A stretch of 34,226 bases of DNA from positions 1-34,226 of the IMG/VR virus record IMGVR_UViG_3300021365_000001. One strand, written 5' to 3'. The DNA is from a virus. A program made the position numbers and the translations under genes. How positions within the stretch are numbered: position 1 is the first letter of the stretch; every line of letters begins with the position of its first letter. The notes under the pieces are model-generated. The model made no database searches. It saw nothing but the letters and a program-made list of their open reading frames with translations, and was not told the origin of the DNA. Positions 1 to 34,226 of this stretch are shown here, one piece after another.

Positions 1-127
1 ATCTCAGCAAATTTTATTTCTTCTGTCATTTTTTCCCTTTCGAAAAAAAGATATGGTTTTTCTTGAGTAAAACAGAGAGTTTCTTTTAAAACTGGCGCGG
101 TATCACCAGCAGTTCTCTCACTTAAAA
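1..127. repeat. Terminal redundancy, left copy (circular-assembly overlap)
   Basis: These 127 bases are identical to the last 127 bases of the window. They lie inside the protease-scaffold gene, which reads open across the join, so the molecule is circular or circularly permuted with a 34,099 bp unit. A length of 127 is a common assembler k-mer, so it is most likely an assembly overlap and not a biological terminal repeat. Confidence 0.95.
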
Positions 128-536
128 ATGTTTCTAAATCTTGAAGGTTTTTAACAGCCGGAATATCTGCTCCTAAAATAGCAATTCCAGTTAGAAACCA
201 TCCCGTTTCCTGAATGTGTTTCATTTCCACGCTGACTTGCTTATAAAGTCCTTGCTTGAATGCTCTCAGTAAAATATCAGGAACTTTCACAAAATCAGCA
301 ATAATTTTTTGACCTTTTATTTTAAAGTTTTCAATCCATCCAAGTGCCGGGTCTCCATCTGATTGCCCTGCAAGGATTTGTTCAGTGCTATGACCAATCT
401 TTATTGGAGCTTTTAAACTTCCTTTTAGCATCATGCTGTTGGAGTTATTAACAATTTCCTCAAGATCATCCTTTGTGAACTTAAAACCATTCCAGGTTCC
501 AACGCTAAAAATCTCCACTTCTCTAATTTCTTTCAT
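1..536 (-). CDS. Prohead protease, Mu I-like (N-terminal part; continues across the circle junction)
   Basis: Maturation protease acting in the procapsid. The ATG is at 536 and the frame has no stop down to base 1. On the circle it continues from 34,099 to 33,634, giving a protein of about 333 residues. Residues 1-135 carry features of the Mu-like prophage I protein family: a GTWNGF start, PIKIGHS (candidate catalytic His49), GDPALGWIE, and YKQVSVE (candidate Ser102), then LTGIAILGADIPAVKNL. It starts 7 bases after the upstream surface-protein gene ends. The scaffold start (Met170 of this protein, ATG at 29) is nested in frame, as in Mu I/Z. Family and motifs are clear; the catalytic residues are assigned by analogy. 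Confidence 0.88.
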   Translation of the reverse strand, partial: MKEIREVEIFSVGTWNGFKFTKDDLEEIVNNSNSMMLKGSLKAPIKIGHSTEQILAGQSDGDPALGWIENFKIKGQKIIADFVKVPDILLRAFKQGLYKQVSVEMKHIQETGWFLTGIAILGADIPAVKNLQDLETFLSERTAGDTAPVLKETLCFTQEKPYLFFEREKMTEEIKFAE

Positions 537-542
537 ATTACC

Positions 543-1169
543 TCAAAACTTAGTGCCATTTGCATATGCGTCGTGTTGATCAATCCCACTTGATAAATTG
601 TCCCTGATTCTAAAAAATAATCTATCTTTTGTGTTTTTCCTGAGTCTTATTCCATATTTAGGCCCAAATATCATCTCAAAATCAAACACAGGCGCGTAAG
701 CATCAGCACCACCACCACTTATATCCAATTTAAAAGCCTCTGTTCCTGTTCCGAAACCAGATTGCAGCAAAGCAGCTCTTTCAAGATCCAAGTTTGTTTT
801 TAAATTATTTGAAATAATAACAGTTCCTAGGTCTTGAGTCTCCCAAATCAATTGGGTTCCATTTGTCAAAGCTGTAAGATTTCCATATTTATTAAGTGAT
901 GCTCCTGCATCTGCAATGATTAAAGAAATTGTTTTTATATAAAGATCGAAATCAGAAACGGCTTGTACTGAAAAATCAACTGAATTAGCAGAGCCGTTTA
1001 CTCTAAAATCACTTGATCCTCTATTATTAGCAAAATACTGAACAAATGGAATTGACGAAAGTTTTTCATCTTTCGGTGGGTGTTGATGAATCACCGCCGT
1101 TAGTTCGCCTTCTCCATTTATTTTCAAAGGCATTCCATTTGACTTATTCACTAAATAAGCTTTGATCAT
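543..1169 (-). CDS. Putative virion surface protein (208 aa, beta-rich)
   Basis: No function is recognised with certainty. The 208-residue protein is rich in Asn, Ser, Gly and beta-prone stretches (a segment with SANSVDFSVQA, then DLYIKTISLIIADAG), without signal peptide or membrane segment. It looks like a folded virion protein. It is the last of four such genes between the portal and the protease, and its start overlaps the previous stop (TAATG). It lacks the N-terminal KVDxxxRxW motif of its three neighbours, so it may be a separate family, for example a head fibre, tail-associated or receptor-binding component. The role is inferred from position only. Confidence 0.6.
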   Translation of the reverse strand: MIKAYLVNKSNGMPLKINGEGELTAVIHQHPPKDEKLSSIPFVQYFANNRGSSDFRVNGSANSVDFSVQAVSDFDLYIKTISLIIADAGASLNKYGNLTALTNGTQLIWETQDLGTVIISNNLKTNLDLERAALLQSGFGTGTEAFKLDISGGGADAYAPVFDFEMIFGPKYGIRLRKNTKDRLFFRIRDNLSSGIDQHDAYANGTKF

Positions 1170-1723
1170 TATTCAATTTCCTCAATTCTTTGAACAGAAA
1201 CAAGTCCTCTAACTGCACTTGCAGAGTCTATGCTAAAAGCAATTGAAGAGTTTTGGGGTATAATGATATTTGATGTAGTTCTTAAATGCTCCATTTCTTT
1301 CGGAACATTGCAAGACTGAGGAAATATTTCACCGCCATTTGTTAAATTTGTAATTCCAGTATCTTGTTTTATTGTTGCTGTGATTGTTCGCGGGCTTCCT
1401 AAGTTCCTGTTGACTGGCACAATATCAGAAGCACTTGAAAAAGTTGGCGTTCCTGTTACCGATCTCATTGATATAATAGAAGCAGAGTTTGACCAGATCC
1501 TAACATCAGTCACGTTAAGCTGATCAACTCCAGTATTTTTTAAATAAAAAAAGTAATTACCGCCGGAAGACGGAACAACTGAAAATGGAAGTGAAAAAAC
1601 ATTCCCATTATTATTTAAATAACGGTCCTCTGGCACTTGAGTCGAATAAGTCCAAAGCCTAAAGTCAGAGTCGACTTTTGATGAATATGGTTTTCCTGTT
1701 CCGTTTATTAAATTGAAATCCAT
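1169..1723 (-). CDS. Putative virion surface protein, paralogue C (184 aa)
   Basis: Third of a row of related genes. The N-terminus (LINGTGKPYSSKVDSDFRLW) matches that of the gene at 2307-2900 (NGTG, KVDS, R-W), which shows common descent. The rest is Ser/Asn/Thr-rich and beta-prone, as in external virion proteins. I place the start at ATG 1723 and not 21 bases upstream, because an AGAGGA ribosome binding site lies correctly in front of it and it follows the previous stop directly. Likely a head- or neck-exposed decoration or fibre protein made with the late structural genes; the function is inferred. Confidence 0.62.
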   Translation of the reverse strand: MDFNLINGTGKPYSSKVDSDFRLWTYSTQVPEDRYLNNNGNVFSLPFSVVPSSGGNYFFYLKNTGVDQLNVTDVRIWSNSASIISMRSVTGTPTFSSASDIVPVNRNLGSPRTITATIKQDTGITNLTNGGEIFPQSCNVPKEMEHLRTTSNIIIPQNSSIAFSIDSASAVRGLVSVQRIEEIE

Positions 1724-1725
1724 CT

Positions 1726-2307
1726 TTAGTCCTCTAAATAACAAGTGAATGCGACAAGCATTTTAAACTTTTTGTTTCTTTTTGGTGGTGTGATATTAAC
1801 GCCAATTGAGGAACCACAAGGAATTGTCGTTGCTTCAGTTGTCATCGTTAAACTAACGGGCCCGACAAAAGAAGTTGGGAAAAAAACCTCACCGTCTAAA
1901 AAATCATCTCCCGTTTTTCCTTTGAAAGCATCAATATTGAGTGAATTCATCGAACAGAAATTTCTGTTTTTAATGTAATCGCAATCAATTCTTGAATCAA
2001 TTATTTTTCCTTTATTAGCATTTTTAATAAATTCCACTTCATACTCACCCGAACCGCCTTCACTTTGAATTGTGTTTAAATAAAAGTTTTCTAAAACAAT
2101 AGGCTTTTTTTCTTTGTTCTTTAGATAAAAGACCGCTGTTTTTTTGTCATCAAGTAAATAAATCCAGCCTGTATTAACATTGTAGGCGTTTCCATCGATA
2201 GACTTTTGTTCATTGTGTGCTCTGATTAGTGAATCAGTCCATAGCCTTTTGTTTCTGACTCTTGCAGCACCTAAATCTTCAGGGTCTCTATAAATTCCCA
2301 TTTCCAT
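1726..2307 (-). CDS. Putative virion surface protein, paralogue B (193 aa)
   Basis: Clear paralogue of the gene at 2307-2900. Both have an N-terminal R-W-x-x-S motif, a YNVNT or FNINT strand, a GGSG turn followed by charged residues and KN, a G-x-I-x-D element, a KG-x-x-G-x-x-F motif and a TPP tripeptide near the C-terminus. The start overlaps the previous stop as TAATG, implying translational coupling. There is no signal peptide or membrane segment. Probably an externally exposed structural protein; whether it sits on head or tail is not shown by the sequence. Confidence 0.62.
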   Translation of the reverse strand: MEMGIYRDPEDLGAARVRNKRLWTDSLIRAHNEQKSIDGNAYNVNTGWIYLLDDKKTAVFYLKNKEKKPIVLENFYLNTIQSEGGSGEYEVEFIKNANKGKIIDSRIDCDYIKNRNFCSMNSLNIDAFKGKTGDDFLDGEVFFPTSFVGPVSLTMTTEATTIPCGSSIGVNITPPKRNKKFKMLVAFTCYLED

Positions 2308-2900
2308 TAAACGTCCTCATAATAATAACAAGCAACTGCTATTTCAACGACTTGAGAAGTGTTTCCTGTTGGGGGTGTATATTTAATTCCTAAGCTTTTA
2401 TTTTTTGGGATTATCAAGCCATCTGCTGCAATAGGAATCCTCTGACTAGTTGAACCGGATCTTGTCGTTAAATAATTTGACCCATTTGTGAAAGTTTTCC
2501 CAATTGCTCCTTTATATGCAATTCCGTCAAAATTTTCTTCGCTGCCAAAGTTTCGAACTCCTTTAATCGGAGTTTCAACCGCATCATCAACAATAGTCCC
2601 TGATGTCGGATTCTTTAAAAGAACAATCCTTGAATCACCGCTTCCGCCAGTTGAGTTTCCTAGTAAATAAAAGACGGCTTCAACGACAAGAGTTTTACCA
2701 AAAGCGTTTGTATTTTTGATAAAAATCAATGCTGATTCAGTATCAGAATTCAACGTTATTTCTTCTGTGTTGATATTGAAAGCCTCATTTCTAAAACTAG
2801 ACTCAAGGATTTCACTTGCAATGATTGACCGAACCCAAGCCCTATTGGTACTGTCCACTTTCAAATATATTACTTCTCCCGTCCCGTTTTCAATTCTCAT
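2307..2900 (-). CDS. Putative virion surface protein, paralogue A (197 aa)
   Basis: Best-defined member of the paralogous set. It begins with NGTG and KVDSTNRAWVRS, followed by alternating beta-prone segments, a NSTGGSGDSRI turn, NPTSGTI, an AYKGAIGKTFTNGS element and YTPPTGNTSQVV near the end. This build suggests a compact beta-sandwich of the sort found in head fibres, decoration proteins and tail spikes. The start forms an ATGA overlap with the preceding gene. No enzyme motif is seen. Virion location is inferred from its place inside the head operon. Confidence 0.62.
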   Translation of the reverse strand: MRIENGTGEVIYLKVDSTNRAWVRSIIASEILESSFRNEAFNINTEEITLNSDTESALIFIKNTNAFGKTLVVEAVFYLLGNSTGGSGDSRIVLLKNPTSGTIVDDAVETPIKGVRNFGSEENFDGIAYKGAIGKTFTNGSNYLTTRSGSTSQRIPIAADGLIIPKNKSLGIKYTPPTGNTSQVVEIAVACYYYEDV

Positions 2901-3277
2901 GATAAAATCTCAATAAGCAATTCATTGTTTTTTTCTAAAAGATTAATAATTTTTTCAAGCTTCAGACTATTTTCTTCTTTGCTGAATTCATAAAGAATCA
3001 AAAGTTCATCACTAGCATTGCAATTTGACAAATCAGCATTTAAAAAAACGGTCCTTCCTTTTGTTTCTCCATTAGAGATTGATTTTGAAGGATTGAAAAT
3101 TAAATCACCTGTAGTCACATTGATAACAGAAACAAGAGATTTAAAATCGGATTCTTTTATTTCTAAACGCCTTTTTAATGGTTCAAAAGAATATTTTTTG
3201 CAAATCTTTGTGTTAGACGGAACAAAGTTTCCTGGACTTATAACGTTTCCAAATTTATCACGTTTTATTGCGTTCAT
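2897..3277 (-). CDS. Hypothetical protein preceding the surface-protein cluster (126 aa)
   Basis: Unrecognised protein of 126 residues, coupled by ATGA overlaps to both neighbours, so certainly part of the late operon. The first 90 residues are mixed. The C-terminus (EENSLKLEKIINLLEKNNELL) is a short heptad-like coiled coil that could mediate oligomerisation. It may be an anchor or chaperone for the surface proteins encoded directly after it, but nothing beyond position supports that. Confidence 0.55.
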   Translation of the reverse strand: MNAIKRDKFGNVISPGNFVPSNTKICKKYSFEPLKRRLEIKESDFKSLVSVINVTTGDLIFNPSKSISNGETKGRTVFLNADLSNCNASDELLILYEFSKEENSLKLEKIINLLEKNNELLIEILS

Positions 3278-3756
3278 CTTCTTACTCGAATCACGTTTGT
3301 TCTCTCATCAATGTTCACTGTGTGCTCTTTTCTTTTTGAAAGCCAAATTGTAATAAAAATATTAATTAAGAAACTCGCAATTGATCCAAAAACCATAAAA
3401 GTTGTTACCATTCCTTGAAAAGTTGATATTTTATCCTCAACACTTCTCAAACCTTTTGAAAGCTCCTTGATTTGCTCGTTAGATGTTGCCAGGTCTAGAC
3501 TGTAAAGACGATTATTTTTCTCAATTTGTTCAATTTTCCATGACTCAAGTCTTGCTACTCGTTCACTAACTGTTGATATATTCTTTTCAATGACTTGCGC
3601 TCTGTGCTCAATCCGTTCAAGACTTTTCAAGATTAGCTTGTCAATCTCGCTTGTCGTCTCAGCTCCTGCAATTGTTGAAAAAAAAATGATCAAAAACAAA
3701 ACAAAGCATTTAAGAAACAATCCCAAAACCGTTGCCAGGCTGTTCAAGTTCCCCAT
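3274..3756 (-). CDS. Membrane protein with signal peptide, coiled coil and C-terminal transmembrane segment
   Basis: From ATG 3756 the protein has 160 residues. A hydrophobic N-terminal segment (residues about 8-30, ending TIAGAETT) looks like a signal peptide. A long charged helical region with heptad character (LKSLERIEHRAQVIEK onward) follows, then one transmembrane helix (FMVFGSIASFLINIFITIWL) and a short basic tail. ATG 3756 has GGAAAA in front; the in-frame codon at 3789 has no ribosome binding site. The gene overlaps the portal-MuF 3' end by 47 bases. The build resembles phage holin- or XhlA-like proteins and spanin-like envelope proteins, but the position inside the head module is odd. 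Function unassigned. Confidence 0.6.
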   Translation of the reverse strand: MGNLNSLATVLGLFLKCFVLFLIIFFSTIAGAETTSEIDKLILKSLERIEHRAQVIEKNISTVSERVARLESWKIEQIEKNNRLYSLDLATSNEQIKELSKGLRSVEDKISTFQGMVTTFMVFGSIASFLINIFITIWLSKRKEHTVNIDERTNVIRVRR

Positions 3757-6112
3757 TTTTCCGTGCTTTGCTGCTAATTGAGTAATCATCTAAAACAGTT
3801 ACCGGGATTATAGTTGACCTACAATTGAAGTGATTTGGCGGAGTGATGTTGTTCCAAATCGGATCATTTTTTAAAAAGATTCTTCCATCATATGCTTCGC
3901 AAAAGTCTGTCACTCTTGAATCAATTATTGCAGAATACTCAAAAGCTTCAACGAAATCACTCAAATCTGGGTCAGAGTATACAGCAAGAGCTGCTTGATT
4001 AAAAGCGTCTGTTATATTTGTTCGAGCAATTGTCTCAAGCCTAGCTCTCCTTTGCTTATCGGGCTGCCCGGTTTCCTCATCTTTTCGACCTACCAAATCC
4101 GGCAAAACGTCATTCAATTGTTGAACAATTTCATCATAAGAAAGCTCATTCTTTATGCCTTCCAAGAGAATCATCCTTGCTTTTTCGAGTATGCTTTCAG
4201 AAATGTTTCCGGTGATTTCGAATGATTTTGCTGAAAAATATTTTTCCGCTGTATCGAGTCGTAAACCTTCTGTAAACGTTGCAATTGTCCAATTGTTTTT
4301 TGTAGCAAGTCGCTTTGACATACTTGCTGAAAGCAATAATCTCTGTGACATTTCAGAAGAAATACCTTTTTCATCAATGACATTTTCAATCGCGTTTTTC
4401 GCTGTTTTTCTTCCGTTTTCATAGCTTTTTCGTAAATAATTCCTAATGATTTGATTTAGATCAGATTTCAAGCTCGAACTAATTGAGTTATTCAAAGCAA
4501 TTAGCTGCCTTTCTAAGTCTGTCTTATTGACATCAGCTTGATCATCTTGACCGTTTTTAGGTGTTGGTGCTGCTTCAATGATTCTGACAATCTCATTTGA
4601 GACATTGAAAACCATCTCATCAACAATATTACCTGTTTTTTCGACGAAACTTTGTTCAAGACTAGAAAAACTTTGCTTAACTTCTGCAAAGTCGATTCGA
4701 TTTTGAAAAGTATTTGATTTAATATTGTGTTCAATATCTTGTTGAACTTCTCCGACACTCGTTTGACTTCCCGGCCCAAATGTTGGGGGTGTTGTGTTTT
4801 CAGAAGGCAATGGCAAGTTTGTTGAAGCAAAACCCGCTTCTTTTTCTTCGCGTTTGCTATCGTCAATTTCCTTTTTATTTGGTTTTTCCGCTGATTCATC
4901 TTTTCCAGTTTCTTCCTTTTTATTTTTTTCTCGTCTATCATATTCCAGAAGCTCCCTTGTTCGGTTTTCATCGTCAATAGTGCTTTGAACTACTCCGTTT
5001 TTAACTGCTTCAATCCATGACTTGACCATCTCTTTCTTTTGTTCATTTGTGATTTCTTCAAAAGAGAAAATTGGGAAATCATCGGTCCCGAAATTCCACC
5101 AAGCCAATTGTTTAAAAACTTGCTCGTTCAGTGTGTCCGCTAGCTCATCCGATTGCTGATCAATTACTTTCATAAAAGCATTAAAATGAACTTCAGCTTG
5201 TGCAAGTGAACCAGCACCACCATTTTCTGAAAACCCAAGCAAATTGGGAACCATCAAAGCCTTCGCAATTTGTAAATCTTTGTGCTGAACTGCTCTTTCG
5301 TATGCGTCAGTACTTGCAGCTTGTACAACTTTTAAATCCCAACCCGCTGGCATTCTTACAGATGTTCCTTGAGAAACATTGCTGAGAATTCTTTCAAACT
5401 GATTTGTCTCGTTATCATCTAAAGCAGCAGCCATCTCATTCGGAGTTGCAACTAGAAAACCGCTCGCTAATTTCTCAATGTAAATATTCCACATTTTAGA
5501 AATATTGTCTTTCTCCCAAAAAGCCCTGTAAGCAGCTCTTAAATCTGATTCCCCATAAACATAATCGAGATGTTGGTTTGTAATATGAATAATGAACTTT
5601 TCAGCGTTTAGCTTTAAAATTCCTGAGCCAATTTCCTGTTCAAGTTTCTTGATGTTTCCGAATTGATCTTGTTTGAAAACAAAAGAATCAAATGGTTTCG
5701 GTTTCACATTTTTTAAAAACCAATAATCTTTTCCACCATATTCTTTAACAATAAAATTCTTTTCGCTTACACTGTAACCATAAGCCTTTGACATCAAAAC
5801 ATAGTTAAGAGTGGAAGCAAAAGAACCTTTCAAAACTTTCTCAATGTTGTGAAGAAAAAAAGATTCCATTTTTTCGTGGAGTGGGTTTTCTGCATCTTTT
5901 GCGAAACGAAAGTTTCTTGATGTAATGAAATTCAGGGTAAGATTAAAAGCAGCTTTAACTTGTGGATCTCGTAACATTTTCCGGTAAATATCTTTACCTT
6001 TTCTAGCTACTAATTCATCTGGCCTGTAAGTTTCAAAATATCCAGAATTGTTTGCAAAAAAAGAAACGTCAGACCATGCTGTTTCCTGAATAACGGGTTT
6101 GTTTTTTGCCAT
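3710..6112 (-). CDS. Portal protein fused to MuF head-morphogenesis domain (800 aa)
   Basis: Dodecameric portal of the head vertex, fused to a MuF-type minor head protein. Residues 1 to about 385 resemble the Mu gp29 (DUF935) portal family: YRKMLRDPQVKAAFNLTLNF, the GESDLRAAYRAFWEKD segment and MVPNLLGFSENGGAGSLAQA. A very charged Lys/Glu-rich linker spans about 395-450. Residues about 688-772 carry the MuF signature: ARLETIARTN, then IDSRVTDFCEAYDGR and PPNHFNCRSTIIPV. In Mu and SPP1 these are two genes; here the frame is continuous with no stop. It starts one base after the terminase stop. Confidence 0.9.
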   Translation of the reverse strand: MAKNKPVIQETAWSDVSFFANNSGYFETYRPDELVARKGKDIYRKMLRDPQVKAAFNLTLNFITSRNFRFAKDAENPLHEKMESFFLHNIEKVLKGSFASTLNYVLMSKAYGYSVSEKNFIVKEYGGKDYWFLKNVKPKPFDSFVFKQDQFGNIKKLEQEIGSGILKLNAEKFIIHITNQHLDYVYGESDLRAAYRAFWEKDNISKMWNIYIEKLASGFLVATPNEMAAALDDNETNQFERILSNVSQGTSVRMPAGWDLKVVQAASTDAYERAVQHKDLQIAKALMVPNLLGFSENGGAGSLAQAEVHFNAFMKVIDQQSDELADTLNEQVFKQLAWWNFGTDDFPIFSFEEITNEQKKEMVKSWIEAVKNGVVQSTIDDENRTRELLEYDRREKNKKEETGKDESAEKPNKKEIDDSKREEKEAGFASTNLPLPSENTTPPTFGPGSQTSVGEVQQDIEHNIKSNTFQNRIDFAEVKQSFSSLEQSFVEKTGNIVDEMVFNVSNEIVRIIEAAPTPKNGQDDQADVNKTDLERQLIALNNSISSSLKSDLNQIIRNYLRKSYENGRKTAKNAIENVIDEKGISSEMSQRLLLSASMSKRLATKNNWTIATFTEGLRLDTAEKYFSAKSFEITGNISESILEKARMILLEGIKNELSYDEIVQQLNDVLPDLVGRKDEETGQPDKQRRARLETIARTNITDAFNQAALAVYSDPDLSDFVEAFEYSAIIDSRVTDFCEAYDGRIFLKNDPIWNNITPPNHFNCRSTIIPVTVLDDYSISSKARKNGELEQPGNGFGIVS

Positions 6113-7513
6113 TTAAAAAACCTCTTTATTTTGTCTTATCGCAATCCCTGCGTTTCCTTTTGGTAACTCAAACTTAATTTTCGAAAAATTCAAAAGAGCT
6201 TGAGAAGTAGCATCAACTTGATCATTATTAGCAGCATTAGGGAAAGTCACAAGTTCTTCTATATAGTCCTTAATCCAATTACAATAATTTTGATTTGGTA
6301 GAAAAACATTACCAGAATCAAAAAACGGTGATACTGCTTCAAGATTTGCTTCTTTGCTAGAATTATTTTCTTGAGCAATTAAACCCGGCACTGTTGTTTT
6401 TAGATCGTCGATAATTGCTGGCCCATTCGCTTTTGCTTCAATAATTTTACGCCTAGCTAGCGGGTATTTATTTGAAAAAAATATCACTGCTTCTTTAGCT
6501 CCTACAAATCCCGTTCTTTTTCTGAATTGGTCAATCAGATAAAAGTTACCGTTTGACCTTCCCCAAACTTGGCCGACTACGTAAGAGCCGTCAGTGGTTT
6601 TTTTAAAAGACATGTCCCAACTTTGAATGATCTCTTGAAAACTTGCAGGAAGCTTGTCATAAAAACGCAAACTATCTCGTTTTATGATTCCACCTTCTTG
6701 AGCTGCCGGCCTATTTGCATAAAGGCCCGTCCATACTTGTTCGGATATTGCATTTTTTGTTTTTAAAAGTTCTTTCCTGTCAAAACGTTCAGGACATAAA
6801 GCCTCGCCAATTTTCCTGCCCATGGGATCGTTTTTTTCTGCTAATGCAGGCAATCTTATCAAGTTCCAATCGTCTCCGTGCTCGTTAATTAAGTAACCAG
6901 TTAAATCGAGTTCGTGCCACCGAGTCATTAAAACGATTATTGTTGTTCCGGGCTGCTTTCTTGTGTAAAGAGTACTGTCAAACCATTCTGCATTGCGTCT
7001 TTGATATGCTTTTGATTTTGCTTCAGCCCAGTTTTTCACGGGATCATCGATAATCATTAAATCACCGCTTTTACCTGTGATGGGTCCACCAATTCCCACG
7101 GAAGCCATTGAGCCGCCTTCAGTTGTTAGCCAAAAATTACTTGCTTTTGAATCTTTTGCCACTTCGACTTCAAGTTTTGGATTATGCAAAAACTCATTTC
7201 GAACTTGCTTGCCCCAGCTTTCAGCATAATTTGCCTCATAAGTGGAAAGAATTACTCTTTTTTTTGGAAAGTTTTCAAGATACCAAATTGGCAAATATTT
7301 TGAGATAAATTGTGATTTACCGTGCTGTGGCGGGATGTTGACAATGATGCGGCCATTGCCTTTAAGTATCGCTTGAGTAATTATTTGCGAAACATAAACG
7401 ATGAAATCGTAAGGCTTCCAAAGGCCGTCACTAATGTACTCAGCTAAAAAATGAGGATATACTTTTGCGAGTTCAATGTAACTTATCGGAAGCTCTAAAT
7501 CATTCATATTCAA
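6113..7513 (-). CDS. Terminase large subunit
   Basis: ATPase and nuclease that pumps DNA into the prohead through the portal. The ATPase domain has a Walker A at residues 61-68 (PPQHGKSQ) and a Walker B at 152-157 (LMIIDD, followed by PVK), then MTRWHELDLTG, a typical coupling region. The RNase H-like nuclease domain shows Asp300 (QSWDMSF), Glu359 (IIEAKANG) and Asp431/Asp434 (NNDQVDATSQAL). The length of 466 is usual for TerL. The gene lies between the small terminase side and the portal and overlaps the small membrane protein upstream by 14 bases. Headful packaging is plausible with a circular map but is not proved by the sequence. Confidence 0.96.
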   Translation of the reverse strand: MNMNDLELPISYIELAKVYPHFLAEYISDGLWKPYDFIVYVSQIITQAILKGNGRIIVNIPPQHGKSQFISKYLPIWYLENFPKKRVILSTYEANYAESWGKQVRNEFLHNPKLEVEVAKDSKASNFWLTTEGGSMASVGIGGPITGKSGDLMIIDDPVKNWAEAKSKAYQRRNAEWFDSTLYTRKQPGTTIIVLMTRWHELDLTGYLINEHGDDWNLIRLPALAEKNDPMGRKIGEALCPERFDRKELLKTKNAISEQVWTGLYANRPAAQEGGIIKRDSLRFYDKLPASFQEIIQSWDMSFKKTTDGSYVVGQVWGRSNGNFYLIDQFRKRTGFVGAKEAVIFFSNKYPLARRKIIEAKANGPAIIDDLKTTVPGLIAQENNSSKEANLEAVSPFFDSGNVFLPNQNYCNWIKDYIEELVTFPNAANNDQVDATSQALLNFSKIKFELPKGNAGIAIRQNKEVF

Positions 7514-7676
7514 TGACGATGATTTGACAATTGTTTATCAGTTTTTTTCCCAAAAAATAAAAATAAAATGGTAAGGCTAAACCGAAAGTAACGAAGCAAA
7601 GTATAGTCCACAAAATAATGTGAATAAACATGCTAAAAAATCCAATATTGCACTTAATTTCATAAACTTTTCTCAT
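7500..7676 (-). CDS. Small membrane protein between terminase subunits (58 aa)
   Basis: ATG 7676 is preceded by AAAAGGAAT and overlaps the small-terminase stop, so translation is coupled. After a short polar N-terminus a hydrophobic stretch (GFFSMFIHIILWTILCFVTF) continues into a second (ALPFYFYFLGKKLINN), giving one or two membrane helices. A start at 7718 would add residues with no ribosome binding site of their own. Function unknown; the placement between TerS and TerL is unusual and may reflect a small inserted gene such as an exclusion or lysis accessory protein. Confidence 0.6.
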   Translation of the reverse strand: MRKVYEIKCNIGFFSMFIHIILWTILCFVTFGLALPFYFYFLGKKLINNCQIIVIEYE

Positions 7677-8140
7677 TATTCCTTTTCGTTTGTTTTCTTT
7701 TCTCTTAAAACATTCCAAAGATCTTGAATTGCTTTTTGTCCTTTTTTTGTCTTTCTTACTTTTTCGTAGATTTCACGTTTATTTTTGTCCTCAAGTTTTA
7801 TTTCCTGCTCTGTTTTGATGTATTGGCTGTCATGAAGACCAAAATAGTTTGAGAATAAAAACTTTGTGAAATTTGAGTTATATTCTCCCGTTAATGTTTT
7901 TTCCTCTTGATCGGCTTGAATCCTTAGCTTTGCCATTTCCACAACTTCATCAAGCCCATCATACCATTCTGAAATTGCTTTCCCCTTTTCGTAGTTGTGC
8001 AAAGTCTTTCTTGAAACACCCAAATACAAGCAGAGCCCGCTTACAGTAAACGGCTTTTCTTTTTCTTCCCATTCATCAAAATACTCAGCGCACTTGTGCC
8101 TTAGTTGAGAAGGATTGTATTTTGGTTTATTCGTTTCCAT
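7676..8140 (-). CDS. Terminase small subunit
   Basis: DNA-recognition subunit of the packaging motor. The N-terminus has a helix-turn-helix (residues about 32-55: TVSGLCLYLGVSRKTLHNYE), then helical oligomerisation segments, and an FTKFLFSNYFGLHDSQ element near 92-108 that matches the LKNNFGW-D motif typical of phage small terminases. The charged C-terminus would contact TerL. Its position immediately before TerL supports the call. The length of 154 residues is normal. Confidence 0.88.
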   Translation of the reverse strand: METNKPKYNPSQLRHKCAEYFDEWEEKEKPFTVSGLCLYLGVSRKTLHNYEKGKAISEWYDGLDEVVEMAKLRIQADQEEKTLTGEYNSNFTKFLFSNYFGLHDSQYIKTEQEIKLEDKNKREIYEKVRKTKKGQKAIQDLWNVLREKKTNEKE

Positions 8141-8158
8141 TTTAAATCACGATTGAAT

Positions 8159-8314
8159 TTAAGAAAGCAGTGCGTTTTTTTCACTCTCCAAGTTATCAGC
8201 TTTTTGTTTTTTGTTAAAGCTGTTCTCTTTTTCATCAAAGTATTGAGAAGGAATATCATATTCATATTGTTTGATCATCTGCCCGAATCCTATCAAATAA
8301 CTAAAGTTGTTCAT
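8159..8314 (-). CDS. Hypothetical small protein (51 aa)
   Basis: A 51-residue reading frame fills the space between the DNA-binding protein and the small terminase. It starts at ATG 8314 behind a good AAAGGGAAC ribosome binding site and overlaps the previous gene by 14 bases. It begins MNNFSYLIGFGQMIKQYEYD and becomes Lys/Glu/Asn-rich. No family is recognised. Spacing and ribosome binding site argue that it is translated. Confidence 0.62.
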   Translation of the reverse strand: MNNFSYLIGFGQMIKQYEYDIPSQYFDEKENSFNKKQKADNLESEKNALLS

Positions 8315-8486
8315 GTTCCCTTTTTAAATAATTATAAATATCTTTTAATTTATATTGAACGCCGTTTTTCCTGCACTTTCTGAATCGAATCCCTTTATTG
8401 TTTTTTCTGTTTTCTCTTAGTTGCTCAAGAGTATATCCAAAAATTTCACAAACTTCTAATTCATTGAGAAAAATTTGCTCATTCAT
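8301..8486 (-). CDS. AlpA/excisionase-like DNA-binding protein (61 aa)
   Basis: First gene of the leftward unit. The 61 residues fit a MerR-like winged helix: LNELEVCEIFGYTLEQLREN (recognition region), then GIRFRKCRKNGVQYKLKDIYNYLK, the usual wing and C-terminal helix of AlpA/Xis/HTH_17 proteins. No integrase is present, so a transcription-regulator role at the adjacent divergent promoters is more likely than excision. The start ATG 8486 overlaps the stop of a 10-codon leader frame. Confidence 0.7.
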   Translation of the reverse strand: MNEQIFLNELEVCEIFGYTLEQLRENRKNNKGIRFRKCRKNGVQYKLKDIYNYLKREHEQL

Positions 8487-8515
8487 AAGTAATGAAAATT
8501 ATTTATTTTAACCAT
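8483..8515 (-). other. Leader mini-ORF (10 codons) before the late operon
   Basis: ATG 8515 follows AAGGAACAAA, a good ribosome binding site, and reads MVKINNFHYL before a TGA that overlaps the ATG at 8486. The downstream gene has no strong ribosome binding site of its own, so translation of the mini-ORF could couple to it. It may equally be chance. Confidence 0.35.
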
Positions 8516-8525
8516 TTTGTTCCTT

Positions 8526-8556
8526 TTTATAATGTAAATATTAAATTTATTGCCAA
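8526..8556 (-). promoter_or_regulatory. Candidate promoter for the leftward (late) unit
   Basis: On the minus strand a TTGGCA -35 box (8556-8551) precedes CATTAT (16 bp spacer) or TTATAA (18 bp spacer) within TTTACATTATAAA. It lies just upstream of the leader mini-ORF and the first late gene. The sigma-70-like boxes are seen; activity is inferred. Confidence 0.5.
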
Positions 8557-8682
8557 AAAATAGCGTTTTTAATCAAAAAAACAGCTAATTCTCCAGCTTT
8601 TCAGCTTATCGTGTAAAATTCAACATTTAAAAACATTTAACGATTCATAGGCTTATGGTAAAAATCAACATAAACACAAAAA

Positions 8683-8726
8683 CTTTACATTGAAGGCTTG
8701 ACATTAAAAGCATGAACCTTTACATT
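8683..8726 (+). repeat. Three CTTKACATT direct repeats in the early control region
   Basis: CTTTACATT (8683-8691), CTTGACATT (8697-8705) and CTTTACATT (8718-8726) lie in direct orientation. The second covers the -35 box and the third the -10 box. The third extends to TTTACATTATAAA, repeated as a perfect inverted copy at 8526-8538 in the divergent promoter. These may be operator sites or simply similar promoter boxes. The rest of the 8,487-8,776 spacer holds AACATTTAA twice (8622 and 8632), CAGCT three times (8582-8606), and no gene. Confidence 0.5.
8698..8726 (+). promoter_or_regulatory. Early promoter, sigma-70-like
   Basis: A perfect TTGACA (8698-8703) is followed after 17 bp by TACATT (8721-8726), which runs on into ATAA. 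The first early gene begins about 50 bases downstream with AAAAAGGAAAAT before its ATG. This is the strongest promoter-like sequence in the window. Confidence 0.7.
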
Positions 8727-8776
8727 ATAAACAGATCGCAACACAGCGAAACACAATAACTTTAAAAAAGGAAAAT

Positions 8777-8905
8777 ATGAGAATTGAGTCATACAGGGAT
8801 TTTACAGAAAAAATGAGGGAATTAATCCCGCCTGAACACTCCACATTCATCTTCGATGATGAGGCTGGTCATGTAGGCCATCAAACAAATAATGTGTTTA
8901 AATAA
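8777..8905 (+). CDS. First early gene, hypothetical small protein (42 aa)
   Basis: ATG 8777 has a strong AAAAAGGAAAAT ribosome binding site and lies directly downstream of the early promoter. The 42-residue product begins MRIESYRDFTEKMRELIPPE and is acidic in its middle (FIFDDEAG). No family is recognised. First position in an early operon and small size are typical of host-takeover proteins, but this is only a positional hint. The stop lies 8 bases before the next start. Confidence 0.6.
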   Translation: MRIESYRDFTEKMRELIPPEHSTFIFDDEAGHVGHQTNNVFK

Positions 8906-8913
8906 AGGAAGCT

Positions 8914-9396
8914 ATGGAAAATCTACAACTAGAAAAAATTCTTTTAAAAATCTATTCATGTCTCAAAAAAGACATGATATTGCTGTTTGTAAGAGACAAA
9001 ACTTTATATGCAGGAAGTGCTTCAATTATGTTTAAAATTCCCGTGTCATTAGAAGACACTTGGATAGTTCCCCAATTTATGAGTGCAGATGAACTAAAAG
9101 AAGCAATCAAGATGATCTGCTTCGGGAACTACATTGAGAAAGAAAACTACAAAGAGAAAAACAGCCATTTTCATGGCACTGCTGAACGTCTTTTCTCAGA
9201 TAGAAAACAAGGTGAATGTGAGCAAATCATTTTAGATGTAAAACTACTAAAATTGATTTGTGACGTTTCATCACTTTTGGGAAAAGAGAAGTGCAAAAAG
9301 ATCAAAATCAATCCATCTAATGATCACCCAAACCGATTTTTCTTAGGCGATACAGAGAACACGGAAGCAGAAGTTATTTTGATGGGCATGAGATAG
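8914..9396 (+). CDS. Early protein with beta-clamp-like C-terminus (160 aa, function uncertain)
   Basis: The 160-residue protein has a good ribosome binding site (AAAGGAAGCT). Residues about 22-50 include a beta-hairpin-like stretch (DMILLFVRDKTLYAGSASI, then IPVSLEDTW). The C-terminal third reads as LDVKLLKLICDVSSLLG, then KKIKINPS and ends EAEVILMGMR. The terminal VILMGMR recalls the VVMPMR end of bacterial sliding clamps (DnaN), and the helix-strand order before it also fits the last clamp domain. Length is far below a full clamp (about 366). Homology is an inference; it could be an unrelated early protein. Confidence 0.55.
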   Translation: MENLQLEKILLKIYSCLKKDMILLFVRDKTLYAGSASIMFKIPVSLEDTWIVPQFMSADELKEAIKMICFGNYIEKENYKEKNSHFHGTAERLFSDRKQGECEQIILDVKLLKLICDVSSLLGKEKCKKIKINPSNDHPNRFFLGDTENTEAEVILMGMR

Positions 9397-9428
9397 TAAT
9401 TAATACAAACTTTAGAAAAAGGCATAGA

Positions 9429-9848
9429 ATGGAATATTCAGGAAAATATTTTAAAGCAGCAGAAACAAAAAGAGCCCTATTGGGCTCTTTTGAGCAAATA
9501 AGCATGGTTTTTGGAGAAGAAAAAGTTAATGAAGCTATTCACAATGGCGACCTTGTCCAATGCGATAGTGAAGGGAAGGATCTTCTAAGCATACAAGAAG
9601 CAGTAGATAATATCGTAAAAATGTATATAGATACAACTATAGGATATATTGAAAACAGAATTAATTTCAATGGTTTGTTTAACGGGATTGAAGCAAAACT
9701 GTATGATCTTGTGAGAGATAACGCACTTTCTTATGAAGAAAGAAAGTTATATAAAGATATACATATAACTAAAGCATTAGAAAATTGGTTTGAGTTGAAA
9801 AACGCAATCGAACTAATCGAGATGTTAGGAGGTAAAGTAAAATGGTAA
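9429..9848 (+). CDS. Hypothetical early protein (139 aa)
   Basis: Unrecognised, mostly helical 139-residue protein preceded by AAAAAGG. It has alternating charged and hydrophobic helices (AVDNIVKMYIDTTIGYIENR; DLVRDNALSYEERKLYKDIH) and no membrane segment, signal peptide or metal motif. Its last codons overlap the start of the next frame, so it belongs to the early operon. Confidence 0.6.
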   Translation: MEYSGKYFKAAETKRALLGSFEQISMVFGEEKVNEAIHNGDLVQCDSEGKDLLSIQEAVDNIVKMYIDTTIGYIENRINFNGLFNGIEAKLYDLVRDNALSYEERKLYKDIHITKALENWFELKNAIELIEMLGGKVKW

Positions 9849-10018
9849 ATATGGAAATGGGAATCAGCACACTAGACAACGCATATGACATAGGTAGGAA
9901 GTACAAGTATTTCCTCCAAGACTTACAATATGAACGAAACAAAATCGGTGAGCGGTGGGATTATCCGCCACAATGCCATAACTTGAAAATAGCAAGAAAG
10001 GTAAGAAATGAAAAATAG
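9842..10018 (+). CDS. Hypothetical small early protein (58 aa)
   Basis: A 58-residue frame starts at ATG 9842, overlapping the previous stop by 7 bases, with TAGGAGGTAAA, an excellent ribosome binding site, in front. It includes LDNAYDIGRKYKYFLQDLQY and then WDYPPQCHNLKIARK. No family is recognised. The consensus ribosome binding site and tight packing make translation likely. Confidence 0.62.
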   Translation: MVNMEMGISTLDNAYDIGRKYKYFLQDLQYERNKIGERWDYPPQCHNLKIARKVRNEK

Positions 10019-10172
10019 AAAGATGGTTGAAATTTCAGAAGAAACTCATTCAATTCTGAAAGAAGAAATTGAGGTATTAAAAGCGCAAAATCGATACAGT
10101 AATATCTCAATCCGATCCTTTGTGGATCAAGCCGTTTCTGAGAAAATAGAAAGGCTATATGCTGACATATGA
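10008..10172 (+). CDS. Ribbon-helix-helix-like small DNA-binding protein (54 aa)
   Basis: A 54-residue frame overlaps both neighbours and starts at ATG 10008 after GTAAGAA. The pattern RKMVEISEETHSILKEE (strand then helix) and NISIRSFVDQAVSEKIERL (second helix) fits the ribbon-helix-helix/Arc-CopG build common in phage and plasmid regulators. It could be an early repressor or accessory factor. The fold call rests on pattern and length, not a diagnostic motif. Confidence 0.58.
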   Translation: MKNRKMVEISEETHSILKEEIEVLKAQNRYSNISIRSFVDQAVSEKIERLYADI

Positions 10173-10440
10173 ATTAGACGTGGTTATTTACTCAGGATTT
10201 TTAGAAAGAAAGTATGAGATAGAAATCACTTATGAAATCATAGTGACTGAAACGAATCATTTTTTCGACGAAAATGATTTTGATGATTATTATGAGGAAC
10301 TTGAAATTGAAATCATTAGCGTTTCATCTCCAGACTGTAAAGAGTTGGAAAGTGAAAAATATTATACAAAATACAAAATCGCTATAGAACAAGATAGTGA
10401 ATCTATTGAATTAAAAGGAGAAAAATGCTCAATAAATTAA
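10159..10440 (+). CDS. Acidic hypothetical protein (93 aa)
   Basis: Very acidic 93-residue protein (a run of Asp/Glu around FFDENDFDDYYEELEIEI) with beta-prone ends. It starts at ATG 10159, overlapping the previous gene by 14 bases with AGAAAGG in front, and its 3' end overlaps SSB by 16 bases. No family recognised. Its acidity and position before SSB would fit a DNA-mimic or SSB-interacting protein, but this is speculation. Confidence 0.58.
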   Translation: MLTYELDVVIYSGFLERKYEIEITYEIIVTETNHFFDENDFDDYYEELEIEIISVSSPDCKELESEKYYTKYKIAIEQDSESIELKGEKCSIN

Positions 10441-10787
10441 TGTTGATCGGAAGACTAGGGAAAGACGTTGAAGTGCATTATACAAAAACCGGTGAGCCGG
10501 TTGCAAAGTTCTCACTCGCAACAAGTGAGAAGTACAAAGACAAGGAGGAAACAGAGTGGACAAACTGCGTGCTGTTCAGGAAAAATGCTGACAATGCCGT
10601 GGCCTTTTTAAAAAAAGGTGACTTGGTTTACATAGAGGGAAAGAAAAAAACGGGCTCTTATGTTGCCCAAGACGGTTCAAAAAAATACACAACTGACTGC
10701 ATCGTCTCAGTTTTTAGGAAGCTAACTAGAAGCGATTCGAGCAATCAAACTCAAGAACAAAACCGTGAAGACGATATCCCATTTTAA
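10425..10787 (+). CDS. ssb: Single-stranded DNA-binding protein
   Basis: Coats single-stranded DNA during replication and recombination and recruits partners through its tail. The OB fold spans residues about 1-100: MLNKLMLIGRLGKDVEVHYT, VAKFSLATSEKY, TEWTNCVLF and GDLVYIEGKKKTGSY. A short Gln/Ser/Asn linker leads to the canonical acidic tip DDIPF. At 120 residues it is a compact phage SSB. AAAGGAG precedes the start. The next gene looks like an annealing protein, a usual partner. Confidence 0.95.
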   Translation: MLNKLMLIGRLGKDVEVHYTKTGEPVAKFSLATSEKYKDKEETEWTNCVLFRKNADNAVAFLKKGDLVYIEGKKKTGSYVAQDGSKKYTTDCIVSVFRKLTRSDSSNQTQEQNREDDIPF

Positions 10788-10801
10788 AGGAAAAAGGAAA
10801 A

Positions 10802-11437
10802 ATGAAGTTAAAAACAAAAAATATAAAGGGCAAAGAATACGTTGAAGTTTCTGAGAGAATCAGAGCTTTTAGAATGCTTTACCCATCATGGAGCCTTGAA
10901 ACAGTTATTATATCAATAACTGATGAAAAAGTAGTCATGCAAGCAATCGTTAAAGATGAATCAGGTAGAATTATAGCAACTGGAACCGCTTATGAAATAT
11001 CCGGAAATTCACAAGTTAACAAAACTTCATACATTGAAAACTGCGAAACATCTGCGTGGGGACGTGCTTTAGGTAATTTAGGGATTGGGCTCGAAAGTTC
11101 GATTGCGACTGCCGATGAAGTAGAACAAGCATTGTATCGACAAAACTTAAACTTAAACTTAAATCAAAAAGGCCCTACTCCAGAAAATACACCAAAAGCT
11201 AAAAATGAGGAAAGTAATAATGAGGAAGAAAAGGAAGTTTTTCAAATTTCTGAAAAAGAGATTGAGGAAGTTGACGAAATTCTTATTAAAGCTTTTCAAA
11301 TTGGAGATATTCAAGAGTTAAGAAACTTTTATTCCGATAATTTAAAAAATTGGAAATCAAAATTCAATGAGGAGTCAATAAAAATAATCGTTTACGAAAT
11401 CAGTAAACTTGCTGAAATGATCGAGCAAAACACTTAA
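10802..11437 (+). CDS. Probable single-strand annealing / recombination protein (211 aa)
   Basis: The first 115 residues belong to a family frequent in phages next to SSB: KGKEYVEVSERIRAFRMLYP, a strand with VVMQAIVKDESGRIIATGTAYE, and the conserved NKTSYIENCETSAWGRALG then LGIGLESSIATADEV. The ENCETSA-GRAL-G-LGIG segment resembles the ExxTxAxxRAL motif of Rad52/ERF/Sak annealing proteins. An acidic linker (about 130-150) and a helical C-terminus follow. Strong ribosome binding site AAAAAGGAAAA. Position after SSB supports a recombination role; the family link is by motif only. Confidence 0.62.
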   Translation: MKLKTKNIKGKEYVEVSERIRAFRMLYPSWSLETVIISITDEKVVMQAIVKDESGRIIATGTAYEISGNSQVNKTSYIENCETSAWGRALGNLGIGLESSIATADEVEQALYRQNLNLNLNQKGPTPENTPKAKNEESNNEEEKEVFQISEKEIEEVDEILIKAFQIGDIQELRNFYSDNLKNWKSKFNEESIKIIVYEISKLAEMIEQNT

Positions 11438-11467
11438 AGGCTCGCCACAAGAAAGGAATCAAAACTC

Positions 11468-11494
11468 ATGACAAGCCCAAAAAATGTTTATTAA
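11468..11494 (+). other. Leader mini-ORF overlapping the initiator start (8 codons)
   Basis: ATG 11468 follows AAAGGAATCAAAACTC and reads MTSPKNVY before TAA at 11492-11494, which lies inside the first codons of the initiator (ATG 11484) in another frame. The initiator itself has no ribosome binding site. Ribosomes finishing the mini-ORF could restart on the initiator. The arrangement is seen; coupling is inferred. Confidence 0.45.
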
Positions 11495-12455
11495 ACTAAA
11501 CACTAATTCGAAAAAAGCACAAGATCTAATCAGAGATAAGCCCAAGGCCTTCCTTCTGTTGAGTCATATTGTGTTCCGAATGCTACAGCACAAAGAATGC
11601 GGAAAACTTTGTGCCTTGATTGGTGATTATTCGAAAATGGGTTTAACTCATAGAGAGTACCGAACTGCATTGAAGCACTTAAAAGACTTAGTAGTTATTG
11701 AAGCAAAACCCACAAACAAAGGGACAGAAGTCTTTTTGGTTTGTAGTGAGATATTTGACTTAACTTACTTCCAAAACGAGATTAGGGGGGACAAACAAAA
11801 GGACAAGCAAGAGACAAACAAAGGACAAACAAAAGGACAAACAGAAGAAAACCTCCAAAGCCTTACAGAACAAGGTTTTGGCATAGAACAAGAAACATCA
11901 AAGGACAAACAGAAAGACAAGCATGCGACAAGCAAAGGACAAACAGAAAGACAACTATTAAGAGATAAGAAAGAAAAGAAGAAAGAAGATAATAAGAAAA
12001 AAATAAACAAAAAAGAAAATTCAGAATTGCTCGTTTCACGAGACAATGACTTGTGCTCTAGTGAATCAATGCTTTTTGAATATTTTTTAAAAACTTATCG
12101 AGAGAAAGGAAATAGCATAAGAGAACCAAGCACCGTTCAAAATATTAAAAGCTGGAAATCATACGCTAGAAGGGTTTTAAAACTCGATGAATACGAAACC
12201 ATACTCAAGGTCATAAACTTTGCATCTGATCAGCTTATGGAATTCTCAGAAGGTATTGAGTACACATTCAGAGTTGAAAGTTTGAAATCTTTCTTCGAAA
12301 AGTATGAAAAACTCAAAATTGCGATGATTCGAAAAGAGAAACAGGGAACAGGATCTTTTCAAAAAATCATTAAAGGGGAAACAAAGAATGAGTATATTGG
12401 TGAAAGTTTGTTTAATGAAAACTGGCAAACTGAATTAATCAAAAACGTAAATTAA
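11484..12455 (+). CDS. Replication initiator (replisome organiser-like, 323 aa)
   Basis: N-terminal residues 1-95 have the features of a winged-helix initiator domain (AFLLLSHIVFRML, then GLTHREYRTALKHLKDLVVIEAKPT with a wing, VFLVCSEIF). The middle (about 100-185) is a low-complexity Lys/Gln/Asp/Thr linker encoded by the iteron array. The C-terminal part (about 195-320) is helical, as in DnaD/lambda O-type proteins that bind the helicase or its loader. As in lambda O, the origin repeats appear to lie within the gene. It is followed by an HTH protein and a helicase-loader-like gene, supporting a replication module. Its start seems to depend on a leader mini-ORF. Confidence 0.78.
   Translation: MFIKLNTNSKKAQDLIRDKPKAFLLLSHIVFRMLQHKECGKLCALIGDYSKMGLTHREYRTALKHLKDLVVIEAKPTNKGTEVFLVCSEIFDLTYFQNEIRGDKQKDKQETNKGQTKGQTEENLQSLTEQGFGIEQETSKDKQKDKHATSKGQTERQLLRDKKEKKKEDNKKKINKKENSELLVSRDNDLCSSESMLFEYFLKTYREKGNSIREPSTVQNIKSWKSYARRVLKLDEYETILKVINFASDQLMEFSEGIEYTFRVESLKSFFEKYEKLKIAMIRKEKQGTGSFQKIIKGETKNEYIGESLFNENWQTELIKNVN
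11789..11957 (+). repeat. Two iteron clusters inside the initiator gene (candidate origin)
   Basis: Nine copies of the 9-mer VGACAARCA occur: 11789, 11801, 11812, 11823, 11835, then 11903, 11915, 11926, 11937, with a degenerate tenth at 11949. Both clusters show the same 12, 11, 11, 12 bp spacing, close to one helical turn, and the spacing is not a multiple of three, so the periodicity is in DNA and not in the protein. Best candidate for the replication origin. Confidence 0.72.
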
Positions 12456-12468
12456 TTAAGAACTAATT

Positions 12469-12876
12469 ATGAAAAAAAGAACGCGCTACGACAAAGAGTA
12501 CCGAGAAAGAATATACCGGTACTACAAAAAAACAGGGAATTACTCAAAAACAGCCGAGTTTTTCTCGTTGCATAGAAACACAGTTGCAACAATTGTCTCT
12601 GATGTTGAAAATGGAGTCTTAATAAGACCGATTGAGATGAAAAAAAGATTAACGACAAAAGAAAAAAGGAAAATATTTGAATGCTATAATGAAACAAAGT
12701 CTTTCAATAGCGTTTCGTTAAAACTGGGTTACAGTTGTTACCTTGTTGAAAAATACATTAAAAGTCTTTCAAAGAAAATGCCTGATGATAAAACCGATTT
12801 TTTAAAGATTGACAAAGTTAATGACGATGTTTTCAAAGACTATTTGAAGTCTCAGGGATGGAAGTTCTCACACTAA
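12469..12876 (+). CDS. Helix-turn-helix protein, possible regulator (135 aa)
   Basis: Two homeodomain-like helix-turn-helix units: residues about 10-45 (YRERIYRYYKKTGNYSKTAE, then FFSLHRNTVATIV) and about 60-100 (LTTKEKRKIFECYNETKSFN, then SVSLKLGYSCYLVEKYI). The design resembles transposase- or sigma-like HTH_23/HTH_28 domains, but there is no catalytic domain. A short C-terminal tail includes DYLKSQGWKF. It follows the initiator by 13 bases without a clear ribosome binding site. It may be a regulator of early-to-late switching or a replication accessory. Confidence 0.65.
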   Translation: MKKRTRYDKEYRERIYRYYKKTGNYSKTAEFFSLHRNTVATIVSDVENGVLIRPIEMKKRLTTKEKRKIFECYNETKSFNSVSLKLGYSCYLVEKYIKSLSKKMPDDKTDFLKIDKVNDDVFKDYLKSQGWKFSH

Positions 12877-12888
12877 AAAAGGGAAAAT

Positions 12889-13512
12889 ATGCAAATTAGA
12901 AAAATCATTGCAGAAGTAGTCAGCAAGCTTTGCATGAATCACGGAACGCAAGCAGATGAAAGTTTGATTGAGTTGTGGGCTTTTGCTCTCAACAATCTCA
13001 GCAATGAAGAAATTAAAAAAGGGATGTTTTTAGCTCTGACTGAGTGGAAAGGTTACAAAATGCCTTCAACTGCTCAATTCATTAGCTTGTGCAAAGGTAA
13101 TAAAATCGACTTAATCGGTGAAGCAATGCTTGCATGGCATGATCTTGAAACAGCAATTAAAAGATATGGTGCTTATTCAAGTATTTATTTTGAAAATAAA
13201 AATATTGCGAAGTTTGTAGAACTCAATGGGGGTTGGGCTCATATTTGCGGAACTTGGCTTGAAGATGAAATGAAGTGGAAAAAAAAGGATTTTCTAGCAG
13301 AGTACCCAGCTATCAAAACTCTAGAAAATAAAGAGAATATTGTGCTAGGAATCTCAGATTCAAAAAATATGAAATTGATCTTAAAAGGTGATGCAAAGCC
13401 TCAAATTGAGTTTGTTGGAGCTGAGAAAGATAAGAAGAAAATAGAGCTTTTTATAGAAGAAAAGAAAAAAACTAATCAAAATCAAAAGAAATTAGCCATT
13501 TTATTGAGTTAA
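12889..13512 (+). CDS. Replication protein, helicase-loader-like (DUF6475-type, 207 aa)
   Basis: Residues 1-70 form a helical domain with WKGYKMPSTAQFISLCKG, resembling the N-terminal MP-aEF-x-L region of phage P-type loaders. The central part reads AMLAWHDLETAIKRYGAYSS, then FENKNIAKFVELNGGWAHIC and KKDFLAEYPAI, a pattern I associate with the DUF6475 family next to phage initiators. The C-terminus is Lys/Glu-rich. Good ribosome binding site (AAAAGGGAAAAT). Following the initiator as lambda P follows O, it probably delivers or positions the host helicase. Family assignment is from memory of motifs. Confidence 0.58.
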   Translation: MQIRKIIAEVVSKLCMNHGTQADESLIELWAFALNNLSNEEIKKGMFLALTEWKGYKMPSTAQFISLCKGNKIDLIGEAMLAWHDLETAIKRYGAYSSIYFENKNIAKFVELNGGWAHICGTWLEDEMKWKKKDFLAEYPAIKTLENKENIVLGISDSKNMKLILKGDAKPQIEFVGAEKDKKKIELFIEEKKKTNQNQKKLAILLS

Positions 13513-13515
13513 ATC

Positions 13516-13698
13516 ATGACAATATACGATAAACTTGCAAAAAACAGTCTGGATAGTTTACATTTCGAATTGTATGAAGAAAGGGTGTCAATCATGATGA
13601 TTGATGGTGGGATTGATGAAGAAACAGCAAAAAGGAAAGGATTTAAAATTGCCTACAACCAACAAAAATCAAACAATAACATTCACGTTATCAGCTAA
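13516..13698 (+). CDS. Small conserved-type phage protein (60 aa)
   Basis: A 60-residue protein begins 3 bases after the previous stop. Residues 18-40 (ELYEERVSIMMIDGGIDEETAKRKG) match the EERAAI-x-E-x-DGG-x-x-xxEAExLA pattern seen in many small phage proteins of unknown function. It overlaps the resolvase start. The motif makes it likely to be real despite the weak ribosome binding site. Confidence 0.62.
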   Translation: MTIYDKLAKNSLDSLHFELYEERVSIMMIDGGIDEETAKRKGFKIAYNQQKSNNNIHVIS

Positions 13699-14053
13699 AC
13701 CTTTTCCGAAACAAAGGGCCCGGGTAACAAAGAATGGATCTTTCCACATTCAGACTTATTACGACTGGATGAAAAAGGTAGTTAAAGCCTTATCTTTTGA
13801 AAAAATTGAAAAAGGTATTGAAACTATCGAGAAAATAAAAAAAGTGGAAATCTTTTTTTATAGCAATAATCAAAGACCTGATCTTGATAATTGCGCTGGT
13901 GCTGTACTTGATGCCCTTCAAAAGGCTTCAGTCATTAAAAATGACAATATCAAGTGCATCAAATGGATTGAGACAAAATTCTTTTTAATTAAAAAAGAGG
14001 AATCTCCAATAATCTCAATTAATTTAATAACAGAAGCGGGTTTTATTAGTTAG
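13649..14053 (+). CDS. RusA-like Holliday junction resolvase
   Basis: Cuts branched DNA formed in recombination and replication so that packaging can proceed. The domain begins TITFTLSAKPFPKQRARVTK, and the hallmark metal-binding segment is RPDLDNCAGAVLDALQK followed by VIKNDN, as in RusA/endodeoxyribonuclease families. From TTG 13649 the protein has 134 residues, the normal RusA size, with AAAGGAAAGG 8 bases before it. ATG 13604 or 13616 would extend the N-terminus but lack good ribosome binding sites. It overlaps the preceding small gene. Confidence 0.85.
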   Translation: MPTTNKNQTITFTLSAKPFPKQRARVTKNGSFHIQTYYDWMKKVVKALSFEKIEKGIETIEKIKKVEIFFYSNNQRPDLDNCAGAVLDALQKASVIKNDNIKCIKWIETKFFLIKKEESPIISINLITEAGFIS

Positions 14054-14232
14054 AAAAAACAAAGCCTCTAATATCTTTCAAAAGAAAAATAAAAGAGGCC
14101 GTGCTTTCCATTCAAATTCCCAAAACTTTTTCAGACTGCAACAAACCTAAAACAGGTTTAGAACAGAAAGTTTCGGTGATTTTTTATTATTCAATAAACC
14201 ATAAAATTAAAAAGTTTTAAAAAAGGAACAAA
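14054..14232. other. Non-coding spacer with hairpins
   Basis: This 179-base spacer holds no open frame of note. It contains GCCTCT and AGAGGC as a 6-bp inverted repeat around a 24-base loop (14063-14098) and AAACCT/AGGTTT with a 5-base loop (14143-14159). Neither has a clear T run, so terminator function is uncertain. The 3' end is an AT-rich tract leading to AAAAAGGAACAAAATG. It divides the replication genes from the accessory block. Confidence 0.5.
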
Positions 14233-14769
14233 ATGAAAAAATTAATAAATGGGATTGAATACGAAGAAATATTTGATATAGAAAAAATCAAGGAAGGAGA
14301 ACCGAATAAGCATCTCATATTAAATGAGATTGATTTGAATAATGAACAAATTCAACACTATATTTTTGAAAGCTGCATTTTCAACAGATGCAAAATTAAG
14401 TCTCTATCTTTAGGAACAGTTAACACCACATTTAATGAGTGTAGTTTTAAAGGGTTTTTTTTGGATAATTCAGTTTTTTATTCAACATATTTTATTAAAA
14501 ATAATTTTAATGAGTGCGGTTTTTATGATTCACGTTTCATAAGAATTAACTTTACGGGTTCAACTTTTCAGGGATGCAACTTTTATAAATCAAATTTTGA
14601 AAATTGTGAAGGAATAGAACTTATTTCTTTTCAAGCAAATGATCATCCGTGTTGGATCATAAACGGTGAACTTTTTGTTAATGGTTTGAATTATTCAGAA
14701 AAATATAGAAGCAATAAAATGACTTTGAATGAATCAACTAGAAAGATCGTCGATATTTTTTTCAAATAG
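14233..14769 (+). CDS. Pentapeptide-repeat protein (178 aa)
   Basis: Residues about 40-130 show the five-residue rhythm of pentapeptide repeats with Phe/Leu at the centre and small or Cys/Asn residues at the edges (for example FNECSFKGFF, NFNECGFYDSRF, NFTGSTFQGCNFYKSNFENC). Such repeats form a right-handed beta-helix that can mimic B-form DNA (as in Qnr and MfpA) or act as a scaffold. A short N-terminal cap precedes it and a 45-residue non-repeat tail follows. It is separated by a spacer from the replication genes and looks like an inserted accessory gene. Gyrase or nuclease mimicry is possible but unproven. Confidence 0.8.
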   Translation: MKKLINGIEYEEIFDIEKIKEGEPNKHLILNEIDLNNEQIQHYIFESCIFNRCKIKSLSLGTVNTTFNECSFKGFFLDNSVFYSTYFIKNNFNECGFYDSRFIRINFTGSTFQGCNFYKSNFENCEGIELISFQANDHPCWIINGELFVNGLNYSEKYRSNKMTLNESTRKIVDIFFK

Positions 14770-14777
14770 GGAACAAA

Positions 14778-14804
14778 ATGCTATTCAATAAAAAGGTTAT
14801 CTAA
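14778..14804 (+). other. Leader mini-ORF before dCTP deaminase (8 codons)
   Basis: AGGGAACAAA precedes ATG 14778, which reads MLFNKKVI and ends in a TAA overlapping the dCTP deaminase ATG (TAATG). The mini-ORF contains the AAAAGG ribosome binding site of the next gene. It may be a coupling device or the remnant of a replaced gene. Confidence 0.35.
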
Positions 14805-15343
14805 TGATTTTATCAGATCATACAATTTTAAAAAGACTCATGAATAATGAGTTCGGCACAAATTTATCAAAAGAAAAAACCAAAATCGGCCCAGCTTCAA
14901 TTGATTTTCAAATCGACGATGAATTTTTGATTCTTGAAACTTACAGAGACAAAGAAGGGAAAGATTCGCTAAGATATAGGAAAATTGATTTAGTTGATCC
15001 GAATTACCCAGAGCATTTTACCATTCCAGGAAACCTCTGTTTTTTGGGGTCGACTAACGTTTCAATTGAGATTCCAAGTGACTTGTGCGCTCATGTCCAA
15101 GGACGTTCAAGTATTGGAAGATTATTTTTAGAAGTTCACCAAACCGCCGGTTTTATTGATCCGGGTTTCAAAGGTAAAATAACTCTCGAATTCAAAAACA
15201 ATACTTCGAACATTTTGAGAATTCCAAGGAATGAATATTTCTGTCAATTGATATTTGAAAAAATGGATCGTAAAGTCTGTCAAAATTATGATGGTGTTTA
15301 TCTAAATCAAAACAAAGTAACAGGCTCAAAGTTTGTTAAATAA
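14804..15343 (+). CDS. dcd: dCTP deaminase (Dcd/DUT family)
   Basis: Converts dCTP to dUTP in the dTTP pathway, adjusting nucleotide pools for an AT-rich phage. The 179 residues carry the family landmarks: MILSDHTILKRL, IGPASIDFQI, the GRSSIGR nucleotide-binding motif (100-106), TAGFIDPGFKGKITLEF with the candidate catalytic Glu129, and an FCQLIFE strand near 146-152. The length and GRSS-IGR fit Dcd better than a plain dUTPase. A bifunctional deaminase-dUTPase is possible. AAAAGG precedes the start. Confidence 0.88.
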   Translation: MILSDHTILKRLMNNEFGTNLSKEKTKIGPASIDFQIDDEFLILETYRDKEGKDSLRYRKIDLVDPNYPEHFTIPGNLCFLGSTNVSIEIPSDLCAHVQGRSSIGRLFLEVHQTAGFIDPGFKGKITLEFKNNTSNILRIPRNEYFCQLIFEKMDRKVCQNYDGVYLNQNKVTGSKFVK

Positions 15344-15351
15344 GGAACAAA

Positions 15352-15375
15352 ATGGAAAGAAAAAAAGGAGAATGA
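15352..15375 (+). other. Leader mini-ORF before the next accessory gene (7 codons)
   Basis: AAGGAACAAA precedes ATG 15352, which reads MERKKGE and ends TGA immediately before ATG 15376. It embeds the AAGGAG ribosome binding site of the following gene. It repeats the arrangement seen at 14778. Confidence 0.33.
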
Positions 15376-15810
15376 ATGAAAATAGTAAAAATAAAAAAAA
15401 TATACATTCATGAACTAGAAAATCTTTATGAAAATATAAATCAAGAGTTATTTGATTTTAAAGGAGGTAGTCCGATAAGTGTTAATAAAATCAAGAATTA
15501 TTTAATCCAAAAAGGTTGGGTTAAAAAAGGTTTTATAAGCTGTAATCCAACCTTGCCACCATCGGCATCAATTTGGCGAATTGAGTTAGATTCAGATTAT
15601 TATGAGATAAAATTACCCGAGCACACTTCTATTTTAGGTTATTCAAGAATGATGAATGATGTATTTTATGAGTTATCAGACGCTGAGAAAAGAAATAAAT
15701 TTTTTATTGCATTAGAAATTTCACAAAAAATTGATGAAATTATAGATAAGTTGAAAAGAGAAAATGAAATGGAGGATTTATGGAGAACGAGGATGAAAAG
15801 AAATCTATGA
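15376..15810 (+). CDS. Hypothetical protein (144 aa)
   Basis: Unrecognised protein with a strong AAAAAAGGAG ribosome binding site. It has a basic N-terminus (VKIKKIYIHELENLYENINQ), a central region with SASIWRIELDSDYYEIKLPE and a helical C-terminus ending in NEMEDLWRTRMKRNL. No catalytic or membrane motif is evident. It overlaps the next gene by 31 bases. Probably an accessory early protein. Confidence 0.6.
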   Translation: MKIVKIKKIYIHELENLYENINQELFDFKGGSPISVNKIKNYLIQKGWVKKGFISCNPTLPPSASIWRIELDSDYYEIKLPEHTSILGYSRMMNDVFYELSDAEKRNKFFIALEISQKIDEIIDKLKRENEMEDLWRTRMKRNL

Positions 15811-16019
15811 TAGAAATATTATATAAAATAAAAAACTTCTTCCTTAGAATGTTCACTAAATGTTATTGGGAAGCTCCTGGTAAAGACCAGGAAGAAATTA
15901 GTGGATACTACACCCTCAAAGGATGCACCGGAAAAAGCAGCATGAAGTACTACAACATGGATCCAGAAAAATATTGCCAAAACTGTGGTCGAGCTGTAGA
16001 GGAAATAAAGGGAATATAA
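15780..16019 (+). CDS. Small putative zinc-binding protein (79 aa)
   Basis: Last early gene, starting at ATG 15780 behind TGGAGGATTT. Four cysteines at residues 28, 49, 66 and 69, the last pair as YCQNCGRAVE, fit a zinc ribbon or knuckle. The N-terminal half is amphipathic (IEILYKIKNFFLRMFTK). It ends just before the bidirectional terminator. A nucleic-acid- or protein-binding role is possible; no family is recognised. Confidence 0.6.
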   Translation: MENEDEKKSMIEILYKIKNFFLRMFTKCYWEAPGKDQEEISGYYTLKGCTGKSSMKYYNMDPEKYCQNCGRAVEEIKGI

Positions 16020-16026
16020 ATCAAAA

Positions 16027-16065
16027 TTGTGTATCGTAAATAATTAAAACGATACACAAAATTTT
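16027..16065. terminator. Bidirectional terminator between convergent units
   Basis: An 11-bp stem (16027-16037 with 16049-16059, core GTGTATCGT/ACGATACAC) and an 11-base loop are followed by AATTTTT on the plus strand and TTTTGA on the minus strand. It lies exactly between the last early gene and the end of the leftward unit, so it can stop both. Confidence 0.8.
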
Positions 16066-16340
16066 TACTTTAAAAAAAGCTTATTTTTAACAAGTATCTT
16101 ATCAAGATTCTTTTTTGCTAAAGTTGCACTTTTCTTCTCAAAGACTTTTAAAGCTACTTTTTCAGTAACTTTTTTTGCGCTCTCCTGATCTTCTTTGCTG
16201 TGCTCGTGAATTGCTTCAGCAAGAATCAAAACAACGCTATAAAGAACTTTGTACTTCCCAAAACCAGCAATCAATCCGATTGAACCTGCAACTTCAATAA
16301 TGATTCTCCAATTGTTTGCATCAGTAAAAAAATCGATCAT
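16065..16340 (-). CDS. Small membrane protein at the lysis cassette end (91 aa)
   Basis: The N-terminus starts MIDFFTDANNWRIIIEVAGS and continues into a hydrophobic segment (IGLIAGFGKYKVLYSVVLIL), probably one membrane helix or re-entrant pair. A Lys/Glu-rich amphipathic helical tail follows (EDQESAKKVTEKVALKVFEKK). It is packed directly behind the endolysin. A second holin, antiholin or spanin-like role is possible; none is proved. Confidence 0.6.
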   Translation of the reverse strand: MIDFFTDANNWRIIIEVAGSIGLIAGFGKYKVLYSVVLILAEAIHEHSKEDQESAKKVTEKVALKVFEKKSATLAKKNLDKILVKNKLFLK

Positions 16341-16793
16341 CTAAACCCTTTCATAAATAGTTTTTCCGTTTTTCTTTTTTGCAATAAAGCACTCGTTAAA
16401 GTTTGAACAATATTTTGCAAGTGAAATATGAATCCAAGATGGTTCTAAAATCAATTGTCCGAAGCACAAACCGCTTTTTTTTATCCAGTTAAAAACCTGC
16501 TCATTATCAAAACCTTGAATGTAAAAATCAGCAGCTTCTCCATGTAAATGCTGTGAATTCTCAGAACCACCAACTGTTTTGTTTAAATCATAATACCGAA
16601 AACCGGACGTGACTTTGCATGGTGAATCAAAATGGTTTCGAATTTCCTGCAAAAGTTCATTACAAAGACTTTTTAAGTTTCTCACAATTGCTGGATGCCT
16701 TGCAAGCATCTTGTTTTTCTCTAAATGCTCAACAAAGTCTGTTCTTGTTAATTCATAAAAAGTAAAATTCTTAGAAAGTCTTTCAATTTCCAT
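16341..16793 (-). CDS. Endolysin, peptidase M15 family (L,D/D,D-carboxypeptidase-like)
   Basis: Cleaves peptide cross-links of peptidoglycan for host lysis. From ATG 16793 it has 150 residues. Family landmarks: TFYELTRTDF near the start, VTSGFRYYDLNKTVGGSENSQ, SQHLHGEAADF giving zinc ligands His82 and Asp89, and SWIHISLA with His122, the M15_3 arrangement. AAGGGGAATA precedes the ATG. The longer frame from 16871 has no supporting ribosome binding site. There is no signal peptide, so export depends on the holin. It overlaps the holin-like gene by 11 bases. Confidence 0.88.
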   Translation of the reverse strand: MEIERLSKNFTFYELTRTDFVEHLEKNKMLARHPAIVRNLKSLCNELLQEIRNHFDSPCKVTSGFRYYDLNKTVGGSENSQHLHGEAADFYIQGFDNEQVFNWIKKSGLCFGQLILEPSWIHISLAKYCSNFNECFIAKKKNGKTIYERV

Positions 16794-17004
16794 TATTCCC
16801 CTTAGTGATGATTTGAAACAATTTGTTTTGCTGATCTCTGTCTTGCTCTCTTTGTTCTTTGAAAAGTTCAATCATTGACTTTTCAAGAGACTCTAAACGC
16901 TCCATGATTCTTTGCATTCTGTTTGTGTCTCTGTAAATCAAATAAGCAATGAAAATCCCACCTATTCCGTATTCTAAAAGCACATTTTGAAATTGTTCTA
17001 TCAT
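16783..17004 (-). CDS. Putative holin (BhlA/UviB-like, 73 aa)
   Basis: The 73 residues have one N-terminal transmembrane segment (YGIGGIFIAYLIYR) followed by a charged coiled-coil helix (MQRIMERLESLEKSMIELFK) and a polar tail. This is the layout of BhlA/UviB holin-like proteins. It starts with an ATGA overlap on the fibre gene and overlaps the endolysin, forming the usual holin-endolysin pair. Confidence 0.68.
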   Translation of the reverse strand: MIEQFQNVLLEYGIGGIFIAYLIYRDTNRMQRIMERLESLEKSMIELFKEQREQDRDQQNKLFQIITKGNNGN

Positions 17005-17891
17005 GTCAATAAACTCACTGCTTGTTCAAGATCAATTAAGCGTTTGTTTAGTCTCTGAATTTCGTTAAGCATCGGAGCAATTAAACGTTCATAGTGAACC
17101 CCTTCTTCAATCAGATTGTCACCACTTACAACATCATAAAAAACAAAATGTGAATTGACTTGCGCAACTTGTTCAGCAATTAAACCGTATTCTTTAAAAC
17201 CCGTTCCTGAATTAATATATGTGTCATTTTCTTTTCTTTTGTATTCAAAATTGACTAACCATAAATCATGAATCCAGCTTGTGTCTTCCATTGATGAAAC
17301 ATTGATTTTTTTTCTCAATGTAGAAGATGTGTAGCCCCATTCTCCAGTGCTATTAATATATGCTGCTCTGATCGTTTCGCCGTTCATGTCGTGATTATAA
17401 ACGGCAGGAGTTGCCATAATCCCAGAAGTATCAACCCAAAATCTTGTTGCTCCAATTGTTGAGTCACGAATAAGAACTGAACCAGCGGGCCCTAAACTAC
17501 CAGCAACACTATGCGCAAAAATAGACCAAATTTGCCCTTCTCCTTCTTCTAATATTATAGACGGCCCAGTGCTATTTGAATTTTTCAGATGCATTTCAGC
17601 AGATGGATTTGTTTGTCCAACTCCAATAAACGAACCTTTTACCCAAAAAACTGGCGTTGCGTCATCATAAAGAGCAAAAGTATTTGTGAAAGTAATATTG
17701 TTTGAATATGCAGTTCCTGCAATGTTCAAATTATTGATCGAGCTTGTTCCAGTAACTACCATTGTCGACGGTGTTAGTGTTGGTGCTCCGCTGTCTTGTG
17801 CTGCAAGTGCTGCAAAATTAAGCTGCAATTGATTGATATCAGCACTAGCGAGCAAGCTATTTGTGTCTTTGCTTATAACATCCCATGCCAT
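17001..17891 (-). CDS. Tail fibre with C-terminal S74 (endosialidase-type) chaperone
   Basis: Receptor-binding or side fibre. The N-terminal part is Thr/Ser/Asn-rich and probably attaches to the tail. The middle carries beta-repeat-like segments (PSAEMHLKNS). The C-terminus, residues about 185-296, matches the intramolecular chaperone of endosialidase type (peptidase S74): STLRKKINVSSMED, LWLVNFEYKRK, YGLIAEQVAQV and YERLIAPMLNEIQRLNKRL. This domain trimerises the fibre and usually cuts itself off. Auto-cleavage is not shown here. It lies immediately upstream of lysis genes. Confidence 0.88.
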   Translation of the reverse strand: MAWDVISKDTNSLLASADINQLQLNFAALAAQDSGAPTLTPSTMVVTGTSSINNLNIAGTAYSNNITFTNTFALYDDATPVFWVKGSFIGVGQTNPSAEMHLKNSNSTGPSIILEEGEGQIWSIFAHSVAGSLGPAGSVLIRDSTIGATRFWVDTSGIMATPAVYNHDMNGETIRAAYINSTGEWGYTSSTLRKKINVSSMEDTSWIHDLWLVNFEYKRKENDTYINSGTGFKEYGLIAEQVAQVNSHFVFYDVVSGDNLIEEGVHYERLIAPMLNEIQRLNKRLIDLEQAVSLLT

Positions 17892-17901
17892 TGAAATACC
17901 T

Positions 17902-18477
17902 TTAAATTAAAACGTTGTAAGTTTTATCAAGTAAACCCCAAGTACTATCATCTAAGATGAAAGGGCCCCCTTTCAGTTTACCCGCTGTTTGTGCTGTAGG
18001 AAAATCACCGTCCAAAAAATTATAGTTTTGATCAAGCAAACCAAGAGAAGAGTTGTCAAGTATAAACGGAAACTTCTTTCCTTGTGTTACCGTTGCAGCA
18101 CGAATTGAATTTAAAAACAAAACTCCGCTGTATTTATCAAATTGAAGCCTTGAGCGATAAGGCATTGGGTTTACATTGTTGGAAATCCTGCAAAGCAAAC
18201 TCTCCGGACTGCTTGATAAATTGATTGTTAAAAGCAATTCGTTTTGATTTCTCCACCAATCAACAATGTTTGCCCTTGTTTCTGAGTTGACAAATTCAAG
18301 CGGTATTGTGTACCTAAAATAATCCCCATTAAGTTGATAATTGTTGTGTTGTCCTGCAATAGTCCTGTTGATTTTTCTGTTAATTATGATTTCTTCTGAA
18401 AAATCAAAAGTAGGATATATCTCGAAAGGTGAGACACTTCCCACATCAGCGGTTATATGAAAACTTTCAAAGTTCAT
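17902..18477 (-). CDS. Tail protein with WWR domain, paralogous to the neighbour (191 aa)
   Basis: Residues about 50-135 (YFRYTIPLEFVNS, NIVDWWRNQNELLLTIN, LLCRISNN, YSGVLFLNS) match the C-terminal half of the adjacent 18477-19289 product (VPLNHLNS, NEWWRSSRNLYFSYD, YIVKIANN, TSGNLSLQT). The C-terminus contains a duplicated motif (FPFILDNSSLGLLDQNYNFL and PFILDDSTWGLLDKTYNVL). The start overlaps the neighbour's stop as TAATG. A distal tail-tip or fibre-attachment role is likely from position between the tape measure and the fibre. Confidence 0.68.
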   Translation of the reverse strand: MNFESFHITADVGSVSPFEIYPTFDFSEEIIINRKINRTIAGQHNNYQLNGDYFRYTIPLEFVNSETRANIVDWWRNQNELLLTINLSSSPESLLCRISNNVNPMPYRSRLQFDKYSGVLFLNSIRAATVTQGKKFPFILDNSSLGLLDQNYNFLDGDFPTAQTAGKLKGGPFILDDSTWGLLDKTYNVLI

Positions 18478-19289
18478 TAATAAGCCAGATTTGTTTCAAC
18501 AGTTTGCAAAGAAAGATTTCCACTTGTGTAATTCCAGTACGGTCTTTCAAGTTTTGTGAACGGAGTTGAATTGTTTGCTATTTTGACAATGTACATATTA
18601 CTCAAGTCATCTATGTCATAAGAAAAATAAAGGTTTCTACTGCTTCGCCACCATTCATTCATTAAGCTACTTTTTAAAGAATTCAAATGATTTAAAGGAA
18701 CTCTCCATTCTCCAAATTCGCCCCACAAGTAAGAAGATTCACGCCCTTGCAAAGTTGTGTGCTCAACTAGATTTTGATTTGTTAAGTCTGCAAAATCCCA
18801 ATTCGAATCAAGAGTCACAAAATCAACGCTTGTCAAAATGTCATCAATATTCAATTCAAAAGCATTTCCTGAATAATTATTTACCTCAAAACTTAAAATT
18901 GCTCCAGTCTGACTTGTCACCAGCGTTTCAACTCTGTATCTTTCAAGATCGTTTGAATGTCCGATTGTCACTGCTTCACTGTTCAAGTAAGCAATAACAG
19001 CTCCTGAACTCTGCGCTGTGTTTGTTCTTGCCCAAAAATAGGAGACGATTGAGTGAGTTGAAACGTTACTTGTCCATCGTTGTTGCAAATCATTCAAGCT
19101 ATTATAATCATAACTCAAATTGCCATTTGATCCGCTGTTGACTTGAACAACTGCGCCGAAATTGGAGCTGTGCGTTTGTGTTGTGCTCAACTGTAAAGAG
19201 CTTATTGTAATACTCAAATCCCATGAACCAACATACTCAAAAGACTGTGAACCCGATAGTTGTCCTAGTAAAACCCCGATTTCAATCAT
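18477..19289 (-). CDS. Distal tail protein (270 aa)
   Basis: ATG 19289 forms an ATGA overlap with the preceding gene, so I prefer it to the codon seven residues upstream. The N-terminal half is Ser/Asn/Thr-rich and beta-prone (SWDLSITISSLQLSTT; VTSQTGAILSFEVNNYSG), like a carbohydrate-binding or jelly-roll domain. The C-terminal WWR domain (WGEFGEWRVPLNHLNS, NEWWR) is shared with the next gene. Probably part of the tail tip. No enzyme motif. Confidence 0.66.
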   Translation of the reverse strand: MIEIGVLLGQLSGSQSFEYVGSWDLSITISSLQLSTTQTHSSNFGAVVQVNSGSNGNLSYDYNSLNDLQQRWTSNVSTHSIVSYFWARTNTAQSSGAVIAYLNSEAVTIGHSNDLERYRVETLVTSQTGAILSFEVNNYSGNAFELNIDDILTSVDFVTLDSNWDFADLTNQNLVEHTTLQGRESSYLWGEFGEWRVPLNHLNSLKSSLMNEWWRSSRNLYFSYDIDDLSNMYIVKIANNSTPFTKLERPYWNYTSGNLSLQTVETNLAY

Positions 19290-21292
19290 AACGCTAGCAA
19301 CTTTGCACAACGAACAAAAACTTTTCCGTTTATGTAGTCCGGTTTAATATTTATAATTTGGTAAATTGATTCACTACCAATCAGCATTGGATGTTGAATT
19401 TTTACAACGTCAGTCAATTCGAGATTGAAATATCTAGCAGGCAAATTGATTTCCGCAAACTCTTCTGGTTGTGTTAATTTTCTAACTAAGTTATTCAAAT
19501 ACAAATTTGCTGTTCCGTCGTCTAAAATATATTTAGAAGATTTAACCACTTCATTGTCAATGCCTCCTGCTTCAGCACTTTGACAAAAAATAGAATTGTT
19601 TGGATTTGCTTGAACTAGATTTTCATATTCTTGAGTTAGAAAATTAAACCCATAGTCTACTTTGACATTTTTCGCCTTTTCTGTCTCGTAAATTGAGACA
19701 CCCAGAGGATTTTCTTTTAATTGAAAGCTTAATATGTCGGACGTTGTTATTGTTGCGTTAACTGTTGCAAATGCTGACTCTTGATAAGTTCTAAAGTTCA
19801 CCATTCCTGAATCTGCAACCCACAAATATTGTCCGGTAATCTTACAAAATTCGTTTGAAATGTCAGTTATCTTTCTTCTCTCAGCAAAGATGCAGTTGAA
19901 AAAGTACGAACTTGAATCAGTAACTGACTGATCTTTTTGCGTTGAAATATAATCAATCGAACTTTGATCGTATATATCAGAAAGAATTGTGAAAGGATTT
20001 TCTGATACTGCTACATCTCCACAATTCACCATTGGAGAATAAATTGAGTAGTTAGAATAGTCTTTTGATGACAAGCTTACATCATAAGAGACATAAGCAT
20101 TGAATAATGCAGGTGAATTTACGTCAATGTTTCCGTTCGCAATAAAATAGTGATATGCATTTGAAGCACTAAAAATAGAAGTCAAAAGACTGCTAATTCC
20201 TCCCATATCTTGAGAACCTACTAAAGTATTTGATAAGCTTGCATCGATTGAAATTATTGTCGGTGTGCTTAGTGAATCCGCTGAATAATAACCTATCCTG
20301 AAACTTTGATCAGTAACCGTTTGGAACCCTATTGCTGCAATTGAATAATTTATGCGATTTACATTGATAATGTCAGCATTGATTTTTTTTGAAATAGATA
20401 TTTTAGCAAGTGCATTGTATGAGTTTGTGTCAATTTGCCTGATACCATAAGTTCCATCAATTAAATTCCCTCTGATATAATCAACATCACCCTCACTCGT
20501 TTGGTCATAAATTGATTTCTCAGACAAAACTTTATCGTCCGAAATGTACGTTGATGAATTAAATTGAAAATCAGTGACTTGAAAATCTGCTGAACTGACA
20601 ACAGTTTCACTTGATGAATTCCATGTTGTTTCCATTAAATGAACAAAACTATTGTCTATTGAATAACTCCCAGAATTAACAGAACTTTTGATACCTAAGC
20701 CATCAGTCAATCTGTCATTAAAATAAACTGAACTAACCGAGTTTAACGCTGAAACATTAGACGGAGAAAGAAGCGTTTTAATAGAACAATCAACAGGAGT
20801 ATGGAAAATCGGCCTTAGGTGTTTCCCGTAGTATACAGGTTTCCCAAAGTCAGCACCTGAGACTTTCGGATGCACGTTTGAGTATGAATTCGTAATTGGA
20901 TAAAGTGGGAAAAATGGGTCTTTATCAAGAAACCTGTCATAAACTTTCAATGAAAATTTGTTTGGGTCCGATCCGTCACGCTGAATGCTTTGAACTTTTC
21001 CGAAATGCGGGTAAAAGAAGTCATCATTCAATGTCACTTTCAAACGAACTTCTGAACGTGGTAAATCTTTTATAATCGACTTAATGAATCCAAGTGAAGA
21101 AGAAAGCGTGACATCATAGTTCGACGGCTTCCCAAATCCACCGCCAAAACTAACCTCCCAACTAAGTCCAGAAATATCAATAATGTCTTTTTGATTAAAG
21201 AAATACGAACTGTTTGTATTTGCGGGAATAATCTCAACTTGTATTTCACTCAAAACACTAGTTGAGCTGTTCACACTCGCAATTGTTCTCAT
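19286..21292 (-). CDS. Large tail-tip / baseplate hub-type protein (668 aa)
   Basis: First gene after the tape measure, where siphovirus distal-tail or hub proteins lie. It overlaps the tape measure by ATGA. The N-terminus is beta-rich and includes a WEVSFGGGFGKPSNYDVTLS segment, then FGKVQSIQRDGSDPNKFSLK and YGKHLRPIFHTPVDC. A long Ser/Tyr/Asp-rich middle and a C-terminal region (ADSGMVNFRTYQESAF; LARYFNLELTDVVKIQHPM-like pattern) follow, suggesting successive beta domains as in hub proteins. No peptidase or lysozyme motif is recognised. Confidence 0.68.
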   Translation of the reverse strand: MRTIASVNSSTSVLSEIQVEIIPANTNSSYFFNQKDIIDISGLSWEVSFGGGFGKPSNYDVTLSSSLGFIKSIIKDLPRSEVRLKVTLNDDFFYPHFGKVQSIQRDGSDPNKFSLKVYDRFLDKDPFFPLYPITNSYSNVHPKVSGADFGKPVYYGKHLRPIFHTPVDCSIKTLLSPSNVSALNSVSSVYFNDRLTDGLGIKSSVNSGSYSIDNSFVHLMETTWNSSSETVVSSADFQVTDFQFNSSTYISDDKVLSEKSIYDQTSEGDVDYIRGNLIDGTYGIRQIDTNSYNALAKISISKKINADIINVNRINYSIAAIGFQTVTDQSFRIGYYSADSLSTPTIISIDASLSNTLVGSQDMGGISSLLTSIFSASNAYHYFIANGNIDVNSPALFNAYVSYDVSLSSKDYSNYSIYSPMVNCGDVAVSENPFTILSDIYDQSSIDYISTQKDQSVTDSSSYFFNCIFAERRKITDISNEFCKITGQYLWVADSGMVNFRTYQESAFATVNATITTSDILSFQLKENPLGVSIYETEKAKNVKVDYGFNFLTQEYENLVQANPNNSIFCQSAEAGGIDNEVVKSSKYILDDGTANLYLNNLVRKLTQPEEFAEINLPARYFNLELTDVVKIQHPMLIGSESIYQIINIKPDYINGKVFVRCAKLLAL

Positions 21293-24200
21293 GATACCTT
21301 TAGCCTTCCATTAATAACCATCTCCTCTAGCATCTGCCTAATTTCTTCACTTTGTGCTTGTGGGTTAATTGCTCGAACGTTGAAAGTAATATTCATCGGA
21401 GTAACACTACCTTGATTTTCACTCCTTGAAAGAACTCTTTCTCCTGCTTGAAGTTTTGCAATACCTTCGTCAGGTTGCATACCGGGCAGCCTTAACAGAT
21501 TGCTTTGATTTATTTGACCACCTTCATGGAAACTTAAAACGCTTTGAATTGGAAGCTTAAAACCACCGCCACCACCACTTACTGCGGATTCCATTGAGCT
21601 TTTTAAAAGATCCCAAAAAGAAATAAAAGAAACGCTTGTTCTACCAGTCCCAAAAATTGCGTCATTCATCTGATTAATAATTGCTTGCCAAAAATTAACA
21701 GATTGCCCAGTCGTGTTTTTGAAAAAGAAACCAATATATCCCATTAGCATTTCCCAAAAATTAACAGAATACCCGAAATTGTTTTGGAAAAGGTTTTGCA
21801 AGCTCCACCAAGCACGCTCCCAAAAGTTCACCACTTGGCCACCTGCATTTCTGAAAATATCGACTAGACCATTCCAAGCAAAGTGCCAGAAATTAACAAT
21901 AGCCCCACCGTAGTTTGTAAAAATATCTACTAAACCATTCCAAGCATTTTTCCAAAAGTTAACAACCTGCCCACCGTAGTTTGTAAAGATAGTTATTAAA
22001 TTATTCCAAGCAAGATGCCAAAAGTTCACAATTGCACCGCCGTAGTTTGTGAAAATATCCTTTAGATAATCCCATGCCAAACTCCAAAAATTAACAATTT
22101 GATTGCCTGCATTTCTGAAAATATCGACTAGACCGTTAAAGGCAAAACTCCAAAAGTTTACCACTTGGCCGCCGTAGTTTGTGAAAATCTCATAAAGCGA
22201 ATTCCAAGCAAAGTGCCAGAAATTAACAATTTGGCCGCCATAGTTTGTGAAAACTTTGTTTAATTCAACTCCTATCATGTTCCAGAAGTTAAAAACTTGA
22301 CCGGTATAATTATTGAAAATTTTATTAAATTCAAAACCTACTTTTTCCCAGAAATTAACAACTTGCCCGAGAAACAAACGGTCAATTTCCATTCCAACCT
22401 TTTCCCAGAAACCAACAACTTTATGCGGCCAATTGAAGATGTCATCAAGAGCCGCTTTTGTTTTTGCTGCAAAACTATCTTTGTTATCAGTTGAACCAAA
22501 CAAAGCAGAAATTTCACCAGTCCAGGCGTTTATTGTGTCTGATAAAAATTTCATGACTGCGATTAATGGCTGTAAAGTCACACTCATGACACGACCAACA
22601 AGCTCCAGTCCGGGTTTTATAGCCTCAAGTAATGGCAAAAATGCCTCAATAACTGGTATGAAAGCCTCTATAATTGGCCCAAAGAGTTTTGAGATTGCAT
22701 CGTTTAGCTTTCCAATTGCTTCCTGTGCTTTTTCGTTTGCAAGTAAAACTTCCATACCAAATCCAACAGCCGCGCCCATTGGTCCACCTGCTTGAAAACC
22801 TTGCATAGCACCTGAAACGCCAAGGATTTGCTGACCCGCATTTGATGCAGATTGTGCAACAAAATCACCAAGCCCATCGTCAAAAGTCGAACCTCCAGCA
22901 GTTTGGTTTGATGTTTTTCTTTTGGGAAATGTTGTTATTTTTACATCAGGAATACTTGATAAAGTTTTTGATAAAGTCTTTGTTTCTTCTTTTGTTCCGA
23001 ATATTGATTTTTTCAATTCATCAAAAGACTCTCTTAGACTTTGATTTTTCTTTGATGCATCAGACTCGCTATCATTCAAAGAATTAAAAGTTTTTGTTAA
23101 TTTTTTTGCTTCCTCATCAGCAAAACCGAACGCAGTTTTTACTTTTTTAAATGATTCAATTAACGGAGTAGATTCTTTTTTTAATGTTGAGACTGAATCA
23201 GTAGTTCCATTTAAAGAGTCTTTTGCAGCATTTCCTTTTTCCTCAATAACTCCCAAATATTTACCAATTATTTGAAATACACTGGAACTTTTCATTGCAT
23301 TATTCAGTACAATAAAACCTTCTTTTAGTAAGTCAATGACTGCTTTAACTCCGTTTAAAGCATGCTTGAGAGTTTCAATAACTAAAACAAAAGAACCTTT
23401 AATGAAATTACTTAGAATTTCGCTTTCTTCTTTTGAACCAAAAATAGCATTTTTTAAAGATTTGTAGCTTTCTGTTAGTTCATTAATAATTTCTTTAAGT
23501 GGAACCGAAACACTAATTGAATTAATTAATTGACTTGTGAAAGAATAAATTTCTTTTCCTGCTAATACAAAAGCCACAATAATATTTTCAATTGAATCGC
23601 CAAGGCTTGAAAAGAAAGAATTTATTTGCTCTTTGTTTTGAACAAGAAACTCATTAAATCCACTCGCAAGATTCGAAACACCTTGAACTAAATCCCTAAG
23701 AATACCGTCAAAGTTTTCAAAAATTGTTAGCTTTATCCCTGAGATTGAACTTTTAAAAATAGCAATATCACCATCAAGCGTGTTCAATCTTTCTTTTGAT
23801 GCTCTCAGTGCGTCATTTGCATTGCTTTGCTTCTTTTCAAAATCTTCTAAACCTTTTGCGCCCTGTTGAATTAACTTTGCAAATTTAGGCCCGGCTTCCT
23901 GTCCCATTATTGTCAGGATTTCGCTTGCAGTTGCTCCAGACCTTGAAAGTTGTTCAATAATATCTTTGAACGAATTAGTTTCAGGGTTTACATCTTCAAT
24001 GTTAATTCGTAGATCATACAAAGCCTTTTTTATTGATTCAGTTGGATTTGAGAGACGCGCCAATGCTCCATTTAAAGCCGTTCCAGCCTTTTCTCCTTTT
24101 ACCCCTGCGTCTGCCATTGCTCCCAAAATGACCGTTAATTCATCAAACGACATCCCAAAGCTTGCAGCAGTTCCCGAAGATGTTTCTAGTGCTGAGATTA

Positions 24201-24720
24201 AATGGTGAATGGTTTGCGGAGATGCACCAACAGTTTTGACCATTCTATTTATTGCATCTTCTGCTTGCAATCCTTGTTCTTTAAAGATCCCAAGTTGAAC
24301 AGCAGTTGCTCCAGCAGCAGTTGAAAGTTCAATGCCGGTTGCCGATGAAAGTTTCATCACATCATTAATTGAAGCAAGGATTTCTTCACTGTTTTGCCCA
24401 GCCCTAGCAAGTTCCTCCATTGCTTTTCCTGCTTGAGTTGCAGAAAATGCAGTTGTAGCACCTATGCCTTTTGCTTCATCTTTTAGTCTTTTGAATTGTT
24501 CTTGAGTGAGTGCTGTCACCGATTTAATATCAGCCATTTGCTGACTAAATTGACGGCCTTCAGTAACAACAGCGTTAAGAGGAGCGACTAGGCTTGAACT
24601 TATTTTTTGAAATAGCTCAAGCCCTTGATTTAATGCAATTACATTTTTTGAAAGGCTAGAAAATGTTTTGCTTGCGCCTTGGTCACGGCCTTTTATATTA
24701 ATAACAATGTTTTCAGCCAT
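21289..24720 (-). CDS. Tail tape measure protein (TP901-type, 1143 aa)
   Basis: Sets tail length and passes through the membrane with the DNA. Residues about 45-300 form the TP901 core (FSQQMADIKSVTALTQEQFK, TAFSATQAGKAMEELARAGQ, SALETSSGTAASFGMSFDEL, LNGALARLSNP, AGPKFAKLIQQG). A helical, polar middle follows, then a hydrophobic GGPMGAAVGFGMEVLL and LPLLEAIKPGLELVG region around 650-700. Residues 786-1027 are eleven tandem 22-residue repeats with an NFW core. The C-terminal tail is GEGQ- and Gly-rich. It overlaps the chaperone frameshift product and the next tail gene. Confidence 0.94.
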   Translation of the reverse strand: MAENIVINIKGRDQGASKTFSSLSKNVIALNQGLELFQKISSSLVAPLNAVVTEGRQFSQQMADIKSVTALTQEQFKRLKDEAKGIGATTAFSATQAGKAMEELARAGQNSEEILASINDVMKLSSATGIELSTAAGATAVQLGIFKEQGLQAEDAINRMVKTVGASPQTIHHLISALETSSGTAASFGMSFDELTVILGAMADAGVKGEKAGTALNGALARLSNPTESIKKALYDLRINIEDVNPETNSFKDIIEQLSRSGATASEILTIMGQEAGPKFAKLIQQGAKGLEDFEKKQSNANDALRASKERLNTLDGDIAIFKSSISGIKLTIFENFDGILRDLVQGVSNLASGFNEFLVQNKEQINSFFSSLGDSIENIIVAFVLAGKEIYSFTSQLINSISVSVPLKEIINELTESYKSLKNAIFGSKEESEILSNFIKGSFVLVIETLKHALNGVKAVIDLLKEGFIVLNNAMKSSSVFQIIGKYLGVIEEKGNAAKDSLNGTTDSVSTLKKESTPLIESFKKVKTAFGFADEEAKKLTKTFNSLNDSESDASKKNQSLRESFDELKKSIFGTKEETKTLSKTLSSIPDVKITTFPKRKTSNQTAGGSTFDDGLGDFVAQSASNAGQQILGVSGAMQGFQAGGPMGAAVGFGMEVLLANEKAQEAIGKLNDAISKLFGPIIEAFIPVIEAFLPLLEAIKPGLELVGRVMSVTLQPLIAVMKFLSDTINAWTGEISALFGSTDNKDSFAAKTKAALDDIFNWPHKVVGFWEKVGMEIDRLFLGQVVNFWEKVGFEFNKIFNNYTGQVFNFWNMIGVELNKVFTNYGGQIVNFWHFAWNSLYEIFTNYGGQVVNFWSFAFNGLVDIFRNAGNQIVNFWSLAWDYLKDIFTNYGGAIVNFWHLAWNNLITIFTNYGGQVVNFWKNAWNGLVDIFTNYGGAIVNFWHFAWNGLVDIFRNAGGQVVNFWERAWWSLQNLFQNNFGYSVNFWEMLMGYIGFFFKNTTGQSVNFWQAIINQMNDAIFGTGRTSVSFISFWDLLKSSMESAVSGGGGGFKLPIQSVLSFHEGGQINQSNLLRLPGMQPDEGIAKLQAGERVLSRSENQGSVTPMNITFNVRAINPQAQSEEIRQMLEEMVINGRLKVS
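21640..22365 (-). repeat. Eleven in-frame 66-bp repeats in the tape measure gene
   Basis: The W codon (CCA on the plus strand) recurs at 21688 and then every 66 bases to 22348, eleven times without a gap. Each unit encodes about 22 residues, consensus QVVNFWxxAWNxLxxIFTNYGG. A shorter, diverged unit with VVGFWEKVG lies just outside (22405). Copy-number change would be in frame. Confidence 0.93.
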
Positions 24721-25359
24721 TTCCTGCCTTCATTTTTTTACGAATTTGATTTTCTGCTTGTTCTTTGATTATATCGAAAACTTGATGGGTTATGTAAAAT
24801 TGACTTAAACCACTTTTCCCATCAGGCCAACACCATTGATCAAAAGATTGCTCTTTCAAATTGTGGCACATTCTAAATCTTTGAACCCACTCTTGAAAAC
24901 TTAACCCGCCTATTAATAGAAAAGGCTCGTAAATTATTCCGTTTGCGTAGGCTCTTGCAGAGGCTTTTTTAATTCCTCGCTTTCTTCTTTTTGCAAAGAT
25001 GAACGATGGAAAAGCTCAAAAAGAATAGGCAATATCAAATGAATTAAAGCACCGACATTGAAAAGATCCTCCACCTTTGCATTAATGATTTCGTCATCTT
25101 CATTTTCAATTTGAATCCCCTTTAAATCCCTTGAATTTTTTGGAATTATATCTTGAGCAATTTCTAATAGTTCAGGGTTTGATATTTGATCAAGTCCAAA
25201 CTCTTGCAACTCAAGTTCATTCATTGAATCAGAGTTAGCTTTCTTTAATGAGTTGATTAAACTCAAAACTTTTTGATAGCTTGCAGAATCTAATGGTTTT
25301 AATTCAATAGAAATTCCATTTTCCAATTCAAACTTTTCCCATCCCAATTTTAAAAGCAT
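24713..25359 (-). CDS. Tail assembly chaperone, -1 frameshift product (G-T type, about 215 aa)
   Basis: Ribosomes slipping back one base at A AAA AAG (24970-24964) leave the 141-residue frame after Lys132 and continue through 83 codons to a TGA at 24713. The extension is open and protein-like (EPFLLIGGLSFQEWVQRF, then QSFDQWCWPDGKSGLSQFYI) and ends inside the tape measure start codon region. This is the lambda G/G-T arrangement: the long form recruits tape measure, the short form tail tube. The otherwise geneless 24,714-24,933 stretch is explained by it. Confidence 0.85.
24934..25359 (-). CDS. Tail assembly chaperone, short form (G-like, 141 aa)
   Basis: Zero-frame product, which begins MLLKLGWEKFELENGISIEL with a preceding AAAAAAGGATG ribosome binding site. 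It is acidic and helical (SLINSLKKANSDSMNELELQ; QDIIPKNSRDLKG), ending in EESEELKKPLQEPTQTE. It lies between tube and tape measure as all tail chaperone genes do. No catalytic motif. The slippery sequence lies ten codons before its stop. Confidence 0.8.
   Translation of the reverse strand: MLLKLGWEKFELENGISIELKPLDSASYQKVLSLINSLKKANSDSMNELELQEFGLDQISNPELLEIAQDIIPKNSRDLKGIQIENEDDEIINAKVEDLFNVGALIHLILPILFELFHRSSLQKEESEELKKPLQEPTQTE
24964..24970 (-). promoter_or_regulatory. Slippery heptamer A AAA AAG for -1 frameshift
   Basis: On the minus strand the zero frame reads TTA AAA AAG, placing the heptamer in exact X XXY YYZ register. A -1 shift opens an 83-codon frame. This is one of the most efficient bacterial slippery sequences. 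Confidence 0.88.
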
Positions 25360-25386
25360 GACATCCTTTTTTGTTTAGTTTGTTAA

Positions 25387-26331
25387 TTAATAACCGTCTT
25401 TAGTATTTACTAAAGTGAAGGTTGCACAAGTTGCGGAACTTGTGTTGTAAATTGCTTGCGCTGTAAAACTCGCGTCTATTGTTCCGGGCCCTGCAATAGT
25501 TGCATCAAACGTTTTGAAACGAAGCTTTGAGAAATCCATTTTCAAAGTATGCGGAGAATCGATATTTGTCAAAGTTACAATAAAGCTTGTTTCGTCTTGA
25601 GCTTCAAAAGACTGTTGATAGCTTTGAGAATTAAAACGAAAAGTTCCAGAAACTTCAATTGTTTGCTGTGAAGTTCTAACCGCTCTATGAGGCACTTTTC
25701 CATCTTTTAAAGTCCATTGATGTTCAAGATTGTTTTGAATGTTAACTGTTAAGTCTGACAAATCAAGCACTTCAACATCGTTAAAACTAACGCTTGATTG
25801 ATCCCAGATAAAAGGCTTTGAAGATCCAAAAACCGGTGTGCTTGCGGCTGATCTTGTAAATCCACTTGCAACCATTCCAGCAGTCATATTGATTAACTGA
25901 CCGTTTGCAATGTTAAGATTCAAGTTATTCACTAAGCAATCATAATATTGATAAGCACTGCCAACATCACGAAACACCTCAAAAGTCATCGGTGGAGTTG
26001 CTGAACGATCATCAAAATCAACGTTTCTAGTTTCAAAAACATGCGTCTGCGTTCCAGCTCCAGAAGTTGTTGAGACTTGTCCGAATACAGATTTCAGAAA
26101 GTAACCCATCTCAGTCGGCAATGCTTCCATTTGAACATCACCTTGCACCATATTTTGCCCTTCATGATATGGCGATTCTTGAAACCTTGCGTACATGCTT
26201 TGCTCTACAAGCTGCTCTTTTGCTTGAGTTAAACCTTCTGAAATGATGGGTACTGCATCAAGTGAACTTGTGAAAACAGTACCAAAAGAGTTTTGAAAGT
26301 TTACCATTAAATGGCTTTTCATTCCGTACAT
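25387..26331 (-). CDS. Tail tube protein (phage_tube_2-like, 314 aa)
   Basis: Forms the inner tube of the tail. It begins MYGMKSHLMVNFQNSFGTVF and has ALPTEMGYFLKSVFGQ, then THVFETRNVDF with PPMTFEVFRDVG, VNNLNLNIANGQLINMTAGM and a C-terminal beta domain (DASFTAQAIYNT, TLVNTKDGY), the pattern of large siphovirus tube proteins. GAGG precedes ATG 26331. There is no sheath gene beside it, consistent with a non-contractile tail. Confidence 0.82.
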   Translation of the reverse strand: MYGMKSHLMVNFQNSFGTVFTSSLDAVPIISEGLTQAKEQLVEQSMYARFQESPYHEGQNMVQGDVQMEALPTEMGYFLKSVFGQVSTTSGAGTQTHVFETRNVDFDDRSATPPMTFEVFRDVGSAYQYYDCLVNNLNLNIANGQLINMTAGMVASGFTRSAASTPVFGSSKPFIWDQSSVSFNDVEVLDLSDLTVNIQNNLEHQWTLKDGKVPHRAVRTSQQTIEVSGTFRFNSQSYQQSFEAQDETSFIVTLTNIDSPHTLKMDFSKLRFKTFDATIAGPGTIDASFTAQAIYNTSSATCATFTLVNTKDGY

Positions 26332-26332
26332 T

Positions 26333-26530
26333 TTAAACCTCGCTGTTAGAATCGTTATCGATTGTTGTTAATTGATCTTTTTTTTGATTCTTTTTTACTT
26401 CTTTAATTAATTTTTGAGATTTAAATTTATCAATTAAATTTTGATCTTGAATGAATACAGTTTTTTTATTTTCTACATTACCGAACCCAGGGACATGCCC
26501 AGATCTCCCAACCCATAAAAATTCGCTCAT
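26333..26530 (-). CDS. Small tail protein (65 aa), positional analogue of Mu gp38
   Basis: A short protein begins MSEFLWVGRSGHVPGFGNVE and has a Lys-rich tail. An ATGA overlap links it to the terminator-like gene, and it stops one base before the tube start. Its place between tail terminator and tube resembles the small DUF2635-type gene of Mu-like phages. Sequence similarity is not claimed. Confidence 0.6.
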   Translation of the reverse strand: MSEFLWVGRSGHVPGFGNVENKKTVFIQDQNLIDKFKSQKLIKEVKKNQKKDQLTTIDNDSNSEV

Positions 26531-26958
26531 GTGTAAACCTCCGCTGTTATTAAAACGTTATATCCAAAAAAATAACTCTCCTCAACAATGTCCCGCTGAG
26601 GTTCAATTGAAAACTCCTTTATTTGCAAAACTGTTCCATTTAAAGAACGATTCGAATTAACAGCAGTGAATACACTTGTCCAAAGCTCATCAAGTAAGTT
26701 TTGCGCTTTTTCCGGGCTTTCAAAACTAACATCTTGAAGCACTAGCAAAAATTTAAGTTCAGCCATCCATGGTTGATTGATGTTTGAACGATACGGTGAA
26801 ATTTGATGGTCTAAAGTGTAAACACCAACCCAAGGAGTCAAATCTGGATTGGTGTTTAATGGTTCCTCCTTGAACACATTTACGCCACTATTAACAAGAG
26901 TTTGATCACTTGAAATTGTTGTTAGTAAAGAGTGGGAAATACTATTGACCGCTAACAT
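26527..26958 (-). CDS. Tail terminator-like protein (Mu gp37-like position, 143 aa)
   Basis: Probable tail terminator or completion protein. It reads LLTTISSDQTLVNSG, then LTPWVGVYTLDHQISPY, WMAELKFLLVLQDVSFESPE, LLDELWTSVFTAVNSNRSL, ending in YNVLITAEVYT. Alternating strands and one helix fit the gpU/DUF3168-like fold. It has GAGGAAAA before the ATG and overlaps its neighbours. The assignment is by position and pattern. Confidence 0.65.
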   Translation of the reverse strand: MLAVNSISHSLLTTISSDQTLVNSGVNVFKEEPLNTNPDLTPWVGVYTLDHQISPYRSNINQPWMAELKFLLVLQDVSFESPEKAQNLLDELWTSVFTAVNSNRSLNGTVLQIKEFSIEPQRDIVEESYFFGYNVLITAEVYT

Positions 26959-27430
26959 TTTTCCTCTTTATAAAATAGATATATGCAGGAATTACAATTT
27001 TCCTACCCTGCTCAACAGTTGGAAAAATCTTTCTTTTCGGGATCCTGTCATTACCGAATTCATGAATTGAAGCATAACCTGTTAAGCTTGATGCGCTGCT
27101 TTCTGTACTTTTAACTCTACCTCGTTGAGAAGTTGCGGAAACTTGAAAGTTTTCTTTTAATTTCCCTGTGTCTTGCAATATTTTATCAGAAAAGTTTTTC
27201 TTTCCCTTTCTTCTCATTGCAATCGTGATTGGTGAAAGCTTTTTCCACTTCAAAGTAGCATCTTCATGAAGCCCACCTTCTGCTTTAAAATTCCTGTCTA
27301 TCCATGCACGTAAAACAGTTGCAGCGGCTAAGTTTGCGCCTCTTGTGTCCTTTATTGCTTCCTCAGTTCCTTTAAGAGTTTTCAGAAGCTGAGGAAAGCC
27401 TTTAATCGTTGTGATTATTTTCAAACCCAT
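26942..27430 (-). CDS. Virion morphogenesis protein (phage_tail_S / Mu gpG-like, 162 aa)
   Basis: Head-tail joining protein. It shows the family hallmarks WKKLSPITIAMRRKGKK, ILQDTGKLKENFQ and YASIHEFGNDRIPKRKIFPTV, as in Mu gpG and P2 S-type proteins. AGGGA precedes ATG 27430, which overlaps the previous stop as TAATG. Position between the DUF1320-like adaptor and the terminator fits completion of the neck. Confidence 0.86.
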   Translation of the reverse strand: MGLKIITTIKGFPQLLKTLKGTEEAIKDTRGANLAAATVLRAWIDRNFKAEGGLHEDATLKWKKLSPITIAMRRKGKKNFSDKILQDTGKLKENFQVSATSQRGRVKSTESSASSLTGYASIHEFGNDRIPKRKIFPTVEQGRKIVIPAYIYFIKRKNVSGQ

Positions 27431-27888
27431 TAAAAATCCCTGTCAAATTCATCTTCTATCAAATCAGGGTCGACTCTTTGATAAATTGCTTCTCTATGAT
27501 CAAAAACAGGGTTGTAATCTTGCGTATTACTCCAAGCTGTTGTTCGAGGATTTCCATTTGAAGCTTTTATCGAGAAACCGTCTGTAGTCACCATCGCTGT
27601 TCCACTGCTTACGATTGACGCAATTCTTTCATCAAGATAAGTTTTAAGCTCTTGTGAATCGGTCTGGTTTCGTGTCTTGTTTAATATTCCCAAATAAGAA
27701 AAATGAATTGACAAATCTTTTGCAGTTTCATTATTCGATGAAAAAGGAATGGTGAAATGGCCACCAAGTCGTTCATTTACAACAAGCGAGCCGTGAACTA
27801 GCCAAAAATTCTCAATCTCATCTTGAGTGATGCCTTTTGGACTGTAAAATCCTGAAAACTCGCTGTAAGTTGCGTACTTGATAGCCAT
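27430..27888 (-). CDS. Head-tail adaptor (DUF1320 / Mu gp36-like, 152 aa)
   Basis: Head completion adaptor. The segment with GSLVVNERLGGHFTIPFSSN, then AKDLSIHFSYLGILNKTRNQ and ELKTYLDERIASIVSSGTAM resembles the DUF1320 pattern of an N-terminal helix bundle with conserved R-L and P-F positions. The ribosome binding site is AGGAAAA. It follows the glycosyltransferase genes and precedes phage_tail_S, the usual Mu-like order once the inserted genes are skipped. Confidence 0.74.
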   Translation of the reverse strand: MAIKYATYSEFSGFYSPKGITQDEIENFWLVHGSLVVNERLGGHFTIPFSSNNETAKDLSIHFSYLGILNKTRNQTDSQELKTYLDERIASIVSSGTAMVTTDGFSIKASNGNPRTTAWSNTQDYNPVFDHREAIYQRVDPDLIEDEFDRDF

Positions 27889-27893
27889 TTTTC

Positions 27894-30656
27894 CTATAAG
27901 TATTCAAATTCATAAATATTAGTTTTTTCATCAAGAACTAGTTTAACGTAATTCTTTAAATCTTCAATATTTAAAAAGTGCGCACGCTCTGAACGTGTAG
28001 GAACTTTCCCAATATTATCACCAATATTCATCAATCTAGTTGCAAGGCCAAACTCAAATTCTATCCCACTTCCATTCGTCACCATCATAACAGCCTCTGT
28101 TAAGTACGGTAAAGAATCAGTCGCCATTCTAACCTGCTTCTTCTTTACTAACTCCCTCCAATATTCGATTGTGTCTTGGCACCTTTTAATCATTTCAGGA
28201 GTTACTTTTCTCCCGTTATGGTCCATCTCAAAACGGTTAAACTGAATCCAATCTCTCATCATGAGAAACTTAAAAAGATTCCTCTTGGATCCTTCTTTTA
28301 ACTCTCTCAACATCAATGGCAAATTTCTTGAAAATCTTTTTTGTCTTATTTCTTCAGTTTCATACCCAAAATGAGAAATGCAAACTTGATCTTGAGGAAT
28401 AAGAAAAGTTTTTCCACAACCATGATTCACTCTTGTTTCTGGATGCTCATGGACAATACCAAAAAACTTTATATTTTTTTTATTTCTAAAAATTCTGCAA
28501 GGTGTGTCCGTCTTTAAAAGTCCAGCTGGTTCAGTTGTAAAATGATGTTGAGCAACAGCGTATGAGTCAAACTGATTGCTTCTCAAATAACGCAAAAGAT
28601 TTTCTTGATTTATCAAAACCTCATCGTCATCAATCCACATGATCCACTCTTTAGTCGCTTTTTTTAAGGTTCTATTTCTTGCTTCTGCAAACCCAGTTTC
28701 AAGCGGGGATTTTATTCTAAAAACTTTTGCTCCAAAATCTTCCGCAACTCTCCAGGCATTTGATTTTTTTGATCCGTTATCGATCCCCACAATGATTTCA
28801 TCTGCAATTTGCTGAACAGATCGAAGCGTTTTTCCTAAACTCAATCCATCATCTTTGCAAATGATACAAACGGATAAAGTTTGAGGAATTGAATTAAGTT
28901 TTTCAACTGAATCAAGTTTCCCAATTTTCTTTTTTGAAGTCTTGAAAAAGAATGAATATTGGCCAAATATATTCTTGAAAAGATCCCTACCACCTGCAGT
29001 GAAAGTTAAAGAAAAACCTTCTTGTTCTCTAAACATTTGAAGGATTTCTTGTTCTGTAAAATCAAAACAATCGCTTGAGCTGTCAAAGTTGTTTACAGGA
29101 GTTGAAAAGAACAAATACCCATCTTCAGCTAAAAAGCTTTTTATTTTTTCAACAAATTCACACGGGTTTTCTTTTTTGTTCAATAAATCACTACAGATAA
29201 TTGCGTTTGCTTGAAAATCCATTTTTAAAGATTCAATTTTTTTTGTATAATAAAAATCGATATTTGTGATTTTATTTGAACTAGCAAAATTCTTAGCAGC
29301 TTCCACCCTTTCTTGACCCTCATCAACGCCAATAAATCTCAAGTGAGGCATTTGCTTTGCCACTGACATCATTCGGCCACTAAATCCACAAGCAAGTTCA
29401 AGAACTATCTCTCCAGGTTTCAAGCTTTTCAAAAAGTGGAACAATGGCAAATTTTCTGTCTTTGTCAAATTTAATTGGTCATTGCCAATTTCAATCAATT
29501 CCGAATTCTTATCAATCTTCCTATGGTTCAAATATTTATTTGCTCGATTGCTTTTCGATAAATTATTTTGAATTTCTCCTTCTAAAATAGAAGCAGAGTT
29601 TTTAAAATTAAACTCCTCACTTTTCCCAAGTGCTGACTGGTATCTTTTTTGATAAATTTCTTTATCATCTAATACTTTTGTGATTTCCTTAGCAAATTCA
29701 TCAATGAAGTTTTCGCTTTTTGGATTCAAAAAAACAGAATCGCTTTCTTTTAAAGTTTCAGGTAATGCACCAGCGTTTGTTGTTATGATCGGAGTTCCAC
29801 AACTTAATTGCTCCATGACCGTGATGCATGAAGTTTCTTCGAATTCTGTAGGGTACACATGCAAAGCGCAATTCTTTTGCAAGTCTTTCAAATCCGTCTT
29901 TGATAAAGGGCCCAGATTGACAACATTTGGAAGTTCTTCGCATCTTTGCCAAAGTGCTTGATAGAAACCTTGCATTTCTTTTGTTGTGTTGTCGTAACCG
30001 CAAACGTTCAACTGAATTTCAGGATCTATTGAGTATAATTTTTCCATAATCCCGCCAGGCTTTAGCAGGTTTTCAAGTCCTCTTTCTGGTCTTGATGAAT
30101 ACACAATTTGCTTTGATTCCCTTTTTTCTTCTGCATCAATAACATGTTCAATGTCATAAATTATTTTGTCGACTGCGTTAGGAAGCACGCCAACAAGGCT
30201 TTCTTTCAAATCGAAAACCCTGCAAACTTGCTCCTTATGGAATTCAGAAACACAAAATATTTTATCGAGAAATGGAAGTGACAAATTAATGTAACCTTGC
30301 ATTCTTCTTAAAGCCAGATCATGAAGCCATAAAAAGTTCAATTTGCTGTTGTATTTCTTCATGAAAATATGAGGAATTCTTTGCGCAAGTATCACGTCAC
30401 TAGGTACAGTTTCAGCATATTGCTCAAAGTTATCACCAAAAGGAGTTTGTTCTGTAATATTACCAATTGGCATATATTTGACATTATCAAAAATCCCGTG
30501 CTCTCTTGCATTGGTGAACATCATTACATCATGACCACGTTTTGCCATTTCACGGGCTAAGTAATAACCAGAACTTTCACTACCGCCAAGACTTTTGCCA
30601 TCTGAAATAGTTTTCCCATCAAAAGGCATTCCAGCCACATAAATCAAAATTTTCAT
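27894..30656 (-). CDS. Three-domain GT4 glycosyltransferase - methyltransferase - GT2 glycosyltransferase (920 aa)
   Basis: From ATG 30656, which forms an ATGA overlap with the gene upstream, the protein has 920 residues; the alternative TTG at 30683 lacks support. Residues 1-365 are a GT-B GT4-type transferase (GGSESSGYYLAREMAKRGHD, YSSRPERGLENLL at 186-198, PTEFEETSCITVMEQLSCGT near 269-288). Residues about 405-575 are a SAM methyltransferase with motif I LELACGFSGRM (419-429) and VDEGQER acidic loop. Residues about 595-830 are a GT-A GT2 domain (VCIICKDDGLSLGKTLRSVQ, WIDDDEV at 674-680). It sits between capsid and connector genes, so a virion protein or host glycan may be the target; that is inference. 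Confidence 0.9.
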   Translation of the reverse strand: MKILIYVAGMPFDGKTISDGKSLGGSESSGYYLAREMAKRGHDVMMFTNAREHGIFDNVKYMPIGNITEQTPFGDNFEQYAETVPSDVILAQRIPHIFMKKYNSKLNFLWLHDLALRRMQGYINLSLPFLDKIFCVSEFHKEQVCRVFDLKESLVGVLPNAVDKIIYDIEHVIDAEEKRESKQIVYSSRPERGLENLLKPGGIMEKLYSIDPEIQLNVCGYDNTTKEMQGFYQALWQRCEELPNVVNLGPLSKTDLKDLQKNCALHVYPTEFEETSCITVMEQLSCGTPIITTNAGALPETLKESDSVFLNPKSENFIDEFAKEITKVLDDKEIYQKRYQSALGKSEEFNFKNSASILEGEIQNNLSKSNRANKYLNHRKIDKNSELIEIGNDQLNLTKTENLPLFHFLKSLKPGEIVLELACGFSGRMMSVAKQMPHLRFIGVDEGQERVEAAKNFASSNKITNIDFYYTKKIESLKMDFQANAIICSDLLNKKENPCEFVEKIKSFLAEDGYLFFSTPVNNFDSSSDCFDFTEQEILQMFREQEGFSLTFTAGGRDLFKNIFGQYSFFFKTSKKKIGKLDSVEKLNSIPQTLSVCIICKDDGLSLGKTLRSVQQIADEIIVGIDNGSKKSNAWRVAEDFGAKVFRIKSPLETGFAEARNRTLKKATKEWIMWIDDDEVLINQENLLRYLRSNQFDSYAVAQHHFTTEPAGLLKTDTPCRIFRNKKNIKFFGIVHEHPETRVNHGCGKTFLIPQDQVCISHFGYETEEIRQKRFSRNLPLMLRELKEGSKRNLFKFLMMRDWIQFNRFEMDHNGRKVTPEMIKRCQDTIEYWRELVKKKQVRMATDSLPYLTEAVMMVTNGSGIEFEFGLATRLMNIGDNIGKVPTRSERAHFLNIEDLKNYVKLVLDEKTNIYEFEYL

Positions 30657-31600
30657 AAAGAACCGTTTAGAAGTGGAATCCAAAATTGCTGCGCAACTTC
30701 ACTCCATGTTAAGAAAAAGTTACCATCTAAGTTGATAACTGATTTTTTAATTGATTCCTTTTTTTCAATTAAAAACTCTTTTGCGTCGTGATATTTTCCA
30801 ACCGTTTCTTTTAGTGCCCCAATTTTGTTCACTACAGGAGCTGCGCCCATGTATTGGGCTTTTACAGCATTCAAACAATAAAGCTCACTACGCGGATTAT
30901 TTAATGGATGGAACCAATATTTTGCTTTCCCTAGTATTTTGTAGAACTCACTTTTTGAAAGTTCACCAAGCAACTCAACATCTTTAAAACGTTTTAAATA
31001 TTCTCTTAAATTATTGTCTCCTGAATATGAGATCTTTAGTTTCAAAGATGGATTTTTCTTTTTTACATCTTCCCAGTAAAGCTCAAGAAAATCTAAAATC
31101 CCACGGTTTGGGCAAGAGCAATACAAAAGAAAATCATCTTTCTTTTCGCTTTTAAACTTATCAAGCAAATCAATATCAATTCCATGTGGAAAGATTATTT
31201 TTTTTGATCTTACGACAAAAGGTTCATTTCTTTCATGAAACTTTGTGAGATAGATTATTTTTTGAAGGTTTTTTGTGTTGTAGGTCCTGTTAATTTCAGA
31301 AGACCACAAATAGCAATTTTTGTTTGATTCGGGGATTTTATTAAGGAATGCAGTATTCTTAAAGAAAATGGTTTTTGTTGATTTAAGATGTGCTTGGTTG
31401 AAGCTTTGGAGGGGTAGGTATCTTACATTTCGGAAAGTCTTTTTTTCTTTCCCAGTTTTAAAAACTGAGACATCAAAATATTTGCTTAACTCTGTTGCTA
31501 AATAAACTACGCATTCCTCAGATCCTTTCAAGTTTGTGTCAATTTGTTCCGGATCCCACTCAAAATGAGTACGATTAACAACAAAATTAAGTTTTTCCAT
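30653..31600 (-). CDS. GT-B-like glycosyltransferase (315 aa)
   Basis: Second glycosyltransferase of the pair. It has an N-terminal Rossmann-like half (NFVVNRTHFEWD; LKGSEECVVYLATELS corresponding to GSE motifs) and a C-terminal half with LLYCSCPNRGILDFLELY, GELSKSEFYKILGKAKYWFH and YCLNAVKAQYMGAAPVVNKI, then GALKETVG. Its length is at the short end for GT4-type enzymes. It is translationally coupled to the fused enzyme by ATGA. Sugar donor and acceptor are unknown. Confidence 0.82.
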   Translation of the reverse strand: MEKLNFVVNRTHFEWDPEQIDTNLKGSEECVVYLATELSKYFDVSVFKTGKEKKTFRNVRYLPLQSFNQAHLKSTKTIFFKNTAFLNKIPESNKNCYLWSSEINRTYNTKNLQKIIYLTKFHERNEPFVVRSKKIIFPHGIDIDLLDKFKSEKKDDFLLYCSCPNRGILDFLELYWEDVKKKNPSLKLKISYSGDNNLREYLKRFKDVELLGELSKSEFYKILGKAKYWFHPLNNPRSELYCLNAVKAQYMGAAPVVNKIGALKETVGKYHDAKEFLIEKKESIKKSVINLDGNFFLTWSEVAQQFWIPLLNGSL

Positions 31601-31607
31601 ATTACTT

Positions 31608-31844
31608 TTACTCTATTTTTGGTTTTCTACCTCTTTTTTTAAATGTTTGTTCAGTATTAGCATATTTTTCGACTACTTCAATATTTTTTAACGTATTTGT
31701 TTCTAAATTAGCGTATTTAGGATGTTTTTTGAGAATATCCATATTTTTTTCAACATGTTCAGGCCCAGCGTTTTCACAATCAATCATGAAGCGTTCAAGC
31801 TGTTCAAAACTACTGTCAAAAGGTTTGCAAGGTGATACCGCCAT
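31608..31844 (-). CDS. Small head-region protein with basic C-terminus (78 aa)
   Basis: A 78-residue helical protein ending KKRGRKPKIE, an AT-hook-like basic tail that could contact DNA. It has AAAGGAAAAAT before ATG 31844. In Mu-type order this is the slot of gp35, directly after capsid and before the adaptor genes. No family is recognised. Confidence 0.6.
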   Translation of the reverse strand: MAVSPCKPFDSSFEQLERFMIDCENAGPEHVEKNMDILKKHPKYANLETNTLKNIEVVEKYANTEQTFKKRGRKPKIE

Positions 31845-31867
31845 ATTTTTCCTTTGTGTTATGTTTG

Positions 31868-31904
31868 ACGGCTAGCAATTTAAGACTAGCCGTTTTTTAT
31901 TTTA
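31868..31904 (+). terminator. Hairpin after the capsid gene, plus-strand terminator-like
   Basis: An 8-bp perfect stem (ACGGCTAG/CTAGCCGT, 31868-31875 and 31886-31893) with a 10-base loop is followed on the plus strand by TTTTTTATTTT. On the minus strand, where genes run, it has no T run, so it may act as an mRNA 3' stabiliser or block antisense transcripts. Confidence 0.6.
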
Positions 31905-32864
31905 CTGACTTGAATTACAATTCAACAACAAAGCCCCTAAAGGTTTTGCCAGAATTTTTTCCGCTTGATAGTAACCAATCTCAATAAAATCAGCTTTTTT
32001 GAAGCTGTCATAAGGATGCCGCTCGACATTCATATTCGGCAAACCGGGTTGAGTCCAGCGCAAAGTGTAACCGAATGAAGGCTCCTCAATTGAAGGTCTG
32101 TCAGTGACATAATAAATCAAAACGTTATCTTTCCAGATACTTTCTAATTGTAGCCCTTGACCTTCCTCGCCATTGTTTTTGAAAGCTTTACCGATTAAAA
32201 CTTTCTCAACTTGAAACAAACTGGCAATCTCTTGCACTGTCGCATTGACTCCACCGCCGCTTACACCAGCAGCTTTAGTTTTGTTAATGATTTTTTCATT
32301 TCGAGAAATGCTTTTGAAAGCATCAGTACCGAAAGCAATTGCATTGGGCCAATAACCGGTTGCTGTCTCGATATGGTCCATCATTGTATTAATGTCTGAA
32401 TACGGATCAGAGTTTACATAATCAGTCCAGGAGCTAGAAACGTTTGAACTTGTTCCTACGTTTGTCGCGCTGGTAACATGATTTGCAATTCGATTCTCCC
32501 AGTCTAAAGTGAGCTTGTCCATCAAAAAACCGGAACGGCTTCTTTCAAGATTGCTCAAAAAAAGTGGGTCAGAATTTTTTCTTTCTTCAAGAGTTATCTT
32601 TGCTTTCATTGCATAGTTAGAAGCAAAATAAGAACTTGAACCTACTCCAAACTCAGCTTCGTTTGCTTCTGCTCCAGGTGACCTTCCTGTCTCTACAATC
32701 CGAAACAAGTCCTCCTGCTTGTATTCAAGAATCATGTCCGATTGATGCGTTACAGGAACAACAGGGAAAAGCATGTCTGCAATCATCCCTTTAGGTCTGT
32801 AATTCAGCATCAAGTTTGTTAAATGTTTGTCCACATGGACATTATTTGCGTTAACGTATCCCAT
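31902..32864 (-). CDS. Major capsid protein (320 aa)
   Basis: Main shell subunit, HK97-type fold expected. ATG 32864 has AAGGCGGTG before it; GTG 32870 is less likely. It begins MGYVNANNVHVDKHLTNLML, has ADMLFPVVPVTHQSDMILEY, a GRSPGAEANEAEFGVGSSSY loop, AIAFGTDAFKSISRNEKI, LIGKAFKNNGEEGQGLQLES and SFGYTLRWTQPGL, which fit a capsid family common in phages with Mu-like proteases. It follows the decoration-type gene and the protease-scaffold. Length is typical. Confidence 0.86.
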   Translation of the reverse strand: MGYVNANNVHVDKHLTNLMLNYRPKGMIADMLFPVVPVTHQSDMILEYKQEDLFRIVETGRSPGAEANEAEFGVGSSSYFASNYAMKAKITLEERKNSDPLFLSNLERSRSGFLMDKLTLDWENRIANHVTSATNVGTSSNVSSSWTDYVNSDPYSDINTMMDHIETATGYWPNAIAFGTDAFKSISRNEKIINKTKAAGVSGGGVNATVQEIASLFQVEKVLIGKAFKNNGEEGQGLQLESIWKDNVLIYYVTDRPSIEEPSFGYTLRWTQPGLPNMNVERHPYDSFKKADFIEIGYYQAEKILAKPLGALLLNCNSSQ

Positions 32865-32878
32865 GATCACCGCCTTTC

Positions 32879-33634
32879 TTAGTATTGAACATCAAGCGAG
32901 CTTGTCGCATAATGAGGAGTTGAAAAATTAATAGCAGCATTAAAAGTCGATCCTGAATTTCCAGCAGCACTTGCCTGTAAAGCACGCCCCACAATCAAAT
33001 CTCCTGAATCTGCATTGATAAAATAACCGCCAGTTGTCACTTTTAATGAACGATTGACTGTGACAACGTCACCCGCTGCAACCATCATTGTTCCCATAAC
33101 TCGATACTCAGCAGTTTGGCCACTTGCTACAGTAGTTTGCAGAACTCCGTCAGTTAGATCTCCAGTTGCTGCAACATTACCCGTCGCTGTATCAATTGCT
33201 AGACCTAAATTGGAAGCTGCTGAAAGATCGGTTTGAGTTGCAAACGTCAAATTCGAATCTGAAATGTTCGGAGAACTAAAGTTAAAAAAACCTTCATTGA
33301 CTGAACCGGATGCGCAACTATACATCGCTTGACCGACTTCAGAAGTCCCACGATCTGCTACAACAAAATAACCCGATGTTGTCACTGTAAGCTTGTCACC
33401 TTTTGTGATTGCTTCACCAGCAGTGAACTTTTCAAAGCCGAAGGTGGTAATTGTGACACTTTTGCCACTCAAACCACCAAAACAAAGAATCCCAGTTGCT
33501 TCCGCTCCTGTATTCGCAATTTTCCCGTCATTATTTGCAATTGCTTTATAGATATGACCGGTTCCAGCTACTTCTGTGTTTAGATTCTCAGCAGCAGTGA
33601 TCGAAACGCCGATTGTTTTATTTTTTTGTGACAT
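32879..33634 (-). CDS. Capsid decoration-type protein with duplicated domain (251 aa)
   Basis: Beta-rich protein resembling DUF2190-type capsid-associated proteins. Two similar halves can be seen: ITKGDKLTVTTSGYFVVADR ending in a FNFSSP segment, and VNRSLKVTTGGYFINADSGD ending in INFSTP, which suggests internal duplication. AGGGAG precedes the start and TAATG links it to the scaffold stop. It may stabilise the shell or form vertex or surface structures. Confidence 0.75.
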   Translation of the reverse strand: MSQKNKTIGVSITAAENLNTEVAGTGHIYKAIANNDGKIANTGAEATGILCFGGLSGKSVTITTFGFEKFTAGEAITKGDKLTVTTSGYFVVADRGTSEVGQAMYSCASGSVNEGFFNFSSPNISDSNLTFATQTDLSAASNLGLAIDTATGNVAATGDLTDGVLQTTVASGQTAEYRVMGTMMVAAGDVVTVNRSLKVTTGGYFINADSGDLIVGRALQASAAGNSGSTFNAAINFSTPHYATSSLDVQY

Positions 33635-34128
33635 TAGATTCTCCCTTCACTGATTGCTAAAGTAAACCGTTTGTATTCTTCAGCCTTTTTTGGATTTGCT
33701 GAAAAAAACAATTGAGACGCTTCAAAATAATCTTTGCCCGTATTTGCTTGGATCTTTGAAACTTCAGAAAAGATAAACTCGTCAATGCGCAAACCGCTTT
33801 CTGAAAAATCGGATGAATCCGAGCTTTCGGTGCTTGGTAAACTGTCATTTTTATAAGATCGTGAAACCTCTTGCATTAATGAAGCAGGCAAAAACAATTC
33901 ACTCCCTTCTGAAAAGTTTGCTTTTTGTGCATCAAGAGCAATGTTGATTTTTTCTCTCATCGCTGGAGAAAGTTTTCCATCTTTCACGTCTTGATCAAAG
34001 TCAGCTAAAACTTTTGTTTTTGCTTCTGAGAAAAGAACGTTTCTATTTTTTTCTTTGAGAGCTGCATTTTCTGCTTCAATTTGTTGAAGCCTTTCTTGAA
34101 TCTCAGCAAATTTTATTTCTTCTGTCAT
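33634..34128 (-). CDS. Nested scaffold protein (Mu Z-like), internal start
   Basis: An in-frame ATG (34128, equal to 29 on the left copy) lies 169 codons inside the protease gene, with AAAGGGAAAAA before it. The 164-residue product has a coiled-coil N-terminus (EIQERLQQIEAENAALKEKN), a Ser-rich middle and a charged helical C-terminus ending in AISEGRI, as expected of a scaffold removed by the protease. Mu I/Z uses the same layout. Translation from this start is inferred. Confidence 0.82.
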   Translation of the reverse strand: MTEEIKFAEIQERLQQIEAENAALKEKNRNVLFSEAKTKVLADFDQDVKDGKLSPAMREKINIALDAQKANFSEGSELFLPASLMQEVSRSYKNDSLPSTESSDSSDFSESGLRIDEFIFSEVSKIQANTGKDYFEASQLFFSANPKKAEEYKRFTLAISEGRI

Positions 34129-34226
34129 TTTTTCCCTTTCGAAAAAAAGATATGGTTTTTCTTGAGTAAAACAGAGAGTTTCTTTTAAAACTGGCGCGGT
34201 ATCACCAGCAGTTCTCTCACTTAAAA
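33634..34226 (-). CDS. Protease-scaffold fusion, C-terminal part (opens at the window end)
   Basis: The same frame continues unbroken from the nested start up to the right end, which duplicates the left end. The complete gene runs from 536 on the left copy through the join to 33,634, 1,002 bases, 333 codons and a stop. It encodes protease (1-169) and scaffold (170-333) in one chain, so the full-length form is a self-targeting protease. Confidence 0.85.
   Translation of the reverse strand, partial: LSERTAGDTAPVLKETLCFTQEKPYLFFEREKMTEEIKFAEIQERLQQIEAENAALKEKNRNVLFSEAKTKVLADFDQDVKDGKLSPAMREKINIALDAQKANFSEGSELFLPASLMQEVSRSYKNDSLPSTESSDSSDFSESGLRIDEFIFSEVSKIQANTGKDYFEASQLFFSANPKKAEEYKRFTLAISEGRI
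34100..34226. repeat. Terminal redundancy, right copy
   Basis: Identical to bases 1-127, offset 34,099. It lies in the protease-scaffold gene. See the left copy. Confidence 0.95.

Follow-up and report, generated by a model that had tools for sequence, protein, structure and literature searches.

The virus DNA analyzed here is IMG/VR record IMGVR_UViG_3300021365_000001, and the window is its whole stretch of 34,226 bases. A single minus-strand gene in the window encodes a protein that combines two glycosyltransferase (GT) domains, GT4 and GT2, with a methyltransferase (MT) domain between them. This gene, the fusion, is an open reading frame without interruption and is present in one copy in the record. 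The fusion, its domains and the surrounding head and tail genes are as follows.

27894..30656, minus strand: GT4-methyltransferase-GT2 fusion gene, 920 aa
29547..30656, minus strand: GT4 domain (GT-B fold), residues 1-370, with E274-x7-E282 and R192-G193
28932..29465, minus strand: class I SAM methyltransferase domain, residues 398-575, atypical (GExLEH absent, D to E in motif I)
28257..28883, minus strand: GT2 domain (GT-A fold), residues 592-800, with D676-D-D678-E679
27897..28256, minus strand: C-terminal region, residues 801-920, largely helical, found in most close relatives
30653..31600, minus strand: gt315, a 315-aa GT4-like protein with a predicted GT-B fold, E-x7-K replacing E-x7-E
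31608..31844, minus strand: 78-aa ORF between the capsid gene and gt315, without a family match
31902..32870, minus strand: major capsid protein (MCP), phrog_1005, E 2e-68, candidate acceptor
32879..33634, minus strand: two-repeat Ser/Thr-rich head protein, matched in part by phrog_673, DUF2190-like by eye, candidate acceptor
27430..27888, minus strand: neck gene CON1, directly downstream of the fusion, with syntenic homologues after the fusion in relatives
26942..27430, minus strand: tail completion/Neck1 protein, phrog_26

Upstream of the fusion are gt315, the 78-aa ORF, the MCP gene and the gene of the two-repeat head protein; downstream are neck and tail genes, with a tail-tube gene (Phage_tube_2) beyond CON1 and the Neck1 gene. 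The placement between capsid and connector genes given by the initial annotation, which was made from the sequence, is therefore correct. The record also encodes terminase, portal and tape measure proteins. By comparison with relatives, a head protease gene is split over the contig ends, with its N-terminal half at 3-536 and its C-terminal half at 33634-34128. Because the two halves lie at opposite ends, the record probably represents a circularly permuted genome that is close to complete. The GC and GC3 content of the fusion matches that of most neighbouring genes, which does not suggest a recent insertion. Just past the capsid gene there is an inverted repeat (31868-31893) with eight-base arms ACGGCTAG/CTAGCCGT and a 10-base loop. 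No T-run follows it, and it is a possible attenuator or processing site.

The three enzyme domains that had been described in the 920-residue chain were recognized by Pfam above the curated cut-offs and are also seen in the AlphaFold2 model. The GT4 profile PF00534 matches residues 180-339 (E 1e-15, 57.9 bits against a cut-off of 26.4), PF13439 matches residues 24-163 above its cut-off, the class I methyltransferase profile PF13847 matches residues 413-544 (E 2e-13, 50.6 bits against 27), and the GT2 profile PF00535 matches residues 595-734 (E 4e-13, 49.9 bits against 23.3). The E-x7-E motif of GT4 enzymes is present (E274, E282). Neither a TPR (searched with Pfam) nor a membrane segment was found in the fusion protein. 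The model, built with 51 aligned sequences, has a mean pLDDT of 88.8 and a pTM of 0.85; it consists of three well-folded domains, and residues 371-395 form a linker of low confidence. Its N-terminal part resembles GT4 enzymes and superposes on MshA with Z 33.8 and an rmsd of 2.6 over 341 residues (Foldseek, VIA-align), as a GT-B fold should. SunS/ThuS and SAM methyltransferases are also among the Foldseek matches. In BFVD, multi-domain GT or methyltransferase proteins from uncultured phages were matched with a poor superposition of the whole chain. The PDB sequences nearest to the GT2 domain are GmaR (E 2e-13) and SunS (E 2e-11). The score against the SunS equivalog TIGR04195 (NCBIfam) is far below the cut-off, 54.6 bits against 350.

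Fifty-one full-length members of the family were aligned. All 51 match the MT and GT4 profiles and 49 match PF00535 in the GT2 domain. Recurrence of the MT and GT4 matches in every relative is far beyond chance and rules out a chance or annotation artefact. In the GT2 domain D676, D678, E679, H736 and E737 are invariant (51/51). In the GT4 domain R192 is found in all 51 members, E274 is kept in 47 and E282 in 48. For pairs that permit an estimate, dN/dS of the fusion is about 0.06-0.23, a rough range since synonymous sites are near saturation; these values indicate that selection on the fusion is purifying.

The MT domain of this phage departs from the rest of the family. The stretch E-x2-E-H at 490-494, the GExLEH signature, is present in 50/51 members, and the exception is the phage studied here, which has D490, N493 and K494 at this place and E for D at position 420 in motif I, a combination unique among the 51. 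Its MT domain is 18-27% identical to those of near relatives, against 44-57% for the GT domains, the biggest such deficit in the family. To judge from the alignment, the domain was either exchanged or drifted. D445 is retained, and SAM binding may persist; methylation in this phage appears uncertain. Since its MT domain is the family outlier, the weak element in this phage is METHYLTRANSFERASE (the methyl 'cap'), and the earlier suggestion that the glycan is capped by methylation is weakened for this member, which has lost a signature kept in the 50 others.

The second glycosyltransferase gene, gt315, ends where the fusion begins: the fusion start codon overlaps the gt315 stop in the ATGA at 30653-30656, which makes translational coupling of the two genes plausible. 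The E-x7-E motif is not found in gt315; it has E-x7-K, as do 9/11 aligned relatives. A fold search with gt315 matched GT-B structures, and a PDB search by sequence gave chance antibody matches only. Judging by these features gt315 is GT4-like, perhaps catalytically altered, and may serve as a partner subunit or a modified one. Where GT4 enzymes have E-x7-E, the gt315 family has the motif S/A-E-L-F/Y-C-L-N-A-V/I/L-K. Members of this family were seen at loci L014-L017, L031, L253, L262, L013 and L279; in the last two the gt315 homologue is itself fused to a methyltransferase.

A search of 50,697 phage genome records gave no match over more than 80% of the fusion length. Plasmids gave partial matches only, none over more than 80% of the query. 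Scans of viral contigs with single sequences found nothing for the fusion and no confirmed relative for the MCP, because the patterns were too strict; the alignment-based scans of IMG/VR succeeded and found many relatives of the fusion. The database search for the same domain order that had been proposed as a check thus recovered a whole family. The gene order MCP, fusion, CON1, CON2, CON3, TUBE is repeated in relatives. At loci L025 and L030 the fusion adjoins the capsid and connector genes or is placed between them, but it is encoded on the other strand from the head or tail genes; the position is thus retained where no operon is shared. In the papers searched, no account was found of a phage in which a GT-MT-GT fusion adjoins the capsid gene. 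The initial annotation knew of no described phage system with this layout, and this holds among isolates; the GT4-MT-GT2 layout is new there and common among uncultured phages.

The linkage between the fusion and the capsid gene was assessed from both sides. A capsid-led scan of IMG/VR used only the MCP as the query, without the GT, and returned 80 loci. A full fusion closely follows the capsid gene at 53/55 loci with at least 3.2 kb of downstream sequence, a sample biased to the clade of fusion-bearing phages because the capsid alignment was seeded with their capsids. The median capsid-to-fusion gap is 360 bp over all complete cases. The two exceptions are L317 and L318, matches equal in score and identity; on the L318 contig a fusion (L037) lies about 7 kb downstream of the capsid gene. 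In the GT-led scan, a capsid gene was found within 3.5 kb upstream of 45/62 (73%) three-domain fusions with enough upstream sequence, compared with 11/55 (20%) single-domain GTs (Fisher p 1.3e-8, an optimistic value since the counts include overlapping or near-copy loci and some contigs are repeated).

Reordered fusions (GT2-GT4, GT2-MT-GT4 and GT2-GT4-MT) follow capsid genes of the SU10 type or of the type in the window on many contigs. In the fusion tree, phages with the window-type capsid and those with the SU10-type capsid separate with full support; rows without a capsid gene on their contig are found on both sides of the split. In four phage isolates whose capsids are related (24-29% identity), no GT is annotated in the corresponding slot, which shows that a phage with this capsid fold can do without one. 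The linkage could partly be due to shared descent of a block. In Arthrobacter phage Ottawa a 767-aa protein without a Pfam match (L358, 5339-7642) is encoded between a related capsid gene and neck genes.

The family is also present in bacterial chromosomes. The fusion was found in 5/58 nearest genomes, one of them a SAR324 MAG. On all contigs of sufficient length, the best full-length chromosomal matches adjoin phage head or tail genes, which speaks against a stray host cell-surface gene acquired by chance, the outcome named beforehand as fatal to a virion role. Weaker chromosomal matches (25-29% identity; L179, L184, L186) had no recognized head gene in the stretch. On a 982-kb deltaproteobacterial MAG contig, about 20 kb encode an M15 peptidase, TerL, portal, protease, decoration protein, MCP, a GT4, the fusion and tail proteins, with host genes on both sides. 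No tyrosine recombinase was found within about 97 kb of this cluster, and the sole serine recombinase match lies about 350 kb off. In a related genome the head-tail genes follow this order too, adjoining an ATP synthase gene. Such compact clusters, embedded among housekeeping genes in SAR324-group MAGs (L173, about 2700-22800; L348, about 1-11440), have a short tape-measure-like ORF and no recognized replication gene. They look like gene transfer agents or defective prophages. Retention of the fusion in such a stripped chromosomal cluster fits a function in the particle. GT4-GT2 fusions with no recognized methyltransferase occur in records of Bacillota, Hebobacteria and Armatimonadota (L181, L182, L183, L185), and a tail-tube homologue lies close to the fusion in L181-L183.

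Experimental proof of virion glycosylation by phage-encoded enzymes exists for few phages. We know of no fusion of GmaR or SunS/ThuS to a GT4 or to a methyltransferase. GmaR of Listeria and SunS/ThuS of the glycocin systems, nearest to the GT2 domain in sequence or fold, modify side chains of proteins or peptides; GmaR adds GlcNAc to flagellin (PMC9638930). It has TPR and antirepressor parts, and Pfam TPR is absent from the fusion. A closer likeness in composition is A064R of PBCV-1, a virus-encoded single protein with two GT domains and a methyltransferase domain, which builds and methylates the outer part of the capsid-protein glycan and is predicted to be soluble and cytoplasmic (PMC9614988). 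We liken the two by description: A064R has 638 aa, belongs to a chlorovirus of a eukaryotic alga and is made of other GT families. Its domain order, GT-GT-MT, is not that of the fusion, GT4-MT-GT2, and it extends an N-glycan, whereas the fusion is proposed to start on protein.

In mycobacteriophages such as Che8, phage GTs are thought to glycosylate the capsid and sometimes the tail tube (Freeman et al. 2023, as summarized in PMC12619734 and PMC11256854). Phage-encoded GT genes are present here as well. Maravista is a relative of Che8 and Rita, both with glycosylated capsids; its GT genes are located close to the 3' end of the genome and not in the head operon as here, and the accounts consulted report no GT-MT-GT fusion. 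The podovirus ctKR88 (MW202524) has a GT2-TPR-GT4 protein, a multi-domain GT fusion just after the capsid gene as in our phage; further GT-like genes follow and a methyltransferase gene lies in the same region. However, its capsid is of the SU10 type, the domain order is reversed, the methyltransferase is outside the fusion, and the record has no described function. On the whole the system looks, from its genes, like virion glycosylation. What is new compared with these precedents is the domain order, the enzyme families, the core head-module position and a lineage without isolates.

The fusion is characterized by its domain make-up, its conserved catalytic residues and a tight, long-lasting linkage to the capsid gene. 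The nearness of the GT2 domain to GmaR and SunS points to a protein acceptor; with solubility and the capsid linkage added, our best guess for the target is the capsid shell. We consider it fairly likely that the fusion is a soluble phage glycosyltransferase that acts in the cytoplasm on a capsid-shell protein, likeliest the MCP or the neighbouring head-decoration protein, while heads assemble or earlier. The GT2 domain, as kin of protein glycosyltransferases, would put the first sugar directly on a side chain. A second sugar would be added by the GT4 domain, perhaps together with gt315, and the MT domain would methylate the glycan in most family members, a step that may be altered or lost in this phage. 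The idea of a dedicated system tied to the virion is thus supported in outline by the capsid linkage, the division of the tree by capsid type, the SunS/GmaR kind of GT2 and the compact clusters. Against the capsid reading, the broad GT2 type is also found in many bacterial genes whose targets are unknown or different.

GT4 and GT2 enzymes often make cell-surface glycans, and a GT near structural genes in 'Gratiaviridae' was interpreted in this sense (PMC8008677). The fusion might likewise alter a glycan or lipid of the host surface, for serotype conversion or superinfection exclusion, with its late-operon place reflecting only the timing of expression. We regard this as unlikely given the constant place beside the capsid gene in many phages with two capsid types, the retention of the fusion in compact chromosomal head-tail clusters, a chain without a membrane segment and a GT2 domain nearest to protein glycosyltransferases. 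Quite unlikely, too, is an acceptor elsewhere in the virion, such as the tail tube, neck or fibre, in place of the capsid shell. Connector and tail-tube genes are syntenic neighbours as well, and in mycobacteriophages glycans are reported for subunits of the tail tube as well as of the capsid (Freeman et al. 2023, cited in PMC12619734). However, the place of the fusion is most constant with respect to the capsid gene, phages with SU10-type capsids included, and connector or tube genes are sometimes kilobases away (e.g., in L095).

Glycosylation of hypermodified bases in phage DNA is very unlikely indeed. Virus-encoded GTs that modify DNA do exist (Pyle et al. 2024, as cited in PMC12619734), but the linkage seen is with the capsid gene and not with replication genes, and a methyltransferase and a SunS/GmaR-type GT2 do not fit this role. 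Among ten proteins encoded in the other half of the genome, Pfam revealed no thymidylate-synthase-like or hydroxymethylase gene; the recognized ones are SSB, a dCTP deaminase/dUTPase and a possible replication P-like protein.

The capsid-shell reading can be widened to a broader proposal, which we hold tentatively, at a little under an even chance. In a large tailed-phage lineage, entirely uncultured, and in the compact clusters of the SAR324 group resembling gene transfer agents or defective prophages, a one-chain GT4-MT-GT2 capsid-glycan enzyme would be a core gene of the head module. Capsid glycosylation would then be an old and standing trait and not an occasional one, with SU10-type phages carrying reordered fusions and an exchangeable or fast-evolving MT domain varying the glycan.

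For annotation, the fusion is a landmark that marks a capsid clade. If the capsid reading is true, one conserved gene beside the capsid gene would predict glycosylated particles in dozens of uncultured phage genomes and would offer a one-gene system for test-tube reconstitution. It would also have a parallel in algal giant viruses, whose machinery for capsid glycans is made of other enzyme families. The presence of the fusion after the capsid gene in dozens of uncultured phages suggests that attachment of sugars to the shell belongs to the core traits of this whole phage group.
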